Shown one piece after another: positions 1 through 64,000 of a stretch of DNA of 64,000 bases. Where the stretch lies: assembly GCF_001306035.1 (NCBI RefSeq), contig NZ_LGCM01000064.1, forward strand, positions 1 to 64,000, given 5' to 3'. Each line of letters opens with the position of its first letter. The first letter of the stretch is position 1. This DNA is from Levilinea saccharolytica (GTDB lineage Bacteria > Chloroflexota > Anaerolineae > Anaerolineales > Anaerolineaceae). The notes beneath the pieces are model-generated. The model had not been told where the DNA came from. It saw only the letters and a list, made by a program, of their open reading frames with translations, and made no database searches. The translations under genes were made by a program, and so were the position numbers.

Positions 1-140
1 AGCCCTGAAAGCAGCTTTGAAGCTCTTCATGTACTGTTTTAATCAACGCCAATTGCATAAGCAACGCTTTCCCAACTACCCTGCTCATGTTTACCAATTT
101 ATCTAAGCCCAACTTTTATCCACTCCCAAAAAACGCGCGG

Positions 141-170
141 TGAACTTCGGGGATGCACATAGGCTATAAT
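141..170 (+). promoter_or_regulatory. Candidate sigma70-type promoter
   Basis: A perfect -10 box TATAAT lies at 165-170. A weak -35 (TGAACT, 141-146) is 18 bp upstream. It points at the small membrane protein gene starting at 233 and implies a leader of about 55 nt. Bases 1-140 are comparatively AT-rich and show no gene or motif I can support; they are probably the 3' flank of a gene outside the window. Confidence 0.5.
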
Positions 171-188
171 GAAGGTAAGTACTTTCAG

Positions 189-213
189 CCGCACCCCGTC
201 CGCGGGGCTGCGG
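189..213 (+). other. Leader hairpin before the GlsB-like gene
   Basis: CCGCA-CCCCG (189-198) pairs with CGGGG-c-TGCGG (203-213) around the loop TCCG, giving a 10-bp GC-rich stem with one bulge. It sits in the 5' leader just upstream of the ribosome binding site AAGGAGG and may stabilise the mRNA. No attenuator partner or U-run is present. Confidence 0.4.
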
Positions 214-232
214 AGCGCACGAAGGAGGAAAC

Positions 233-508
233 ATGAATCTGATCATTTACCTGATCGCTGGTGCAATTGTGGGCTACGTGGCCAGCCGGATCATGGGCAC
301 CAACTCCCGTCAGGGCCTGCTGCTGGATATTGTGGTGGGCGTGGCGGGGGCTTTCATCGCCGGATATTTGCTGACCCCCATTTTCAAAATCGGGACGATC
401 AATGACGCCATCACCCTGCCGACCATGCTGATGTCGCTGGCGGGGGCGGTGCTGCTGCTGTTTGTGCTGCGCTTGCTGCGCGGCGGCGGGCGCCGGCGGC
501 GGCGCTGA
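233..508 (+). CDS. GlsB/YeaQ/YmgE-family stress-associated membrane protein
   Basis: This 91-aa, very hydrophobic protein resembles the transglycosylase-associated (GlsB/YeaQ/YmgE) family. These are small Gly-rich inner-membrane proteins often induced by stress, with no established biochemical activity. Three membrane segments are visible: about residues 2-20 (GAIVGYVASRIMG), 28-46 and 60-82. The protein ends in an Arg/Gly-rich cytoplasmic tail of five consecutive arginines. The ATG at 233 follows AAGGAGG at good spacing. The gene is monocistronic, with its own promoter at 141-170 and a terminator at 523-557. Confidence 0.85.
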   Translation: MNLIIYLIAGAIVGYVASRIMGTNSRQGLLLDIVVGVAGAFIAGYLLTPIFKIGTINDAITLPTMLMSLAGAVLLLFVLRLLRGGGRRRRR

Positions 509-522
509 GTCGGTTTAACCTC

Positions 523-557
523 AAAAAAGGCCAGATGTTTTTCGTCTGGCCTTTTTT
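523..557. terminator. Bidirectional intrinsic terminator
   Basis: The stem GGCCAGA (529-535) / TCTGGCC (545-551) is flanked by an A-run on the left and a T-run (552-557) on the right. It can therefore stop transcription of both the plus-strand gene ending at 508 and the minus-strand gene ending at 566. Confidence 0.85.
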
Positions 558-565
558 GATGGATT

Positions 566-1579
566 TTATCCAGCAGGGTTGGGGCGCGGCTTTTGCCACA
601 TCTTTCCGTAGATCACGACCGCGGCGGCGGTCAGCACCCATAGGATCAGCAGGCCCACGTCGGAGGTAGGCAGGAAGTTGACCATGCAGTTGAAGCTAGC
701 GTGCAGAAGGATCATGGCCAGCAGGCTGCCGCCCGAACGCCGGTAGGCCCAGGCCAGGAAAATGGAAAGCAGGATGCGGAAGATGAAGCCGCCCAACATG
801 CCGCCCACCAGATCCTGCGCGTAGAAGCCGTTGAGGTACAGGGGCAGATGCCAGAGCGACCAGGCCACGGATACCCACAGGGCGGATGCCAGCGGGCTGA
901 AACGTTTTTCCAGCTCCGGCTGCAGGAAGCCGCGCCAACCCGGTTCCTCGTTGCCGCCCTGGGCCAGGGCAGTCAGGGTGAAGATCAGGGCGTAAAGGGG
1001 CAAGGTTTCCTGGACGGATCGCCCCCACAGGCCGGGGAACTCCACCCCCAAACCCAGCAGGGCGGCCAGCCCCCAGGCCAGCAGGATGAGTGCCGGGTAA
1101 AAGAGCAGAGCGGCCAGCCCCCATCCCAGCGAACGCCCGCGCGGCAGAAGCGAAGCCATGCGTTCGCGCACGGGGGCCTGCGAAGAAAAGGCGCTGGAAT
1201 AAACCCAGCCGCCCACCGCAGCGGCGGCTGCCACCGCGGCCAGCACTGGCAGAGTGAGGTGCAGATCGTCGGCCAGGGTATCTAGCGCGGGGATATTGCC
1301 CACGGCGTAGCGTACGCCAAACACGGCCAGCAGCAGCGCCGCAAACCCCAGGGCGGCCCACAGACGTTTGAAATGAATGCCGGTGGGGCGGCGCGGGGCA
1401 GAAAGGCCCAGAGTCAGCACGCCCGCCAGGGCTGGGCCGAAGCCGCCGATCATCACCAGAGCGGTGAGCAGCAGCCGATCGCCGCGCAGCGGGACGGCCC
1501 CCAGCCAAAACAGCCAGGTCCAGGCAAAGTTGATCCCCAGGAAGGTCAGAACAGGGTGGTTTTGCAGATAGGATTTCAT
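566..1579 (-). CDS. CPBP-family intramembrane metalloprotease
   Basis: A 337-aa polytopic membrane protein of the CPBP (CAAX protease/Abi) family, which cleaves or processes substrates inside the membrane. The family motifs are present: the glutamate pair in EEPGWRGF (Glu211-Glu212), a histidine in WSLWHLPLY (His244), and a final HASFN (His293). The start at 1579 is preferred because AGGAAA lies 7 nt upstream; an in-frame ATG at 1624 has no such signal and would add 15 polar residues. It is the last gene of the minus-strand operon running from about 3606. Substrate unknown. Confidence 0.85.
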   Translation of the reverse strand: MKSYLQNHPVLTFLGINFAWTWLFWLGAVPLRGDRLLLTALVMIGGFGPALAGVLTLGLSAPRRPTGIHFKRLWAALGFAALLLAVFGVRYAVGNIPALDTLADDLHLTLPVLAAVAAAAAVGGWVYSSAFSSQAPVRERMASLLPRGRSLGWGLAALLFYPALILLAWGLAALLGLGVEFPGLWGRSVQETLPLYALIFTLTALAQGGNEEPGWRGFLQPELEKRFSPLASALWVSVAWSLWHLPLYLNGFYAQDLVGGMLGGFIFRILLSIFLAWAYRRSGGSLLAMILLHASFNCMVNFLPTSDVGLLILWVLTAAAVVIYGKMWQKPRPNPAG

Positions 1580-1601
1580 CCGGTTTCCTTTGATGGTCTG
1601 T

Positions 1602-2183
1602 CTATGGTTTGTATTCCGCGTCAAATACGGCCCCGGCGGCGGTTTTGTGGGCGCTGAAATCCTGACAGCGCAGCCCGGCAGCCGCGGCCAGGGCGGCCAG
1701 CTCCGCGGCCTCCAGCCCGTGCCCCTGGGGCTCGCGCAGGTGCAGCCGTCCGTTGGGGCGCAGGCAGCGAGCCAGGGCCTGCATCACCGCCGGGCGCTCC
1801 TCCGCGGGGATATCGTGCAGGACAAAGTGCAGGATCACCCGGTCGAAGGACGCGGCGGGCAGTTCTAACTCGGTGATGCGGCCCAGGTGATAGCTGACCT
1901 GCGGGTAGGTGCGCAGGGTCTTGCGCAGCACCTCCATCCATTTGTGGGAAATGTCCACGCAGGCCAGGTGCCCCTGCCGCACCTGGGCAGCGATGTGGCG
2001 GGTGCACACCCCGGAGCCGGAGCCGAAGTCGAGCACGCGTTCCCGCGGGTCGAGGTGCAGATCGCGGACGAAGCCGCGGTAGTAGGGCGAGAGCAGGGTG
2101 CGCCCCAATGCCAGGGTTAAGAAAATCTCTAGACCCGCAGGTTCATACATCGATTGAGTCATATGTATCGCTCTATGCTTCAT
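1602..2183 (-). CDS. Class I SAM-dependent methyltransferase
   Basis: A 193-aa protein with a Rossmann-type methyltransferase core. Motif I is VLDFGSGSGVCT (about residues 50-61), followed by an acidic VDIS motif II and FDRVILHFVLHDI. It resembles small UbiE/Methyltransf_11-type enzymes; the substrate cannot be told from sequence. The ATG at 2183 overlaps the stop region of the upstream 74-aa gene by 11 bp, which suggests translational coupling. An ATG at 2162 (MTQSMYEP) is an equally possible start because neither has a clear ribosome binding site. It lies 22 nt upstream of the CPBP protease start. Confidence 0.8.
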   Translation of the reverse strand: MKHRAIHMTQSMYEPAGLEIFLTLALGRTLLSPYYRGFVRDLHLDPRERVLDFGSGSGVCTRHIAAQVRQGHLACVDISHKWMEVLRKTLRTYPQVSYHLGRITELELPAASFDRVILHFVLHDIPAEERPAVMQALARCLRPNGRLHLREPQGHGLEAAELAALAAAAGLRCQDFSAHKTAAGAVFDAEYKP

Positions 2184-2397
2184 TAGGTTCGCGCTGGACG
2201 GAGAGGATCTCCAGGCTCAGATCGCGGATGCGGTTGAAGATGCCGTGCAGCGCGGCCTGATCCATCCTCCCGCTGATTTCGGTGTGGCCGAGGGGGGAGC
2301 AGGTCACCTGGAAGCCTTCAAACCAGCGCAGCCAGCGGTCATCCAGGTGACCGGCGATGCAGATGTGATAGTTGTGCGGCTGATGCTCGGGTGTCAT
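2173..2397 (-). CDS. Small conserved protein of unknown function
   Basis: A 74-aa soluble protein with HICIAGHLDDRWLRWFEG near the N-terminus and DQAALHGIFNRIRDL near the C-terminus. I recognise this as a widespread short family found next to regulators and methyltransferases in several phyla; its function is not established. The ATG at 2397 has AAAGG upstream. It is co-oriented with the ICMT-like gene (27-nt gap) and overlaps the methyltransferase gene downstream. No metal site or catalytic motif is evident. Confidence 0.75.
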   Translation of the reverse strand: MTPEHQPHNYHICIAGHLDDRWLRWFEGFQVTCSPLGHTEISGRMDQAALHGIFNRIRDLSLEILSVQREPNEA

Positions 2398-2424
2398 AAA
2401 AGCATACCTTTGTGCGTACCCGGC

Positions 2425-3048
2425 TCAGGCCGGGTTGGATTTTGGCCAGGGCAGGAACATGGAGGTGCGCTGCATGTACTGGCGGTAGGAAGGGCCAAAC
2501 TCGGCTTCCATCTCGCGCTCTTCGCGGCGCGCCAGGCGGTAATACAGCACGGCCATGATCGGCCACATGATGAGCATCGGCAGGGTGGCCCAATCCAAGA
2601 GCATGCCCAGGGTGATGAGCAGGAAGCCGGTGTACTGCGGGTGGCGGATGTAGGCGTAGATGCCGTCGGTGATCAGCTCGCCGCGGCCTGACTCGCGGCT
2701 CCAATAGCGGCGGTAGACCTCTTTCCAGCCCAACACCACCAGTACAATCCCCAGCAAGGCCAGGGCGGTGCCGATGTACATGCCCAGGTGGCCGAACTGC
2801 GCCACCAGGGTGTGGCCCCAGAAGAAACCTTCGGGGATGGAGGTTCCGAACACCCAGGCGAGGATGTACATGCTCATGGGGATGCCGAACATTTCGAAGG
2901 CCATCGCCACCATGAAGGCCAGGTACACGCTGGCGGGCTTGCGCTGACTTTTCTTGTAAAAGGGGGTGAAGAGCAGGAAGACGGCGCCTAACAAGGCCCA
3001 GATGATGACGTAACCCCATTGACCAAAGTGACTTTGGGTTGTTTCCAT
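2425..3048 (-). CDS. ICMT/PEMT-like membrane methyltransferase
   Basis: A 207-aa integral membrane protein with about five hydrophobic segments and the isoprenylcysteine carboxyl methyltransferase / phospholipid methyltransferase signature near the C-terminus: GIYAYIRHPQYTGF (SAM-binding region, about residues 130-143) and the later EEREMEAEFG...YRQYM. Bacterial members methylate small hydrophobic or lipid substrates, which are usually unknown. The ATG at 3048 has GGAGA upstream. It is in one operon with the lipoprotein upstream (36-nt gap). Confidence 0.82.
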   Translation of the reverse strand: METTQSHFGQWGYVIIWALLGAVFLLFTPFYKKSQRKPASVYLAFMVAMAFEMFGIPMSMYILAWVFGTSIPEGFFWGHTLVAQFGHLGMYIGTALALLGIVLVVLGWKEVYRRYWSRESGRGELITDGIYAYIRHPQYTGFLLITLGMLLDWATLPMLIMWPIMAVLYYRLARREEREMEAEFGPSYRQYMQRTSMFLPWPKSNPA

Positions 3049-3084
3049 GATTTTTTCTCCAAAATGCGGGTCATGCGCAGAGGA

Positions 3085-3606
3085 TCAGCGCAGCGAGACC
3101 AGGAAGGTGAGGACGGTATCCGTACTCCAGCGCTCCAGCGGCTGAGAAAAGGACACCAGGGCGGGGCCGCCTTTGCCGGTGAAGGCCGCGGTGGCCTGAC
3201 GGTAGCGGTCGCCTTCTGAATTGACGCCTTCGGACAGGATCAGGGTGGTTTCTTCGCCGCGCAGGGTGATGGTGCGGTTTTCCAGCACGGTGGTGCGGCT
3301 TTGCACATCCCGGGTGTTGGGGACCATCTGGCCGAGCATACGGGTGAGTTGATCAGCGTCCTGCGGGTCGCTGGACTGGATCAGGTACAGGTGGCTGTTT
3401 TCACCCTGCACCCTGTACGACACCAGAATATAGCCTTTGAGCGAGGCGCTGAACTCCGGGGAAAAGCCGGAGGGGGGCTCAAAATCGGCAATTTGAGCGG
3501 CGTTTTGGGCCACCTGATCGGCGTCCGTGTTGAGGGTGATGTCCGCGCTGCAGGCGGTCAGACCGATCATGAGGGCGGCGAAGATCAGCCAAAAAATGGA
3601 TTTCAT
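3085..3606 (-). CDS. Predicted lipoprotein of unknown function
   Basis: A 173-aa protein with a signal peptide and lipobox LTAC (Cys19), so it is probably anchored to the outer face of the cytoplasmic membrane. The mature part is a single small domain with no family I recognise. It contains ILVSYRVQGENSHLYLIQSS and a C-terminal region reading FTGKGGPALVSFSQPLE. The ATG at 3606 follows AAGGAGA at good spacing. It is the first gene of a five-gene minus-strand operon. Confidence 0.75.
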   Translation of the reverse strand: MKSIFWLIFAALMIGLTACSADITLNTDADQVAQNAAQIADFEPPSGFSPEFSASLKGYILVSYRVQGENSHLYLIQSSDPQDADQLTRMLGQMVPNTRDVQSRTTVLENRTITLRGEETTLILSEGVNSEGDRYRQATAAFTGKGGPALVSFSQPLERWSTDTVLTFLVSLR

Positions 3607-3650
3607 GAGATTCTCCTTCTGCTTGAAACAAGCTTTGATTGATTGGAACA

Positions 3651-3711
3651 GCCTAAGTTTAGGCGCAGAGGGAGGTTTTGTCCCCTACCCGCAGATAGGT
3701 TTGTGGGTAGG
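3651..3711 (-). promoter_or_regulatory. Two inverted repeats upstream of the lipoprotein operon
   Basis: GCCTAA-GT-TTAGGC (3651-3664) is an inverted repeat, and CCTACCC (3684-3690) pairs with GGGTAGG (3705-3711) across 14 nt. Both lie in the 160-nt gap between the LuxR gene and the lipoprotein operon. They are candidate regulator sites. No convincing -35/-10 pair was found here. Confidence 0.35.
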
Positions 3712-3717
3712 TTAAAA

Positions 3718-3738
3718 CAAAAAGCCGCCGAGGCGGCT
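3718..3738 (-). terminator. Intrinsic terminator of the MalT-like regulator gene
   Basis: AGCCGCC (3723-3729) and GGCGGCT (3732-3738) form a tight stem. Read on the minus strand it is followed by TTTTTGTTTT. It lies 29 nt past the stop of the LuxR-family gene and separates it from the lipoprotein operon. Confidence 0.8.
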
Positions 3739-3766
3739 GGGTGCGGCAGGGTAGGGGAGAACGGGC

Positions 3767-6403
3767 TTAAAAGCCCAATTCCCTGGCGCGGGCGATGGCC
3801 TGGGGGCGGTTTTTGGCCCCCAGCTTTTGCAGGACGTTGTGCACGTGCCATTTGGCCGTGCCCACGCTGATGACCAGTTGGTCGGCAATTTCCTGATTGG
3901 ATTGACCTTCCATAATCAGGGCCAACACGCGCATTTCCTGTTCGCTGAGCGGGTCGGGCAGCGCGTTAGCGGGAGAGGCGGGGTTGGAGGCCGGCTGCCC
4001 AGGAATGGCGGATAGCAGGGCATCGGCCCATGCGGGGGCCTGGGGACGCACCAGGCGCAGCAGCTCCTGCATGGGCGGGCCTTCGTCCAGGAAGAGGCGG
4101 GCGTAGCCTTCGGGGGCGGCCAGCCGCAGCGCCTGGAGCATGTACGCTACTGCGGCTTGGGTCTCGCGGCGGGCGTGACGGCAGCGCGCCAGGAGCATCG
4201 CAGCCTCGATGACGGTTTGATTTTCACCGGAACGCTGTGCCTGTTCCAGAATGGGCTCCAGGACAGCTGGAATGTCGTCCCAGGCCCCCGCGGCCAGCAG
4301 CACGCGCGCCAGTGTCAGCTCGCCAAAGGGGAAAGGGGCGGCGGCGCGCACAGCGCGATAATCCGCGGCCCATGTTTCCGCGGCAGCCTGACGGCCTGTG
4401 TAGAGGTGCAAACGAGCCAGGTAGGCCCCGGCGTACCGGGCCAGGTGGGGCAGATCGTAGACGGTGAGCAGGGTGCGAATGGACTGAACAGCCGCTTCGG
4501 CTTCGTCCAGGCGGTTTTGCAGGGTGTACAGGCGGGCCAGGGAGGCCAACCCCGCGATGACATCATCCGTCAGCCCGCCCTGACGTGCCAGGGCGGTGCC
4601 TTCCTCCAGCAGATTTTGGGCGTCCTCCAATTGATTGCGCTCTAAGAGGATGCTGCCGAGGATGATTTTGGCCAGGCCGAGGGGCGGGATGGGGGTGTTC
4701 TCTGCGGCGGCGAGGGCGGTGCGGCAGATCTGCTCGGCGCGCCCCAGGCGGCCTTGCCGGATTTCGAGTTGGGCGGCAGCGCAGCGGGCATGGATGGCCA
4801 GGGACAGCACTCCGGCGGTTTCGGCTTCTTCACTGGCGCGTAAGTAATGGCGGAGGGCGGTCTCAAACTGAGCGCTGTGTTCATGCACCAACCCCAGACT
4901 GTAGAAGGCGCGCGCCTGGCCGAGGTGATGGTCGGGTGAGAGGCGCAGCTGCCCGGCGGCGGTTTCTTCCAGCGCCTGAGGCAGCTTGCCGCGCACGGCG
5001 AAGATGGCGCCGCGGTAGATATGCGCCAGGGCGCGCATTTCTTCCACTTCCTCCGAGGGCGGCAGGGCCTGGAGAGCCTCTTCGGTTTGCGCGATACATT
5101 TTTCGGCCTGATCAAAGCGCCCGCACAGGTACAGAATGCGCGAGGCGTTCAGACTGAGCTGCGGGCGGCTGCGCAGGGCCTGGGCGGGGAGGGCATCTAA
5201 CCAGGAAGACAGCAGGGCAACGTTGCCGCCCGACCAGGTGGTTTCGCGTTCCAGGGCGCGCTGGATGACCTCGGCGGCAAAATCGGGCTGCTTGCTGGCC
5301 AGGGCATAGCGCACGGCTTCAAAGGAGGATCCCTGGGCCTCGTGCCACAGGGCGGCCTTGCGCTGCAGCTCGACCGATTCGGCGGAGGAAAGCCCGGTGC
5401 GCAGATAATCAGCAAAGAGGTGATGGTAGCGGTACCAGCCGCGCTGATCGTCCAGCGGGATGATGAAGAGGTTGGCCTGCTCCAGATGGGTGAGCAGGGC
5501 CTGGCTGTTGGCCTGTCCGGTGAGGGCCTCGCAGACCGAAGCGTTGAGCCGGTCGAGGATGGAGGTTTGGATCAGAAAGCGCTGCATCTCTTCACTTTGT
5601 TGGTGCAGCACCTCTTCGGCCAGGTAATCCAATACGTAGCGGTGGCTGCCGCGGAAGGTTTCCACAAAGGCTTGCGGGTCGCTGCGGTTTTGCAGGGCCA
5701 GCGCGGCCAACTGCAGCCCCACCGCCCAGCCTTCGGTGCGCGTCTCCAGGGCCTGCAGCGTCTCGGCGGGCAGGGGGCTGCGCGTGGAATGGGCGAAAAA
5801 CTGGTGGGCTTCCTGTGGGGTGAAGCGCAAATCCTGGGCGCGGATTTCGGTCATCTGCTGGCGGGCGCGCAGGCGCGCCAGGGGCAGGGGCGGATCTGCG
5901 CGGGTGGTGATGACCCAATGGAAATGGGGCGGGTGGTGATCCAGGCAGTATTCCAGCGCCTCGTGAATTTCGGGGCGGGCGATGACATGGTAATCATCCA
6001 GCACCAGGCACACCGGCTGCTGAAGGGCGGCCAGTTCGTTGATCCAGGCGTCCAACACAGCGGTGGGGGAGGCGCTGCGCGTCATCTGCAAAAGGTTCTG
6101 GGCGCCGCAGCCCAGGCTCTCATCCTTGCGGCACAGGGCGGCGACGGCGTAGCTTAAGAAGCGCCCCAGGTCGTTATCGGCATCGTCCAACGAAAGCCAG
6201 GCGGTTTTGGCGCGGTTTTGGCTGCTGTGAATCCATTCCGCCACCAGGGTGGTTTTACCGTAACCCGCCGGGGCCGAGATGAGGGTCAGGCTGCGCCCCT
6301 CCTCCAGGCCCGCGTTCAGGCGCTGCACCAGGCGCGGGCGGCTGATGCTGCCCGCGCGCCAGGGGGGAATGTGAAATTTGGTTTCGAGGAAGGTCTGGTT
6401 CAT
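3767..6403 (-). CDS. MalT-like LuxR-family transcriptional regulator (LAL type)
   Basis: An 878-aa large ATP-binding LuxR-type regulator. The order is an N-terminal STAND NTPase module with Walker A SAPAGYGKTT (about 40-49) and Walker B VCLVLDDYH, a winged-helix/arm region, a long helical TPR-like sensor region (about 400-780), and a C-terminal LuxR helix-turn-helix (about 810-876; PLSEQEMRVLALI, NQEIADQLVISVGTAKWHV). Such proteins oligomerise with ATP and an inducer to activate transcription. The ATG at 6403 is preferred over 6409 because AGGG lies 7 nt upstream. The gene is divergent from the RPH-like phosphotransferase. The inducer is unknown. Confidence 0.88.
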   Translation of the reverse strand: MNQTFLETKFHIPPWRAGSISRPRLVQRLNAGLEEGRSLTLISAPAGYGKTTLVAEWIHSSQNRAKTAWLSLDDADNDLGRFLSYAVAALCRKDESLGCGAQNLLQMTRSASPTAVLDAWINELAALQQPVCLVLDDYHVIARPEIHEALEYCLDHHPPHFHWVITTRADPPLPLARLRARQQMTEIRAQDLRFTPQEAHQFFAHSTRSPLPAETLQALETRTEGWAVGLQLAALALQNRSDPQAFVETFRGSHRYVLDYLAEEVLHQQSEEMQRFLIQTSILDRLNASVCEALTGQANSQALLTHLEQANLFIIPLDDQRGWYRYHHLFADYLRTGLSSAESVELQRKAALWHEAQGSSFEAVRYALASKQPDFAAEVIQRALERETTWSGGNVALLSSWLDALPAQALRSRPQLSLNASRILYLCGRFDQAEKCIAQTEEALQALPPSEEVEEMRALAHIYRGAIFAVRGKLPQALEETAAGQLRLSPDHHLGQARAFYSLGLVHEHSAQFETALRHYLRASEEAETAGVLSLAIHARCAAAQLEIRQGRLGRAEQICRTALAAAENTPIPPLGLAKIILGSILLERNQLEDAQNLLEEGTALARQGGLTDDVIAGLASLARLYTLQNRLDEAEAAVQSIRTLLTVYDLPHLARYAGAYLARLHLYTGRQAAAETWAADYRAVRAAAPFPFGELTLARVLLAAGAWDDIPAVLEPILEQAQRSGENQTVIEAAMLLARCRHARRETQAAVAYMLQALRLAAPEGYARLFLDEGPPMQELLRLVRPQAPAWADALLSAIPGQPASNPASPANALPDPLSEQEMRVLALIMEGQSNQEIADQLVISVGTAKWHVHNVLQKLGAKNRPQAIARARELGF

Positions 6404-6429
6404 GCGCATACCCTGAAGGACATGGGTTA

Positions 6430-6479
6430 ATTATAGAGGTGAACGGGCACTTTTGGGAAATCTTTGGGAGCAAAGTGCC
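6430..6479 (-). promoter_or_regulatory. Promoter and repeat region of the MalT-like regulator
   Basis: On the minus strand TATAAT (6435-6430) has TTCCCA 18 bp upstream as a 4/6 -35. Overlapping it are two direct TTGGGA repeats (6453-6458, 6464-6469) spaced one helical turn apart, inside an 8-bp inverted repeat GGCACTTT/AAAGTGCC (6446-6453, 6472-6479). This arrangement suits autoregulation, but that is inference. Confidence 0.45.
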
Positions 6480-6496
6480 GCGGCAAATCCTCTTTT

Positions 6497-6524
6497 TTGA
6501 AAATGGGTGTACGCTTAATGCAAT
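6497..6524 (+). promoter_or_regulatory. Weak candidate promoter for the RPH-like gene
   Basis: TTGAAA (6497-6502) is followed after 16 bp by TGCAAT (6519-6524), a 4/6 match to a -10 box. It lies about 50 nt upstream of the phosphotransferase start. The imperfect -10 would suit an activator-dependent promoter, consistent with the adjacent LuxR-type regulator. Confidence 0.35.
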
Positions 6525-6574
6525 CTACGGCACAGGATCAACCGTCATGACTCGCGGTAGGACACAGGAGGCGT

Positions 6575-9280
6575 ATGCGCAATTCAATGAACATCGAGGC
6601 AAAATGGGTGCTGCCTTTGAATTCGGAACTCGCGGATCTGGCAGCCGCTGGCGGCAAGGGAGCTAGTTTGGCGCGCATGCGGCGGGCGGGCTTTCCGGTG
6701 CCGGAAGGGTTCCTGGTTCACACCCCGGCCTATCGCGAATTCCTGCGCATCAACCAACTGGATGAGGTCATTCGGGGGCTGCTCTCTGGGCTGGACGCGC
6801 AGTCGCCGGATGCGTTGGAGGCGGCCTCAGCCCAAATCCGCGCGCGGTTTCGGGCGGGGGAACTGCCGCCTGGGCTGGCCGAGGAAGTGCGGGACGCGCT
6901 GGCGAGCATGCCCGGTGCAGCCGTGGCGGTGCGCTCTTCGGCCACCGCGGAGGATTTGCCGGAGATGTCCTTCGCCGGACAGCAGGATACCTTTTTGAAT
7001 GTGGTGGGTACTGAGGCGGTGCTGCGGGCGGTGGCGGACTGCTGGGGCAGCCTGTGGACGGCGCGGGCCATCGGTTACCGTATGCGCAATCAGGTTCCGC
7101 AGTTGGAAACGTCTCTGTGCGTGGTGGTGCAGCGCATGGTGGAAAGCCAGGCTTCCGGCGTGCTCTTCACGGCCAACCCGCTGACGGGCTTGCGTTCGCA
7201 AACGGTGATTGAAGCCACACTGGGCCTGGGCGAAGCTTTGGTCTCGGGGCAGGTTGAGCCGGACCAATACGTGGTGGAGCCGCGCGCCGGGCGCATTCTC
7301 TCCAAAACCCTGGGGCGCAAAGAGGTGTCCATTCACGGGCAGGCGGGCGGCGGAACGCACACCCAGCGCCAGGACCGCAGCCAGGAACAGGCCCTGCCGG
7401 ATGCGGCCATTTTGGAACTGGCCGGGTGGGGTCAGCGCGCGGCGGAACTGTACGGCTTCCCGCAGGATATGGAATGGGCCTGGGCGGGCGAAAAGCTGTA
7501 TCTGCTGCAATCCCGTCCGATCACTTCCCTATTTCCCCTCCCTGAAGGCATGAGCGAAGAACCGCTGCGGGTGATGTTCTCATTCGCGGCGGTGCAGGGC
7601 ATGTACGATCCCATCTCTCCTGTCGGACGGAGTTTTATGCTGTTATTGGTGCGGGCATTATCCACGCTGTACGGCATCCGCGTGACAGAGACTAGTCAGA
7701 ATGTGCTCTTCAGCGCCGGCGAGCGTCTGTGGGCCAATATCACTGCCCTGGTGTCCAATTCGGTAGGGCGCAAGGTGCTGCCGACCATTTTTGATTATGT
7801 GGAACCCACGGTAAAGCAGGCCCTGGAGCAAATTTGGGAGGATCCGCGTTTGCAGCCCAAACGATCGGGGGTCAGCCTGCGCGCCCGGCTGCAGATTGCC
7901 CGCGCCGTGATCCCCGTGGTGATGAATGTGCTCCTGAATATGGCGGCTCCGGTGCGGCGGCGGGCGGCTCTGATCCAATTTGGTGAAAAGCTGCTGCAAG
8001 ACCTGCAAGACCGCTTTTCACGGGTGACGGGGGACCGTTGGCAAAAACTGAACCTGCGGGTGGAGGTGGTGTACGGATTTGTCCTGGCAAAAATCCCGCG
8101 CACGTTCCGCCGGTTTGTGTCGGGGGTGGCCACCGGCATGGCCGCTTGGCGGTTCTTGGATATGCTCTCTGCTCAGGCGGTGGGGCAGCCGGATTTGATC
8201 CTGGAAGTGACCCGCGGGATGCCCAACAACCCGACCACCGAGATGGATTTGACCCTGTGGGAGATCGCGCGGCGGCTGCGGGCCGATGGGGAAGCGGCTC
8301 AGGCGTTTGCCCAGTTCAGCCCCCAGGAACTCACCGAGCGCTACCGGCGCGAGGAGCTGCCGCACGGCCTTCAAAACGGCGCGGCGGAATTTTTGGCGGT
8401 GTACGGGGCTCGCGGCTACGGCGAGATTGACTTGGGGCATACCCGTTGGGCCGAAGATCCCACGCATGTCTTTGAGATGCTTTCCAGTTTTATGCAAATT
8501 GAAAATGAAGCCCTGGGGCCGGATGTGGTCTTTGCACGCGGGGCGGAACGCGCCCAGCAGGCCGTTGAGCAGGTGGCTCAGCGTGTGCGGCAGCGGCACG
8601 GCTGGCTGCGGGAACGGCTGGTGCGCTTCTTTGCCGGGCGGGCGCGCCAGTGGATGGGGGTGCGCGAGGCTCCCAAATTCCTGATTGTGCGCTTTTTGTG
8701 GGCCATCCGCCAGGAACTGCTGCAAAGCGGTCAGGAACTGGCCGCCGCCGGAGACCTGGAGCGGGCCGAGGACATTTTCTTCCTGACCCTGCCGGAAATG
8801 CGCCAATGGGCTCAGCAAAATGACCCCACCTGGCGCGACCGGGCCGCCCAGCGGCGGGAAACCTTTGCGCGGGAACGCCTGCGGCGGCAGATTCCTCGCC
8901 TGCTGCTGAGCGATGGACGCGCCTTTTACGATGGTATGTTCGCGGCGGAACAGTCAGAAAACGCCATCAGCGGCAGCCCAGTATCGCCTGGGATTGTGGA
9001 AGGCAGCGTGCGCGTGGTCTTAGACCCGCGGCAGGCGGGTTTGCAGCCGGGAGAAATTCTGGTTTGCCCGGGCACTGACCCCTCCTGGACGCCGCTTTTC
9101 CTCTCTGCGGGAGGGCTGGTGATGGAAATGGGCGGCATGATGACCCACGGTGCGGTCGTGGCGCGTGAATACGGCATTCCGGCTGTGGTGGGGGTGGATC
9201 GGGCCACGCACCGTCTGCGCGACGGTCAGCGTATTCGGGTTAATGGTTCGAATGGGCGGATTGAGCTGCTCGACCCTTAG
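6575..9280 (+). CDS. Rifampicin phosphotransferase-like PEP-utilising enzyme
   Basis: A 901-aa protein with the architecture of PEP synthase and rifamycin phosphotransferase. An N-terminal ATP-grasp domain spans about 1-325 (GGKGASLARM near the start, VRSSATAEDLP, LLQSRPIT at its end). A central helical domain spans about 330-790. A C-terminal swivelling phosphohistidine domain carries THGAVVAREYGIPAVVG with the likely acceptor His858. The TH-G-A motif matches the antibiotic phosphotransferase (Rph) branch better than PEP synthase, which has a CHA motif. Many environmental homologues have no proven drug substrate. ATG 6575 follows AGGAGG closely (3 nt). The 3' end overlaps the convergent GAF-protein gene by 41 bp. 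Confidence 0.8.
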   Translation: MRNSMNIEAKWVLPLNSELADLAAAGGKGASLARMRRAGFPVPEGFLVHTPAYREFLRINQLDEVIRGLLSGLDAQSPDALEAASAQIRARFRAGELPPGLAEEVRDALASMPGAAVAVRSSATAEDLPEMSFAGQQDTFLNVVGTEAVLRAVADCWGSLWTARAIGYRMRNQVPQLETSLCVVVQRMVESQASGVLFTANPLTGLRSQTVIEATLGLGEALVSGQVEPDQYVVEPRAGRILSKTLGRKEVSIHGQAGGGTHTQRQDRSQEQALPDAAILELAGWGQRAAELYGFPQDMEWAWAGEKLYLLQSRPITSLFPLPEGMSEEPLRVMFSFAAVQGMYDPISPVGRSFMLLLVRALSTLYGIRVTETSQNVLFSAGERLWANITALVSNSVGRKVLPTIFDYVEPTVKQALEQIWEDPRLQPKRSGVSLRARLQIARAVIPVVMNVLLNMAAPVRRRAALIQFGEKLLQDLQDRFSRVTGDRWQKLNLRVEVVYGFVLAKIPRTFRRFVSGVATGMAAWRFLDMLSAQAVGQPDLILEVTRGMPNNPTTEMDLTLWEIARRLRADGEAAQAFAQFSPQELTERYRREELPHGLQNGAAEFLAVYGARGYGEIDLGHTRWAEDPTHVFEMLSSFMQIENEALGPDVVFARGAERAQQAVEQVAQRVRQRHGWLRERLVRFFAGRARQWMGVREAPKFLIVRFLWAIRQELLQSGQELAAAGDLERAEDIFFLTLPEMRQWAQQNDPTWRDRAAQRRETFARERLRRQIPRLLLSDGRAFYDGMFAAEQSENAISGSPVSPGIVEGSVRVVLDPRQAGLQPGEILVCPGTDPSWTPLFLSAGGLVMEMGGMMTHGAVVAREYGIPAVVGVDRATHRLRDGQRIRVNGSNGRIELLDP

Positions 9281-12200
9281 CGCGGTGGGCCGCGTCTGCG
9301 GGCAGGCGGCGGACGGCGACCATGGTGAGATCATCGGTGAGGTTGTCGTTTTCTCGAAAGTCGCGCAGCACCTGATCCACGCGGTCTAAGAGGGCCCGCG
9401 CGGGCTGACCGGTGCAGTCTTGAATCACGGTTTGCAGGCGCTGGGTGTCAAAGGCTTCACCGTTGGGAGAAAAAGTTTCCGTCACACCGTCGGTGTAGAG
9501 CAGCAGACCGTCGCCGGGGGCCATGTGATGTTCGTAATTGACCAGATGGTTTTCTTCCATCACGGCCAGGGCCATGCCGCCCTTGGGCAGAACTTCAATT
9601 TCTCCGCTGTCGTGGTGCAGCAAAATGGGGCGGTTGTGACCGGCGTTGGCGTAAACCACTTTTCCGTTTTCCAGATTGACGATGATATAGGCGGCGGTGA
9701 CAAACATGCCGTTCTGGGCGTCATCGGCCAGCAGCAGGCGGTTGATTTGCTCCAGCATGGCAGCAGGGGAGGAGATGCTTTGTGAATTGGCGCGGATAAG
9801 GGTGCGGGTGACGGTCATGTACAGCGCGGCGGGCATGCCCTTATCGGAGACGTCGGCGATCACCAGCGCCAGATGCGTACGGTCGAGCTGGATGATGTCG
9901 TAGAAATCGCCGCCCACCGTGCGCGCGGTTTGCCAGCGGGCGTCCAGGTCCCAGCCTTTGGGTTGGGGCAGCTCAGAGGGCAGGAAGGTCTGCTGAATCT
10001 GACGGGCCAACTGCACTTCGCGTTCCATGCGTTCGCGTTCGACCATCTCTTTGTTCAAACGCTCATTTTGGATCGCCAGGGCCACCTGTTGGGTGATGCC
10101 GGAGAGGATTTCCAGGCGGCGCTCCCAAAAGGCCAGGCTGCTCGCGGACTGCTGGGCGAGGAGCACGCCGAAATTCTCGCCTTTGACGGTGAGGGGAAAA
10201 GCCATGAGCCAGCCGCCTGCCGCCAGGCTGTTGAGCGCGCCCACATCTTCGCTGACCACGCAGGGCAGCATGGGCCAGGTATCCTGGGTGAGGTCGCGGC
10301 TGGTGAGGGGGCTGAAATAGGGGTGGCCCTCTTGATGGGCTTTGCGCAGCAGGTCAAACTGGGCGGGGGTGTAGCTTTGCTGCAGCACCAGGGCCTCTGC
10401 CTGATGGGAGCCGGTGAAGGCTTGGGCGGGGGTAAATTTTCCAGTTGAGGCGTCCCATAAATAGATGATGCAAGCGTCAATGCCCACCAGGATGGGCATG
10501 AGGTGTACGATGGTGTCCAGAATGTCGCTGAGATCATTTTGGCTGGCCACCGCCTGGGCCACTTGCAGCAAGACCGCGGTGACATAACCTTCCTGCTGGC
10601 GGGATTCGAGGAAACTGAGGCTTTGCAGGGCGGTGGCGGTTTGGTGGGCGATGCCTTGCAGAATGGCCAGATTCTGCTCATCGAAGACCTTCTGAACGCC
10701 GGGCTGCGGCTCCACCTGATGGGCTACCAAAAAGGCGCCCAGCAGGCTGCCGTGGGCGGTCAGCGGCATGAGCACCAGGGTGCCGGTGTCGGCGGGCATT
10801 TGCGCGGCGGGCAGGTTTAGCTCGGTCACGGCGTCGTGAATAAACAAGGGAACGTTGGTGGCGCGCAGTTGGGCCAGGGCGGGCACGTCGCGTTCCGAAA
10901 AAACGGTTTGGCTCAGGCCGCTCAGGTCAATCCCATAGGAGGTTTTCAGGAGAAACGCGTTCTGATAATCATCCCACACGAAGAAGGCGCATTTCTTCAC
11001 CCCCACCAGCAGCGGGGTGAGGCGTACCATCGTCTCCAGCAGGTCGTCCGGGTTGTTATGGGCCTGCGAGGCTTCGGCCACTTGCAGCAGCACGGTGGCC
11101 ACCCAGGCCTGAGACTGGGCGTCGTTGTACAGGCGCGCGTTTTGGATGGCGACGGCAGCGGAGCTGGCGAAAGTGGTCGTCATGGATTGGGCTTCGGAGC
11201 CGTAGCGGCCGGTGGTTTGATGGGCCAGAGTCAGCAGGCCCAGCGATTGGCTTCCGGCGCGCAGGGGGGCCGCGATGGAGGAGTAATCCGGGGGGAAATC
11301 CATGGCGATGCCCAGCGGGCCGTAGGGATCGCCCGCCTCTCGGATGTGGGGCTGGCTGCCTTCCAGGGCGGCTTGCAGCCAGGCGCGCACCCCTTCGGAT
11401 TCTTGCATAGCCTGGTTGATGCGCCCCGGGTCCACGCCGTGCCAGGCGGCTAATTGCAGCCGCTGGCCGCCGTTGTTTTCATCTACCAGCCAAATGGCGG
11501 AGGCCTGACAGGGCAAGTTGCGCTCCAACTCGGTGAGGATGGCGTGCAGAAGCTGGTCGAGGGCGGTGTTGGCGGAGATGAGGCCGGAGATATCGCGGAA
11601 GCTGTCGGCCACCTGACGGCGCCATTTTTCGGTGCGGTACAGGTTGGCGTTGCGCAGGGCCACGGCGATGCTGGCGGCCAGGGATTGGATCAGGGAGACG
11701 TCTTCGGTCTGGAAGGCGTTAACCTGTTCGCTTTGGATATCGAGCACGCCGAGGACTTCGTTGGCGAAGGTGAGCGGGATGGCCATCTCGGCGCGGGTGG
11801 TATCGGGGGAAAAGGGGCTGGGGCGGTAGCGCGGTTCCTGCGAGATGTCGTTGGCAATGATGGTCACCCCGCTGCGCGCTGCGGCAGGGATCAGCCCGTT
11901 GGGTGAATCCAGGTCGTAGGCCAGATAGGCTTCCAGCATGGCCTGGCTGCGCTCGCCGCTGCCGATGCGGAAGATGACTTTGCGGCGGATGGGGTGGACG
12001 GTGAAGACATGGATGTAGGGGTAGCCGAAGCGCTCCTGCATGACCTGAACCACCTCTTGCAGCAGAATGTCCAGGTCTAGCTGGGAGACCAGGGTATGGC
12101 TGATCTCCAACATGGCGGCGATTTGTTCGGCGCGTTTTTCCAGCGATTGATACAGTTCGGCGCCTTCCAATCCCAGGGCGATCGTATCGGCCAGGGCGCG

Positions 12201-13091
12201 CAGCACCATCAAATCAATTTCGTGGAAGGCGTTCAGGCGGTCGGACTGCACATCCAAAACACCCAGGGTGCGGTTTTCCACCTTGAGGGGAAAAGATACT
12301 TCGGAGCGGGTTTCGGGCAGCAGATCGACATAATGATAGCGCGGCTCAGAGCGCACATCGGGGCTGTGCAATTCCTGGCCCGATTGGGCCACAGAGCCGA
12401 TGAGCCCCTGGCCGAGCTGGGTGGCGATTTCGGGGGAGAGGCCGCTGGGGCGCGGCTGGCCGGCGCTGGCCCGAAAGCGCACCGCGCTGCCCTGCTCTTC
12501 CAGGGTAAAAATGGCGACGTAATAATAGTTGAAGGTCTGCTGAATCAGGCGGGTCACACGGCGGCAGAGGTCGTTCAGATCGGTGACGTTGGCGATTTGA
12601 TTGCTGACCTTGGAGACCAGGCTGATTTGCTCGTAGCGCCAGTTTTTCAGTTTGACCTGGCGGGAAATTTGCATGGAAAGGGCGGCGTGTTCGGCCAGAC
12701 CTTGCAGGAAATTGAGTTCATCTGCCTGCAGGCAGGGGCCTTGCGGACGGCGCACTTCCAGGATGCCCAAAATAGAACCCTGGGTGGTGAGGGGAAAAGC
12801 CACCACCTGGCAGGAGTCGTCTTCACCCGCCTGAGAGCAGGTTTGACAATCGCCAAAGGCGCGGCGCACGATGTCGGGGGTGTCGGTGTTGGAAACCAAC
12901 AGCGGCTCGGCCTCACCCGGCAGGGGGTAAAAGGGGCGGGCCAGCCAAACGCGCGCATCAACCTGCATGCGCTGTTTAAGCGTGGACTGAATCAGATCGC
13001 ATTGTGCGGTGGTGTTGGGCTGGTCAAGCAGCGCTTCACCCAGAAGCAGATATTGTTTCCATTCTGGGAGAGCTGAAAGAGCCGGGTTCAT
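9240..13091 (-). CDS. Multi-GAF PP2C-type (SpoIIE/RsbU) serine phosphatase
   Basis: A 1283-aa cytoplasmic sensor phosphatase. About six consecutive GAF-like domains (roughly 20-150, 165-310, 325-480, 510-650, 665-815, 830-1000) are followed by a linker helix and a SpoIIE/PP2C catalytic domain (about 1035-1265). Metal-binding acidic motifs are present: GGDFYD, IADVSDKG, YTDGVTE and DDLTMV. By family, it dephosphorylates a STAS antagonist to release an anti-sigma-type partner, here encoded immediately upstream. Its ATG overlaps the stop of the kinase gene by 4 bp (13088-13091). The ligands of the GAF domains are unknown. Confidence 0.88.
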   Translation of the reverse strand: MNPALSALPEWKQYLLLGEALLDQPNTTAQCDLIQSTLKQRMQVDARVWLARPFYPLPGEAEPLLVSNTDTPDIVRRAFGDCQTCSQAGEDDSCQVVAFPLTTQGSILGILEVRRPQGPCLQADELNFLQGLAEHAALSMQISRQVKLKNWRYEQISLVSKVSNQIANVTDLNDLCRRVTRLIQQTFNYYYVAIFTLEEQGSAVRFRASAGQPRPSGLSPEIATQLGQGLIGSVAQSGQELHSPDVRSEPRYHYVDLLPETRSEVSFPLKVENRTLGVLDVQSDRLNAFHEIDLMVLRALADTIALGLEGAELYQSLEKRAEQIAAMLEISHTLVSQLDLDILLQEVVQVMQERFGYPYIHVFTVHPIRRKVIFRIGSGERSQAMLEAYLAYDLDSPNGLIPAAARSGVTIIANDISQEPRYRPSPFSPDTTRAEMAIPLTFANEVLGVLDIQSEQVNAFQTEDVSLIQSLAASIAVALRNANLYRTEKWRRQVADSFRDISGLISANTALDQLLHAILTELERNLPCQASAIWLVDENNGGQRLQLAAWHGVDPGRINQAMQESEGVRAWLQAALEGSQPHIREAGDPYGPLGIAMDFPPDYSSIAAPLRAGSQSLGLLTLAHQTTGRYGSEAQSMTTTFASSAAVAIQNARLYNDAQSQAWVATVLLQVAEASQAHNNPDDLLETMVRLTPLLVGVKKCAFFVWDDYQNAFLLKTSYGIDLSGLSQTVFSERDVPALAQLRATNVPLFIHDAVTELNLPAAQMPADTGTLVLMPLTAHGSLLGAFLVAHQVEPQPGVQKVFDEQNLAILQGIAHQTATALQSLSFLESRQQEGYVTAVLLQVAQAVASQNDLSDILDTIVHLMPILVGIDACIIYLWDASTGKFTPAQAFTGSHQAEALVLQQSYTPAQFDLLRKAHQEGHPYFSPLTSRDLTQDTWPMLPCVVSEDVGALNSLAAGGWLMAFPLTVKGENFGVLLAQQSASSLAFWERRLEILSGITQQVALAIQNERLNKEMVERERMEREVQLARQIQQTFLPSELPQPKGWDLDARWQTARTVGGDFYDIIQLDRTHLALVIADVSDKGMPAALYMTVTRTLIRANSQSISSPAAMLEQINRLLLADDAQNGMFVTAAYIIVNLENGKVVYANAGHNRPILLHHDSGEIEVLPKGGMALAVMEENHLVNYEHHMAPGDGLLLYTDGVTETFSPNGEAFDTQRLQTVIQDCTGQPARALLDRVDQVLRDFRENDNLTDDLTMVAVRRLPADAAHRAKGRAAQSAHSNH

Positions 13092-13507
13092 TCCGTCTTG
13101 TGCTCCTTGTGCTTCAGCATGGTGAGCACGTTGACGGGGCCGCGGGTCGAAAAAGTGACCTCATCCATCAGCTGGCGCATAAAAAACAACCCCAGGCCGT
13201 GGGCCTGACGCTCATCTAAGGTCACATCGAGTTGGGGGTCGGGGACGGAAGAGGGATCAAAGGGGCGGCCGCGATCCTCAAGGATAATGGTCAGCCCCTT
13301 TGCGTCTGTCAGCGTGGTACAGCGGATTTCGCCGGTTTCTTGCCCCTGGTAGCCGTGTTCAATGATGTTGGAACAGGCTTCGTCCACGGCAGTTTCAACC
13401 GCGTAGATGGCAAAACCTTCCAGACCGGCCTCTTCGGCGGCCTGGCGGATGAATATGGCAATGTCTGCCAGGCTGGAATAGCGGCCCGGAAAGGTTTTGG
13501 TCGGCAT
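13088..13507 (-). CDS. RsbW-like anti-sigma serine kinase
   Basis: A 139-aa GHKL-type ATPase domain (HATPase_c_2). The N-box DEACSNIIEH has Asn47 for Mg-ATP, G1 is EDRGRPFDP, and G2 is GLGLFFMR. Family members phosphorylate a STAS antagonist and bind either it or a sigma factor/target. No sigma factor is encoded nearby. It sits between the STAS gene (14-nt gap) and the phosphatase (4-bp overlap), so the three proteins are probably made together. The start lacks a strong ribosome binding site, consistent with coupling. Confidence 0.88.
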   Translation of the reverse strand: MPTKTFPGRYSSLADIAIFIRQAAEEAGLEGFAIYAVETAVDEACSNIIEHGYQGQETGEIRCTTLTDAKGLTIILEDRGRPFDPSSVPDPQLDVTLDERQAHGLGLFFMRQLMDEVTFSTRGPVNVLTMLKHKEHKTE

Positions 13508-13521
13508 GGAAGCTGGACAGT

Positions 13522-13857
13522 CTAGAAGTACCCTACCGCCGTGATGACTTCGTCAAAGATCTGGAAGAGGGTGGTGAAACCCGCCAGATCAAGAGCGGCG
13601 TAGATATTTTGAGGGATTTTGGCGAGGACCACTTCGCCGCGATTGTAGCGCCGGCAGGTCTTTTGAGCGTTGACCAACACGCGCAGACCCGCGCTGGAAA
13701 TGAACTCAACCCCGCTGAAATCAATGATAATTTTATAGCGTCCGGCATCCATGATTGCATTGAGCGCCTCGGCCATTTGAGGGGCGGTGGAGCTGTCCAC
13801 GCGACCGACAATTTTGACAAGGTCGCAGTGCTTGAACTGAGTGCTGGAAATTTCCAT
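13522..13857 (-). CDS. STAS-domain anti-sigma factor antagonist (RsbV/SpoIIAA-like)
   Basis: A 111-aa single STAS domain. IIIDFSGVEFISSAG (about 43-57) contains the usual phosphorylatable serine (Ser54 or Ser55), and the C-terminal helix follows AKIPQNIYAALDLAG. Its unphosphorylated form should bind the kinase encoded next to it; the downstream SpoIIE-type phosphatase would regenerate it. The ATG at 13857 is chosen because GGAGG lies 7 nt upstream; an in-frame ATG at 13896 would add 13 unrelated residues. First gene of the partner-switching operon. Confidence 0.88.
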   Translation of the reverse strand: MEISSTQFKHCDLVKIVGRVDSSTAPQMAEALNAIMDAGRYKIIIDFSGVEFISSAGLRVLVNAQKTCRRYNRGEVVLAKIPQNIYAALDLAGFTTLFQIFDEVITAVGYF

Positions 13858-13993
13858 GAGGGAGCCTCCGCAGAGAATAGAAGGGAAATCGAACATGATT
13901 ATTATATCATGGGGAAAGAAGTTAGGGCCTTAGTAATTGGGATTTCTGGGTGAGAATTGGGCGCTGCGGCCTAAAACAGTGAAATCTGGCTTA

Positions 13994-14022
13994 TTGAAAT
14001 GCAATTCGCTTTTTGCTAGAAT
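13994..14022 (+). promoter_or_regulatory. Sigma70-type promoter of the Kelch/peptidase gene
   Basis: TTGAAA (13994-13999), a 17-bp spacer and TAGAAT (14017-14022) match the housekeeping consensus at 10 of 12 positions. Predicted transcription begins near 14029, leaving a leader of about 55 nt before the ATG at 14084. Confidence 0.7.
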
Positions 14023-14083
14023 GATTTGCAGATGAGGCGTTTGCCCGAATCCATTTCCTCCTTCCTCAACAATCGGTGATCCC

Positions 14084-16684
14084 ATGAATAAAGCTCCTCT
14101 GCACGTATTCATTGCGATCTTGATATTTACACTGTCAATGCCGGGTGTATTTCAACCTTCCTCCGCAGCCAGTGCATCCAGCCCGCTGCAGTTGGAGGGC
14201 AGTTCCCTGGGGAACTGGCAGACAGCGCCGGCGCTGAATGCCACACGCGAATATTTTGGTACTGCCGCCACCTCCAATGCGATTTATGTAGCAGGAGGAC
14301 AGGGTCAATTTGACGCGCTGACCAGCGTGGAATTTGCCCTGCAATCCGGCAGCACAATTTCTACATGGAACGATACTTCACCACTGAATCATGAGCATTA
14401 CAATCCTGCCATGCTGGCTGCTGATTCCTTTCTTTATGTTGTGGGCGGCAGCACCGATGCGGTTGAAGTTGCGTCCATCAATACGGATGGTTCCCTGGGA
14501 ACCTGGCAGGATACCACCTCGCTGCCTCAAAGCAGAAACACACCTGGAGCTGCCGCATATCTTGGATACCTGTACGTCTTTGGCGGAATGGATGATATGG
14601 GCGGCAAGATCACCGACTGCATTCGTGCGCCCATCCAGGGTGACGGCTCGCTGGGCAGTTGGGAGGCGACCACTCCGCTGCCGGAAGGCCGCTCCGTATT
14701 TGCCGCGGCAGCACAGGAAAACCGCATTTATTTAATTGGGGGTTATGGCGAGGACGAAGATGACACAACCACGCAGGTTGGTGCCATTCAGGGTGACGGC
14801 AGCATTGTGTGGAGCACAACCAGCGCTATTCCAAATATGCGAATTGCGGCGGCGGCCACCATCAGCAATGGAAGGGTTTATGTGATGGGTGGATATAATC
14901 CGTCCGTGGGCAGCGCACCGCTCAAGACCGTCATCAGCGCTGCCATTCAATCGGACGGCAATCTTTCCGCCTGGAGCACGGAGCCTTCGTTGGTAACAGC
15001 GCGTGAAGCCTTGGGCGCGGCTTCATTAGGCAGTTCCATCTACGCCATCGGCGGACGAACGGCATCTGGAACGATCTACAAAACCGTGGAACGAGCGTCT
15101 GTGGGATCTGCTCCTCCCCCGCCGCCCACCATCATCATCCACGGTGCGGTGAGAGTCCCCAATGCGCAACGCGGCCAGCCCGCTCTTCCCTTGAAAAACC
15201 TTAAGGTGGATTTGATCCAAGACGGCCATGTGTTCGGAAGCACCACCACCAAAGGCGGCCACGGCGCAGACGCTGGAGAATATCAATTCGAAGTACCGCA
15301 GGATACAGCAGGGAATTTCCGTGTGCGGGCATCTCTTATCCAGCCGCACAGCAGCAGCCCGGGATTGGGCGGTTTTACCATCCACTACATGCCCCCACTC
15401 CTGGATGATCCCCTTCCTTACGTGGAGACCGCAAATTTTCTGGTTAAGAAAACCGAAATTCGACGAGACCTGGAATTCAGCAGCTCCTACCTCCTCTCTG
15501 GCGGCAATACCAATTTGCCCCTTGCAGACATGCTGAATCTGAATGATTTGGGATACATGTTTTATCATCTGGAACAGGCAGAAGATTTTACCGTTCAGGT
15601 GCTGGAAGCCAATAACCTCGCGCCTGTGATCGTAGAAGCATTTTCTGATCACGGAACCGCCTATTATTACTCGACGAATACCATTACCATTTTTGCCGAT
15701 GATTCAACCATTACCTCGCGGAACCGCCCGGAAAACCGGGAATGGCATGAATATTTCCACCACGTGATGTTTGAAACCAATATGACCGCTCATGTGACGA
15801 GGGACTGCGGCAATCACAAGGGATTCCTCAATTCAACCACCAGCGATTCGTGGGCTGAAGGCTGGGCCGTGTTCTGGGCAGATGCCCTGGGGGAATATGT
15901 CAACCAGGGCACAGCGGGAATCTACAGCGGATTCCTGGATCTGGAAACCCAGTACACACCCTGGCATACAGAAACTGGCAGCGACGGCAGCGTACTTCAA
16001 CGAGAAGATGTTGCTGTTGCCGCTATCCTGTATGACCTGCATGACAGCCCTGCGAGCGATGACGACCCGTTTTCCCTCTCTTTTACAGACATCAAAGATC
16101 TCCTCCTGCAAAAACAGGCAGGCGGCACATATACTCAGATTGACAATATGCAGCAGGTCTATAATATCCTGCATGAAACCTATGGCGAAGACGCAGATAA
16201 AGTGTTCTTCTGGCACGGATTCTTTGGTGATGCGGGGTGGACCGTTTCTGGATGTGCTGTGACCTCTAGAGGCAACCGGGATTGGGAAAGCGGCGAAGAC
16301 CTTGGCGAAGGAGGTCGTGAAAACCGCCCCAACTTGCCTGTGGTGGAAGGCGCCAATCTGCTGCTCAATCTCCAATCCAGAACAGGTTTCCCTTTGGGTG
16401 AAGGGGATGTGCAGGTCACGTTTCTGTCCCCACTCGGCGAACAGCAGTATATACGCACATTCCAACTGACCGCCGAGAACCAGGAACTGCTGCATTTGGA
16501 GCCGCCTCCGGCGGATATCCCCATTCTCATCCTTGTGCAGGGCAATGACCCTACTAGCCCGGTGTTCCAGATGAGCAACGATGAATACTGGGAGCAGGTA
16601 GCAATGACTGAAGAGGGATACGTGCAGGAGATTACCCTGACCGTGAAAGGACACACACTGTTCCTGCCGCTGATCCTGCGCTGA
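14084..16684 (+). CDS. Secreted Kelch-propeller and zinc metallopeptidase-like protein
   Basis: An 866-aa protein with a Sec signal peptide (about 1-29). Residues about 40-335 form repeated Kelch-like blades, each about 50 aa with GSLGTW and IYAIGG/LYVFGG elements. A Pro-rich linker and a beta domain (about 345-430) follow. A zincin-like domain has HEYFH (His555, Glu556, His559) and a downstream SWAEGWAVFW with Glu592, which fits a gluzincin third ligand. A beta-rich C-terminal region ends in LFLPLILR. It is probably exported and may act on extracellular protein; substrate unknown. It has its own promoter and terminator. Base composition is noticeably less GC-rich than in the neighbours. Confidence 0.75.
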   Translation: MNKAPLHVFIAILIFTLSMPGVFQPSSAASASSPLQLEGSSLGNWQTAPALNATREYFGTAATSNAIYVAGGQGQFDALTSVEFALQSGSTISTWNDTSPLNHEHYNPAMLAADSFLYVVGGSTDAVEVASINTDGSLGTWQDTTSLPQSRNTPGAAAYLGYLYVFGGMDDMGGKITDCIRAPIQGDGSLGSWEATTPLPEGRSVFAAAAQENRIYLIGGYGEDEDDTTTQVGAIQGDGSIVWSTTSAIPNMRIAAAATISNGRVYVMGGYNPSVGSAPLKTVISAAIQSDGNLSAWSTEPSLVTAREALGAASLGSSIYAIGGRTASGTIYKTVERASVGSAPPPPPTIIIHGAVRVPNAQRGQPALPLKNLKVDLIQDGHVFGSTTTKGGHGADAGEYQFEVPQDTAGNFRVRASLIQPHSSSPGLGGFTIHYMPPLLDDPLPYVETANFLVKKTEIRRDLEFSSSYLLSGGNTNLPLADMLNLNDLGYMFYHLEQAEDFTVQVLEANNLAPVIVEAFSDHGTAYYYSTNTITIFADDSTITSRNRPENREWHEYFHHVMFETNMTAHVTRDCGNHKGFLNSTTSDSWAEGWAVFWADALGEYVNQGTAGIYSGFLDLETQYTPWHTETGSDGSVLQREDVAVAAILYDLHDSPASDDDPFSLSFTDIKDLLLQKQAGGTYTQIDNMQQVYNILHETYGEDADKVFFWHGFFGDAGWTVSGCAVTSRGNRDWESGEDLGEGGRENRPNLPVVEGANLLLNLQSRTGFPLGEGDVQVTFLSPLGEQQYIRTFQLTAENQELLHLEPPPADIPILILVQGNDPTSPVFQMSNDEYWEQVAMTEEGYVQEITLTVKGHTLFLPLILR

Positions 16685-16721
16685 ACCGTTCTTAACTTGA
16701 TTATTTTCAAACAGTATAAAA

Positions 16722-16765
16722 GGCGGGCTGTGTGTTGAAGCGCAGCTCGCCTCATCTTTCTTTTG
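16722..16765 (+). terminator. Intrinsic terminator after the Kelch/peptidase gene
   Basis: GGCGGGCTGTG (16722-16732) pairs with CGCAGCTCGCC (16741-16751), 11 bp with two G-T pairs, followed by a T-rich tract (TCATCTTTCTTTT). The remaining 190 nt up to folD contain a TATAAT at 16869-16874 but no good -35. Confidence 0.65.
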
Positions 16766-16953
16766 TAATCTTACATCCTTCAATCTGTCGTCAAGGGAAT
16801 GACAGTGGAATATGAAATAGCCCTGGCTGGATGGAACAAAAGCAGCCGCCTGCGAAGGCTGGTTAAGATATAATGATTTTAGAGTTTTGGGATCTTTAAG
16901 CGAGGCGGATTCTCGCTGTGAATCAACTGTGAGCATGGAAAGGAGAAACGACG

Positions 16954-17832
16954 GTGACTGCACAAATTATTGATGGAAAAGCCGTTGCTGCAAATGTGCG
17001 TGCGGAGGTTGGCAAGGCGGTTGCGGAACGGGTGGCGGCAGGAAAATCGCGGCCGGGACTGGCGACGGTGCTGGTGGGCGACGATCCGGCTTCGCATGTG
17101 TATGTCAGCTCCAAGCGCAAAGCCTGCGCGGAATTGGGGATTGAATCCTTTGGTTTTGAACTGCCCGCGGACGCCACCCAGGACAAGGTGGAAGGGCTGG
17201 TGAGCGAGCTCAACGCTGACCCGCGCGTGCACGGCATTTTGGTGCAGCTGCCGCTGCCTTCGCATTTGGATGAAGAAAAGGTGCTGCGCGCCATCAGCAT
17301 TGAGAAAGATGTGGACGGCTTCCACCCCATCAATATCGGGCGCCTGGCGCAGAAGGGCCGCGACCCGCTGTTTGTGCCCTGCACGCCCGCCGGTTCGCTG
17401 GTGCTGGCGCAGACGGTTATCCCCAAGCTGGAAGGCTGCAACGCGGTGGTGTTGGGCCGCTCCAACATTGTGGGTATGCCGGTGGCGCTGCTGCTGGTGC
17501 GCGCCAACGCCACGGTGACCATTTGCCATTCGCGCACCAAAGACCTGCCTTCGGTGGTGCGTCAGGCGGATGTGCTCATCGCTGCCGTGGGGCGGCCGAA
17601 TATGGTGAAGGGCAGCTGGGTGAAACCCGGCGCGGTGGTGATTGATGTGGGCATCAACCGCATCGAAGACCCCACCCATCCCAAGGGCAGCCGCCTGGTA
17701 GGGGATGTGGATTTTGAGGAAGTGAAGGAAGTGGCCGGGGCCATCACACCCGTTCCGGGCGGTGTAGGGCCGATGACGATCGCCATGCTCATGCAGAACA
17801 CCTTGCGGGGGGCGGAATTGTCAGACAAGTGA
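16954..17832 (+). CDS. folD: Methylene-THF dehydrogenase / methenyl-THF cyclohydrolase
   Basis: This 292-aa bifunctional folate enzyme interconverts methylene-, methenyl- and 10-formyl-tetrahydrofolate using NADP. Family motifs are intact: YVSSKRKACAELG with the catalytic Tyr/Lys, KDVDGFHPINIGRL, PCTPAG, the Rossmann GRSNIVGMPVA and PVPGGVGPMTIAML. Translation starts at a GTG with AGGAGA 7 nt upstream. A TATAAT at 16869-16874 may be its -10. It lies directly upstream of the purine-catabolic genes. In purinolytic anaerobes ring cleavage yields formimino-THF that is converted to methenyl-THF, so a catabolic role is plausible in addition to biosynthesis. Confidence 0.95.
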   Translation: MTAQIIDGKAVAANVRAEVGKAVAERVAAGKSRPGLATVLVGDDPASHVYVSSKRKACAELGIESFGFELPADATQDKVEGLVSELNADPRVHGILVQLPLPSHLDEEKVLRAISIEKDVDGFHPINIGRLAQKGRDPLFVPCTPAGSLVLAQTVIPKLEGCNAVVLGRSNIVGMPVALLLVRANATVTICHSRTKDLPSVVRQADVLIAAVGRPNMVKGSWVKPGAVVIDVGINRIEDPTHPKGSRLVGDVDFEEVKEVAGAITPVPGGVGPMTIAMLMQNTLRGAELSDK

Positions 17833-17883
17833 CAAAAGTCATGTTGTCAGACAATTGACATTTTGAGAATTTGTTATTAAACT
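17818..17883 (+). promoter_or_regulatory. Tandem palindromic operators over a promoter (purine operon)
   Basis: Two copies of the perfect palindrome TTGTCAGACAA (17818-17828 and 17844-17854) are centred 26 bp apart; the first overlaps the end of folD. The second abuts TTGACA (17855-17860), an ideal -35, with TAAACT (17878-17883) as a 4/6 -10 after 17 bp. Each palindrome is also followed by TGACA, extending the half-site pattern TTGTCA-N6-TGACA. The site fits repression by the GntR-type regulator encoded at 21201; binding is inferred. Confidence 0.6.
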
Positions 17884-17946
17884 GAATATATCAATTGTTG
17901 AGCAATCCCCATTAGCCGACCCACTGATATATTCAGGAATCTCAAA

Positions 17947-19335
17947 ATGGCTACTCTTCTGGTTAAGAACGCTACCCTGTTAGTGACGATGGATGACCAC
18001 CGTCGGGAGATTCCTGGCGGTGGTTTGTTTATCCGCGATGGGTTTATTGAGCAGGTGGGGCTCAGTCAGGATTTACCCCAAAGCGCCGATGAGGTTCTGG
18101 ACCTCAGCGGGCACGTGGTTCTGCCGGGGCTGATCAACACCCATCACCATTTTTACCAGACCCTCACGCGCGCCGTGCCGGAGGCCCAAAACGCCAACCT
18201 GTTCAACTGGCTGAAGACCCTTTATCCGATTTGGGCGCGTATGACCTCCGAAGATATCGCGATTTCTACCCAGACAGCGCTGGCCGAGCTAGCGCTGTCT
18301 GGTTGTACCACGGCTTCTGACCACCTGTACTTGTTCCCCAACGGCTCCAGTCTGGATGACGAAATTGAAGCTGCGGCCAGCGTGGGGCTGCGTCTGCACG
18401 CTTCGCGCGGTTCGATGAGCCTGGGCGAAAGTCAGGGCGGGCTGCCCCCCGACAGCGTGGTGGACAGCGAAGATTTCATCCTGAAAGATAGTGTGCGCCT
18501 GATTGAACGTTACCACGACCCCAAAGCGGGTTCGATGGTGCAGATTGTGTTGGCGCCCTGTTCGCCGTTCAGCGTCACCGGCGCGCTGATGCGCGAAAGC
18601 GCGGTGCTGGCGCGCCAGTACGGGGTGCATCTGCACACCCATCTGGCCGAGACGGAGGATGAGCAGTCCTTCTGCCTGGAGAAATTCGGCCATCGGCCCG
18701 GCGCGTACATGGAATCGCTGGGGTGGGTGGGGCAGGACGTGTGGTTTGCCCACGCGGTTCATATTAACGAAGAAGAAGTCAAGATGTTCGCGCGCGAAGG
18801 CTGCGGCGTGGCCCACTGCCCCGGCTCGAACATGCGCCTGGCTTCCGGCTTTGCCCCCATCTATGAATACCGGCGGGCGGGGGTCAAGGTGGGGCTGGGC
18901 GTGGACGGCTCGGCCAGCAACGACAGCTCGAACCTGATGCTGGAAGCCCGCCAGGCGCTGTTGGTGGCGCGGCTGCGGGCGGGCCTGTTGGGCGCGTCCC
19001 TTTCGGACCCCAAGGCCCCGCCGATTATGACGGCGCGCGAGGCGTTGGAAATTGCCACCCGCGGCGGCGCCCAGGTGTTGGGGCGCAGCGATATCGGCTC
19101 GTTGGAAGTGGGGAAATGCGCCGATTTCGTGGCGGTGGATTTGAATCAATTAGATTTTGCCGGGGCTCTGCACGATCCCCTGGCGGCGGTGCTGCTGTGC
19201 AGCACCCCGCGGGTGGATTGGAACGTGGTGCAAGGCAAGGTGGTGGTTCGCGAAAAGCAGTTGGTGGGGCTGGATCTGCCCGTACATGTGGAGCGCCACA
19301 ACCGCGCTTCGCGCCGTTTGGTTCGCGGCGAGTGA
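17947..19335 (+). CDS. 8-oxoguanine deaminase (SsnA-like amidohydrolase)
   Basis: A 462-aa member of the metal-dependent amidohydrolase superfamily, cytosolic. Features typical of 8-oxoguanine deaminases are LPGLINTHHHFYQTLTRAVP (HxH metal site, about 66-68), SGCTTASDHLYLFPNG, LAPCSPFSVT, HTHLAET, FAHAVHINEEE and GLGVDGSASNDSSN with the catalytic Asp. Known family members convert 8-oxoguanine to urate and ammonia; the related SsnA is a marker of purine-degradation clusters, so the substrate could also be another aminopurine. It is the first gene after the candidate operator/promoter at 17818-17883 and has AGGA 8 nt before its ATG. Confidence 0.85.
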   Translation: MATLLVKNATLLVTMDDHRREIPGGGLFIRDGFIEQVGLSQDLPQSADEVLDLSGHVVLPGLINTHHHFYQTLTRAVPEAQNANLFNWLKTLYPIWARMTSEDIAISTQTALAELALSGCTTASDHLYLFPNGSSLDDEIEAAASVGLRLHASRGSMSLGESQGGLPPDSVVDSEDFILKDSVRLIERYHDPKAGSMVQIVLAPCSPFSVTGALMRESAVLARQYGVHLHTHLAETEDEQSFCLEKFGHRPGAYMESLGWVGQDVWFAHAVHINEEEVKMFAREGCGVAHCPGSNMRLASGFAPIYEYRRAGVKVGLGVDGSASNDSSNLMLEARQALLVARLRAGLLGASLSDPKAPPIMTAREALEIATRGGAQVLGRSDIGSLEVGKCADFVAVDLNQLDFAGALHDPLAAVLLCSTPRVDWNVVQGKVVVREKQLVGLDLPVHVERHNRASRRLVRGE

Positions 19336-19379
19336 GGCCGCTTTACCTGGTTCGGTATGCCTGAGAGGATGGGAGCCGC

Positions 19380-21173
19380 ATGAGCCTGGATCATTTTATT
19401 CTCAAAGATGCTCGTCCGCTGGTAGATTGCGCTGTGGGCCGCAAGCCCGCTGATATGGTGATTCGCAAAGGTATTTGGGTGTGCGTGCAGTCAGGCGAAT
19501 TTATCCCGGATACGGATATCGCCGTGGTGGGGGACCGCATTGCCTATGTGGGGCCAGACGCCAGCCATACGGTGGGCCCGCACACGCAGGTGATTGAAGC
19601 CAACGGGCGCTATCTGGTGCCGGGGCTTTTGGATGGACATATGCACGTTGAGTCGGGCAATTTGACCGTGACTGAGTTTGTGCGCGCGGTGGCCCCGCGC
19701 GGCACAACCGGCATGTTCATTGACCCGCATGAAATTGCCAATGTGTTCGGCTTGAAGGGCGTGCGCCTGATGGTGGACGAAGCTGCCCAACAGCCGGTGC
19801 ATGTCTTTACCCAGGTGCCCTCCTGCGTGCCCTCGGCCCCCGGCATGGAAACCCCCGGCGCGGCGATTACGCCGGAGGATGTGGAAACGGCAGTGCAGTG
19901 GCCGGGCATCATCGGCCTGGGCGAGGTGATGAACTTCCCCGGTGTGTTCAATAGTGATGAGAAAATGCACGCGGAAATGTCGGCTGCGCGTGCGGCTGGA
20001 AAGGTGATCGGCGGGCATTACCCCACGCCGGATTTGGGCCTGGCTTTCCACGGCTATGCGGCGGGCGGCCCGTCTGACGACCATGAGGGAACCCGCAAAG
20101 AAGACGCCGCGGCGCGCGTGCGCCAGGGGATGAAATCCATGATGCGCTACGGCTCGGCCTGGCACGATGTGGCTGAGCAGTCCAAAGCGGTGACGGAGAT
20201 GGGCCTCGACCCGCGCAATTTCATCCTGTGCACCGACGACGCGCACGCGGCCACCCTGGCCTATGAAGGCCATATGGACCGCGCTGTGCGCCACGCCATC
20301 GCCAACGGCATTCCGGCTATGACGGCCGTGCAAATGGCCACGATCAACACGGCGGAGCATTTCGGGGTGAGCCGCGAGATGGGCATGATTGCCCCGGGCC
20401 GGTACGCGGATGTGGTGCTGACTCGGGATTTGGTGAATTTCCAGGCGGAAGTGGTCATTGCCCAGGGGCGGGTGCTGGCGGAACATGGCCAGTGGGTGGT
20501 GGAACTTCCGCCTTCTTGTGTGCCCGATTGGGCGCTGCATTCGGTGCATCTGCCGCGCAAGCTGAACGCCGCTGATTTTCGGCTGACTTCGCCCACGGGG
20601 CGCGCCTGTGTGACGGCCAATGTGATTGGGATCATCGAGAATCAGGCCCCCACGCGCCACCTGCGCCTGGAGCTGCCGGTGCAGGACGGTGAGGTGCGGG
20701 CATCCTTTGAAAAAGATGTGGCCAAGCTGGCTCTGGTGGAGCGCCACCACGGCTCGGGCCGCGTGCAGTTGGGGCTGGTTCACGGCCTGGGCTTTGACCA
20801 AAAATGTGCGGTGGCAACCACCATGGCGCACGACAGCCACCATTTGATTGTGGTGGGCTCGGATGACGAGTGCATAGCCGCGGCGGTGAACGCCCTGGCG
20901 GAATGGGGCGGCGGGCAGGTGGTGGTGCGCAACGGCGAAGTCATCGGCAAGCTGCTGCTGCCCGTGGGCGGGATCATGTCGTCGGAACCGGCGGGGCAGG
21001 TGGCGGCGGCTGCGGCTACGGTGCTGGAAGGCTACCGCGCCTGTGGATGCACGTTGAACAACCCCAATATGCAGGTGAGCCTGCTGGGGCTGGTGGTCAT
21101 CCCCGAACTGCGCATTTCGGACCTGGGTTTGGTGGATGTGACCCAGTTTGGCTTTGTGCCGGTTTTGGAATAG
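19380..21173 (+). CDS. ade: Adenine deaminase (first copy)
   Basis: A 597-aa adenine deaminase of the amidohydrolase superfamily, converting adenine to hypoxanthine and ammonia. Seen: LVPGLLDGHMHVESGNLT (HxH and VES), GTTGMFIDPHEIANV, CVPSAPGMET, ILCTDDAHA, and the C-terminal domain with VATTMAHDSHHLIVVG and LPVGGIMSSEP. Length is normal for the family. It lies 44 nt after the 8-oxoguanine deaminase, so the two are co-transcribed. A second, more divergent copy is at 42431-44194 with the molybdenum hydroxylase genes. Confidence 0.92.
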   Translation: MSLDHFILKDARPLVDCAVGRKPADMVIRKGIWVCVQSGEFIPDTDIAVVGDRIAYVGPDASHTVGPHTQVIEANGRYLVPGLLDGHMHVESGNLTVTEFVRAVAPRGTTGMFIDPHEIANVFGLKGVRLMVDEAAQQPVHVFTQVPSCVPSAPGMETPGAAITPEDVETAVQWPGIIGLGEVMNFPGVFNSDEKMHAEMSAARAAGKVIGGHYPTPDLGLAFHGYAAGGPSDDHEGTRKEDAAARVRQGMKSMMRYGSAWHDVAEQSKAVTEMGLDPRNFILCTDDAHAATLAYEGHMDRAVRHAIANGIPAMTAVQMATINTAEHFGVSREMGMIAPGRYADVVLTRDLVNFQAEVVIAQGRVLAEHGQWVVELPPSCVPDWALHSVHLPRKLNAADFRLTSPTGRACVTANVIGIIENQAPTRHLRLELPVQDGEVRASFEKDVAKLALVERHHGSGRVQLGLVHGLGFDQKCAVATTMAHDSHHLIVVGSDDECIAAAVNALAEWGGGQVVVRNGEVIGKLLLPVGGIMSSEPAGQVAAAAATVLEGYRACGCTLNNPNMQVSLLGLVVIPELRISDLGLVDVTQFGFVPVLE

Positions 21174-21200
21174 GCGAAAGAGATAGGTCAGAGATTGAAG

Positions 21201-21941
21201 ATGCCATCGCTTAATGCCCCGCATACCTCCGAGCGCCACCCATTTCAGCGGCTGCAGTCTCAGCTGGCGGATTTGATTGCGCTCACACCTGCGGGCGACC
21301 GGCTGCCGACCGAGCCCGAACTGGCGCGGCGTATGGGCGTTTCGCGCGCAACCCTGCGCGAAGCCATGCGCACCTTTGAAGGCCAGGGGTTGATCCGGCG
21401 GCGGCAGGGTGTGGGCACCTTCGTGGTCAGTCATAACCATGTGATTGAAAGCGGTTTGGAAGTGCTGCAAAGCATTGAAAGCCTCGCGGCAAAAATTGGG
21501 TTGGAAGTGACGCTGGGAACGCTGCAAGTGATGCGTTTGAGCGCTAACCAGGATCAGGCGGCTATTTTATCGGTTCCAGAGGGAACGCCCCTCTTAGAGG
21601 TATCGCGTGTGATTCAGGCCGAAGACCGGCCAGTGGCCTATTTGATTGACCTGCTGCCGGAAGAATTCCTGACCCTGGATGATTTACAGGATGGTTTTAC
21701 TGGTTCCGTTATCGATTTTTTGCTGCGGCGAGGCTCGCCACCGCTGGTCAATTCACTCACCGAAATTCACGCGGTGGCGGCTTCGTCCGAAATTGCCCGC
21801 GCGCTGGAAATTCAGCGCGGCGACGTGCTGCTGATGTTCACGGCGCGCCTGTTCAGCGGTGAGGGGCAGGTGGTGGACTATTCCTACAGCTATTTTCTCC
21901 CCGGATATTTCCGCTTCCACGTGGTACGCCGCGTGGGATGA
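21201..21941 (+). CDS. GntR-family transcriptional regulator with UTRA-type sensor
   Basis: A 246-aa repressor-type protein. The N-terminal winged helix-turn-helix (about 12-75) reads RLPTEPELARRMGVSRATLREAMRTF and RRRQGVGTFV. The C-terminal half (about 85-245) has the UTRA/HutC-like effector fold, with PEGTPLLEVSRVIQAEDRPVAYL and a final VVDYSYSYFLPGYFRFHV. Embedded in the purine operon, it is the best candidate to bind the TTGTCAGACAA palindromes at 17818-17854, with a purine or ureide as effector; this is inference. A TTG at 21195 with AGGT 6 nt upstream is an alternative start. Confidence 0.87.
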   Translation: MPSLNAPHTSERHPFQRLQSQLADLIALTPAGDRLPTEPELARRMGVSRATLREAMRTFEGQGLIRRRQGVGTFVVSHNHVIESGLEVLQSIESLAAKIGLEVTLGTLQVMRLSANQDQAAILSVPEGTPLLEVSRVIQAEDRPVAYLIDLLPEEFLTLDDLQDGFTGSVIDFLLRRGSPPLVNSLTEIHAVAASSEIARALEIQRGDVLLMFTARLFSGEGQVVDYSYSYFLPGYFRFHVVRRVG

Positions 21942-21962
21942 TCCGTCATCTCATCTTAAAAC

Positions 21963-21970
21963 AAGGAGGT
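21963..21970 (+). other. Orphan Shine-Dalgarno-like element in a long leader
   Basis: AAGGAGGT lies 96 nt before the ATG at 22067, which has its own AAGGAG. No ATG/GTG start follows at a useful distance. Similar orphan elements occur at 25103 and 28666 in leaders of this cluster. Confidence 0.3.
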
Positions 21971-22066
21971 TCATTCGCTGCTCAACCGAGACTCACTCAA
22001 TCCACCAGACACTGGTTTGAACGTTTTGTAACCCAAACAACACTATTTTGATAAGGAGATTTAAAA

Positions 22067-23017
22067 ATGCGTAGCTTTGCTGGTCGTGATATTCTGTCCC
22101 TGAAAGATTTCGAACGCCAGGAGTTCTTCCGCGTGTTCGAGATCGCCGAACAGTTGGAACCGATTGCCCGCAACCGCCGCAACGATGACCTGTGCGCGGA
22201 TAAGACGCTGGTGACGGCGTTCTATCAGCCCTCCACCCGCACCCGCCTGGCCCACGAATCGGCCATGCACCGCCTGGGCGGCCATGTGACCGGTTTCTCC
22301 GATGCCAAGATGACCCGCGCGGGCGACTGGTATCAGGAATCGATCAAAGACACCGTCAAAATGCTGGAGTTCTACGGCGACGTGATCGTCATGCGCCACT
22401 TCCAGCAGGGCGCTCCCCATGAAGCCGCCAAGTGGTCTTCGGTTCCGATCATCAACGGTGGTGACGGCTGGGGCGAACACCCCACCCAGATCCTGACCGA
22501 CCTGTACACCGTGCTGCGCGAGAAGGGCCGCATTGACGGTCTGCGCTGGTTGGCGGTTGGCGATATGCGCATGCGCACCATGCACTCCCTGGGCTATGCC
22601 CTCTCCCAGTTCGACTGCCCTGTGACCTTCGTGGCGCCCCCCGACATGGGCCTGAAGCCGGAATTCAAGCAGGAACTGACCGATCTGTGCGTGGACTTCC
22701 GCGAAGTTGAGCATGTGGAACAGGCGATTGCCGAAGCCGATGTGATCCTGGTCGAGCCTGTGGTTCAGCCCGATTACACCAAGTCCCGCCAGGAAGCTGG
22801 CGAACACGGGATGACCCCCGATAACTACAAGATCACCCGCGAACTGCTGTCCAAGAAGGCCAAGAGCGATGCGATCCTGCTGCACTCTCTGCCCCGCATG
22901 GACGAAATTCCTCCCGATGTCGACATCACCCGCTGGTCGCGCTACTGGCAGGAAGCCTTCAACGGTGTGGTCATGCGCATGGCCTTGATCGCGCTCGTTT
23001 TGGGCAAGATGGAGTAA
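22067..23017 (+). CDS. ATCase-like carbamoyltransferase
   Basis: A 316-aa aspartate/ornithine carbamoyltransferase family protein. The carbamoyl-phosphate motif STRTR is at 56-60, MRHFQ follows, and INGGDGWGEHPTQ has HPTQ at 138-141. A late HSLPRMDE resembles the HPLPR of aspartate carbamoyltransferase. No regulatory subunit or pyrimidine gene is adjacent. Given the neighbouring second carbamoyltransferase and carbamate kinase, it may run in the catabolic direction, releasing carbamoyl phosphate from a ureido compound, or be recruited to another amino substrate. A biosynthetic pyrB role cannot be excluded. AAGGAG precedes the ATG. Confidence 0.85.
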   Translation: MRSFAGRDILSLKDFERQEFFRVFEIAEQLEPIARNRRNDDLCADKTLVTAFYQPSTRTRLAHESAMHRLGGHVTGFSDAKMTRAGDWYQESIKDTVKMLEFYGDVIVMRHFQQGAPHEAAKWSSVPIINGGDGWGEHPTQILTDLYTVLREKGRIDGLRWLAVGDMRMRTMHSLGYALSQFDCPVTFVAPPDMGLKPEFKQELTDLCVDFREVEHVEQAIAEADVILVEPVVQPDYTKSRQEAGEHGMTPDNYKITRELLSKKAKSDAILLHSLPRMDEIPPDVDITRWSRYWQEAFNGVVMRMALIALVLGKME

Positions 23018-23033
23018 TTCCAGGTTAACCCTG

Positions 23034-23070
23034 GGGGCGGGGGAGGGCGCTTTTGGCCCTTTCCCGCCCC
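23034..23070 (+). terminator. Intercistronic hairpin after the ATCase-like gene
   Basis: GGGGCGGG-GG-AGGGC pairs with GCCCT-TT-CCCGCCCC around a GCTTTTG loop. Only TTTGAG follows, so termination would be partial. It may set lower expression of the downstream membrane-protein gene or protect the upstream mRNA. Confidence 0.5.
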
Positions 23071-23095
23071 TTTGAGACCCTTCACCGATCGATTG

Positions 23096-25087
23096 ATGTC
23101 TTTGCCCCGGCTCACCCACCGTTCTTTTCCCATCGCTCTGGCGGCAGCGGTGATTTTGGGTTTTGGGGTGTTTATCCCCTGGTTTGGGTTTTATGGGGAT
23201 GATTGGCTGTACATTTACACGTTTCATGTTTTGGGACCGGGCAGTTTTCGGGCGTTTGTGGCGGCCGACCGGCCGTTTTCGGGGTGGGTGTACACCCTGG
23301 TGACGCCCATTCTGGGCGAAAGCCCGCTGGGCTATCACCTGCTGCTGCTGGCGCTGCGCTGGGGGAGCGGCATGCTGCTGTGGTGGGTGCTGCGCCTGGT
23401 GTGGCCGAAGGAAGAGCGTAAATTGGGTTGGGCGGCGCTGTTGTTTGTGCTCTTTCCGGGCTTTCAGCAGCAGCCGATCGCTGTTCAATTTATTCTGCAC
23501 TTTACCATTCTTAATATTTTCTTGTTCTCGTTGGGCGCCATGCTCAAATCGCTGGAGCCGGGGCGAACCGCCTGGTTTTGGCGGGTGGGCGCCTGGGTTT
23601 CATCGCTGGGCTTTTTCTCGTTGGAATACTTTGTGGGGCTGGAGCTGCTGCGGCCCGTTTTGGTGGGGATGCGGCTGCGGCAGGCGGGCGAACCGCTGGG
23701 ACGGCGGCTGCTGCGGCGCGTTGGGCTGCACACCCTGCCGTTTTGGGTCGCGCTGGCGGCTTTTGGGGTGTGGCGCACGCTGATCTTTAAGTTCCCCACC
23801 TACCAGCTGAGTCTGATGGATGAGCTGAAAGCCCAACCTGTGCAGGCGCTGCTGCATTTGCTTCAGCGCGCGGCGGGGGATGTGCTGACGGTGACGGCCC
23901 TTTCCTGGCGTCAGGCGGCGGTGCTTCCGGCGGGCGGCTGGCAAAATCGGGTGATGATGGCGGGGCTGGTTTTGGGGGCACTGGCGCTGGCCTGGTTCTA
24001 CCTGAGCCGCTGGAACTCCGAACCGCAGTCTGAGTCGGCTTCCTGGGCGCGCGGGGCTTTGGGTTTGGGCGGGCTGGCTTTGGCGGGGGCAGGCGTGCCG
24101 TTTTGGGCGGCGGGCGTGCCGTTGGAAACCAGTTTCCCCTGGGACCGCTCCATGCTGCCGTTTATGCTGGGGGCCTGTCTGGTGACCGTGGCGCTGGTGG
24201 ACCTTTTCCTGCGGCCCGGCAAACAGGCCCTGGTGTTTTCGGTCTTGCTGGCGCTGGCAGTGGGGGCGCATTTTAACAATGCGTTGGTGTACCGCGAGGA
24301 ATGGCAAAACCTGCGCGCTTATTTTTGGCAGATGACCTGGCGCGCGCCGCAGTTGGCCCCGGGTACCATCGTGGTTTCGGATGAGATTCCGCTCTTCCGC
24401 TTCAGCGATAATGACCTGTGGCCGGTGTTGGATTGGACTTATGCGCCTCAGCAAACCCGCCGGGATTTGGCGTATAAGTATTTTGACCTTTCTTTGCGGC
24501 TTGGCAAGGACCTGACGGTGGAGAAGGGGCAGGTGGTGGAACACAGCTACCGCAACCTGCGCTTTTCGGGCAGCAGCGACAGCGTGGTGGCGGTGTATAA
24601 CCGCAAAGGCGGCTGCCTGCATTTTGCAGCCCCCAAAGATAAGGTGCGCGGCGGGATGCCGGAACGGGTGCGCAAGGTGCTGCCGATTTCGAACCTGAAG
24701 CAGATTCAAGACAGCCCCTCCGCGGCGACCCCGCCCGATGCACTGGGCCCGCAGCCGGAACAAGACTGGTGTTATTATTATCAGAAAGCGGATCTGGCCC
24801 GCCAGACGGCGGAATGGTCCAAGGCAGTGGATTTGTGGAATGAAGCGGCGGCTCAGGGATATCAGGCGCAAGACCTGGTGGAACTGCTGCCCTTTATCGA
24901 AGGTTTCGCCCGCACGGGTGATTGGGCTCAGGCGCAGCGCCTGAGTGAGCAGGCCGCTCAAAGCGGCGACGCGCGCCCGGCGGTGTGTGCCTTGTGGAAA
25001 CAGACGGCCGAAAACTCCAAACTTAGCCCGCAGGAGCGTTCGCAGGCCGCAGAGATGCGGACGCAGTTCGGGTGTGAGACGGAATAA
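23096..25087 (+). CDS. Polytopic membrane protein, possibly GT-C glycosyltransferase-like
   Basis: A protein of about 663 aa with some ten to twelve hydrophobic segments in the first 410 residues and a soluble C-terminal part (about 420-663). Near the N-terminus YGDDWLYIY resembles the acidic loop of GT-C glycosyltransferases, but no family is certain. The C-terminal region ends in TPR-like helices (YYQKADLARQTAEWSKAVDLWNEAA). It has no obvious link to purine metabolism although it lies between two carbamoyltransferase genes. The ATG at 23096 and a TTG at 23072 both lack a good ribosome binding site, so the start is uncertain. Confidence 0.65.
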   Translation: MSLPRLTHRSFPIALAAAVILGFGVFIPWFGFYGDDWLYIYTFHVLGPGSFRAFVAADRPFSGWVYTLVTPILGESPLGYHLLLLALRWGSGMLLWWVLRLVWPKEERKLGWAALLFVLFPGFQQQPIAVQFILHFTILNIFLFSLGAMLKSLEPGRTAWFWRVGAWVSSLGFFSLEYFVGLELLRPVLVGMRLRQAGEPLGRRLLRRVGLHTLPFWVALAAFGVWRTLIFKFPTYQLSLMDELKAQPVQALLHLLQRAAGDVLTVTALSWRQAAVLPAGGWQNRVMMAGLVLGALALAWFYLSRWNSEPQSESASWARGALGLGGLALAGAGVPFWAAGVPLETSFPWDRSMLPFMLGACLVTVALVDLFLRPGKQALVFSVLLALAVGAHFNNALVYREEWQNLRAYFWQMTWRAPQLAPGTIVVSDEIPLFRFSDNDLWPVLDWTYAPQQTRRDLAYKYFDLSLRLGKDLTVEKGQVVEHSYRNLRFSGSSDSVVAVYNRKGGCLHFAAPKDKVRGGMPERVRKVLPISNLKQIQDSPSAATPPDALGPQPEQDWCYYYQKADLARQTAEWSKAVDLWNEAAAQGYQAQDLVELLPFIEGFARTGDWAQAQRLSEQAAQSGDARPAVCALWKQTAENSKLSPQERSQAAEMRTQFGCETE

Positions 25088-25102
25088 TAAGACAAACCCA
25101 TG

Positions 25103-25110
25103 AGGAGGTG
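25103..25110 (+). other. Orphan Shine-Dalgarno-like element in the ygeW-like leader
   Basis: AGGAGGTG lies 90 nt before the ATG at 25201, which has its own GAAGGAG. A tiny reading frame (25100-25147, 15 codons, five Arg) overlaps it but has no ribosome binding site of its own. Confidence 0.3.
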
Positions 25111-25200
25111 TTCGAGAGCGATCCGAACGTATCGATTGAACATCTGAGCAAACACGGTTCATTTGTACCTTAATCTAAAAACACTACGAAGGAGTTAAAA

Positions 25201-26181
25201 ATGCAAACGTTTCTTCACGGTCGTGACTTGATTGGTGACCTGGACTTCAGCAAAGAAGAAGTGGAAACCGTATTGGATGTGGCGTTTGATCTGAAGCGCA
25301 AGCGCGCGCTGAACGAATCGACCGCCATCCTGCGCGACAAAGTTTTGGCCATGCTGTTCTTCTTCAGCAGCACCCGCACCCGCGGCTCTTTTGAAGCGGG
25401 TATGGCCCACCTGGGCGGCCACGCGGCCTTCATCGAAAGCAAGACCACCCAGATTTCCCACGGCGACACCCCCAAAGAAATTGGTGAGATCTTCGGCCGC
25501 TATTTCGATGGCATCGCCATCCGCCACGTGGATTGGGGCATTGGCAATGGTTATTTAAATGAAGTTGCCAAATACTCCCGCGTGCCTGTGCTCAACATGC
25601 AGTGCGACATCTACCACCCCTTCCAGTGCCTGGCCGACCTGATGACGATTGTGGAAAAGAAGGGCCGCGATCTGCGCCGCAAGAAGATGGTGGTATCTTG
25701 GGCCTATGCCGCTTCCTACCAGAAACCCATGTCGGTTCCGCAGTCGCTGATTCTGCAAATGCCCCGCTTTGGCCTGGACGTGGTTCTGGCTCATCCGCCG
25801 GAATTCAAACTGATGCCCGAAATCATGGAAATGGCCCAGGAACAGGCGCGCCGCTATGGGGCTGGCTTTGAAGTCACCGATGACATGGAAGCCGCCTTTA
25901 AAGACGCGGATATCATCTACGCCAAATCTTGGGGCGCGATGGTGCACACCCCGGATGCCGCTCAGGGCGCCGAGATCATCAAGAAGTACTCCCACTGGAT
26001 TACCGACGAGCGCAAGATGGCCCTGGCCAAACCGGATGCCATCTACATGCACCCGCTCCCCGCGGACCGCAACATCGAAGTGACCGACGGCGTGATGGAC
26101 GGCCCCCACTCTGTGGTGTACGATGAAGCCGAGAACCGCATGCACGCGCAGGAAGCGGTCATGGCTTTGACCATGAGCTAA
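25201..26181 (+). CDS. YgeW-like knotted carbamoyltransferase
   Basis: A 326-aa carbamoyltransferase. SSTRTR (56-61) binds carbamoyl phosphate, QCDIYHPFQ (HPFQ 139-142) follows, and SWAYAASYQKPMSVPQ (about 170-185) matches the loop that forms the trefoil knot in YgeW and the N-acyl-ornithine carbamoyltransferases. MHPLPADRN is near the C-terminus. It is shorter than E. coli YgeW (396 aa), mainly after the knot region. YgeW is a marker of purine/urate-degradation clusters; its natural substrate is not firmly established. The carbamate kinase gene follows 90 nt downstream. The ATG has GAAGGAG upstream. Confidence 0.85.
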   Translation: MQTFLHGRDLIGDLDFSKEEVETVLDVAFDLKRKRALNESTAILRDKVLAMLFFFSSTRTRGSFEAGMAHLGGHAAFIESKTTQISHGDTPKEIGEIFGRYFDGIAIRHVDWGIGNGYLNEVAKYSRVPVLNMQCDIYHPFQCLADLMTIVEKKGRDLRRKKMVVSWAYAASYQKPMSVPQSLILQMPRFGLDVVLAHPPEFKLMPEIMEMAQEQARRYGAGFEVTDDMEAAFKDADIIYAKSWGAMVHTPDAAQGAEIIKKYSHWITDERKMALAKPDAIYMHPLPADRNIEVTDGVMDGPHSVVYDEAENRMHAQEAVMALTMS

Positions 26182-26195
26182 GCAGTCAAACTGGT

Positions 26196-26228
26196 CAGGG
26201 GGACAGGGCCTTAGCACCCTGCCCCCTG
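26196..26228 (+). other. Intercistronic hairpin between ygeW-like and carbamate kinase genes
   Basis: CAGGGGG-a-CAGGG (26196-26208) pairs with CCCTG-CCCCCTG (26217-26228), 12 bp with a single bulge. There is no T-run afterwards, so it is more likely an mRNA-processing or stability element than a terminator. Confidence 0.5.
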
Positions 26229-26271
26229 GCGCCGATTAAAACGATTTAACGAATTTGAGGAGAGATTACCA

Positions 26272-27219
26272 ATGGTTAAAAAAGGCGTAGCAGTTGTGGC
26301 TGTGGGCGGCAACTCGCTGATTAAAGATGAGAAGCGCAAGAGCATTAAGGATCAATTTGACGCCGGCGCCGAGTCCATGCATCACATTGTGGACATGCTG
26401 GAGCAGGGTTGGGATGTGGTGATTTCGCACGGCAACGGCCCCCAGGTGGGGTTCATTCTGCGCCGCTCCGAGCTGTCGCGCCATGAGCTGCATGAAGTTC
26501 CGTTGGATTACTGCGGCGCTGATTCGCAAGGCTCCATCGGTTACATGTTCGCCCAGGCGCTGAATCACGAGTTTGTGGCGCGCGGCATGAACAAGCAAGC
26601 CGTGGCTGTGGTGACCCAGACCATCGTGGACCGCAACGACAAGGCTTTCCAGAACCCCACCAAGCCGATTGGCTCGTTCATGAGCGCGGAAATGGCGCAT
26701 GAAAAAGCTGAGAAAGAAGGCTGGGTGGTGGTGGAAGATGCTGGCCGCGGTTGGCGGCGTGTGGTTCCGTCCCCCATCCCGCAGCGGATTGTGGAAGCGG
26801 ATGCCATTCAGTCGCTGGTGAAGAGCGGCTTTGTGGTCATCGCGGTGGGCGGCGGCGGTATCCCGGTGGTGGAAGACGAAGCCGGCAAACTGCACGGCGT
26901 GGAAGCGGTGATTGATAAGGATTTTGGCTCCGCGATCCTCTCCAACATGATCAACGCGGATCTGTTCGTCATCTCCACCGCTGTGGAAAAAGTGGCGATC
27001 AACTTCAACAAGCCCGATCAGAAATGGATCGACCGCATGACGGTGGCTGAAGCCAAGCAGTATATGGAAGAAGGCCACTTTGCGAAGGGCTCCATGCTGC
27101 CCAAGATCCAGGCCATTTTGCGCTTCCTGGAAAACGGCGGCAAGCAGGCGCTGATCACCAACCCGGAAAATATCGGGCGTGCGCTGCGCGGCGAGACCGG
27201 AACCTGGATTGTTCCGTAA
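26272..27219 (+). CDS. arcC: Carbamate kinase
   Basis: A 315-aa carbamate kinase (amino-acid kinase fold) that transfers phosphate from carbamoyl phosphate to ADP, giving ATP, CO2 and ammonia. Seen: VVAVGGNSLI at the N-terminus, ISHGNGPQVG (about 56-65), the central IAVGGGGIPVV, DKDFGSAILSNMI, ISTAVEKVAINF and the terminal ALRGETGTWIVP. Length is standard. It is directly downstream of the YgeW-like carbamoyltransferase. Its position completes a route from ureido compounds to substrate-level ATP, as in fermentative arginine or purine catabolism. GAGGAGA precedes the ATG. Confidence 0.95.
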   Translation: MVKKGVAVVAVGGNSLIKDEKRKSIKDQFDAGAESMHHIVDMLEQGWDVVISHGNGPQVGFILRRSELSRHELHEVPLDYCGADSQGSIGYMFAQALNHEFVARGMNKQAVAVVTQTIVDRNDKAFQNPTKPIGSFMSAEMAHEKAEKEGWVVVEDAGRGWRRVVPSPIPQRIVEADAIQSLVKSGFVVIAVGGGGIPVVEDEAGKLHGVEAVIDKDFGSAILSNMINADLFVISTAVEKVAINFNKPDQKWIDRMTVAEAKQYMEEGHFAKGSMLPKIQAILRFLENGGKQALITNPENIGRALRGETGTWIVP

Positions 27220-27240
27220 CCAAATACGATAACAACAATT

Positions 27241-27272
27241 GGGTGGGTTTGTCAGGTTTGACAAACCCACCC
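27241..27272 (+). promoter_or_regulatory. Perfect 14-bp inverted repeat before the first BMP lipoprotein gene
   Basis: GGGTGGGTTTGTCA (27241-27254) and TGACAAACCCACCC (27259-27272) are perfect complements around the loop GGTT. There is no T-run, so it is not a typical terminator. Its inner part TTGTCA-N4-TGACAA reuses the half-sites of the candidate operator at 17818-17860, so it may be a second regulator site or an mRNA-protecting hairpin. Confidence 0.5.
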
Positions 27273-27298
27273 TGCGAAACCCGGAGTTAGGAGGACCT

Positions 27299-28474
27299 AT
27301 GTCCTTTCGGACGATGTGGCGGTTGGTCAGCGTGGTGTTGGTGGCGGGTCTGGCGTTAACGGCCTGCGGCCCGCGGGTTTCTGTGCCGGATCCCGATCCG
27401 GACAAGTTCAGTGTGGCGATGGTTTTAATCGGCCCGAAGAACGATCAGGGCTGGTCCCAGGCACATTACGAAGGCCTGGAATATGTGGCACAGCAAGTTC
27501 CAGGCATACAGACTGTTTATGTGGAAAACGTCCCGGAAGGGGATGAGTCTGAGCCTGTTATCCGAGCGTTGGCGGCCAAAGGGTTCGATTTGATCTTTGC
27601 AACCTCCTTTGGCTTTATGGATCAGATGGAGCGGGTGGCCAACGATTTTCCGAATACCTATTTTATTCATATTTCCGGAACCAAATCGAACACAACCAAT
27701 TTTGGCAACCTGATGGGCGCGATGGAAACAGCCCTGTATCTGGCGGGCATGCTGGCCGGAGAGCGGGCTGAGATGGACGGCAATTTGCGCCTGGGGTATA
27801 TGGCCACCTACCAGATTGCGGAAGAGCTGCGTTTGGGGAACGCTTTTGCCCTGGGGATGCGCAAGACCTGCTCAGAATGCACCATGGATGTGCGCTGGCT
27901 GAACACCTGGCACGACCCGGTGGTGGAAAAACGCGTGGCGTTGGAAATGTTTGACGCCGGGGCGCAGGTGGTGCTTTCGGGAGCGGATACGCCCGCAGTG
28001 GCCGATGCAGCTGAAATCAAAGGCAAATGGGGCGTGACGTTTGACTGGGTAGGCTCCTGCACCAGCCCCGCCTGTTTGACAGCGCCGTATTGGAACTGGG
28101 GACCGGTGTACAAAGAGGTGGTGGAAGGCTTGCTGAACAAGACCTATAAACCCGGATGGCATTATTTTGACGGCGATTCGGGCGGTTTGGGCTTATACGG
28201 ATTTATGCCTGGGCAGGAGCTGACCGCTGGGGCGGCGGAACTGCCGGATGGGACGCTGAACCAGGTGCGCGCCCTGCTGCGGCAGATGCAGGACGGCGGT
28301 TTTAACCGCTTCAGTGTTTTCCAGGGGCCAATCACCGACAACAAGGGTAATCTGATCGTTGCAGATGGATATAAATTGGAGCAGATTGACCTGGATCAAT
28401 TCCCTGAAATGCAGTTGGGCTGCAAAGTGTGCATGAAGTGGTGGTCGGCGGGCGTGAACGCCGACTGGCCGTGA
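27299..28474 (+). CDS. BMP-family nucleoside/purine-binding lipoprotein (first copy)
   Basis: A 391-aa substrate-binding lipoprotein of the BMP/Med (PnrA-like) family, which delivers purine nucleosides or related compounds to an ABC importer. A signal peptide with lipobox LTAC (Cys23) is followed by the periplasmic-binding-type fold: MVLIGPKNDQGWSQAHYEG, FATSFGFMDQM, YFIHISGTKSNTTNFGN, LMGAMETALYLAGMLAG. Six cysteines occur in three motifs (CSEC, CTSPAC, CKVC) shared with the paralogue at 28760. AGGAGG precedes the ATG at 27299; the frame extends upstream to 27239 but would lose the signal peptide position. Confidence 0.88.
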   Translation: MSFRTMWRLVSVVLVAGLALTACGPRVSVPDPDPDKFSVAMVLIGPKNDQGWSQAHYEGLEYVAQQVPGIQTVYVENVPEGDESEPVIRALAAKGFDLIFATSFGFMDQMERVANDFPNTYFIHISGTKSNTTNFGNLMGAMETALYLAGMLAGERAEMDGNLRLGYMATYQIAEELRLGNAFALGMRKTCSECTMDVRWLNTWHDPVVEKRVALEMFDAGAQVVLSGADTPAVADAAEIKGKWGVTFDWVGSCTSPACLTAPYWNWGPVYKEVVEGLLNKTYKPGWHYFDGDSGGLGLYGFMPGQELTAGAAELPDGTLNQVRALLRQMQDGGFNRFSVFQGPITDNKGNLIVADGYKLEQIDLDQFPEMQLGCKVCMKWWSAGVNADWP

Positions 28475-28497
28475 TGGTTTGACCATATATCTTAATG

Positions 28498-28532
28498 TTG
28501 TTTGACAGATGGCACTTGTAATTGGCTGTAAA
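28498..28532 (+). promoter_or_regulatory. Candidate promoter and operator-like site for the second BMP gene
   Basis: TTGACA (28502-28507) and TGTAAA (28527-28532, spacer 19) could drive the second BMP gene. The -35 overlaps TTGTTTGACAG (28498-28508), which matches the TTGTCAGACAA palindrome at 8 of 11 positions. Between here and 28760 the leader of about 230 nt holds a small CCTGTGA/TCACAGG hairpin near 28579 and no recognised riboswitch. Confidence 0.4.
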
Positions 28533-28665
28533 ATTAAACTATTCTTGAACGTGCAAAAGCAGTTTCACGAACGCGCCAGGCCTGTGATTCTCACAGGTGG
28601 GGGCGAGTTTGCGAGGAAACGACGATTGCGTTCCCCCGTATCAGCCTTCAAATGAGTTGGATCGG

Positions 28666-28676
28666 AAGGAGGTGAT
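28666..28676 (+). other. Orphan full-length anti-SD complement
   Basis: AAGGAGGTGAT matches the complement of the 16S rRNA 3' end over 11 nt. The gene it precedes starts 83 nt later with its own GGAGG. The frame nearest to it ends after a few codons (ATG at 28675, stop at 28695). Confidence 0.35.
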
Positions 28677-28759
28677 GATCCTGCGATCTGTGTAGTTTGA
28701 GTGAAGTCGCTTATGAGTCCACTGATGTTCCATTCTTAAGTAAGTATGGAGGAGTTGAA

Positions 28760-30073
28760 ATGAAAAAGACAGTGTTGTGGCGCATGATGGCTGCGCTGTT
28801 GGTGGTGATCTTTATGATGACTGCCTGCACGCCCGCGGCCCCTGCCGAACCGGCCGCCCCGGCGGAACCGGCGGCTCCGGCTGAACCGGCTGCCCCGGCC
28901 GAACCTGCGGCCCCTGCGGAACCGGCGGCTCCCGCCGAACCGGCGGCCCCCGCGACGGGCGAACTGCAAATCCCGGACGTGGTGGAAGGCAAATACAACG
29001 CGGCTTTCGTGATGCTGAGTGTTCACGATGACGGTGGTTGGTCTCAGGCGCAGTACGACGGCCTGCGATACGTCATGGAAAAAATGCCGGATGTGAATGC
29101 GGCTTACATTGAGAACGTGGCTGAAGGCGCCGACGCGGAGCAGGTTTTCCGCGCGCTGGCTCGCAAGGGCTTCAATGTGATCTTTGGCGGCTCCTTTGGT
29201 TATATGGACTCCATGGAAGTGGTTGCCCCTGACTTCCCGGATACCTATTTCATCCACATCAGCGGTTACAAATCCAACAGCACCAACTTTGGTAACCTCT
29301 TTGGCGCAATGGAATCGATGAAGTACCTGGCCGGCATGATGGCTGGGTCGCGGGCCAAGATGGACGGCGAGACCAAGATCGGCTACATCGCCACCTTCCC
29401 CATCCCCGAAGAACTGCGCCTGGGCAACGCGTTTGCCATCGGCATGCGCAAGACCTGCCCTGAGTGCACGATGGATGTGCGCTGGATCAACACCTGGCAC
29501 GATCCTGTGATCGAACGCCAGGGTGCCGACTCCCTGTTTGACGCGGGCGCCCACATCGTTTACACCGGCGCCGACACCCCCGCCCCGGCTTTGGCCGCTG
29601 AGGCTCGCCCGGGCAAGTGGGGCATCACCTATGACTGGTCCGGCTCCTGCACCTCGGATTCTTGTCTGACCGCCCCCTATTGGAACTGGGGCCCCGAATT
29701 CGTGCGCGTGATCACCGGTTTGCAAGACGGCACCTACAAAGTGGGCTGGGATTACTTTGATGTGAGCACCGGCGGTCTGGGCATTTACGGCCTGATGGAA
29801 GGCCAGGAAATGACCAAGGGCCAGAAGGAACTGCCCGAAGAAGATATGAAGATGGTGAAAGACACCCTGGCCAAAATGCTGGCGGGCGAATTTACCCGCT
29901 TTGACGTCTTCGCTGGCCCGCTGAAGGACAACGCTGGCAATATCGTCGTTCCGGAAGGCGAGAAGATGTCGCAGTCGGATCTGGATCAGTTCCCTCCGGG
30001 AGCTCCTGGTTTGGAGTGCAAGTACTGCATGCGCTTCTGGGCTGAGGGCGTCACCGCTGAACTGCCTCAGTAG
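28760..30073 (+). CDS. BMP-family nucleoside/purine-binding lipoprotein (second copy)
   Basis: A 437-aa paralogue of the preceding binding protein. Signal peptide and lipobox MTAC are followed by a linker of about 43 residues made of six AAPAEP repeats, then the binding fold (FVMLSVHDDGGWSQAQYDG, YFIHISGYKSNSTNFGN). The cysteine motifs CPEC, CTSDSC and CKYC are at equivalent places to those of the first copy. The long linker would let the domain reach away from the membrane. The ATG at 28760 has GGAGG 7 nt upstream; a frame extension from 28697 would bury the signal peptide. A strong hairpin after the gene probably makes it more abundant than the ABC subunits. Confidence 0.88.
   Translation: MKKTVLWRMMAALLVVIFMMTACTPAAPAEPAAPAEPAAPAEPAAPAEPAAPAEPAAPAEPAAPATGELQIPDVVEGKYNAAFVMLSVHDDGGWSQAQYDGLRYVMEKMPDVNAAYIENVAEGADAEQVFRALARKGFNVIFGGSFGYMDSMEVVAPDFPDTYFIHISGYKSNSTNFGNLFGAMESMKYLAGMMAGSRAKMDGETKIGYIATFPIPEELRLGNAFAIGMRKTCPECTMDVRWINTWHDPVIERQGADSLFDAGAHIVYTGADTPAPALAAEARPGKWGITYDWSGSCTSDSCLTAPYWNWGPEFVRVITGLQDGTYKVGWDYFDVSTGGLGIYGLMEGQEMTKGQKELPEEDMKMVKDTLAKMLAGEFTRFDVFAGPLKDNAGNIVVPEGEKMSQSDLDQFPPGAPGLECKYCMRFWAEGVTAELPQ
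28835..28954 (+). repeat. 18-bp tandem repeat encoding AAPAEP
   Basis: Six full 18-bp units (28835-28942) and one partial unit encode the hexapeptide AAPAEP in the linker of the second BMP lipoprotein. Codon choice differs between units at third positions, so the repeat is older than a recent slippage event. Confidence 0.85.
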
Positions 30074-30088
30074 TCTGTAAGTGTTGTG

Positions 30089-30127
30089 GGGGACAGGCCG
30101 CACGGTTTGGGGCCTGTCCCCTTTCTT
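30089..30127 (+). terminator. Terminator/attenuator between BMP lipoprotein and ABC genes
   Basis: GGGGACAGGCC (30089-30099) and GGCCTGTCCCC (30111-30121) form a perfect 11-bp stem followed by CTTTCTT. The ABC genes continue in the same direction 50 nt on, so partial read-through would give more binding protein than transporter. Confidence 0.75.
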
Positions 30128-30175
30128 CCGGAACACCCGGAGAGAGAGACCCTGGAAGGGTGTAGAGGTAGAGCT

Positions 30176-31744
30176 ATGGATCAGGAGAGCAACGCCAACC
30201 TAGCGGTGAATGTGGTTGAAATGCGCGGGATTGTCAAGCGATTTCCGGGCGTTTTGGCAAATGATCATGTTAATTTTGACCTTCAAAAGGGTGAGATCCA
30301 CGCGCTGCTGGGCGAAAACGGCGCTGGAAAAAGCACCCTGATGAACATTCTGGCGGGTATGTACCGCCCTGATTACGGTACGATCACGGTGAATGGGCAG
30401 CCGGTGAACTTTACTTCCCCAGCTGATGCCATCCGTGCGGGGATCGGCATGATTCACCAACATTTCATGCTGGTTCCTTCGCAAAATGTGACTGAAAACA
30501 TTTTGTTGGGATTGAAAGAACCGCGCTTTATCATGAACATCCGCAAGTACGAAGATGCGGTGGCAGCCCTGGGCGAGCGATACGGGTTAAAAGTGGACCC
30601 GCGTGCGAAGATCTGGCAGCTATCGGTGGGTGAACAGCAGCGCGTTGAAATCTTAAAGGCGCTTTACCGCGGAGCTAACATCTTGATTATGGATGAGCCC
30701 ACGGCGGTGTTGGCGCCGAAAGAAATTGAAGAGCTTTTCATGACCCTGCGCTCGATGACGAAGCAGGAAAAGTCCATCATCTTTATCAGCCATAAACTGC
30801 ACGAAATCACCAGCATTTCCAACCGCGTGACGGTGATGCGCAAGGGCAAAGTGACTTCGCAGGGCATCAGCGTGGATGGGGTGACACGGGCAGATCTGGC
30901 GCGCCTGATGGTGGGGCGCGATGTGGAATTCAATATCGAAAAAGAACCCTGCCAGGTAGGCGGCATGGTGCTGCAAGTGCAGAATGTGCAGGCCATGAAT
31001 GATAAGGGCCTGCCCGCGCTGCGCGGGGTATCGCTGACGGTGAATTCGGGTGAGATTGTGGGCCTGGCGGGCGTGGCGGGCAACGGCCAAAGTGAATTGG
31101 CCGAGGTGATCGCCGGGCTGCGCAAGGTGACGGGCGGCAAGATCTTCGTGCAGGGGGAGGACATCACCAACCAATCGGTCAAGCGCAGCATCACCTCAGG
31201 GGTGTCGCTGGTTCCTGAGGACCGCACCCGCGTAGGCACGGCCCCCAATTTAAGCATGACCGACAACGTGATCATGAAGAATTACAAACAGGCGCCGATT
31301 GGGCGCGGCTGGATGATTAACGCTCCGGCGGCGGATGATTACGCTAAGCGCCTGAAAGACACCTACGATATTATGACCCCCTCCACCCAGACCTCGGTGC
31401 GTTTGATGTCGGGCGGCAATCTGCAAAAGGTCATTTTGGCGCGGGAAATTTCCAGCCAGCCGGCTTTGATGGTGGCGGTGCAGCCGACGCGCGGCCTGGA
31501 TGTGGGCGCCATTGAGGGTGTGCAGCATTTGCTGCTGGAACAGCGTAAAAACTGCGCGGCCATCCTTTTGATCTCTGAAGAACTGGAAGAGCTGCTGGCG
31601 CTCAGCGACCGCATTTACGTCATCTACGAAGGTCAGATTATGGGTGAAGTGACCGACGGCGATATTGAGAAGATCGGCCAGATGATGTTGGGCGCGCGCA
31701 CGGAACAGCTTGAGACCGCGGAAGGAGAAAGCAACCATGACTGA
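30176..31744 (+). CDS. ABC transporter ATP-binding protein (nucleoside/BMP type)
   Basis: A 522-aa protein with two ABC domains in one chain, as in RbsA and the YufO/NupO-type nucleoside importers. Domain 1 has Walker A GENGAGKST (46-54), signature LSVGEQQR and Walker B ILIMDEPTA. Domain 2 has GVAGNGQSEL in place of a Walker A, the usual degenerate form in this family, signature MSGGNLQK and AVQPTRGLDVGA. ATG 30176 follows GAGG at 8 nt. The 3' end overlaps the first permease gene by 8 bp. It energises uptake of the ligand bound by the two BMP lipoproteins. Confidence 0.92.
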   Translation: MDQESNANLAVNVVEMRGIVKRFPGVLANDHVNFDLQKGEIHALLGENGAGKSTLMNILAGMYRPDYGTITVNGQPVNFTSPADAIRAGIGMIHQHFMLVPSQNVTENILLGLKEPRFIMNIRKYEDAVAALGERYGLKVDPRAKIWQLSVGEQQRVEILKALYRGANILIMDEPTAVLAPKEIEELFMTLRSMTKQEKSIIFISHKLHEITSISNRVTVMRKGKVTSQGISVDGVTRADLARLMVGRDVEFNIEKEPCQVGGMVLQVQNVQAMNDKGLPALRGVSLTVNSGEIVGLAGVAGNGQSELAEVIAGLRKVTGGKIFVQGEDITNQSVKRSITSGVSLVPEDRTRVGTAPNLSMTDNVIMKNYKQAPIGRGWMINAPAADDYAKRLKDTYDIMTPSTQTSVRLMSGGNLQKVILAREISSQPALMVAVQPTRGLDVGAIEGVQHLLLEQRKNCAAILLISEELEELLALSDRIYVIYEGQIMGEVTDGDIEKIGQMMLGARTEQLETAEGESNHD

Positions 31745-32870
31745 TTCACCATCCCCGAAACCCGCGGGACAAAACTGGTTTCCCTATCGCTTTAAAGTTG
31801 AACCGCGCCTGAAAGAACCCCCAGCCTGGTTTTCACCGATGCTGTCATTGGCGGCGGTGGTGGTTTCGCTGTTTATCGGAGCCTTCATCATCCATCTGGC
31901 GGGCGGCGACCCCTGGAAAACCTATGTGCACATTGCCAAGTCGTCCTTCGGCAGCGTGGGCGTGATTTCCGATACGCTGGTGAAAGCCACTCCGTTGATC
32001 CTGGTGGGTCTGGCCTGTTCCATTGCCTTCCGCATGCGCATTTGGAACATCGGCGCGGAGGGGCAGTTCTTTCTGGGCGCGTGGGGAGCCAGCCTGATCG
32101 TGCTTTTGCCGGTGCTGCCAGAGGACGCGCCGCAGTGGCTCTTCATCCTCACCACGATGGCTTCGGGCATTCTCTTTGGGGCGCTGTGGGGTCTCATTCC
32201 TGCGGTGCTCAAGGCCCGCTTCAATGTCAATGAGATCATCTCAACCCTGATGATGAACTACATTGCCATCTCGTGGAACAACTATTTTATCTATGCGGTG
32301 TGGTCGGACGGCGGTTTTCAGATGACGCGCATGTTCCAGCGCAACGCCTGGCTGCCGCGCCTGGCCGACTATGCCAAAGAGATCCCCGCCTTCCGCGGAC
32401 TGACCACGCATTTGGGCCTGGTGTTTGCTCTCCTGGCGGCGGTGGTGGTGTACTTGATTTTGACCAAAAGCCAGTGGGGGTATGAAATTCGCCTGATCGG
32501 CGATAACCCCAACGCGGCCCACTACGCCGGCATTTCGATCAACAAAAACATCATCCTGGTGATGCTGCTTTCGGGCGGCCTGGCGGGTTTGGCAGGTATG
32601 TCAGAGATCACAGGTGTGGTTCACCGGCTTCAAGGAGCCATTTCGCCAGGCTACGGTTTTACCGGCATCATCATTGCCTGGCTGGCCAAGCTGAACCCCT
32701 TTGGTGTGATCATCGCTTCCATCCTGTTCGGCGCTTTGATCCTGGCGGGACGTGAGATGCAGCCGCACGGCATACCCACCATGATCCAGGGGGTGATCAT
32801 GGTGCTGTTGATCGCGAGCGATTTCTTTACCCGGTATACAATTCGCATCACTCGCCGCATGGAGGAGTAA
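31737..32870 (+). CDS. ABC transporter permease 1 (nucleoside/BMP type)
   Basis: A 377-aa inner-membrane permease of the BPD_transp_2 family with about nine membrane segments. Family motifs include LVGLACSIAFRMRIWNIGAEGQFFLGAWGA, NEIISTLMMNYIA, and RLIGDNPNAAHYAGIS followed by GGLAGLAGMSEI (the coupling region facing the ATPase). It overlaps the ATPase gene by 8 bp and is followed 1 bp later by the second permease, the standard order for this transporter class. A GAAGGAGA ribosome binding site lies before the ATG. Confidence 0.92.
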   Translation: MTDSPSPKPAGQNWFPYRFKVEPRLKEPPAWFSPMLSLAAVVVSLFIGAFIIHLAGGDPWKTYVHIAKSSFGSVGVISDTLVKATPLILVGLACSIAFRMRIWNIGAEGQFFLGAWGASLIVLLPVLPEDAPQWLFILTTMASGILFGALWGLIPAVLKARFNVNEIISTLMMNYIAISWNNYFIYAVWSDGGFQMTRMFQRNAWLPRLADYAKEIPAFRGLTTHLGLVFALLAAVVVYLILTKSQWGYEIRLIGDNPNAAHYAGISINKNIILVMLLSGGLAGLAGMSEITGVVHRLQGAISPGYGFTGIIIAWLAKLNPFGVIIASILFGALILAGREMQPHGIPTMIQGVIMVLLIASDFFTRYTIRITRRMEE

Positions 32871-32871
32871 G

Positions 32872-33840
32872 ATGGACCTGATCATCGTATTATCCGCGGG
32901 GGTCGCCACGGGAACAGCGCTGCTGTTTGCCACCGTGGGAGAAATCTTCGCCGAACGGTCTGGGGTGATGAACCTGGGTGTGGAAGGCATGATGCTGCTG
33001 GGGGCCATGACGGCCTACAGTGTGTCAGCTTCTAGCGGCTCGCCCTGGTTGGGCGCCCTGGCGGGCATGTTGGCAGCCGGTTTGATCAGTCAGATCCACG
33101 CCTACATTTCCATCACGTTGAAGGCGGATCAGGTGGTGAGCGGCCTGGCGTTGAACTTTTTGGCTTCGGGTGTGAGCCTGGTGTTGGGCGAAGGTCTGAA
33201 CAGCCTGAAGGGTGTGCCGGCTCTGCCGTTTTTCAGCATTCCGCTGCTGGTGAATATCCCCATTCTGGGCGATATCCTTTTCAAAAATCAAAGCGTGCTG
33301 GTCTATATTGGTTACCTGCTGTTCCCGCTGGCCTGGTATTTTATCAACCGCACCCGCCCCGGGCTGCATTTACGCGCGGTGGGTGAATACCCGTCCGCGG
33401 CCGATTCGCAGGGCATTAACGTGATTGGCCTGCGCTATTTCTATACCTTTGTGGGCGGTCTGCTGGCGGGGCTGGGCGGGGCAGCCATCAGCCTGGCGAT
33501 TTCGCCGGGTTGGTTCAGCGAGAAGACCTCGGCTGGCCTGGGCTGGATCGCGGTGGGTCTGGTGATCTTTGCCCAATGGGATCCCATCCGCGCGGCGGGC
33601 GGCTCCTACATCTTCGGCGCGCTGCGGCGCTTGATCCTGGACATTCAGGGGCCGACCACCATCCTGGGGCTGCGCAATCCTTTCTACTACAACCCCTATT
33701 ACGGATTTTTCCTGCAAATGCTCCCCTACGCCTTCACGGTGGTTGTGCTGGTTCTGGGCTCGCGCGAGGCCATTCGCAAGCGCATGGGCACACCGGCGGC
33801 TTTGGGGTTACCCTATGTCCGCGGGCAACGCGGTTTGTAA
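32872..33840 (+). CDS. ABC transporter permease 2 (nucleoside/BMP type)
   Basis: A 322-aa second permease of the same BPD_transp_2 family, expected to form a heterodimer with permease 1. Seen: ATVGEIFAERSGVMNLGVEGMMLLGAM at the N-terminus, LKADQVVSGLALNFLASG, RAVGEYPSAADSQGINV and GLGGAAISLAISPGW. GGAGGAG within the end of permease 1 serves as its ribosome binding site. It completes the binding protein-ATPase-permease set starting at 27299. Confidence 0.92.
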   Translation: MDLIIVLSAGVATGTALLFATVGEIFAERSGVMNLGVEGMMLLGAMTAYSVSASSGSPWLGALAGMLAAGLISQIHAYISITLKADQVVSGLALNFLASGVSLVLGEGLNSLKGVPALPFFSIPLLVNIPILGDILFKNQSVLVYIGYLLFPLAWYFINRTRPGLHLRAVGEYPSAADSQGINVIGLRYFYTFVGGLLAGLGGAAISLAISPGWFSEKTSAGLGWIAVGLVIFAQWDPIRAAGGSYIFGALRRLILDIQGPTTILGLRNPFYYNPYYGFFLQMLPYAFTVVVLVLGSREAIRKRMGTPAALGLPYVRGQRGL

Positions 33841-33876
33841 ACCTTGCTGTTAACTTTTATGAAAGGGCATGGATCT

Positions 33877-35133
33877 ATGGAAAAGACGTTCGTTGGTTAC
33901 CGCTGTTCATTGTGCGGCAAGGAGTACGGCCCTGAGGACGTGCAGTACACCTGCCCGGCTGACGGCGGCAATTTGGATGTGGTTTTAGATTACGAAGGTA
34001 TTCGCAAAAAATATCAGGTGGAAGACATCACCACGCGCACGGATGCTTCGCTGTGGCGCTACTTGCCGCTGCTGCCGGTGACAGATCCGGGCGGCGAGGG
34101 CACGCCTCTGCGCGCCGCGGGTTGGACGCCGCTGTATCAGCCGCCGGCCCTGGCCAAGACGCTGGGCATGCGCCAGCTGTGGGTGAAGGACGAAGGCCGC
34201 AACCCGACCGCCTCGTTCAAAGACCGCGCCAGCTCGGTGGTGGTGGCGCGCGCGCGCCAGATTGGGGCCGAAGTGGTGGTGACGGCTTCCACCGGCAACG
34301 CGGGTGCGGCCCTGGCGGGCATGTCGGCGGCGGTGGGTCAGCGGGCGGTCATCTTTGCCCCGCGCACGGCCCCCCCGGCCAAGGTGGCGCAGCTGTTGGT
34401 GTACGGCGCTCAGGTGATCCTGGTGGACGGCAATTATGACTCGGCCTTCGACCTGACCATCGAGGCGGCTAACGCTTACGGCTGGTACTGCCGCAATACG
34501 GGCTACAACCCCTTCACGGCGGAAGGCAAGAAAACCGCGGCTTTTGAAATTTGGGAAAATGTGATTTTGCCCCTGGGCGACAGCACCCAGCCTTTGAACG
34601 TGTTTGTGTCGGTGGGCGACGGCAACATCATCTCCGGCATTCACAAAGGGTTCAAGGACCTCATGGCCCTGGGCTGGCTGAAGGTGATGCCGCGCATTTT
34701 CGGCATTCAGTCCGACAAATCGGCGGCGGTGGCCAACGCGTTCTTCGCGGGCACGGAGACGATTGTGCCGGTGGCGGCCACAACCCTGGCCGACAGCATT
34801 TCGGTGGATCTGCCCCGCGACGGTGTGCGCGCGGTGCGCGCCGCCACGCAAACCGGCGGGGCTTACATCACCGTGCCGGATGAGGAGATCATTTCTGCCA
34901 TTGCCGATCTGGGCAAAGTGGGCATTTTTGCCGAACCGGCGGGTTCAACGGCCTACGCCGGCTTGAAGAAAGCCCTGAAAGAGGGCGTGATTGGGGCGGA
35001 TGAGCCCACGCTGGTGCTGAACACGGGCAACGGTATGAAAGACATCCGCGCGGCGATGGCGGCTGTGAAGGAAGCTCCGATTATCGAGCCGACCTTTGCG
35101 GCGCTTGAAAAGCATCTGGCGGCCAACCGCTAG
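33877..35133 (+). CDS. thrC: Threonine synthase-family PLP enzyme
   Basis: A 418-aa fold-type-II PLP enzyme. An N-terminal zinc-ribbon-like patch (CSLC at 10-13, YTCPADGG with Cys26) precedes PTASFKDRASS with the PLP lysine Lys115, the phosphate-binding STGNAGAAL and a late FAEPAGSTAYAGL. This matches threonine synthase, which makes threonine from O-phosphohomoserine by elimination and hydration. No other threonine gene is adjacent. In this catabolic setting it could act on a related beta- or gamma-substituted amino acid, but that is speculation. ATG 33877 with AGGG 9 nt upstream is preferred over 33859. Confidence 0.8.
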   Translation: MEKTFVGYRCSLCGKEYGPEDVQYTCPADGGNLDVVLDYEGIRKKYQVEDITTRTDASLWRYLPLLPVTDPGGEGTPLRAAGWTPLYQPPALAKTLGMRQLWVKDEGRNPTASFKDRASSVVVARARQIGAEVVVTASTGNAGAALAGMSAAVGQRAVIFAPRTAPPAKVAQLLVYGAQVILVDGNYDSAFDLTIEAANAYGWYCRNTGYNPFTAEGKKTAAFEIWENVILPLGDSTQPLNVFVSVGDGNIISGIHKGFKDLMALGWLKVMPRIFGIQSDKSAAVANAFFAGTETIVPVAATTLADSISVDLPRDGVRAVRAATQTGGAYITVPDEEIISAIADLGKVGIFAEPAGSTAYAGLKKALKEGVIGADEPTLVLNTGNGMKDIRAAMAAVKEAPIIEPTFAALEKHLAANR

Positions 35134-35169
35134 AGAGCACGATAGGGACAAACAGGAACCAGGGTCACG

Positions 35170-36111
35170 ATGCAGCCTACTTATTCGATTATTGCGCCAG
35201 TGTATAACGAACGCGAAAGCCTGCCAGTTCTGTTGGACCGGCTGCAGGGCGTGATGGATACCACCGGCGAGTCCTGGGAACTGATTTTGGTCGATGATGG
35301 TTCTACCGACGGTTCGACCGAGATCATCCGCGCCTTGGGGGAGCAGGATGAGCGCGTGCGGCCGGTGATTTTTGCGCGCAACTTTGGCCACCAAATTGCT
35401 GTGACGGCTGGGCTGGATTACAGCCGCGGGCAGGCGGTGGTGATTATTGACGCGGATTTGCAGGACCCTCCGGAGGTGATTCTCGAACTGATTGCCAAAT
35501 GGAAAGAAGGCTTTGAAGTGGTGTATGCGGTGCGCGGCGAGCGCGAGGGTGAAACCTGGTTTAAGAAAACCACCGCATCCCTGTTTTACCGCCTGATTTA
35601 CCGCATTACGGATGTCAAAATTCCGCTGGATACGGGCGATTTTCGCCTGATGGACCGCAAGGTGGTGAACGTGATGAACCAGATGCGCGAACGCCACCGC
35701 TTTTTGCGGGGGATGTCCTCGTGGGTGGGCTTCCGCCAGGTGGGTGTCACCTACCGGCGGGCGGCGCGCTTCGCGGGGGTCACCAAATACCCGTTCAGCA
35801 AGATGCTGCGGCTGGCGCTGAACGCCATCACCAGCTTCTCGTATTTCCCCCTGCAATTGGCCACCTATATGGGCTTTTTTGCCGCGGGGCTGAGCATTTT
35901 GACCATCCCGGTGATTGTGGTGATGCGCTTGATCGGGCAGCAGGCATTTTTTGGACAGGCCACCACCCTGGTTGCGGTGCTGCTTTTGGGTGGGGTTCAG
36001 CTCATCAGTCTGGGCATTTTGGGTGAGTATTTGGGCCGCGTATACGATGAAGTCAAGGGCCGCCCGCTGTACATTGTCAGCCAGGGGCCTTCTGATGAAG
36101 ATAAACAATAA
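35170..36111 (+). CDS. GT2-family glycosyltransferase (DPM1/GtrB-like)
   Basis: A 313-aa protein with an N-terminal GT-A domain and two C-terminal membrane helices (about 230-252 and 264-290). Motifs: [43 protein letters not shown] and [14 protein letters not shown] (DAD metal site). Homologues transfer a sugar from a nucleotide donor to polyprenyl phosphate in the membrane, for cell-surface glycans. Like the membrane protein at 23096 it has no evident tie to purine catabolism, although it lies between two PLP-enzyme genes with short gaps. AGGG precedes the ATG. Confidence 0.88.
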
Positions 36112-36147
36112 TCCATTTTTACCATTCTAGTTTAGGAGACTTTTCAA

Positions 36148-37617
36148 ATGACGAAGATTGACTTAACAGTACATCCTGACCGGCTGGAACGGGCTGTGAA
36201 GCGCGCGCGGGAACGCAATATTATCGTTCCCACCTACGCGCAGATGAAGAACCCTGCTCTGGTTCCGGACTCGGTGAAGGCTGAGCTGGCGAATATTGGT
36301 TTGTGGGATGTTCACCCGCGCAACCTGTTCCGCATCACCTGGAAGAACGAGCCCAAGGCCAAGGGCGGCGCTTTTGGCGGCCCCAACTTCCTGGAGCTGC
36401 CCTCCAGCCTGACGGGCACCCCGGCGCGCATCATCGCCATGGTGGGCAAGTGGTTCCCCACCGGCGCGCACAAAGTGGGCGCGGCTTTCAGCTGCCTGGT
36501 TCCCCGCCTGGTGACCGGCCAGTATGACCCCACCACGCAGAAGGCTGTGTGGCCCTCCACCGGTAACTACTGCCGCGGCGGCGCGTATGACTCGGCCCTC
36601 TTGGGCTGCCAGTCCATCGCCATTCTGCCGGAAGGCATGAGCAAGGAACGCTTTGAGTGGCTGTCGAAGATCGCCGGCGAAGTCATCGCCACCCCGGGCA
36701 CCGAATCGAATGTGAAAGAAATCTTCGACAAGTGCTGGGAACTGCGCAAATCGGGCCAGGACCTGATGATCTTCAACCAGTTCGAAGAGTTCGGCAACTA
36801 TCTGTGGCACTATGAAGTCACCGGTCACGCGATTGAAGACGCGCTGCACCAGGTGATGGGGCCCAACGACCAGTTCCGCGGTGTGGCTTTGACCACCGGC
36901 TCGGCGGGGACGATTGCCTGCGGCGATTACCTCAAGCAGAAATTCCCCAACAGCAAAATCTGTGCCAGCGAAGCGCTGCAGTGCCCGACCCTGCTGAACA
37001 ACGGCTTCGGCGCGCACCGCATCGAAGGCATCGGCGACAAGCACGTGCCGTGGATTCACAACATCAAGAATACCGACATGGTCGTGGCCATTGACGACAT
37101 GTCGGTGGTGAACGTGATGCGCCTGTTCAATGAACCCGCGGGCCAGGAATATCTGCGCAGCAAAGGCGTTCCGGCGGAAATCGTCAGCCAACTGCACCTG
37201 TTGGGCTTCTCCGGCATCGCCAACATGCTCTCGGCGATCAAGATGGCCAAGTACTATGAAATGACCGAGAATGACGTCCTGGTGGTGATCTTCACCGACT
37301 CGATGGAACTGTACGCCACCCGCATCGAAGAATACCGCAAGGACTTCGGCCCGTTCACCGCTTCGGACGCGGCGGAGGCTTTTGCCCGCGATCTGTTCGG
37401 CGAGACTACTGATCACCTGATCGAACTGACCTACGCAGAACGCAAGCGCGTTCACAACCTCAAGTACTACACCTGGGTTGAGCAGCAGGGCCGCAGCTAC
37501 GAAGAAATTCAGGCGCAGTGGTACGAACCCACCTACTGGACGGACGTTCAGGGCCAGGTGGAAGAGATTGATGCGCTGATTAAGGAATTCAACGCCCGCG
37601 TCGGCTTGATGAAGTAA
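36148..37617 (+). CDS. Fold-type-II PLP-dependent enzyme, substrate unknown
   Basis: A 489-aa enzyme of the TrpB/cysteine-synthase superfamily. FPTGAHKVGAA carries the likely PLP lysine Lys109, comparable with the GAHK/GSHK of tryptophan synthase beta. STGNYCRGGAYDSALLG (about 144-160) should bind the cofactor phosphate or carboxylate, and TTGSAGTIACGDYL is a Gly-rich loop. About 70 N-terminal and 100 C-terminal residues lie outside the common core. It is not recognisably YgeX (diaminopropionate ammonia-lyase), the PLP enzyme usual in purine clusters, but occupies a similar position and could replace it. AGGAGA is 9 nt before the ATG, and a strong terminator follows. Confidence 0.78.
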   Translation: MTKIDLTVHPDRLERAVKRARERNIIVPTYAQMKNPALVPDSVKAELANIGLWDVHPRNLFRITWKNEPKAKGGAFGGPNFLELPSSLTGTPARIIAMVGKWFPTGAHKVGAAFSCLVPRLVTGQYDPTTQKAVWPSTGNYCRGGAYDSALLGCQSIAILPEGMSKERFEWLSKIAGEVIATPGTESNVKEIFDKCWELRKSGQDLMIFNQFEEFGNYLWHYEVTGHAIEDALHQVMGPNDQFRGVALTTGSAGTIACGDYLKQKFPNSKICASEALQCPTLLNNGFGAHRIEGIGDKHVPWIHNIKNTDMVVAIDDMSVVNVMRLFNEPAGQEYLRSKGVPAEIVSQLHLLGFSGIANMLSAIKMAKYYEMTENDVLVVIFTDSMELYATRIEEYRKDFGPFTASDAAEAFARDLFGETTDHLIELTYAERKRVHNLKYYTWVEQQGRSYEEIQAQWYEPTYWTDVQGQVEEIDALIKEFNARVGLMK

Positions 37618-37644
37618 GCTTTTTTCGCGCTCAACGAGTATACT

Positions 37645-37680
37645 TGCGAGAGGCCGCATGCGGCCTCTCGCATTTTTATT
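37645..37680 (+). terminator. Strong intrinsic terminator ending the main purine operon
   Basis: TGCGAGAGGCCGC (37645-37657) pairs perfectly with GCGGCCTCTCGCA (37660-37672) and is followed by TTTTTATT. It ends the plus-strand series of genes that began at 17947 and precedes the aldo/keto reductase gene. Confidence 0.88.
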
Positions 37681-37711
37681 GGAGCGGGAAAACCGGGTGA
37701 GGAGGCGAAGG

Positions 37712-38704
37712 ATGACGTATACAGCAGCGGAGGGGCGGTACGAGAGCATGCGTTTTGCGCGCTGCGGGCGCAGCGGTTTGCGGCTGCCCGCCATTTCTTT
37801 GGGGCTGTGGCATAACTTTGGCAGCGTGGACAGCCTGGAAAACGCGCGGGCCATGCTGCGGCGCGCCTTTGATTTGGGCATTACCCATTTTGACCTGGCC
37901 AACAACTACGGGCCGGTGCCGGGCTCGGCGGAAGAGACCCTGGGGCGGCTGTTGAAATCTGATTTTGGCGCGTACCGCGACGAATGGGTTATCTCCACCA
38001 AGGCGGGCTACAGCATGTGGCCGGGGCCGTACGGCGATTGGGGTTCGCGCAAAAGCCTGCTGGCCAGCCTGGATCAGAGCCTGCGGCGCATGGGCCTGGA
38101 ATACGTGGACATTTTTTACTCGCACCGGCCTGACCCCGAAACCCCGCTGGAAGAAACCATGGGGGCTTTAGCCAGCGCGGTGCGGGCGGGCAAGGCCTTA
38201 TATGTGGGTCTGTCGCGCTATTCGCCGGAAGACACCGTGCGCGCGGCCAAGATCCTGCGCGATTTGGGCGCGCCCTGCCTGATCCACCAGACGCGCTACC
38301 ATATGTTTGAGCGCACGGATGAACACGGACTGCTGGACACCCTGGCGCAGGAGGGCATTGGCTGCATCGTGTTTTCGCCGCTGGCGCAGGGGCTGCTGAC
38401 CGACCGCTATTTGAGCGGGCTGCCGGAGGATTCGCGCGCGGTGAAATCGGGGGTGTTTTTGAAGCCGGATCAGATCACACCCGAAAAGTTGGAAAAGGTG
38501 CGCGCCCTGAACCGGCTGGCGCAGGCGCGCGGGCAAAGCCTGGCGCAGATGGCGCTGGCATGGGTGCTGCGGCGGCCAGAGGTGACCAGTGTGCTGGTGG
38601 GGGCCAGCCGCCCGGAACAGATCGCCGACAGCGTGGGTGCACTGACGTATCCGGCCTTCTCGGCCGAAGAACTGGCGGCCATTGACGCGGTCACCCTGGG
38701 CTGA
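37712..38704 (+). CDS. Aldo/keto reductase (YghZ/MgrA-like)
   Basis: A 330-aa TIM-barrel NADPH-dependent oxidoreductase. The AKR tetrad is visible: Asp and Tyr in HFDLANNYGP (about 55-64), Lys in ISTKAGYS (about 93-100) and His in YSHRPDPET. GLSRYSPEDT and the C-terminal SVLVGASRPEQIADS are NADP-binding motifs. The nearest characterised group reduces L-glyceraldehyde 3-phosphate or detoxifies small aldehydes such as methylglyoxal. AGGAGG is 6 nt before the ATG at 37712. It is the last plus-strand gene before the convergent xdh operon. Confidence 0.88.
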   Translation: MTYTAAEGRYESMRFARCGRSGLRLPAISLGLWHNFGSVDSLENARAMLRRAFDLGITHFDLANNYGPVPGSAEETLGRLLKSDFGAYRDEWVISTKAGYSMWPGPYGDWGSRKSLLASLDQSLRRMGLEYVDIFYSHRPDPETPLEETMGALASAVRAGKALYVGLSRYSPEDTVRAAKILRDLGAPCLIHQTRYHMFERTDEHGLLDTLAQEGIGCIVFSPLAQGLLTDRYLSGLPEDSRAVKSGVFLKPDQITPEKLEKVRALNRLAQARGQSLAQMALAWVLRRPEVTSVLVGASRPEQIADSVGALTYPAFSAEELAAIDAVTLG

Positions 38705-38731
38705 ACAACGCACGTCAGAAAACACAAAAAA

Positions 38732-38760
38732 AGCGGTACGGGCGCACAACCCGTACCGCT
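38732..38760. terminator. Bidirectional terminator between akr and xdhA
   Basis: AGCGGTACGGG (38732-38742) pairs with CCCGTACCGCT (38750-38760). On the minus strand it is followed by TTTTTTT, making an excellent terminator for the xdh operon. On the plus strand only TT follows, so it is weaker for the reductase gene. Confidence 0.85.
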
Positions 38761-38779
38761 TTGGCGTTCCTTGGGGGAT

Positions 38780-41038
38780 TTAAGCTGGACGGATCAGCAT
38801 CTCAGGGCGGATGGGGGCGGCATGGACGCGCACACCCGTGGCGGCAAACACGGCATTGGCCACGGCGGCGGCGGTGGGCGCGGTGACAGCTTCGCCGATG
38901 CCCTTGGCGCCGTAGGGGCCGCTGCTTTCCGGCTGTTCCAGCAGGATGATCTTGACCTCGCCGGGGATATCCATCGCCGTGGGCAGCACATATTCAGCCA
39001 GCCCGTCCACCCACTGCCCGTTGGCTTTCAGGATCATATCTTCCGACAGGGCAAAGCCCATGCCCATCGCCAGCCCGCCTTCCACCTGACCTTCCAGCGC
39101 GGCGCGGTTGATCACGCGGCCCACGTCGTGGACGGCGGTGGCGTGGGTGACTTCTACGCTGCCCAGCTCACTGTCCACCTCCACGCGCATGACCTGCGCG
39201 CCCAGGCAGAAGAGCACGTGCGGCATGCCGATTCCCAGGTCGGTGGGGATTTCGGGGCCGTAAGGGAAGGAGAAGGTGGCTGTGCTGTGCAGGGCGCGGC
39301 CTTCTTCGGCCAGGCGGCTGGTGATTTCAGCGGCGGGGATGGGGGGCAGGTGGGGCTGATCCAACCGCAGCAGTTGGCCGCCGCGGTATTCCAGCTGATC
39401 GGGCTGCACGCCCAACAGGCGGGCTCCTTCCTCTTTCAGCATGTCGATCAGGCGCACGGCGGCCAGCATGGAGGAATTGCCCACCATGTAAGTCATGCGC
39501 GAGGCGCAGGTGACGCCGCCGTCTGGGGAGAGGAGGGTGTTGATGGGGGCCACCTCCACCTGGGACAGGTCTACGCCCAGCGCCTCGGCGGTGATCTGGG
39601 CGGCGGCGATGTTTAACCCCTGCCCCAGGTCGGGCGCGCCGATGCGCAGCAGCACCTGACCGTCTGGCTGCCATTCCAGGCGGTTGGTGCTGTCATCCGG
39701 CACGCCCCAGCCCAGGCCCATGGTTTGCAGGGCCATCGCCATGCCGACCCCCGCTTTTTTGCCAGGGGAGGCGGGCAGGGCTTTCAGACGCGCCACCTCC
39801 TGCGCGGCGGTTTCCAGAGCCAGGCTGGTGCTTTCGGCCTGGTTGACGCGCACGCGGGTGAAGTTGAAGTCACCAGGGCGCCAGATGTTGCGGCGGCGCA
39901 CCTCCAGCGGGTCGAGACCCAGGCGGTGGGCCAGCGTGTCCACCAGGCTTTCGATGGCGAAATTGGCCTGGGGCGCGCCAAAGCCGCGCATGGCCCCGGC
40001 GATAGGGGCGTTGGTGTAAACCACAAAGGTCTCAGAGCGCACGTGGGGAATGCGGTACGGCCCGGCGGCCACTTCGGTGAGCAGTTGGCCCACGGCCGGC
40101 CCGTAGGAAGCGTAAGCGCCGGTATCCAGGTGGGTGGTGATCTCTACGGCGGTGATGGTGCCGTCTTGTTTGGCTCCCAGGCGGTAATGCAGCTGCCCGG
40201 AGTGTCGCTTGGGGTGAGCCAGCATGGATTCTTCGCGCGAATTGACCAGGCGCACCGCCCCGCGGGTGCAGTAGGCGGCCAGCCCGGCCAGCACGGGCAT
40301 GTTGGCGTCTTCCTTACCGCCAAAGGCGCCGCCAATGGCGGCCACGCACACCTGCACCTGCTCTTCGGGCAGATTCACAGCGGCGGCGATATGGTGGCGG
40401 TCGTGGAAGGGCTTCTGCGAAGAAACCCACACGGTGAGCGTGCCGTTGGGGTTGAGCACGGCCTGTGAGGCTTCGGTCTCCAGATAAGCGGGGTACACGC
40501 GCGGGACGTGGAAGGTCTCTTCCAGGATGAGATCGGCCTGGGCTAACCCCTGGGCGGTGTCGCCGTGGCAGACGGTGAAATGGCTGAGGACGTTGCCGTT
40601 CTCGTGAACCTGGGGCGCATCCGGCTGGGCGGCGGCGAAGGGATCAATCACCGCTGGCAGCGGTTCGTAGGTGACCTGAACGCGTTTGTGGGCTTCATCG
40701 GCAGCCTGGCGGGTTTTGGCCACCACGATCGCCACCGGCTCGCCCATGAAGCGCACCTTGTCGCTGGCCAATACAGGCCGATCGGGCAGCAGATCGCCGT
40801 AGATTTTGGCGCCAGGGATATCGGCGTGGGTGAGCACGGCGATGACGCCGGGGACGGCCAGGGCCTCGGCGGTTTCAATGCGCAGGATGCGGGCGTGCAG
40901 GTGGGGGCTGCGCACAATGCGCCCGTGGGTCAGGTTGGGCAGGTCGGTGTCGGCCACGTACTGCGCCTGTCCGGTGACTTTCTCCAGGGCGTCGCGGCGC
41001 GGGTAAGATTTTCCCAGGTGCAGAGGGGTATCAGTCAT
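38780..41038 (-). CDS. xdhA: Xanthine dehydrogenase-type molybdenum hydroxylase, large subunit
   Basis: A 752-aa molybdopterin-binding subunit of the xanthine oxidase family, which hydroxylates purines or other N-heterocycles. Motifs: KVTGQAQYVADTDLP at the N-terminus, GGAFGGKEDANM, AMRGFGAPQANFAIES, a central DLGQGLNIAAAQI and the C-terminal GAKGIGEAVTAPT with the catalytic glutamate. The true start at 41038 overlaps the FeS-subunit gene by 8 bp; the open frame extending to 41329 is read-through across that gene. Whether it carries the labile selenium ligand known from some purine hydroxylases cannot be told from sequence. Confidence 0.9.
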   Translation of the reverse strand: MTDTPLHLGKSYPRRDALEKVTGQAQYVADTDLPNLTHGRIVRSPHLHARILRIETAEALAVPGVIAVLTHADIPGAKIYGDLLPDRPVLASDKVRFMGEPVAIVVAKTRQAADEAHKRVQVTYEPLPAVIDPFAAAQPDAPQVHENGNVLSHFTVCHGDTAQGLAQADLILEETFHVPRVYPAYLETEASQAVLNPNGTLTVWVSSQKPFHDRHHIAAAVNLPEEQVQVCVAAIGGAFGGKEDANMPVLAGLAAYCTRGAVRLVNSREESMLAHPKRHSGQLHYRLGAKQDGTITAVEITTHLDTGAYASYGPAVGQLLTEVAAGPYRIPHVRSETFVVYTNAPIAGAMRGFGAPQANFAIESLVDTLAHRLGLDPLEVRRRNIWRPGDFNFTRVRVNQAESTSLALETAAQEVARLKALPASPGKKAGVGMAMALQTMGLGWGVPDDSTNRLEWQPDGQVLLRIGAPDLGQGLNIAAAQITAEALGVDLSQVEVAPINTLLSPDGGVTCASRMTYMVGNSSMLAAVRLIDMLKEEGARLLGVQPDQLEYRGGQLLRLDQPHLPPIPAAEITSRLAEEGRALHSTATFSFPYGPEIPTDLGIGMPHVLFCLGAQVMRVEVDSELGSVEVTHATAVHDVGRVINRAALEGQVEGGLAMGMGFALSEDMILKANGQWVDGLAEYVLPTAMDIPGEVKIILLEQPESSGPYGAKGIGEAVTAPTAAAVANAVFAATGVRVHAAPIRPEMLIRPA

Positions 41039-41507
41039 GGCGCAGCTCCTCGGCGGCCATCTGCACCGCCTGGATGATCTTGGTGTAGCCGGTGCAGCGG
41101 CAGATGTTGCCCGCCAGCGCCTGACGGATATCTTCTTCCTGCGGCTGGGGGTTGTGGTCCAGCAGAGCTTTGGAGGCCATGACCATACCGGGGATGCAGA
41201 AACCGCACTGCACCGCGCCTGCATCCACGAAGGCTTGTTGGATGGGGTGCAGCTGGCCGGATTTGGACAGCCCTTCGATGGTCTCCACTGTGCAGCCGTC
41301 GGCCTGGCCCGCCAACACCAGACAGGCATTGACGGCGGCCCCGTTCATCAGCACGGTGCAGGCCCCACATTCGCCGGATTCGCAGCCGTTTTTGGCACCG
41401 GTGAGGCCTAAATCTTCGCGCAGGATGTCCAGCAGGGTGCGGTTGGGCAGGGTGATGAGGGTGTGCGTGGTTTCGTTAACCGTGAGGGTGATTTCGATGG
41501 GTTTCAT
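41031..41507 (-). CDS. xdhC: Molybdenum hydroxylase [2Fe-2S] subunit
   Basis: A 158-aa electron-transfer subunit with two [2Fe-2S] clusters. The plant-ferredoxin-type cluster is bound by Cys42, Cys47, Cys50 and Cys62 (CESGECGAC...C); the second by Cys101, Cys104, Cys136 and Cys138 (CGFC...CRC). Length and cysteine spacing are standard. It overlaps the FAD-subunit gene by 4 bp upstream and the large-subunit gene by 8 bp downstream, so the three subunits are translationally coupled. Confidence 0.95.
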   Translation of the reverse strand: MKPIEITLTVNETTHTLITLPNRTLLDILREDLGLTGAKNGCESGECGACTVLMNGAAVNACLVLAGQADGCTVETIEGLSKSGQLHPIQQAFVDAGAVQCGFCIPGMVMASKALLDHNPQPQEEDIRQALAGNICRCTGYTKIIQAVQMAAEELRHD

Positions 41508-42385
41508 ACGGTCCTCGCTTGGGCGGCTTCCTGGGCCTGGCTGAGGGCAGCCTGCAGGGCGCGCACCGCCAAAACGCCCGCGGCGCGGCGGCGGTAGGCG
41601 CGGCTGGCGCGCACATCATCAATGGGGCTGATTTCGACGGCGATCTGTTGGGCCGCAGACTGCCACAGTTCGGCGGAAGGAAGTTGACCGTGGAGCAGGT
41701 TCTCGGTCTGAGGGCAGCGGATGACGGTGGGGGCTGAGGCGCCCACAGCCACCCGCACCTGCTCCAGACGGCCTTCGGGGCTGAGGCGCACAGCGGCGGC
41801 GGCGCTGACGATGGCGATGGTCATGCCGCGGCGCGGGCCGATTTTGAGAAAGGCGCTGCCCAGGTCTTCGGCGGGCAGCTCAAAGCGCACGGATTGGATG
41901 AACTCACCGCGCTGCAGGGCGGTTTGACCGGGGCCGAGCAGGAATTGCGCCAGGGGCAAGCTGCGCGAGCCTTTAGCGCTGGTGAGGGTGACCTCGGCGT
42001 TGTAGATCATCAAGGGGGGGACGGCATCCGCGGCGGGTGAGGCATTGGCCAGGTTGCCGCCCAGCGTGGCGCGCTGGCGGGTCATGGGCGCGCCCACCCA
42101 CTGCGCGGCCTGGGTGAGTGCCGGGGCGGCGGCGCGCAGGGTGGGGTGGGCCTGAATGGCGGCGAAGGTGGTCAGCGCGCCAATTTCCACCTGGGTGTTG
42201 TGGATGCGGATGCCTTCCAGCTCGCTGACTCGGCTGATATCCACCAGCAGTGCGGGCTGCAGGCGGCCGGTGTGCATTTGGGGAAGAACATCCGTGCCGC
42301 CCGCGACGATTTTGGCATGGGGCTGCTGCAGCGCCTGACAAAGCTCGTCCAGGTGAGCGGGCCGGAGGTAGTTAAAGGTTTGCAT
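41504..42385 (-). CDS. xdhB: Molybdenum hydroxylase FAD-binding subunit
   Basis: A 293-aa subunit of the CoxM/XdhB FAD family that passes electrons from the FeS subunit to NAD or another acceptor. FAD-binding motifs are KIVAGGTDVLPQM (about 25-37) and TLGGNLANASPAADAVPPL (about 106-124). The C-terminal CO_deh_flav_C region (about 180-285) is complete. GGGAG lies upstream of the ATG at 42385. It lies 45 nt downstream of the second adenine deaminase gene in the same operon. Confidence 0.94.
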   Translation of the reverse strand: MQTFNYLRPAHLDELCQALQQPHAKIVAGGTDVLPQMHTGRLQPALLVDISRVSELEGIRIHNTQVEIGALTTFAAIQAHPTLRAAAPALTQAAQWVGAPMTRQRATLGGNLANASPAADAVPPLMIYNAEVTLTSAKGSRSLPLAQFLLGPGQTALQRGEFIQSVRFELPAEDLGSAFLKIGPRRGMTIAIVSAAAAVRLSPEGRLEQVRVAVGASAPTVIRCPQTENLLHGQLPSAELWQSAAQQIAVEISPIDDVRASRAYRRRAAGVLAVRALQAALSQAQEAAQARTV

Positions 42386-42430
42386 GGCTGCTCCCGATGT
42401 GAGGGTAGGGCGGGCCTGGGCCGTGAGGGG

Positions 42431-44194
42431 CTAATCCAAACCCAGCAGGGGGCTGATGAGGGCGTGCTGGTGAACATCCACCAGGCCGCGGTCGGTGAGG
42501 CCCAGTTCGGGGACGGTGGGCAGCGAGATGAAGGCCAGGGTCATGAAGGGGGCCGGCAGGACGCAGCCCAGGGAATGGGCGGCGGCGTTGAGGGCTTCCA
42601 GCACGCGGATGACTTCCAGGGGCGGCGCTTCGCTGATCAGTCCGCCAAAGGGCAGGGGCAGTTGGGCGATCACCTGATCCCCCAGGGCGGCCACCAAGCC
42701 GCCCTGCATCTCCTGGGTGGCGCGGGCGCAAGTGGCCATGGAGAGGTCGTCCGCCCCGGCGATGACCAGGTTGTGATGGTCGTGGGACACGGTGGAAGAG
42801 ATGGCGCCGCGTTTCAGGCCGAAACCGCGCACAAAAGTGGTGCCGATGTTGCCGTTTTTGCCGTAGCGTTCCACCACCGAGAGCTTGACCACATCCGCCT
42901 GGGGATCGGTCTGCACGGCGCCGTCCACTACCGGCAGCAGGGCTTCTCCGGCGCGGTTGATGATCTGATCGCCGGTAATTTCGATGACCCGCGCGCGAAC
43001 CGCTGCGCCCTGGGCCGCCAGGCGGTAATGCTCGGCCTGCAGCCCGCGGGTGATCTTCACGGTGTGGTGCAGCCAATCGGGGTAGGCGGGGGCGGGGGTA
43101 GGGATGATCATCTTGCCGTTCTGGGCCACGCGCCGCCCTTTGAAGAAGACCTCTTCGGGGGCAATGCGCTCCAGGCTGGAGATGAGGAGGATATCGGCCC
43201 AGCGGCCGGGGGCCAGGGAACCCAGCTCGTGATCCAGCCGGAAATGTTGGGCGGCGTTGAGGGTGGCCATCTGAATGGCACGCACGGGGGGCATGCCCAG
43301 GGCGATGGCCTGTTCGACCATGTAGTTGATATGGCCTTCGTGCAGGATTTCGTTGGGGTGCTTGTCGTCGGTGCACATCATCCAATGGCGCGTGTCGGCG
43401 TTTTCACGCAGCAGCCCCCCCACCAATTCTTTCAGGTTGCGCTCGGTGGAACCCTCGCGGATGAGAACGGACAGCCCCAGGGCCACGCGCTGTTTGGCCT
43501 CGGCGTAATCCACACATTCGTGGTCGTCGGCCAGACCGCCGCAGGCATAGGCGGTGAGGGCTTCGGGCGAAAGGCCGGCGGCATGCCCATTGGCAATTTT
43601 CCCCAGGGCGTGAGCGGCGGTGACTTTGGCGAAGTATTCTTCGCGCAGGCCGAGGATTTTGGAAGGGTCCAGTTCGCCCAGGCTGATGCTTTGCGGCCAG
43701 GCGAGGACTTCTTGCACTTCGGCCAGGCCCAGTTCGCCGCCGGTGGTTTCCAGGCCGGGGGCGGTGGGCACGCGCGAGCAAACCTCTAAAAATACATGGT
43801 AGGGAAGCTGGTCACTTCCGGCGAAGAAGGCTTTCAGGCCCTCGATGCCCGCCACGTTGGAAATTTCCATCGGGTCGGCAAACACGGCGGTCGTGCCGTG
43901 GGGGACCATAAATTCAGCCAATCCCGCTGGGGTCAGGAGGGTGGAATCAATGTGCACATGCGTGTCAATCAATCCTGGCAGCGCAAAACGCCCCTGCCCA
44001 TCCCAAATGGATTCGGCGGGGGCGTCTTTGGGGGCCTGGCAGGTGACGATGCGGCCGTGTTTGATGCCAATATTGCCCGGCTCCACCAGGCCGCTGTACA
44101 CGTTCACCACCTGTACGTTAAGAATCAGGGCGTCGAAGGCTATGCGGCCTAATGCTGCCTGCACCAGGTCCATGCGTACACCGGTAAGGTCCAT
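42431..44194 (-). CDS. ade: Adenine deaminase-family amidohydrolase (second, divergent copy)
   Basis: A 587-aa member of the adenine deaminase family. LPGLIDTHVHIDSTLLTP (HxH), GTTAVFADPMEISNV, CSRVPTAPGLET, MMCTDDKHPNEIL and the C-terminal VSHDHHNLVIAG are present. Compared with the copy at 19380 it has Met where DPHEI has His, and IDS instead of VES after the HxH motif, so its preferred substrate may differ from adenine. It is the first gene of the divergent ade-xdhB-xdhC-xdhA operon. GGAG is 6 nt before the ATG at 44194. Confidence 0.87.
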   Translation of the reverse strand: MDLTGVRMDLVQAALGRIAFDALILNVQVVNVYSGLVEPGNIGIKHGRIVTCQAPKDAPAESIWDGQGRFALPGLIDTHVHIDSTLLTPAGLAEFMVPHGTTAVFADPMEISNVAGIEGLKAFFAGSDQLPYHVFLEVCSRVPTAPGLETTGGELGLAEVQEVLAWPQSISLGELDPSKILGLREEYFAKVTAAHALGKIANGHAAGLSPEALTAYACGGLADDHECVDYAEAKQRVALGLSVLIREGSTERNLKELVGGLLRENADTRHWMMCTDDKHPNEILHEGHINYMVEQAIALGMPPVRAIQMATLNAAQHFRLDHELGSLAPGRWADILLISSLERIAPEEVFFKGRRVAQNGKMIIPTPAPAYPDWLHHTVKITRGLQAEHYRLAAQGAAVRARVIEITGDQIINRAGEALLPVVDGAVQTDPQADVVKLSVVERYGKNGNIGTTFVRGFGLKRGAISSTVSHDHHNLVIAGADDLSMATCARATQEMQGGLVAALGDQVIAQLPLPFGGLISEAPPLEVIRVLEALNAAAHSLGCVLPAPFMTLAFISLPTVPELGLTDRGLVDVHQHALISPLLGLD

Positions 44195-44228
44195 GCGGTT
44201 CTCCTTGTTTTTAAGAGTGGATATTTTT

Positions 44229-44257
44229 ATTATACAACGAGCAGAAAGTGGTAAACT
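44229..44257 (-). promoter_or_regulatory. Candidate promoter of the ade-xdh operon
   Basis: On the minus strand TATAAT (44234-44229) is a perfect -10; the region 17 bp upstream (AGTTTA) is a poor -35. The predicted start leaves a short leader of about 30 nt. No TTGTCAGACAA-like site was found here. Confidence 0.45.
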
Positions 44258-44309
44258 AATTTCAGGCAGGTCAAACCGGATTCTTCCTTTCGAGAGAAAG
44301 GCGGCCAGT

Positions 44310-44879
44310 GTGAGCTATTCCCCCCCTACTTCAGCGATCATCCTGGTGGCGGTGGTGCCCTCGCCGCGCGACCTTGAGATTGCGCGGGTGTTGGGCTGGT
44401 ACCGCATTCCCCTGCGCTCCGCTCCCAAGGTGGTGGACGTGGATTACCTGGCCTTTTACCAGACGGGCGCGTTTGGCGAGGCGGAACGCTGGAAGATTCA
44501 CTGGTGCGCAGAGGTGCGCGGGCACGAGCTGACCACCCGTGCGGACTTGTTCCGCAGTGAGCCGCAGCATCCGCGCGCGCGTGAGGAATATTATAAATTG
44601 CAGCTCGGCCCGCTGCAGGCCTTACCCGCGCCCATCGCGGCCGGGCGGTGGCGGCGCATCACATTTTTATATACCACGGGCGAGCTGATGGCGCAGGCCC
44701 AGGAGATTCGCGATCTGGTGGTGCGTTCAGAGGAGCGCGATGTGTTGTGGCGGGCGCTGCGCGAGCGGGCGCTGAGCGCCAGCCGCTACCGCGCTGAGGA
44801 TTTGCCAGAGATCCCTATAGAACCGGCTTTATTAGCCATGTTGGGGGGCTGGGGAGGTGTGGATGGAAGCACAAAATAA
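44310..44879 (+). CDS. Conserved hypothetical protein
   Basis: A 189-aa soluble protein starting at a GTG with AAGG 8 nt upstream. I do not recognise a named family. The text ILVAVVPSPRDLEIARVLGWYRIPL and KVVDVDYLAFYQTGAF, then an HWCAEVRGHEL strand and GRWRRITFLYTTGE, gives a compact alpha/beta domain of a kind I associate with Chloroflexota hypothetical proteins. A nuclease-like role is conceivable but unsupported. It overlaps the next gene by 17 bp, which implies coupled expression. It is divergent from the ade-xdh operon. Confidence 0.7.
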   Translation: MSYSPPTSAIILVAVVPSPRDLEIARVLGWYRIPLRSAPKVVDVDYLAFYQTGAFGEAERWKIHWCAEVRGHELTTRADLFRSEPQHPRAREEYYKLQLGPLQALPAPIAAGRWRRITFLYTTGELMAQAQEIRDLVVRSEERDVLWRALRERALSASRYRAEDLPEIPIEPALLAMLGGWGGVDGSTK

Positions 44880-45639
44880 CTGGGTGACGCTGATTGCGGC
44901 GGCGGCCTGTTTGGGTTCGTTGGGCGTGATGGTATTGGCGTTTGACGCGCTGTTGACTTTTGTGGGGTGGAAGCAGAAAAAGACGGAAGGCACGTTAAAA
45001 GAAGCCCAATCGCTGAGCGTGGCGCAGCTGCGGCCGACGAAATCATTGGTGTGCCTGCGCGGGCAGATTATGCGTGTAGGCGAATTGCTGGATGTGCATG
45101 CTGCCCAACCGCTGGCCCTGATCCGCATGCGGGTAGAAGTGTACGAATACGACCCCATTGACGAGCAGAACAACTGGCGTCCCTGGGGCGATAAGATCAA
45201 AACCACCCCTTTCCTGTTGGCCGACCCCAGCGGGGAGGTATGGGTGGACCCGGCCGGAGCGGATAAGACGCGCTTTTTGGGGCCGGGCAGCGAGCCCACC
45301 CCAGAGCAAATCAGCGACGCCAGCCGGATTTTGGATCTGCCGCTGGAGGGCTTGGGGCGAAAACGGGCGCGCTACCAGCTTTGGGAGCTGCGCCAGGGTG
45401 ACACGGTGACGGTGTACGGCGCGGTGCGCGGCACGGGCGCGGGGGTGCAGGTGGAAAAACCGCCCCAGGGGCCGTTGGTGATCACTGGGTTAGATCGGGC
45501 GGCCCTGGAGCGTTCGCAGGCCAAGCGCACCAAGCTGAGCATGGGGCTGGCCATTGGGTTGGGCGTTTTGGGGGTGCTGCTGCTGTGCTGCGCAGGGGGC
45601 AGCGTGGTGGTGGGCCTGCTGCGCATGTCGGGCGGTTAG
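44863..45639 (+). CDS. Membrane protein with GIDE/MULAN-like domain (tentative)
   Basis: A 258-aa protein with an N-terminal membrane helix (about 8-30) and a C-terminal one (about 226-248) flanking a soluble beta-rich domain. The domain reads LVCLRGQIMRVG, then ALIRMRVEVYEYDPIDEQNNW, PFLLADPSGEVWVDPAGAD and YQLWELRQGDTVTVYGAVRG. This pattern resembles bacterial homologues of the mitochondrial E3-ligase-associated GIDE domain, whose bacterial role is unknown. ATG 44863 has GGAGG 5 nt upstream. It overlaps the preceding hypothetical gene. Confidence 0.65.
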   Translation: MEAQNNWVTLIAAAACLGSLGVMVLAFDALLTFVGWKQKKTEGTLKEAQSLSVAQLRPTKSLVCLRGQIMRVGELLDVHAAQPLALIRMRVEVYEYDPIDEQNNWRPWGDKIKTTPFLLADPSGEVWVDPAGADKTRFLGPGSEPTPEQISDASRILDLPLEGLGRKRARYQLWELRQGDTVTVYGAVRGTGAGVQVEKPPQGPLVITGLDRAALERSQAKRTKLSMGLAIGLGVLGVLLLCCAGGSVVVGLLRMSGG

Positions 45640-45657
45640 GCCCGCCGCGTGAGAACT

Positions 45658-45720
45658 CCGCGCCCGGGGCGGGCGCGGCCTGAAAAAATTCCCCTAGGGG
45701 CGGGCATAAACTGGTAGAAT
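45658..45720 (+). promoter_or_regulatory. Hairpin and extended -10 promoter before hydA
   Basis: CCGCGCCC (45658-45665) pairs with GGGCGCGG (45671-45678) just past the membrane-protein gene, without a T-run. TGGTAGAAT (45712-45720) is an extended -10 motif and would start transcription near 45727, about 85 nt before the dihydropyrimidinase ATG. Confidence 0.45.
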
Positions 45721-45811
45721 TAATGCGAACGGCCAAACCGCGCGCGGTTTTGGCGCGTGAAAACTGGTAGATGGGTATGAGCGCATTTTTTGACCTGGAG
45801 GAGGTGTTCAC

Positions 45812-47233
45812 ATGGCTTTGCTGATCCGTTCGGGGACGTTGGTGACCGCGGCAGAGACTTTTCAGGCGGATATCCTGGTGGAGGGCGGTAAGATCGCCCA
45901 AATTGGCCCGCATTTGACCGCCCCCGCCGACGCCGAGGTGGTGGACGCCAGCGGCATGCTGGTTTTGCCCGGTGGGGTGGATGCGCATGTGCATTTGGAC
46001 CTGCCCATGTTTGGCACGGTTTCTTCAGACGACCACTACACCGGCATGAAGGCCGCGGCTTTTGGCGGAACCACCACGGTGATTGACTTCATCTCGCAGG
46101 ACCGCAGCCCGCTGCTGGCGAATGTGGCCGCGCTGAAGGCCAAGGCCGAAGCCAAGGCGGCGGTGGATTACAGCTTTCATATGAACATCACCCGCCTGGA
46201 TGCGCAGGTGGAAGCCGAGATCCCAAGCCTGGTGGAGGAAGGCATTACCAGCATTAAGGTGTTCACGGCTTACAACCAACGGCTGCGCTTGCAGGACGGC
46301 GAAATTTTCCGGGTGATGCGTATCGCCGGGCAGCACGGTATTCTCACCATGCTGCACGCCGAAAATGGGGATGTGATTGATATTTTGGTGGCCGAGGCGC
46401 TTGCGGCCGGCCACACGGCGCCCGAATGGCACGCGCATACCCGCCCGGCCTGGGGCGCGGTGGAGGCAGTGCTGCGCGGGGCGGCTTTGGCTACCCAGGC
46501 GCAGGCGCCTCTGTACGTGGTGCACATGAACGTGGCGGGTGAGGTGGATCAGCTGGAATATGCCCGCCAGAGCGGCCTGCCGGTGATGGGCGAGACCTGC
46601 CCGCAGTACCTGTTCTTTAACGAGAGCCATTTGAGCCGCCCAGACGGGGCCAAATGGATCTGTTCGCCGCCCATGCGCCTGGCGGAAGACAACGAAAGGC
46701 TGTGGGAAGGGCTGGAGAACCGCATTTTGCAGGTGGTGGCTACGGATCACTGCCCCTTCTTCTACGACGGTTCGCGTCCGATCCAATATGAAGGCCAGCC
46801 GGTGGCCATTCCTGGTAAGGAACTGGGCGCGGGTGATTTCACCAAGATCCCCAACGGCTTGCCCGGCGTGGGCGACCGCATGCCGGTGATGTGGACAGCC
46901 GGGGTGGGCAGCGGCCGTCTGACCCCCAACGAGTTTGTGGCCCTGACCTGCACCAACCCGGCCAAGATCTTTGGTATGTACCCGCAAAAGGGCACGCTGA
47001 TGCCGGGCGCAGACGCGGATATTGCCCTGTGGGACCCGCAGCGCAAGGTGCGCTATGGGGTGGCGATGGCCCACCACCGCACAGATTACAACCTGTATGA
47101 GGGCTGGGAACTGACTGGTTACCCGGTGAAGGTTTTCCTGCGCGGCCAGCTGATTGTGGATGAGGGCCGTTGGAACGGTCAGCCCGGCATGGGCCGCTTT
47201 GTCCGCCGCCAGCCTTTCGCGGGGATGATGTAG
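45812..47233 (+). CDS. hydA: Dihydropyrimidinase / hydantoinase
   Basis: A 473-aa cyclic amidohydrolase that opens dihydropyrimidine, hydantoin or related imide rings to N-carbamoyl amino acids. The binuclear metal site is complete: VDAHVHLDLPM (HxH), ITSIKVFTAY with the lysine that becomes carboxylated, LHAENGD, VVHMN and VATDHCPF with the catalytic Asp. Length is standard. Dihydropyrimidinase homologues (HyuA) accompany SsnA and YgeW in known purine/urate-degradation clusters, so its product could feed the carbamoyltransferases here. GGAGGAGG precedes the ATG at 45812. Confidence 0.92.
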   Translation: MALLIRSGTLVTAAETFQADILVEGGKIAQIGPHLTAPADAEVVDASGMLVLPGGVDAHVHLDLPMFGTVSSDDHYTGMKAAAFGGTTTVIDFISQDRSPLLANVAALKAKAEAKAAVDYSFHMNITRLDAQVEAEIPSLVEEGITSIKVFTAYNQRLRLQDGEIFRVMRIAGQHGILTMLHAENGDVIDILVAEALAAGHTAPEWHAHTRPAWGAVEAVLRGAALATQAQAPLYVVHMNVAGEVDQLEYARQSGLPVMGETCPQYLFFNESHLSRPDGAKWICSPPMRLAEDNERLWEGLENRILQVVATDHCPFFYDGSRPIQYEGQPVAIPGKELGAGDFTKIPNGLPGVGDRMPVMWTAGVGSGRLTPNEFVALTCTNPAKIFGMYPQKGTLMPGADADIALWDPQRKVRYGVAMAHHRTDYNLYEGWELTGYPVKVFLRGQLIVDEGRWNGQPGMGRFVRRQPFAGMM

Positions 47234-47239
47234 GCTTCT

Positions 47240-48835
47240 ATGCTCAGTCTGCTGCCGGTTTTCCTGCTGCTCCTGGCTGCTGGGGTGGTGCTGACGCTGC
47301 GCTTGCGGGGCGTGAATACCGGCGTGTGTTGGTTGGTATCGGTGGGGGCAGCCTTGTTGGTTTGGGGGCTGACTCTTTCGCTGCACTGGTGGTCTCCGGC
47401 GCCGCTGCTAATTGAAAACTGGCTGCCGGGAGGGATGAGCGCCGGCAGTATGCGCTTTGAATGGAGCCGCTCCGGCTGGGTATTTGCCTTCAGTTTGAGC
47501 AGTCTGCTGCTGGCCACGCTGTTCACGGCTTCGGTGCGTTTGCTGCCCGTCAGTCCTGTCATTTGGGCTGGGATGACGGCTGTGATTAGCGTGGGCATGT
47601 TGGCGGTGCTGTCGGCCAGTCCGATGGCGCTGATTTTGGGTTGGACGCTGCTGGACGCCCTGGAATTGGGCATTCTCCTGGCCAATCTTCGCGGCGGGCG
47701 GCAGACGGTGGGCGAGACCACGGCTTTCAGCGTACGCGTGTTCGGCACGCTGCTGGTGGCCGTGGCGGTGGTGATTGCCCAGGCGCAGGGACAGCCTTTC
47801 ACCTTTGAACAGGCCAGCACGCCGGTGGCGATTCTGCTGTTGTTGGCAGCTGGGCTGCGCCTGGGGGTGATCCCGCTGCATTTGCCTTACACAGACGCCC
47901 CGCTGCGGCGCGGTATTGGCACGGTGCTGCGCCTGACGATTTCGGCCGCCAGTCTTGCGGTGTTAGCCAAGGTGGCGGCGGTGACGATTCCCGCAGAGGC
48001 AAAAGGCTGGCTGTTGGCTTTTTTGGCCATCGCGGCGGTGTACGGCGCGGGCCGTTGGTTCGCTGCTCAGGATGAACTGGCTGGACGGCCCTACTTTTTG
48101 GCGGTCTTGGGCAGCCTGGCGGTGGCGGGGGCAGTGAACGGCGACCCGCAGGCGGCGCTGGTGTGGGGATCGCTGCTGGTTACTGCGGGCGGGCTGCTGT
48201 TCCTGTTCTCCATCCGCACGGTGGGGATGCGCCTGTTTCCGGGGTTGGCGCTGCTGGCCCTGAGCGGCCTGCCCTTTACCCCGGCGGCCCCGGCCTGGGC
48301 GGGCCTGGCGGGCACCACCTGGGATGTGGTGGATTATATTTTCATCGCCACCTATGCGGTGCTGCTGGCGGGGTACGCGCGCCACAGCTTGAGATCAGAA
48401 AACGGCTTTGCCGGGCAGGAACGCTGGGTGTGGGTGACCTACCCGGTGGGGATTGCCCTGTTGACCGGCGCGGTGTACGCGGCCCTGTATCTGGGGCTGG
48501 ATTCCCCGTGGGTGCTGGGCGCGTGGTGGATCAGCGCTTCTTGCGCGGTGCTGGCGGTTGTGCTGCTTCTGGCCGATTGGCGGCTGCGCCACAGCCGCCC
48601 GGAGACGGTGGATCGTATGCGCTGGGCGGCGGTGGTGGTGGGGCGAGTGGGCAGTTTTTTTTCGGCGCTGCTCAGTCTAAACTGGCTGTACCGCCTGGGA
48701 ATGGGCCTTTTTGGCTGGGTTCAGCGCCTGGTGCGCTTTTTTACAGTCATTTTGGAAGGGGACGGCGGCGTGCTGTGGACCTTGGTGCTGCTGGCGCTGC
48801 TGGCTTCACTGGTGCGGGCGGGAGGGGGAGGATGA
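47240..48835 (+). CDS. Complex I/hydrogenase-4 antiporter-like membrane subunit (divergent)
   Basis: A 531-aa protein with about 14 hydrophobic segments. The middle (about 110-240) resembles the proton_antipo_M domain of NuoL/M/N and HyfB: ILGWTLLDALELGILL, then FGTLLVAVAVVIAQ and LGVIPLHLPYTDAPLRRGIG. The usual central Lys and Glu pattern is only partly recognisable, so proton pumping is uncertain. The ATG at 47240 is 6 nt after the dihydropyrimidinase stop and lacks a clear ribosome binding site. It is the first of three overlapping membrane genes. Confidence 0.68.
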   Translation: MLSLLPVFLLLLAAGVVLTLRLRGVNTGVCWLVSVGAALLVWGLTLSLHWWSPAPLLIENWLPGGMSAGSMRFEWSRSGWVFAFSLSSLLLATLFTASVRLLPVSPVIWAGMTAVISVGMLAVLSASPMALILGWTLLDALELGILLANLRGGRQTVGETTAFSVRVFGTLLVAVAVVIAQAQGQPFTFEQASTPVAILLLLAAGLRLGVIPLHLPYTDAPLRRGIGTVLRLTISAASLAVLAKVAAVTIPAEAKGWLLAFLAIAAVYGAGRWFAAQDELAGRPYFLAVLGSLAVAGAVNGDPQAALVWGSLLVTAGGLLFLFSIRTVGMRLFPGLALLALSGLPFTPAAPAWAGLAGTTWDVVDYIFIATYAVLLAGYARHSLRSENGFAGQERWVWVTYPVGIALLTGAVYAALYLGLDSPWVLGAWWISASCAVLAVVLLLADWRLRHSRPETVDRMRWAAVVVGRVGSFFSALLSLNWLYRLGMGLFGWVQRLVRFFTVILEGDGGVLWTLVLLALLASLVRAGGGG

Positions 48836-49446
48836 TCTTCTCTCAGACCGCTGGACTGGCGCTGATTGTGATTCTGGCGGCTTCGCTGATTGTGCTGGTC
48901 AGCGAACGCTGGTATTGGTCGTTGGGCGCTTTGGCCTTGCAGTATGTGGGCGTCTTTTGGTTGGTGGCCAACAACTGGCCCTTGGGCCTGTCGCTGGCCA
49001 AGCTGGTGGTAGGCTGGATGGCCGTGGCGGTCATCGCGGCCTCGCGCTCGGAAGATGAACTGCGCGAAGAGCGCTTTCCGGGGCGGGCTGGGCAGCTTTT
49101 TCGCGGGCTGGCGGCGATTTTGGTTTGGGCGCTGGTCTTTTCCATCTCTCCCCAGGCGCGCGAATGGTTTCCTGTGCAGACCCCGGTGCTGCAAGGGGGG
49201 ATGCTCCTGGCTGGGATCGGCCTGTTGCACCTGGGCATGACCGCCCGCCCGCAGCGGGTGGTGATGGGCCTGCTGACGGTGATCGCGGGCTTTGAGGTGC
49301 TGTATTCTGGGCTGGAACGCTCGGTGTTGGTGGCGGGTTTGCTGGGCGTGGTGAACCTGGGCCTGGCCCTGGCGGGCAGCTATGGGATGCTGTCGGGGCA
49401 GTTTGCGGAAACGCCGCTGGATGAAGAGCAGGAGCCAGCCGCATGA
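48832..49446 (+). CDS. Membrane protein, possibly HyfE/NuoK-like
   Basis: A 204-aa protein with about six membrane segments and a short charged loop (SRSEDELREERFPGR, about 64-78). Size and position between two antiporter-like genes resemble hydrogenase-4 subunit HyfE, which contains a NuoK-like part, but sequence similarity by eye is weak. The ATG overlaps the stop of the previous gene by 4 bp and the stop overlaps the next ATG by 4 bp, so the three proteins are probably made in equal amounts. Confidence 0.55.
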   Translation: MIFSQTAGLALIVILAASLIVLVSERWYWSLGALALQYVGVFWLVANNWPLGLSLAKLVVGWMAVAVIAASRSEDELREERFPGRAGQLFRGLAAILVWALVFSISPQAREWFPVQTPVLQGGMLLAGIGLLHLGMTARPQRVVMGLLTVIAGFEVLYSGLERSVLVAGLLGVVNLGLALAGSYGMLSGQFAETPLDEEQEPAA

Positions 49447-50840
49447 GCGCCCCGCTGATTTGGATCGTTTTCCCGGTGGCGGCGGCGCTGGGGTTGTTTT
49501 TCATCCGGCGCCGGACGATGCTGACCGCCAGCCTGGCGGCTGGGCTTTGCCTGGGGCTGACCGTGTTGGTGGAGATCATGCCGCCTGGCAGCGTGGTGGA
49601 TTTGGGGGTTGCCCGTCTGCCCATTGACCCGGTGTTCAGCGTGTTGGGACGCCGCTTCGTGTTGGGCAGCGGCGATCAAGCGGTGATCAGTCTGGTATAT
49701 GGGTTCGCGGCGGCCTGGTTTGTGGGCTCGGCTGTTTTTGGCAGCCACCGCTACTTTGTACCTTTTGCCCTGGCGATCACGGCCTTGCTGGTGGCGGCGG
49801 TGGCGGTGGAACCGTTTATGTACGCGGCCTTGCTGGTGGAAATGGCGGTGCTGATGAGTGTGCCGCTGTTGGCCCCGCCGGGGCAGCCGATGCGCCAGGG
49901 TGTTTTGCGCTATTTGATTTTTCAAACCCTGGCGGTGCCCTGTATTCTGGTGGCGGGCTGGGCGGCCAGCGCCATTGAAGCCAACCCGGCGCAAGAGGCG
50001 TTTTTGCAGATGGCGGTGGTGCTGCTGGCTCTGGGGTTGTGTTTGTGGCTGGCGGCCTTTCCCTTTTACACCTGGGTGCCGCTGCTGGCGGGTGAGGTGA
50101 ACCCCCTGGTGAGCGGTTTCATTTTGACTTTGTTCCCGGTGGCCGCGCTGCTGTTGGCTTTGGACTTCTTGAACGCCTTTTCCTGGCTGCGGCTGTACCC
50201 GCTGCTGCCGCAGACCCTGCGTACCCTGGGGGTGCTGATGGTGGTGATTGGCGGGGTGTGGGCCGCCTTTGAACAGAACGCTGCGCGCCTGCTGGGGTAT
50301 GGGGTGGTGTTTGAAAACGGCTTTGCCCTGATCGCCCTCAGCCTGACCAACCAGGGCGGACTGCCGCTGTTGGCGGTGTCTTTCTTGCCGCGCATGGCGG
50401 TGATGAGCCTGTGGTCTTTTTCGGTGGGCTTCCTGTGGCAGCAAAGCGGTGATCTGCGCCTGGAGGCGTTGGCGGGGATGCTGCGGCGGGCGCCCTGGCC
50501 GTCTTTAGGGCTGCTGGCGGCGGTGTTTTCGCTGGGGGGGCTGCCGCTTTTGGCAGGCTTTCCGGTGCATCAGGCCCTGTTGGAGCGGCTGGGCGGTGTG
50601 TCGGTGGGCGCGGCTGTTTGGGCAGCGGCGGGCAGCGCGGCTTTTCTGATTGGCGGGTTCCGTTTGCTGAACGCTCTGGTGAAGGTTTCCCCGCCGGATT
50701 CTGCCCCGCTGCGCATGAACTGGCCGCGGCGGGTGTGGGTTGCGGTTGGGATTGTGGTTCTGCTGTTGGTGGGCTGGTTCCCGGGGTGGCTGTCGAACGG
50801 TTTGATACAAATATTGCAGGCTTTTGAGCGTCTGCTCTAA
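49443..50840 (+). CDS. Complex I/hydrogenase-4 NuoM-like membrane subunit
   Basis: A 465-aa protein with about 13 hydrophobic segments and a better match to the antiporter-like family. A glutamate within a helix, MYAALLVEMAVLMSVPLL (about 120-137), corresponds to the essential Glu of NuoM TM5. FPFYTWVPLLAGEVNPLVSGF resembles the conserved P-x-H-x-W-x-P loop, with Tyr in place of His. QNAARLLGYGVVFENGFALIAL corresponds to the NuoM D-x-K-x-x-x-AYSS-x-x-H region, with changes. Ion transport is plausible but unproven. Confidence 0.68.
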   Translation: MSAPLIWIVFPVAAALGLFFIRRRTMLTASLAAGLCLGLTVLVEIMPPGSVVDLGVARLPIDPVFSVLGRRFVLGSGDQAVISLVYGFAAAWFVGSAVFGSHRYFVPFALAITALLVAAVAVEPFMYAALLVEMAVLMSVPLLAPPGQPMRQGVLRYLIFQTLAVPCILVAGWAASAIEANPAQEAFLQMAVVLLALGLCLWLAAFPFYTWVPLLAGEVNPLVSGFILTLFPVAALLLALDFLNAFSWLRLYPLLPQTLRTLGVLMVVIGGVWAAFEQNAARLLGYGVVFENGFALIALSLTNQGGLPLLAVSFLPRMAVMSLWSFSVGFLWQQSGDLRLEALAGMLRRAPWPSLGLLAAVFSLGGLPLLAGFPVHQALLERLGGVSVGAAVWAAAGSAAFLIGGFRLLNALVKVSPPDSAPLRMNWPRRVWVAVGIVVLLLVGWFPGWLSNGLIQILQAFERLL

Positions 50841-50868
50841 GAACTGAAAAAGTGAGGTGTAGAAAACT

Positions 50869-52047
50869 ATGGACCTGGAACAGATCATTAAGCGGTTAGA
50901 GTGGCTGGATGACGAGCGCCGCAAAGATAAGCTGACCATCGCCATGCTGGAAGAACGCCTGGCAGGCATGGAAAATCAGCTTCCGGCGCTGAACAAGCAA
51001 ATTGGCGATCTTGCCAGCGATGTTTCGCGCCTCACCACGGCTATGACCCGTTTTGACCAGATGGACGCGCTTCTGGCGCAAATGCGAGTGGATTCGGCGC
51101 GTGCGTTGGAAGCCGCCGAGAAAGCCCGCGCTGAGCGGGAGCGGGAGATGGAAAAGAGCCGCCGGGCCGACCTTGAATCCATGACCAAATCTATTTTGGA
51201 GCTGCGCAAGGGGCTGGAAGCTCTGCCGGAGCTGAAAAAGAGCCTGCAGGCCCGCACGGAGGAAGAATTCCGCCTCAGCCGCCAGATTGAAGAGTTGGAA
51301 CATAAGCTGTATGAATCTTCCCGCCTGGATGATGAAAGCCGGCGGGCGCAGCGCCTGCTGGAAGAATCTCGCAAGCAGGATGCCAAACGTCTGGCGGATT
51401 TGCAGGCTGAGGTTTCGGCTTTGCGCAAGCGGTTGGATGAACAGCGCGGCAAGGTGGATTTGGCCGCGGACAGCGTTCAGAAGCTGAACCTGCGCGTGAA
51501 CGAGATCCAATCTGCCGAAAACGACCGGCGGCAAAATCAGGTGTCTTTTATTGAGAAACAAAATATGCTCCTGGTGGAGCGCGAGCGCACCTGGAAAGAC
51601 TGGCAGACGCGTTTCGACAGTATCGCCGCGCAGTCGTCCAATTTGGATACGCAGCTGCAGTCCATTGACGCCACCCACCGTTCGGTGAAACGCGCCCAGG
51701 AGGCCTTCGACGAGATCACCCAGCGGTTTGAGCGGCGCATTAATGAGATTACCGAAATGCAGCGCCTGACCGAAGAGCGTTTCCGGCAGGATTGGGCCAA
51801 CTTTAAGGCGGATGATCAGAAGCGCTGGACCAACTACACTTTGTCGCAGGAAGAGCAGGGCCGTGAAGTGACCCGCCAGTTTGAACGCTATCAGACTCGG
51901 CTGGTGGCTCTGGAAGATCTGTCGCAAGACACCCGCGACCTGCTGCAGCAGGTGGTGGAAGAAACCCAGAAGCGGCTGCAAATCCTTTTGGGGGCGGTGC
52001 GGCAGAGCGCCGAGGAATTTGACCGCAATTTGGGCAACCGGGCATAG
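50869..52047 (+). CDS. Long coiled-coil protein of unknown function
   Basis: A 392-aa, highly charged, almost entirely helical protein with heptad-like pattern from residue about 1 to 390 (LEERLAGMENQLPALNKQIG, ELEHKLYESSR). It lacks a signal peptide, membrane helix and catalytic motif. It resembles SMC-like or structural coiled-coil proteins only in composition. It lies 28 nt after the NuoM-like gene and 12 nt before selB, so it is probably co-transcribed with both. A structural or cytoskeletal role would be a guess. Confidence 0.75.
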   Translation: MDLEQIIKRLEWLDDERRKDKLTIAMLEERLAGMENQLPALNKQIGDLASDVSRLTTAMTRFDQMDALLAQMRVDSARALEAAEKARAEREREMEKSRRADLESMTKSILELRKGLEALPELKKSLQARTEEEFRLSRQIEELEHKLYESSRLDDESRRAQRLLEESRKQDAKRLADLQAEVSALRKRLDEQRGKVDLAADSVQKLNLRVNEIQSAENDRRQNQVSFIEKQNMLLVERERTWKDWQTRFDSIAAQSSNLDTQLQSIDATHRSVKRAQEAFDEITQRFERRINEITEMQRLTEERFRQDWANFKADDQKRWTNYTLSQEEQGREVTRQFERYQTRLVALEDLSQDTRDLLQQVVEETQKRLQILLGAVRQSAEEFDRNLGNRA

Positions 52048-52059
52048 GGGCGCGGCGCG

Positions 52060-53949
52060 ATGCGAGTGATTGGTACCGCAGGTCACGTTGATCACGGCAA
52101 ATCCACCCTGGTGCGGGCGCTGACGGGGATTAACCCCGACCGGCTGAAGGAAGAACAGCGCCGCGAGATGACTATCGAGCTGGGCTTTGCTTGGCTGACT
52201 CTGCCCGACGGCGAAGAGGTGGGCGTGGTGGACGTGCCCGGACACCGCGATTTCATTGAAAATATGCTGGCGGGGGTGGGCGGCATTGACGCGGTGATGT
52301 TTGTGGTGGCGGCAGATGAGGGCGTGATGCCGCAGACGCGCGAACACCTGGCCATTCTGGATCTACTGCAAGTGCCGGGGGGTGTGGTGGCCCTGACCAA
52401 ATGCGACATGGCGGACGACCCCGACTGGTTGGAACTGGTGGAGATGGATTTGATGCAGGTGTTGGCCGGAACGGTGCTGGAGGGCGCGCCCATCCTGCGC
52501 GTTTCGGCGCGCACAGGCAGCGGGCTGGATGAACTGCGGCAAGCCTTGGCGGTATGCCTGGCCGGGCGCCCCCCGCGGGCCGATTTCGGTCGTCCGCGGC
52601 TGCCGGTGGATCGGGTGTTCACCATGCCGGGTTTTGGCACGGTGGTGACAGGCACGCTGCTGGATGGGGCCTTGCAGGTGGGGGACGAGGTGGAAGTGCT
52701 TCCGGCGGGTTTGCGCGGGCGGGTGCGCGGGCTGCAAAGCCACAAACGGAAAGTGGAACGTGCTGCGCCGGGCAGTCGGGCGGCGGTGAACGTCAATGGG
52801 ATTGAGCTGGATCAGGTGCGGCGCGGGGATGTTTTGGCGGCGCCGGGGCGTTACCGCCCCACCGTGCGGCTGGACGCTTCTTTTCGCTTGCTGCCAGACG
52901 CCAGCGGCCCTTTGAAACATTCCAGTCAGGTGAAATTTTTTCTGGGGGCGGCCGAGGTGCAGGCGCGAGTGCGCCTGTTGGGCGTAGAAGAGCTGCTGCC
53001 GGGGCAGGAAGGCTGGCTGCAATTGGAGCTGAATGCGCCGGTGGTGGCCGTGCGCGGCGACCGCTATATTTTGCGGCGGCCTTCGCCGGGGGAAACCCTG
53101 GGCGGCGGGGCGGTGGTGGACGCACACCCCAAGGGCCGCTCGAAGCGCTTTGCCCCGCAGGTGCTGGCGCGCCTGGAGGCTTTGCGTCAGGGGTCGCCGG
53201 TGGATTTGCTGCTGGAATCCATGGCGGCGCTGGGGGCGGTGACGCTGCGCGAGGCTGCCAACCGCGCCCGGTTGGAGATGGATACGGCCCAGGAAGCCCT
53301 GAAGGAGTTGATGGACGGCGGGCAGGTGGCAGCTTTGGAAGCAGGTGCAGACGGGCTGCTGGCGCCCGTGGGCTGGTGGAACGGGCTGACCCAGCGGGCG
53401 CGGGAAGAAGTGGGGCAGTTCCATAAGGCCTCCCCTCTGCGCCGCGGTATGCCGCGTGAGGCCTTGAAAAGCCGCCTGAAGCTGGCTCCGCGTGTGTTTA
53501 ACAGCGCGGTACGGCGCTGGACGGCGGACGGCAGCCTGGTGGAGGTGAACGAGACCTTGCTGGCCCTGCCCGGCTTTGCGGTGCGCCTGAGCGCGCAGCA
53601 GCAGGCCCAGGTGGACGGCTTGCTGCGCCAATTTGCTGAGGCGCCTTTCAGCCCGCCCTCGCTGAAGGAATGTCAGGCGGCGGTGGGCGAGGATGTGTTC
53701 AGCACCCTGCTGGAAGACGGCCGTCTCGTGAGCGTTTCGCCGGAGGTGGTGTTTCGGCCGGAGGACGCGGCGCGCATGGAGGCGTGGGTGTATGCCCATT
53801 TTGAGCAGCAGCCCCAACTGACCGCGGCGGAGTTCCGCGATGCATTTAACACCAGCCGCAAATACGCCCTGGCCTTTCTGGAATACCTGGATGGGCTGGG
53901 CGTCACCGCGCGAGCGGGGGATTACCGCACCCTGCGGCGGCGGCGCTGA
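52060..53949 (+). CDS. selB: Selenocysteine-specific elongation factor
   Basis: A 629-aa translation GTPase that delivers Sec-tRNA to UGA codons marked by a SECIS hairpin. The G domain has GTAGHVDHGKST (G1, residues 5-16), the TIELGFAW switch region typical of SelB, VDVPGHRDF (G3) and TKCD (G4). EF-Tu-like domains 2 and 3 follow (about 175-345), then winged-helix repeats in the C-terminal 270 residues that bind mRNA. Its presence implies that the genome encodes selenoproteins. selA, selD and tRNA-Sec are not in the window. The ATG at 52060 is 12 nt after the coiled-coil gene. Confidence 0.93.
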   Translation: MRVIGTAGHVDHGKSTLVRALTGINPDRLKEEQRREMTIELGFAWLTLPDGEEVGVVDVPGHRDFIENMLAGVGGIDAVMFVVAADEGVMPQTREHLAILDLLQVPGGVVALTKCDMADDPDWLELVEMDLMQVLAGTVLEGAPILRVSARTGSGLDELRQALAVCLAGRPPRADFGRPRLPVDRVFTMPGFGTVVTGTLLDGALQVGDEVEVLPAGLRGRVRGLQSHKRKVERAAPGSRAAVNVNGIELDQVRRGDVLAAPGRYRPTVRLDASFRLLPDASGPLKHSSQVKFFLGAAEVQARVRLLGVEELLPGQEGWLQLELNAPVVAVRGDRYILRRPSPGETLGGGAVVDAHPKGRSKRFAPQVLARLEALRQGSPVDLLLESMAALGAVTLREAANRARLEMDTAQEALKELMDGGQVAALEAGADGLLAPVGWWNGLTQRAREEVGQFHKASPLRRGMPREALKSRLKLAPRVFNSAVRRWTADGSLVEVNETLLALPGFAVRLSAQQQAQVDGLLRQFAEAPFSPPSLKECQAAVGEDVFSTLLEDGRLVSVSPEVVFRPEDAARMEAWVYAHFEQQPQLTAAEFRDAFNTSRKYALAFLEYLDGLGVTARAGDYRTLRRRR

Positions 53950-53966
53950 GGGCGAAAATTCATCCG

Positions 53967-53995
53967 TTGACAGAGTCGCATACAGCCTGTATAAT
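53967..53995 (+). promoter_or_regulatory. Perfect consensus promoter of rplU-rpmA-rpmE
   Basis: TTGACA (53967-53972), a 17-bp spacer and TATAAT (53990-53995) match the housekeeping consensus at all 12 positions. Transcription should begin near 54002, giving a leader of about 116 nt for rplU. Confidence 0.9.
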
Positions 53996-54010
53996 TGCCG
54001 GTGCTTCGGA

Positions 54011-54031
54011 CCCCAGCGGAGGATGCTGGGG
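54011..54031 (+). promoter_or_regulatory. 5' leader hairpin upstream of rplU
   Basis: CCCCAGC (54011-54017) and GCTGGGG (54025-54031) form a perfect 7-bp stem with the loop GGAGGAT, starting about 10 nt after the predicted transcription start. It is a candidate site for autoregulation by a ribosomal protein. A GAGG ribosome binding site for rplU follows separately near 54111. Confidence 0.45.
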
Positions 54032-54117
54032 CATTCATCTGTATTTCCAACTTCCCCGTTGTCGGGCGTCGAGGAAGGCGCAAGATGGGCGGTGAAGTGA
54101 AGATTGGAGCGAGGACT

Positions 54118-54435
54118 ATGAAGTATGCGATTGTGGAAAGTGGCGGCAAGCAGTTCAAAGCCGTCGAAGGCGGTCTGATTGAAGTCGACCGTCTGCCGGC
54201 AGAAGCTGGCGATCAGGTATTGTTGAGCAACGTGCTTTTGCTGGCTGATGATGCCAACGTTGCCGTCGGTACGCCGGTGTTGGAAGGCGTATGTGTGAAA
54301 ACCACCGTGGTGACCCACACCAAAGGTCCCAAGATTGTGGTCTTCAAGTACAGCCCCAAGAAGCGCATTCGGGTCAAGACTGGCCACCGCCAACAGTACA
54401 CGCTTCTTAAAGTTGAAACGATTGAAACGGAGTAG
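54118..54435 (+). CDS. rplU: 50S ribosomal protein L21
   Basis: A 105-aa large-subunit protein that binds 23S rRNA. The sequence begins [15 protein letters not shown], a standard L21 start, and carries the C-terminal basic motif [15 protein letters not shown] that fits the L21 signature. GAGG lies upstream of ATG 54118; the open frame extends further upstream without support. It is first in the rplU-rpmA-rpmE operon. L27 follows after 5 nt, the almost universal bacterial order. Confidence 0.97.
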
Positions 54436-54440
54436 CAGTC

Positions 54441-54716
54441 ATGGCGCATAAAAAAGGTGGCGGCTCCAGCCGCAATGGTCGTGATAGTAACGCTCAACGC
54501 CTGGGTGTGAAACGCTATGCTGGGCAGGTAGTTCTTTCTGGCAATATCCTGGTCCGGCAGCGCGGGACGCGGATTAAACCCGGTTTGAATGTGGGCGTCG
54601 GTAAGGACGATACGTTGTTTGCCACGGCAGACGGCGTGGTTCTGTATGAAACGTTGCCGAATGGCCGTAAGCTGGTCAGCATTGTCCCAGCCGAAGCCCC
54701 TGCGGCGGAAGAATAA
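54441..54716 (+). CDS. rpmA: 50S ribosomal protein L27
   Basis: A 91-aa protein reaching the peptidyl-transferase centre. It begins [20 protein letters not shown], the usual N-terminus without the cleavable leader found in Firmicutes. [20 protein letters not shown] and [15 protein letters not shown] are standard. It has a slightly extended acidic C-terminus (PAEAPAAEE). It lies 5 nt after rplU. A 9-bp hairpin lies in the 82-nt gap before rpmE. Confidence 0.97.
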
Positions 54717-54739
54717 CCAAACGCGATCACTTCTTGCAG

Positions 54740-54762
54740 CGTTAACCGACTCGCGGTTAACG
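54740..54762 (+). promoter_or_regulatory. Hairpin in the rpmA-rpmE gap (candidate L31 leader)
   Basis: CGTTAACCG (54740-54748) and CGGTTAACG (54754-54762) form a perfect 9-bp stem with the loop ACTCG, followed by TAGGAGA. There is no T-run. Its place just before an L31 gene suggests a ribosomal-protein-binding leader; this is inference. Confidence 0.45.
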
Positions 54763-54798
54763 GATGTAGGAGACTGATTGAAAGGATCGTTGGAAAGA

Positions 54799-55269
54799 AT
54801 GAAGAAAGATACGCACCCCACGTATTACCCCGACGCACAGGTGATTTGCTCGTGCGGCAACACCTGGACGACCGGTTCGACCCGCAAAGTCATCAAGACT
54901 GAAATCTGCTCCAAGTGCCACCCCTTCTTCACGGGCCAGCAGCAGCGCCTGATTGACATCGAAGGCCAGGTGGACCGCTTCTACCGCCGTTTGCAGGCGC
55001 GCCAGAACTACATCGAAGACAAGAAGACCCGCGAAGAATCGCGCGTTTCTCCTGCTCGCCCCATTACCGATTTGGAAATGGGCTCCCGCCCCACCGAAGC
55101 GCTGGCCAAGGCCGGCATCACCACCGTGGGTGAGTTCATGGCGAAACTGGCTGAAGGCGAACAGGCTGTGTTGGATATCGCCGGTTTTGGCCGCAAGTCC
55201 TTCATTGACATGAAGAAGAAACTGCGCCAGTTGGGCTATGAACTGCCCGGCGGCGAAGAAGCTGCCTAG
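54799..55269 (+). CDS. rpmE: Ribosomal protein L31 fused to an alpha-CTD-like domain
   Basis: A 156-aa protein. Residues 1-70 are zinc-type L31: MKKDTHPTYYPDAQVICSCGNTW with CxC (Cys17, Cys19), then ICSKCHPFFTG. After a charged linker (about 70-90) comes a helix-hairpin-helix domain, GSRPTEALAKAGITTVGEF ... LDIAGFGRKSFIDMKKKLRQLGY, which closely resembles the C-terminal domain of RNA polymerase alpha. Ordinary L31 is only 65-90 aa. ATG 54799 matches the family start; a TTG at 54778 has the better ribosome binding site (AGGAGA) and would add seven residues. Confidence 0.9.
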   Translation: MKKDTHPTYYPDAQVICSCGNTWTTGSTRKVIKTEICSKCHPFFTGQQQRLIDIEGQVDRFYRRLQARQNYIEDKKTREESRVSPARPITDLEMGSRPTEALAKAGITTVGEFMAKLAEGEQAVLDIAGFGRKSFIDMKKKLRQLGYELPGGEEAA

Positions 55270-55288
55270 ATTTTCATGTGTGTGTGCA

Positions 55289-55321
55289 CAACCCCGCCCA
55301 AAAAGGCGGGGTTGTTTTTTG
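55289..55321 (+). terminator. Terminator of the rplU-rpmA-rpmE operon
   Basis: CAACCCCGCC (55289-55298) and GGCGGGGTTG (55305-55314) form a perfect 10-bp stem followed by TTTTTTG, 20 nt after the rpmE stop. Confidence 0.92.
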
Positions 55322-55377
55322 TTTAAAATTTCCAATTCCTTAAGGTTGTTTTGGTGTGCGCGGGGGCATTCTTAGGG

Positions 55378-55383
55378 TAGAAT
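55378..55383 (+). promoter_or_regulatory. -10-like element upstream of tdk
   Basis: TAGAAT lies 29 nt before the tdk start, but no convincing -35 is found at 16-18 bp. The preceding terminator at 55289 means tdk needs its own promoter, so this is the best candidate. Confidence 0.35.
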
Positions 55384-55411
55384 GTTTGAAATCTCGATTC
55401 CGGGAGGCCTT

Positions 55412-55999
55412 ATGAAGCATTCCACTGGTTCGGTGGAAGTCATTTGCGGGTCCATGTTTTGCGGCAAAACGGAGGAATTGATCCGGCGGCTGCGGCGGGC
55501 GGTGATTGCACGGCAGCGCGTTCAGGTATTTAAGCCCGCTTTGGATCAGCGCTACGACGGCGGGGAGAAGGTCACCTCACACGCGGGGATGGCTTTTGAC
55601 GCGGTTCCGGTGGAACGTGCCCGCCAAATTTTGGATCTCGTGGCGCGCGATACGACCGTGGTGGGCATTGATGAGGCGCAATTCTTAGACGCAGAGATTG
55701 TACCCGTCTGCCGTATTTTGGCGGCGCGCGATATTCGCGTGATTGTGGCGGGTTTGGATACGGATTTTCGGGGTGAACCCTTTGGCAGTATGCCGGTGCT
55801 GCTCTCGATTGCGGAGCGCGTGGATAAACTCCAGGCCATCTGCATGGTGTGCGGCGAACCGGCCACACGCACGCAGCGCCTGGTGAACGGGCAGCCTGCC
55901 CGCTACGATGACCCGATTGTGATCGTAGGCGCGGCTGAAATGTACGAGGCGCGCTGCCGTCTGCATCATGTCGTCCCGGGACGCGAAGATCATTTATAG
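55412..55999 (+). CDS. tdk: Thymidine kinase
   Basis: A 195-aa type II (zinc-containing) thymidine kinase that phosphorylates thymidine with ATP. The P-loop is [11 protein letters not shown] (Lys19), [11 protein letters not shown] carries the Walker B/catalytic region, and [12 protein letters not shown] is the dTMP-binding lasso. A zinc-binding CMVCG is followed by further cysteines near the C-terminus (YEARCRLHH). ATG 55412 is chosen for GGGAGG 4 nt upstream and the family start; 55382 would add ten residues. First gene of a salvage operon with hpt. Confidence 0.95.
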
Positions 56000-56029
56000 A
56001 CCCCCATTGTTGAAGGAGCAAAGGACTGA

Positions 56030-56587
56030 ATGGAAGACTTTCACACTTTTTTGAAAGAGGTCCTGATTTCAGAAGACGAACTGCAAACACGTATTGCAGA
56101 ACTGGGGGCAGAGATCAGCCGCGATTACGCGGACAGCGCGCCGGTGCTCATCTGCATTCTGCGCGGCGGGGTGATGTTCTTGACCGATTTGATGCGCCGC
56201 ATCACCATCCCGCATGCGATTGAGTTCATGGCGGTTTCATCCTATGGGGTGGGGCAGCGCGAATCCACCGGGCATGTGCGCATCAATCTGGATTTGAACA
56301 TCAATATCCAGGACCGCGACGTGATTTTGGTGGAAGACATCATTGACAGCGGTCGGACTCTGGCCTCGGTGCTGGAGCTGCTTTCGGCGCGCAAACCCAA
56401 CAGCCTGACGGTCTGCACCCTGCTGGACAAGGCTGAGCGGCGCGAGGTGTACGTGCCCATCCGCTACTGCGGCTTCACCATCCCCGACCGGTTTGTGTTT
56501 GGCTACGGATTGGATCTGGACGATTTGTACCGCAATTTGCCCTTTATCGGTGTGGTGGATCTGGACAAATATCACCCCGCCGCGTAA
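56030..56587 (+). CDS. hpt: Hypoxanthine phosphoribosyltransferase
   Basis: A 185-aa cytosolic enzyme converting hypoxanthine or guanine plus PRPP to IMP or GMP. The PRPP motif VILVEDIIDSGRTL (about 100-113) is canonical. ICILRGGVMFLTDL and the base-binding VFGYGLDLDDLYRNLPFIGV are also typical. It lies 30 nt after tdk. It gives the cell a salvage route for the same bases that the catabolic cluster at 17-47 kb degrades. Confidence 0.95.
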   Translation: MEDFHTFLKEVLISEDELQTRIAELGAEISRDYADSAPVLICILRGGVMFLTDLMRRITIPHAIEFMAVSSYGVGQRESTGHVRINLDLNINIQDRDVILVEDIIDSGRTLASVLELLSARKPNSLTVCTLLDKAERREVYVPIRYCGFTIPDRFVFGYGLDLDDLYRNLPFIGVVDLDKYHPAA

Positions 56588-56605
56588 GTAAAGCGCAGGC
56601 CCCTG

Positions 56606-58144
56606 ATGACTTGGTATCAAGCTGATCCGCTGCTGGCCCGGGCGATGCCGGTTTTGCGCAGTGTGGAAAGCGTGCAGCACCCCTTGTATCTGGCGGGAGG
56701 TGCTGTGCGCGATTTGCTGCGTGGGGTGCGGCTGCACGACCTGGATTTCGTCACCAGCGGGGATGTGCGCCAGATGGCCCGCCGCACGGCAGATGCCCTG
56801 GGCGGGGGCTTTTACCCGATGGACGAAGAACGCGGCACGATGCGCGTGGTGCTGGCTGAGGAGGGCGGCGGGCGCCTGTTTTTGGATTTTTCACGGCTGC
56901 GCGCGGATACGTTGGAAGGCGATTTGCGGCTGCGCGATTTCACCATCAACGCGATGGCGCTGCCTTTGGGGGATGAGGCGCGTCTGATTGACCCCACCGG
57001 CGGGCAAACCGATTTGCGGGAAAAACGGCTGCGGGCTTGCTCGGAGAGCGCCATGCAGGATGACCCTCTGCGTGTGCTGCGCGGGGTGCGCATGGCGCTA
57101 GGCCTGGGGCTGCGCGTGGAAGCGGCCACCCTGGGCTGGATGCGCGCCGCCGCGGCTGGGCTGGAGCGCGTTTCGGGCGAGCGGCGGCGGGATGAGCTCT
57201 TCCGGCTGCTGGAAGGCGGCCAGGTGAGCAGCGGCCTGCGCCTGATGGACACCCTGGGCGCTTTGCAGGCGGTTTTGCCGGAACTGACCGCGTTGAAAGG
57301 GCTAAGCCAATCTCCGCCGCACCAGTTGGACGCCTGGGAACACACCCTGGCGGTGGTGCAGGAATTGGAAGATGTGCTGGCGGCCCTGGCCCAGGACGCT
57401 GATCAAGAGGCGTCCGCCAATTTGATGATGGGGCTGGCGGTGACGCAGTTGGGGCGCTACCGTCAGCGCTTTGCTGAACATTTGGCCGAGCGGGTGCACA
57501 TGGACCGCCCCATGCGCGCGCTGCTGTTTCTGGCGGCGCTGTATCACGACGCGGGCAAGGCGCACACGCGCAGCCAGGGGGCGGATGGGCGTGTGCATTT
57601 TTATGAGCATGAGGGGCAGAGTGTGCGCGCCTGGGGAAGCTGCGCGCGCCGCCTGGCGCTGAGCCAGGCTGAAACCGAGCGGGTGGAAAGCGTCCTGCGC
57701 CATCATATGCGTATACATCATCTGGCCGCCCAGCCCCACGACCCCAGCGCGCGGGCGGTGTACCGCTTTTTCCGCGCCTGCGGCCCGGCGGGGGTGGATG
57801 TGTGTCTGCTGACGCTGGCGGATGTGCGCGGAACCTACCGCACCACGCTGACCACAGACATCTGGCAGCGTGAGGTGGGCATTTGCCGGCGGCTGCTGGA
57901 GGCCTGGTGGGAAGGCCCATCCGAATCGGTGCGGCCCCAGCGCCTGGTGAACGGGCAAGACCTGATTGAGCTGTTCGGTGAGCCGCCCGGCAAACGCATT
58001 GGGCTGGCTTTGGATGCGGTGTTGGAGGCGCAGGCCTGCGGTGAGGTAAGCGACCGCGTCGCCGCTTTGGAATTTGTGCGCGGCTGGCTGGCCGACCATC
58101 CCCAGGATGCGCCCTCCGGAGGAAAATCAACATGGAAGAATTGA
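56606..58144 (+). CDS. cca: CCA tRNA nucleotidyltransferase / poly(A) polymerase family protein with HD domain
   Basis: A 512-aa class II nucleotidyltransferase. LYLAGGAVRDLLRG (about 28-41) and LHDLDFVTSG with the metal-binding Asp pair, then LRLRDFTINAMALPL, are diagnostic of CCA-adding enzymes and poly(A) polymerases. A C-terminal HD domain has YHDAGKAHT and LRHHMRIHHL. It could add or repair the tRNA 3' CCA or polyadenylate RNA; no second family member is in the window to resolve this. It is 18 nt after hpt and overlaps the hydrolase gene by 13 bp. Confidence 0.88.
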   Translation: MTWYQADPLLARAMPVLRSVESVQHPLYLAGGAVRDLLRGVRLHDLDFVTSGDVRQMARRTADALGGGFYPMDEERGTMRVVLAEEGGGRLFLDFSRLRADTLEGDLRLRDFTINAMALPLGDEARLIDPTGGQTDLREKRLRACSESAMQDDPLRVLRGVRMALGLGLRVEAATLGWMRAAAAGLERVSGERRRDELFRLLEGGQVSSGLRLMDTLGALQAVLPELTALKGLSQSPPHQLDAWEHTLAVVQELEDVLAALAQDADQEASANLMMGLAVTQLGRYRQRFAEHLAERVHMDRPMRALLFLAALYHDAGKAHTRSQGADGRVHFYEHEGQSVRAWGSCARRLALSQAETERVESVLRHHMRIHHLAAQPHDPSARAVYRFFRACGPAGVDVCLLTLADVRGTYRTTLTTDIWQREVGICRRLLEAWWEGPSESVRPQRLVNGQDLIELFGEPPGKRIGLALDAVLEAQACGEVSDRVAALEFVRGWLADHPQDAPSGGKSTWKN

Positions 58145-58905
58145 AAACCCCTTTGATCCATTACGCCACCCGCGGGCAGGGGACCGCGCTGATGTTGGTG
58201 CACGGCTTTCCGCTGAACCACACCATCTGGAACGAGACCGCGGCCCTGCTGGAAGATCAGGCGCGGGTGATTCTGCCGGATTTGCCTGGACACGGGCAGT
58301 CGCCGGTGGTGGAGCCGGTTTCGATGGATTCGATGGCTGATGGGCTGGCAGCGATTTTGGACGCATTGGGGATTGAGAAAGTGGTGCTGGCGGGGCAGTC
58401 GATGGGCGGGTACGTGTGCCTGGCCTTTGCCCGCCGTTACCCGCAGCGCCTGGCGGGTCTGGGACTGGTATGCACCCAGGCGGCAGCTGACAGCCCCGAA
58501 AAACGGCAGGCGCGCCTGGCCCAGGCGGAGCAGACCCTGGCCGAAGGCAGCCAGCGCGTGGCGGAGAGCATGGCCGCGGTGCTGACCAACCGCCCCGAGA
58601 TGGCCGAGGGGCTGAAACACCTGATGAGCACCACCCCGGCGGCGGGGATGGCCGCAGCGATGCGCGCGATGGCCGAACGGACGGAGATGAGCGCCTTTCT
58701 GCCGCAGATTTCGGTCCCGGCGTTGGTGATTGCCGGCTTGGCGGATGCGATCATTCCGGTGGAGCGGGCGCGCGAGATGGCCGCCAGCCTGCCGGATGCG
58801 CGGTTGGTGGAGCTGGAAGGGGTGGGGCATTCGCCCATGATGGAAGCTCCCCAGGCCACCGCTGAAGCTCTGTTGGGCCTGCTGAAGCGGGCGCAGGGCG
58901 CATAA
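58132..58905 (+). CDS. Alpha/beta-fold hydrolase
   Basis: A 257-aa alpha/beta hydrolase. LVHGFPLNHTIWNE forms the oxyanion-hole region, GQSMGGYVCLAFA holds the nucleophile Ser (about residue 90), an Asp in IAGLADAIIPVE and the His in GVGHSPMMEAP complete the triad. The closest named groups are esterases and proline iminopeptidase-like enzymes; the substrate is unknown. Its start lies inside the end of cca (13-bp overlap), with GGAGG upstream. Last gene of the tdk operon. Confidence 0.85.
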   Translation: MEELKTPLIHYATRGQGTALMLVHGFPLNHTIWNETAALLEDQARVILPDLPGHGQSPVVEPVSMDSMADGLAAILDALGIEKVVLAGQSMGGYVCLAFARRYPQRLAGLGLVCTQAAADSPEKRQARLAQAEQTLAEGSQRVAESMAAVLTNRPEMAEGLKHLMSTTPAAGMAAAMRAMAERTEMSAFLPQISVPALVIAGLADAIIPVERAREMAASLPDARLVELEGVGHSPMMEAPQATAEALLGLLKRAQGA

Positions 58906-58924
58906 CGGCAGACTGCCATAGAAT

Positions 58925-58955
58925 CAAAAAACGCCGCGGAGATTTCTCCGCGGCG
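58925..58955 (-). terminator. Terminator of the minus-strand 59-61 kb operon
   Basis: CGCCGCGGAGA (58932-58942) and TCTCCGCGGCG (58945-58955) make a perfect 11-bp stem. On the minus strand it is followed by TTTTTTGATT, so it chiefly ends the operon coming from the right; on the plus strand no T-run follows. Confidence 0.85.
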
Positions 58956-58974
58956 CTGTGATTCTGAGGGGCGG

Positions 58975-60495
58975 CTAGCCTTGCCCGAAAGTGGCGGCGC
59001 CCGTCAGCGGGCAGACGGCGATGTTGTCTTGAAGGGCGCAGGTGCTGAGGCCCAGCGAGGTGAGCATGTTGGCCAGTTCGCTGAGGCCCTCTTCGGTGGC
59101 GGCCAGCAAGATCAGGGTGTTGCCGCTGGGTTGGGCTTGATACAGCACCAAACCGGTTGAAGCGGTCTCCACACTGCCCAGGCCGGGGATGGTGATGCTG
59201 TCGCCGCTGGCTGAAGGTGTTTCCAGGCTGCCCAGCAGGTCTTCCAGGTTCAATTCGGGGCTGGGGGTGGGCGCGGCTTCGTTCTCGGCGGGCGGGGCGG
59301 CCTCTTCGGTGGGGGTGGGGGGTAGAATGCCGCCGCCGGACTGCAAATTGATCTCCAGATCAAAAGCCGCCAGATAGGGGGCCAGTTTTTCGTAATCCTG
59401 ATACAGCCCCAGGATGAGGGTGTCGCTGCCGTCCACCGGCTGGGCGGCGGTGGTGAGGGGCAGGTTCAAAAGCGCCAACTGGCGCTGAGCTGCCCCCAGG
59501 GTGGTGATGAATCCTTTTTCGAGGGTTTGATCCGCAGGAACCAGCAAGGTGACGGGCCGTTGGAAGACATAGGGATATTCCGCCAGGGTGCGCGGGCGCG
59601 GATCGCTGGCTAAAAAGCCGGCAATCCTGGCGATCCACTGCTGGTTGTCAGCCATGAGGTTGTTGGGGGTCTGCAAAAAGCTGAGGTCGCCGACGGCCAA
59701 TACCTGTCCGCTGGCATCCAGGCTGGCCACCACGCTTTGGGCGGGGGTGTCGGTGAGGGAAGAGCGCGTGGTGGGGCTGGTGCGCAGCAGGGGCTGCGGG
59801 CTGGATTTGAGGGAATGGGCGGCGTAGAAGATGACCTGCTGCACGCCCTGGGTGAGGGGGGAATCCTGGATGTCGGTCAGGATCAGGTGGCGGAAATTGC
59901 CGTCGTTCTCTTCCAGATTGTAGAGGTAATCATCGGCGAAAGCCAGGTCAAAAGGCTGGAGGAGCAAGTTGGCCGAGGCGGTGCAGCTGGACAGGGCCAT
60001 GAGTGCGTCTGTGGTGGGGCTGGCGGCGTAGCTGCGGGTGGGGTCGCAAATGACTGCCAGCCGCCCGCCGCGTTGGACAAAACTGGTCAGCAGCTGAGCT
60101 TCCTGGGCGGTGAAGGGGATGGTGGCCGCGGCGGTGAGGTAGGCATCCGCGTTTTTGAGCTGTTCGGCGAAGGTATAAGGATCCGTGCTGAGTACAGTGC
60201 GCCCGCCCAGGGCTTCGAAGGGCTGGGTGAGGGCTTCCAACTCTTTCAGACTGACCCAGTTGCCGTGGGTGAAATCTACCAGCAGGTTGGTTTGCGGGCG
60301 CTCAGAAACGGCAGCGCTGGCTGGGCTGGGGGGCAGGGGGGTTGAAAGCGGCGACTGAGGCGGCTGCAGGCTTTCATAATCCGGTGTGAGGATGGGTTGG
60401 GCGGGGGTGTAAATGCCCTGATAGAACCACAGGGTGCGGGCCGCCAGGGGAACCAACAGTACAGCGGCTGCCAGGAGGATGCGGGTGAGTTTCAT
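58975..60495 (-). CDS. GldG/DUF4350-like membrane-anchored protein
   Basis: A 506-aa protein with an N-terminal membrane anchor (about 5-22), a Pro/Ser-rich linker (about 35-65), then an alpha/beta domain resembling DUF4350/GldG-type glutamine-amidotransferase-like domains: TNLLVDFTHGN, LKNADAYLTAAATIPFTAQE and RGGRLAVICDPT. A second alpha/beta region starts near VTLLVPADQTLEKGF, and a Pro/Glu-rich segment lies at about 395-415. It probably acts outside the membrane in an ABC-associated or cell-surface process; function unknown. It overlaps the S49 peptidase gene by 4 bp. Confidence 0.68.
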   Translation of the reverse strand: MKLTRILLAAAVLLVPLAARTLWFYQGIYTPAQPILTPDYESLQPPQSPLSTPLPPSPASAAVSERPQTNLLVDFTHGNWVSLKELEALTQPFEALGGRTVLSTDPYTFAEQLKNADAYLTAAATIPFTAQEAQLLTSFVQRGGRLAVICDPTRSYAASPTTDALMALSSCTASANLLLQPFDLAFADDYLYNLEENDGNFRHLILTDIQDSPLTQGVQQVIFYAAHSLKSSPQPLLRTSPTTRSSLTDTPAQSVVASLDASGQVLAVGDLSFLQTPNNLMADNQQWIARIAGFLASDPRPRTLAEYPYVFQRPVTLLVPADQTLEKGFITTLGAAQRQLALLNLPLTTAAQPVDGSDTLILGLYQDYEKLAPYLAAFDLEINLQSGGGILPPTPTEEAAPPAENEAAPTPSPELNLEDLLGSLETPSASGDSITIPGLGSVETASTGLVLYQAQPSGNTLILLAATEEGLSELANMLTSLGLSTCALQDNIAVCPLTGAATFGQG

Positions 60496-61346
60496 GGCTG
60501 CTCCTCCGTGGGGGGGACATACAGGTAGAAGAGGCCGGATTGGTTGGGGTAGGGGGTCATGCGCCCGTCGGGGGCCTGGTAATAGAAGGGGCTGGTGACG
60601 AAGATCGGCAAGCCAGTGAGGGTGCGCAGGTCGGCGGTGGTGTAATGGGCGATGTGGGCCATGGCCGCGGCCTGGTCAAAGGCCTGGCTTTGGGTGCCGA
60701 TGGCGTCAATCAGGCCGTATTTGAGGGCGGTGGTCCCGGTCCAGATCTCGCCGCGCAGGACGACTTCCGGGCCAATCTTCAGCCGGTCGCCGCGGCCCAA
60801 CTGCACCGCTTTTAAGAAGCCTTGCTTCAGGGTGTCCATGTCGCGGATGAAGGTGTCGCGCGGGTAGCCCAGGGTTTTGTAGGGGCCGGTGGAATAGACC
60901 TCTTCCTGAACGCTGGGGCTTTCGGGCAGGTAGCCGATGATGCCAATATTGCCCACCAGAGAAGAGGGCTTGGCCAGCACGTAATCGCTGCCCGCCGCCA
61001 GGTAATAGGCCCCGCTGGCAGCCATGCCCTCGACCATCATCACCACGGGTTTGGTCTGGCGCAGACGGGCCATTTCGAGATAGACGGATTCGGTGTCGGT
61101 GACGGTGCCGCCGGGGCTGTTGACGACCAGCACCACGGCGCGCACTTCGGGATGCTCACGGGCGTAGATCAGTTGAGTGATCATATCCTGGGCGGAGCCG
61201 TCGTAGATGGCGTCTTTCAGGTAGATGACGCCGATAATGGGTTTGGGGATGAGCAAGGAAAGCAGGATGCCGGCGATCAGCGGCAGCAGGATCCACCCAG
61301 CGAGAGCCCTAAACCGCCCAAACGGGGTGGGCGCGGAATCGGACAT
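60492..61346 (-). CDS. S49-family (SppA-like) membrane peptidase
   Basis: A 284-aa protein with one N-terminal membrane helix (about 17-37) and an S49 ClpP-fold domain. VNSPGGTVTDTES shapes the substrate strand, GMAASGAYYLAAG carries the nucleophile Ser (about 133), SLVGNIGIIG follows, and a Lys in GDRLKIGPEVV (about 189) is the probable base. WTGTTALKYGLIDAIG is a late family motif. Single-domain SppA proteins cleave residual signal peptides or membrane fragments. The ATG at 61346 has AAAGGAGG upstream; 61376 would add ten residues. Confidence 0.88.
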   Translation of the reverse strand: MSDSAPTPFGRFRALAGWILLPLIAGILLSLLIPKPIIGVIYLKDAIYDGSAQDMITQLIYAREHPEVRAVVLVVNSPGGTVTDTESVYLEMARLRQTKPVVMMVEGMAASGAYYLAAGSDYVLAKPSSLVGNIGIIGYLPESPSVQEEVYSTGPYKTLGYPRDTFIRDMDTLKQGFLKAVQLGRGDRLKIGPEVVLRGEIWTGTTALKYGLIDAIGTQSQAFDQAAAMAHIAHYTTADLRTLTGLPIFVTSPFYYQAPDGRMTPYPNQSGLFYLYVPPTEEQP

Positions 61347-61409
61347 GAGGGGTACCTCCTTTGGCCTGGCGGTCAAGGGCAGCCAGGAGGGATGAGCAGG
61401 AATTGGGTT

Positions 61410-61706
61410 TTAGGGATAAATCTCCGTCAGCATGGGTTCGTAGAAGCAGCAGCAGCCGTTGGGGCAGGAGCAGCCGGGCACGGGCAGGTGAGGGGCCTGA
61501 TCTTTGGCGTAGGTCCCCGCCACCTGCTGGCAGGCTGGGCAGGCGTTGGCTTCGGCGACCACGCGCACATTGGCTACCCGCGCGTTGGTTTGCAGGCGGC
61601 GCAGGGCAACCGCGGTGGCAGAAAACTCAGCCAGACTGGCGTGGCAGCGCGGGCATTCGCTTTCATAATCCTGAGCTTGGGCATTGCAGCGAGAGCAAGT
61701 TTGCAT
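61410..61706 (-). CDS. Small zinc-ribbon protein
   Basis: A 98-aa cysteine-rich protein. An N-terminal zinc ribbon CSRC...CPRC (about residues 4-21) and a second set, CPAC and PGCSCPNGCCCFYEP near the C-terminus, are separated by a 40-residue helical stretch. No catalytic domain is seen; such proteins often bind nucleic acid or act as adaptors. ATG 61706 has GGAGA upstream, and an ATG at 61718 is an alternative. It precedes the S49 peptidase gene by 63 nt in the same direction. Confidence 0.7.
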   Translation of the reverse strand: MQTCSRCNAQAQDYESECPRCHASLAEFSATAVALRRLQTNARVANVRVVAEANACPACQQVAGTYAKDQAPHLPVPGCSCPNGCCCFYEPMLTEIYP

Positions 61707-61828
61707 GGTTTTCTCCATTCAGAGTATTGATATCATTTTACTACAAACCACCGCCGAGACCCAAACGCATGCCTGTAAGACGCCAGGGCAATCGCATCCT
61801 GGGTTCTCTTTCCCACAATGGGTATGGT

Positions 61829-61871
61829 TTTTGGGTGATATGTGGGGCGAAGCCCCACATATCACCCAAAA
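61829..61871. repeat. Perfect 20-bp-stem hairpin with GAA loop
   Basis: Bases 61829-61848 are exactly complementary to 61852-61871 (core GGGTGATATGTGGGGC / GCCCCACATATCACCC), leaving only the loop GAA. Neither side has a terminator T-run. The apex reads GCGAAGC, a sequence known to fold into an unusually stable DNA mini-hairpin. The surrounding 300-nt gap (61719-62021) otherwise holds only the response-regulator terminator. Confidence 0.75.
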
Positions 61872-61971
61872 TTCTATTAAATTGGGAATAGCTCTTCAAA
61901 AACTGGCTTGATGCAATCGCCCTATGTAATACGCCCGGCGCGCGAAAAAGATCCCGCGGGGTGGGGGGAAT

Positions 61972-61999
61972 AAAAAACCCTCGGTTTTGAGACCGAGGG
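61972..61999 (-). terminator. Terminator of the response-regulator gene
   Basis: CCCTCGGT (61978-61985) pairs with ACCGAGGG (61992-61999). Read on the minus strand it is followed by TTTTTTATT, 23 nt after the stop codon at 62022. Confidence 0.85.
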
Positions 62000-62021
62000 G
62001 CGTGGGCGTTGGGGGGCGGGC

Positions 62022-62432
62022 TTAGAGAACCGCGTGACTGTAATGAGGCTTGGTGACGCGCCGCCGGGTGAGCATGTTGATGCGCGCGGCGAGGATGCTG
62101 TGGGTGAAGGGCTTGATGAGGAAATCATCAGCCCCCGCGTTGAGGGCGCGCGCAATCAGGCCCGGGTTGTCCAGGGCGGAGACCATCAGGATCGGCACGT
62201 TGGAGACCTGCCGCAAGGCGCGGGTGACTTCACAGCCGTCCATTTCGGGCATCATTAAATCCACGATGACCATCTGGAACTTGTCAGATTTGAAGCAGGC
62301 CACGCCGTCCGAGCCGCGGTTGGCGGTGACTACCTGAGCCTTGTCCTGCTCCAAAATCATCTTCAGCAGATCCGTCATGGCTGGGTCATCGTCAATGACC
62401 AAAATATTGATACCAGAGTCGGCGGAATTCAT
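62022..62432 (-). CDS. Single-domain response regulator (CheY-like)
   Basis: A 136-aa receiver domain with no output domain. VIDDDPAMT (acidic pocket), IVDLMMPEMDG with the phospho-acceptor Asp58, VSALD with Ser85 and FLIKPF with Lys107 are all in place, so it should be phosphorylated by a histidine kinase that is not encoded nearby. It could act by protein-protein contact, as CheY or Spo0F do. A 17-residue basic C-terminal tail (RRRVTKPHYSH) follows the receiver. Monocistronic, with its own terminator. Confidence 0.88.
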   Translation of the reverse strand: MNSADSGINILVIDDDPAMTDLLKMILEQDKAQVVTANRGSDGVACFKSDKFQMVIVDLMMPEMDGCEVTRALRQVSNVPILMVSALDNPGLIARALNAGADDFLIKPFTHSILAARINMLTRRRVTKPHYSHAVL

Positions 62433-62577
62433 AGCTCTATTATCATCGTTAAGTTCAAATGCGTACCTTTCAAGTGATTAACAAAAGAATCGCACAGGAA
62501 ATCATATAGATATCCAGACAAACTTGGAAAATTGGTTACAACTGTATGCAAAGACCTCCCTCAAGTCAAATTCTTTA

Positions 62578-62586
62578 TGGTAAAAT
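62578..62586 (+). promoter_or_regulatory. Extended -10 promoter candidate for ppdK
   Basis: TGGTAAAAT (62578-62586) is an extended -10 motif in an AT-rich stretch. Transcription would begin near 62593, leaving a leader of about 120 nt rich in short complementary runs but without a riboswitch I recognise. The rest of the 62433-62715 gap shows no gene. Confidence 0.45.
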
Positions 62587-62715
62587 TTATTGGTTTTATT
62601 GCGGCCTATTGCCGGAGAGTGCAGGGGGACGGCTCGCGTGGCGCGGGCAGCAATCTGGACTTTAACCTTTTACCCACCCTGGGTAATTCGAGACCCGTAT
62701 CAGGAGGAACGAATC

Positions 62716-64000
62716 GTGGATAAGAAATGGGTATATTTGTTTAATGAGTTGGATCAGGCCGAAGCCTATGTGCACGGCAGCTGGGACGGCGTGCGCGGTC
62801 TGTTGGGCGGCAAAGGCGCTAACCTGGCGGAAATGACGCGCATCGGCGTGCCGGTGCCGCCTTTCTTCACCGTCACCACGGAAGCCTGCAACGCCTACAG
62901 CGCCGAGGGCGGCAAGTTCCCGGCGACTTTGTGGGATCAGATGATGGTGTGCTTGAAGGGCATCGAGACGGCTTCGGGGAAGAAATTTGGCGATCCCGCC
63001 AACCCGCTGTTGGTTTCCTGCCGCTCCGGCGCCAAGTTCTCCATGCCGGGCATGATGGACACCGTGCTCAATATCGGTTTGAACGACGCCACCGCCGCCG
63101 GTATGGTCAAATTGACCGGCAACGAACGTTTTGTGTATGACTCTTACCGCCGCTTGATCCAGATGTTCGGGTCGGTGGTGTTGGGTATGCCGGATGAGGC
63201 TTTTGAGGATGTGTTGGAAGCCTACAAGCATCAGAAGGGCGCCAAGGCCGATACCGACCTGACCGCGGAAGACCTGAAGGCCTTGACGCAGATGTTCAAG
63301 GACGTGGTTCGCAAGGTGCAGGGTTACGATTTCCCGCAGGATCCGCTGGAACAGCTGCGCCTGGCCACGGAAGCGGTGTTTAAGTCCTGGAACGGCAAGC
63401 GCGCTGTGGATTACCGCCGCGCGGAAAACATCCCCGACGATCTGGGCACGGCGGTCAACATTGTGACCATGGTCTTCGGCAACATGGGCTGGGATTCGGG
63501 CACGGGCGTGGCCTTCACGCGCAACCCGGCGACCGGTGAAAACAAAATGTACGGCGATTACCTCTTGAACGCCCAGGGTGAAGATGTGGTGGCGGGTATC
63601 CGCAACACCGAGAAGATCCAGAACCTGGGGAAAGATATGCCCGAAGTGTACAAACAGTTCGTGGAGATCGCCAAGAAGCTGGAACTGCACTACAAGGATA
63701 TGCAGGATGTGGAATTCACCATTGAGCGCGGCAAGCTGTGGATGCTTCAGACCCGCAACGGCAAGCGCACCGCGCAGGCGGCCATCGCCGTGGCGGTTCA
63801 GATGGTGAACGAAGGCTTGATCAGCAAGGACGAAGCCGTGATGCGCATCTCACCCAAGCAGGTGGATGCCATGCTGCACCCGATGTTCAACGAAGAGGGC
63901 AAGAAGGCCGCCAAGAAGGCTGGCCGCTACCTGGCGACGGGCGTGAACGCTTCCCCGGGCGCTGCCGTTGGGCAGATTTATTTCGATGCTGACACGGCCG
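62716..64000 (+). CDS. ppdK: Pyruvate phosphate dikinase, N-terminal part (cut by window edge)
   Basis: The first 428 codons of an enzyme normally 870-900 aa long that interconverts pyruvate, ATP and Pi with PEP, AMP and PPi. It begins at a GTG (62716) with AGGAGG 8 nt upstream. Motifs: LLGGKGANLAEM (about 29-40), VPPFFTVTTEACN, VSCRSGAKFSMPGMMDT, FGNMGWDSGTGVAFTRNP and LWMLQTRNGKRT closing the ATP-grasp domain; the phosphohistidine domain begins as the window ends (GVNASPGAAVGQI). In fermentative anaerobes it often runs glycolytically with PPi. It is a distant relative of the RPH-like protein at 6575. Confidence 0.95.
   Translation, partial: MDKKWVYLFNELDQAEAYVHGSWDGVRGLLGGKGANLAEMTRIGVPVPPFFTVTTEACNAYSAEGGKFPATLWDQMMVCLKGIETASGKKFGDPANPLLVSCRSGAKFSMPGMMDTVLNIGLNDATAAGMVKLTGNERFVYDSYRRLIQMFGSVVLGMPDEAFEDVLEAYKHQKGAKADTDLTAEDLKALTQMFKDVVRKVQGYDFPQDPLEQLRLATEAVFKSWNGKRAVDYRRAENIPDDLGTAVNIVTMVFGNMGWDSGTGVAFTRNPATGENKMYGDYLLNAQGEDVVAGIRNTEKIQNLGKDMPEVYKQFVEIAKKLELHYKDMQDVEFTIERGKLWMLQTRNGKRTAQAAIAVAVQMVNEGLISKDEAVMRISPKQVDAMLHPMFNEEGKKAAKKAGRYLATGVNASPGAAVGQIYFDADTA

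Follow-up and report, generated by a model that had tools for sequence, protein, structure and literature searches.

PLP489, a fold-type-II PLP enzyme of the OASS/CBS branch, as a candidate for the terminal step of anaerobic urate breakdown in Chloroflexota

The enzyme PLP489, encoded in the analyzed 64,000-nucleotide stretch of Levilinea saccharolytica DNA (the window), very probably belongs to the anaerobic reductive urate (purine) pathway of Chloroflexota. Since its gene lies amid urate-breakdown genes and YgeX is missing there, PLP489 is probably responsible for the last ammonia-releasing step or for one adjoining it. It is given even odds of catalyzing the YgeX step itself, namely the conversion of diaminopropionate (DAP) to pyruvate and ammonia, either alone or shared with a ThrC-like enzyme encoded nearby.

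The biochemistry of anaerobic urate breakdown was established as late as 2025, for gut bacteria, YgeX being the last enzyme. The window features bearing on this pathway are the following (coordinates, strand, description):

17947..19335, plus strand, 8-oxoguanine deaminase (687 bits, cut-off 532)
19380..21173, plus strand, adenine deaminase
21195..21941, plus strand, GntR-family regulator
22067..23017, plus strand, second carbamoyltransferase, ATCase-like, in the slot occupied by YgeY in other genomes
25201..26181, plus strand, OTC/YgeW-like carbamoyltransferase (35% identity to E. coli YgeW)
26272..27219, plus strand, carbamate kinase, YqeA-like (arcC model, 386 bits, cut-off 358)
27239..28474, plus strand, BMP/PnrA-type substrate-binding protein, second copy (profile)
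28697..30073, plus strand, BMP/PnrA-type substrate-binding protein (profile)
30086..31744, plus strand, ABC transporter ATP-binding protein (profile)
31710..32870, plus strand, ABC permease, BPD_transp_2 (profile)
32872..33840, plus strand, ABC permease, BPD_transp_2 (profile)
33844..35133, plus strand, ThrC429, ThrC-like PF00291 enzyme, co-occurring partner of PLP489 (profile, neighborhood, co-occurrence)
35170..36111, plus strand, GT2 glycosyltransferase between both PLP genes (profile, neighborhood)
36148..37617, plus strand, PLP489, fold-type-II PLP enzyme of the OASS/CBS branch (ORF, profile, alignment, tree, model)
38780..41329, minus strand, xanthine dehydrogenase-family molybdenum subunit
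41504..42385, minus strand, XdhB-type FAD subunit
44320..44879 (approximate), plus strand, conserved part of the small protein c1, which follows PLP489 in most Anaerolineales
45812..47233, plus strand, dihydropyrimidinase/hydantoinase in the HyuA role (39% identity to E. coli HyuA)

The PLP489 ORF starts with ATG and encodes 489 amino acids including a GAHK motif, as described in the initial annotation; Lys109 of this motif, encoded at 36472-36474, is predicted to form the Schiff base, and the codon of a further residue of interest, Asp297, occupies positions 37036-37038. The genes are tightly spaced on the same strand, the ThrC-like gene ending at 35133, GT2 spanning 35170-36111 and PLP489 starting at 36148, so that PLP489 indeed comes after the ThrC-like enzyme, as had been claimed, but not directly adjacent to it. 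Nor is it the last gene of the operon, since a co-directional aldo/keto reductase ORF (37658-38704) starts 41 bp past its end, and in relatives a small gene and a hydantoinase gene follow. The TTG start of ThrC429 is uncertain, homology beginning at about residue 11-15.

Other genes of the region deserve mention in their own right. GT2, an odd partner for a catabolic operon, shows approximately 62-80% identity across Anaerolineaceae; its position between the ThrC-like gene and PLP489 is kept in this family, and it is missing there in several others. The c1 protein of about 190-210 amino acids (also at L107:11489-12124), whose window form matched no Pfam or NCBIfam model, is encoded after PLP489 in most Anaerolineales, those free of the purine cluster included. 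Likewise, no Pfam or NCBIfam match was obtained for a 671-aa ORF (23072-25087) located between both carbamoyltransferase genes in some relatives and gone from there in others.

The assignment of PLP489 to fold type II was confirmed by its match to Pfam PF00291 (51.6 bits, cut-off 35). Its best NCBIfam match was cysK (TIGR01139) with 89 bits, which is below the cut-off of 351, and the model for DAP ammonia-lyase (PRK08206/TIGR03528) reached 14.5 bits (cut-off 276). All NCBIfam matches were sub-threshold, no TrpB model being among them, and neither NCBIfam nor Pfam assigned this protein to a specific family. Among solved structures, the closest sequences were those of OASS and CBS. An AlphaFold2 model built from 48 relatives (pLDDT 81, pTM 0.86, weak at residues 276-303) matched OASS, beta-cyanoalanine synthase, and CBS with Z 26-27 over approximately 300 residues, and O-ureido-L-serine synthase (3x43/3x44) with Z 26; none of the 50 fold matches listed was a TrpB or YgeX chain, which excludes nothing. 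In a tree of 29 proteins, ten of them divergent PLP489 relatives, these ten grouped together (100/100) within the CysK branch (100/98) and apart from YgeX and the ThrC-like proteins. As several other tree rows were long-branched, only the CysK-branch, YgeX, and ThrC-like placements were used; the TrpB-like protein of L. saccharolytica fell outside the CysK/PLP489 branch (100/98), its long branch leaving its place unsure. PLP489 is thus a distinct, well-supported branch on the OASS/CBS side of fold type II. The profile search and structure prediction that had been proposed as a check of the initial annotation were thereby carried out, with cysK as the best profile and OASS and beta-cyanoalanine synthase as the best folds. 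The earlier statement that the protein resembles neither YgeX, cysteine synthase, nor TrpB was borne out for YgeX and TrpB by profile scores and tree, but not for cysteine synthase, given the top match to cysK, the OASS fold, and the tree placement. An open literature search returned no published description of the enzyme, an absence that proves nothing.

Lys109 does not vary among the 48 relatives or among the ten divergent members of the family; in the alignment, it coincides with the lysine that forms the Schiff base in CysK, YgeX, and ThrC. The glycine-rich phosphate loop GSAGT (251-255) aligns with that of CysK and is invariant in the ten divergent members, as are STGN, QF, GIGDK, and Ser355. 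Asp297 is invariant in the PLP489 family and replaced by Ala in the CysK of L. saccharolytica; judged from the alignment, it may correspond to the Asp mutated in PDB 5b55 (Fn1055 D232N), which is only a possible lead.

The L. saccharolytica genome encodes 11 PF00291 proteins, including threonine synthases, CysK, OrtB, a TrpB-like and a D-cysteine desulfhydrase-like protein, and YgeX. PLP489 was ruled out as the genome's cysteine synthase because the genome also encodes a true CysK (490 bits, cut-off 351). Its identity as an OrtB-like thiolase subunit was unsupported, a separate OrtB scoring over its cut-off and PLP489 being without match to that model. A true YgeX (518 bits, cut-off 276) is encoded on contig C21 amid unrelated genes and is therefore unlinked to the purine genes in this genome.

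Gene neighborhoods were compared across Chloroflexota, families being denoted by the anonymous labels f1-f60; gene calls in high-GC loci were made with a simple codon-position score and cross-checked by tblastn. In most Anaerolineaceae loci among L031-L110, the operon comprises, in this order, the YgeW/OTC-like gene, carbamate kinase, the BMP-type ABC transporter, the ThrC-like gene, GT2, PLP489, the small gene, and the hydantoinase gene, with 8-oxoguanine deaminase, adenine deaminase, and the GntR regulator upstream of the YgeW/OTC-like gene. PLP489 orthologs of families f43 and f31 (45-50% identity) are accompanied by varying subsets of SsnA, YgfK/UacX, XDH, YgeW-like, carbamate kinase, ATCase-like, and other ThrC-like genes, represented by the orders SsnA-YgfK-HyuA-ThrC456-PLP489 (L170) and CK-YgeW-ATC-ThrC456-PLP489-XDH-SsnA-UacX (L177). 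In f11 (L189 and L190), the order is SsnA-CK-YgeW-like-YgeY-F420-type reductase-PLP489-ABC, SsnA and YgeY scoring over their cut-offs, and in f60 (L180), PLP489 is located between a ThrC-like and a YgeY-like gene. Altogether, the PLP489 family is colocated with SsnA plus YgfK, UacX, or the F420-type reductase, and partly with YgeW-like genes, at L170, L172, L173, L177, L189, and L190. The tie to purine breakdown drawn in the initial annotation was hence upheld by the ring-opening and decarbamoylation genes with which PLP489 is associated, namely the YgeW-like, carbamate kinase, and hydantoinase genes nearby and SsnA, YgfK/UacX, and YgeY in relatives, and DAP or a related compound remains the likely substrate region.

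In L. saccharolytica itself, XdhD, an F420-type reductase, and SsnA (521 bits, cut-off 444) are encoded over cut-off on contig C23 and not on the window contig. This locus (L199, G000:C23:50000-69000), in which the reductase is of the LLM type, also contains more XDH subunits and genes that look F420-metabolic, as judged by their sequence start alone and not by any model. An F420-linked Chloroflexota variant of the pathway has been noted (PMC12507026), and the C23 genes match it.

With respect to distribution, a PLP489 homolog was found, mostly once per genome, in 129 of 151 relatives (E < 1e-20), far beyond chance, and in 56 of 350 genomes of the phylum (E < 1e-40). Leptolinea tardivitalis and Longilinea arvoryzae are examples of cultured relatives with the gene. 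Among the relatives, PLP489 and ThrC429 occurred together in 126 genomes (17 neither, 3 PLP489 only, 5 ThrC429 only) and PLP489 and SsnA in 107 (17 neither, 22 PLP489 only, 5 SsnA only). A lack of co-occurrence with ygeW-type genes had been named as an argument against the proposed role; PLP489 and a YgeW-like gene were found together in 113 of the 151 relatives (15 neither, 16 PLP489 only, 7 YgeW-like only) and in 48 of the 350 phylum genomes (281 neither, 8 and 13 discordant). Shared ancestry inflates both these counts and their Fisher values, and the latter were given no weight in judging strength. Greater weight falls on the recurrent clustering in differing gene orders and on the joint absence of PLP489, ThrC429, and the YgeW-like gene from the near-complete genomes G126 and G387, whose family otherwise has all three. 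Association between PLP489 and YgeX was not significant among the 151 relatives (p 0.2). True YgeX was detected in 22 of these relatives and in one of 21 cluster genomes checked, the latter (G362) being without PLP489 and ThrC429. Since most genomes are MAGs, these absences are provisional; the searches were also capped. In the published survey, the terminal enzyme was counted at the level of Pfam PF00291 (PMC12507026), so YgeX was not told from PLP489, ThrC-like, or CysK-like enzymes.

Whether DAP is formed upstream of PLP489 depends on the removal of both ureido groups. YgeY was found in none of the eight f43/f31 PLP489-carrying genomes checked (E < 1e-50), which would suit an enzyme of the preceding step, a C-N lyase that releases urea from the mono-carbamoyl compound albizziin and bypasses decarbamoylation of the beta nitrogen; the fold match to O-ureido-L-serine synthase (Z 26), with its ureido-substituted serine, points in the same direction. 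Where YgeY is missing, however, its slot is taken by a second carbamoyltransferase, which no fewer than five clusters of f43/f31 (L173, L175, L176, L177, and L179) also contain, so that DAP can still form, and YgeY and PLP489 occur together in the f11 clusters L189 and L190. Direct action on albizziin, which was demoted from main hypothesis after this second carbamoyltransferase had been found, is accordingly regarded as quite improbable.

The same slot, before the YgeW-like gene, was inspected in 40 Anaerolineaceae loci (L204-L243), where it was occupied by an ATCase-like gene in 23 cases and by YgeY in 15, never by both, two contigs being too short. These loci came from two lists for which the detection of YgeY was the main criterion, and the YgeY counts are therefore not a frequency; the second carbamoyltransferase was not a selection criterion for the YgeY-less list. 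Exclusion is not absolute, as the f12 locus L191 carries both genes, and the YgeY-like protein of L. saccharolytica (contig C45) is borderline, one model scoring just over and the other under its cut-off. The alternation suggests a double-phosphorolysis variant acting on both ureido groups, in which the second carbamoyltransferase would do the job of YgeY and DAP would still be formed.

A further question is how PLP489 relates to the second PLP enzyme. YgeX is equally active on both DAP isomers (PMC12507026), and the intermediates of the pathway, whose configuration is described as unsettled, may be R (PMC12990295). PLP489 and the ThrC-like enzyme might form a stereospecific pair, one acting on D-DAP and the other on L-DAP, or one epimerizing and the other eliminating, and jointly cover the range of the bispecific YgeX, as would fit their co-occurrence and their adjacent or near positions in several families. 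This arrangement is deemed unlikely, as clusters with a single enzyme exist (L189 without ThrC429, L181 of genome G229 with ThrC429 and without PLP489) and stereospecificity cannot be read directly from the fold. ThrC429 could be the sole lyase, a partner for the other stereoisomer, or an enzyme of a different step. A CysK-like enzyme often stands in where PLP489 is missing: in clusters of f40, f37, and f27 that are devoid of PLP489, a CysK-like gene is located beside ThrC429 or the YgeW-like gene (L182, L183, L185, and L186). By score, its products would be called cysteine synthases or lie just under the cut-off, and they have Cys279, Asp297, and Asn359 in common with PLP489, these positions being different in the CysK of L. 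saccharolytica.

The OASS branch is mainly known for beta-replacement reactions. PLP489 could accordingly catalyze beta-replacement in the metabolism of sulfur or amino acids (synthesis of cysteine, cystathionine, or related compounds), its position among purine genes being an inherited neighborhood; its branch and fold are compatible with this, TauE/SafE sulfite-exporter genes are present near the Rhizobium and Bosea homologs, and in many f12 genomes PLP489 resides away from the pathway genes beside mmdA-type carboxylase genes. This explanation appears improbable in view of the proper CysK of the genome, the clustering that recurs in differing orders in several families, and the joint losses in G126 and G387. 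Linkage to the cluster persists within f12 in G304, G209, and G217. A role unrelated to purines altogether, considered for this near-core gene from its f12 location beside mmdA, biotin-carrier, and PolA genes, was likewise weakened by the clusters of other families and the joint absences. On a plasmid of Bosea vaviloviae, a YgeX homolog split between two ORFs (L112:20656-21915) was observed near the PLP489 homolog and RidA and M20 hydrolase genes; the RidA-family gene fits aminoacrylate release and is weak evidence.

Returning to PLP489 as the enzyme of the YgeX step, we infer its substrate, elimination chemistry, stereochemistry, and division of labor with the ThrC-like enzyme as follows. The upstream steps would open both rings to yield 2,3-diureidopropionate, from which the carbamoyltransferase(s) with carbamate kinase, or YgeY, would remove both ureido groups, leaving 2,3-diaminopropionate. 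DAP would then replace Lys109 of PLP489 in the Schiff base (external aldimine), and ammonia would be eliminated from its beta carbon (C3). The resulting aminoacrylate would decay to pyruvate and a second ammonia, so that PLP489, alone or with its ThrC-like neighbor, would fill the place of E. coli YgeX. Against this reading stand the YgeX on contig C21, the separate location of PLP489 in f12, and the prevalence of beta-replacement in the OASS branch; moreover, the second PLP enzyme that is usually present (ThrC429 or ThrC456) could be the DAP lyase itself. Tentatively, a Chloroflexota variant of the urate pathway may be pictured that features F420-linked reduction, two carbamoyltransferases, and, instead of YgeX, the OASS-branch lyase PLP489 plus a ThrC-like enzyme, the two perhaps being specific for one isomer (D or L) each. 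As both ureido groups would be removed by the two carbamoyltransferases in that variant, each could yield ATP.

A large environmental phylum seems to run the anaerobic urate pathway mostly without YgeX. If confirmed, these results would provide a function for a hitherto unassigned near-core enzyme family of Anaerolineales and would mean that the terminal urate step has passed to another branch within the PLP superfamily; genome surveys based on PF00291 or ygeX could then count the pathway wrongly. A version with higher energy yield is also suggested by the alternation of YgeY and the second carbamoyltransferase.

Among the closest known counterparts is E. coli YgeX, for which the reductive urate pathway to DAP and the YgeX reaction are biochemically established (PMC12507026). 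Both enzymes are fold-type-II PLP proteins with YgeW, YqeA, HyuA, SsnA, and YgeY-type neighbors and are expected at the pathway end; however, PLP489 belongs to another superfamily branch, reaches just 14.5 bits (cut-off 276) with the model for DAP ammonia-lyase, has STGNYCRG instead of the YgeX loop TDGNHGRG, and carries extra N- and C-terminal segments. With CysK/OASS and CBS, it shares the core fold (Z ~26-27, ~300 residues), the branch (100/98), and the PLP-site motifs QF..N..H..TG, GIG, and GxS, while differing by an identity of only ~20-25%, a long stem branch, and extensions of ~40 (N-terminal) and 85 residues (C-terminal) beyond the matched core; compared with CysK, it has Asp297 for Ala and the substrate loop STGN(Y/F). 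The cluster-borne CysK-like enzymes of f40, f37, and f27 occur in the same type of neighborhood, form the nearest tree branch with modest sister support (90/87), and share the three residues named above, but are of CysK-like length, score near the CysK cut-off, and are without the PLP489 extensions. O-ureido-L-serine synthase, finally, resembles PLP489 in its OASS-branch fold and its ureido-amino-acid chemistry, a match at the level of fold, whereas it is biosynthetic and belongs to another pathway.
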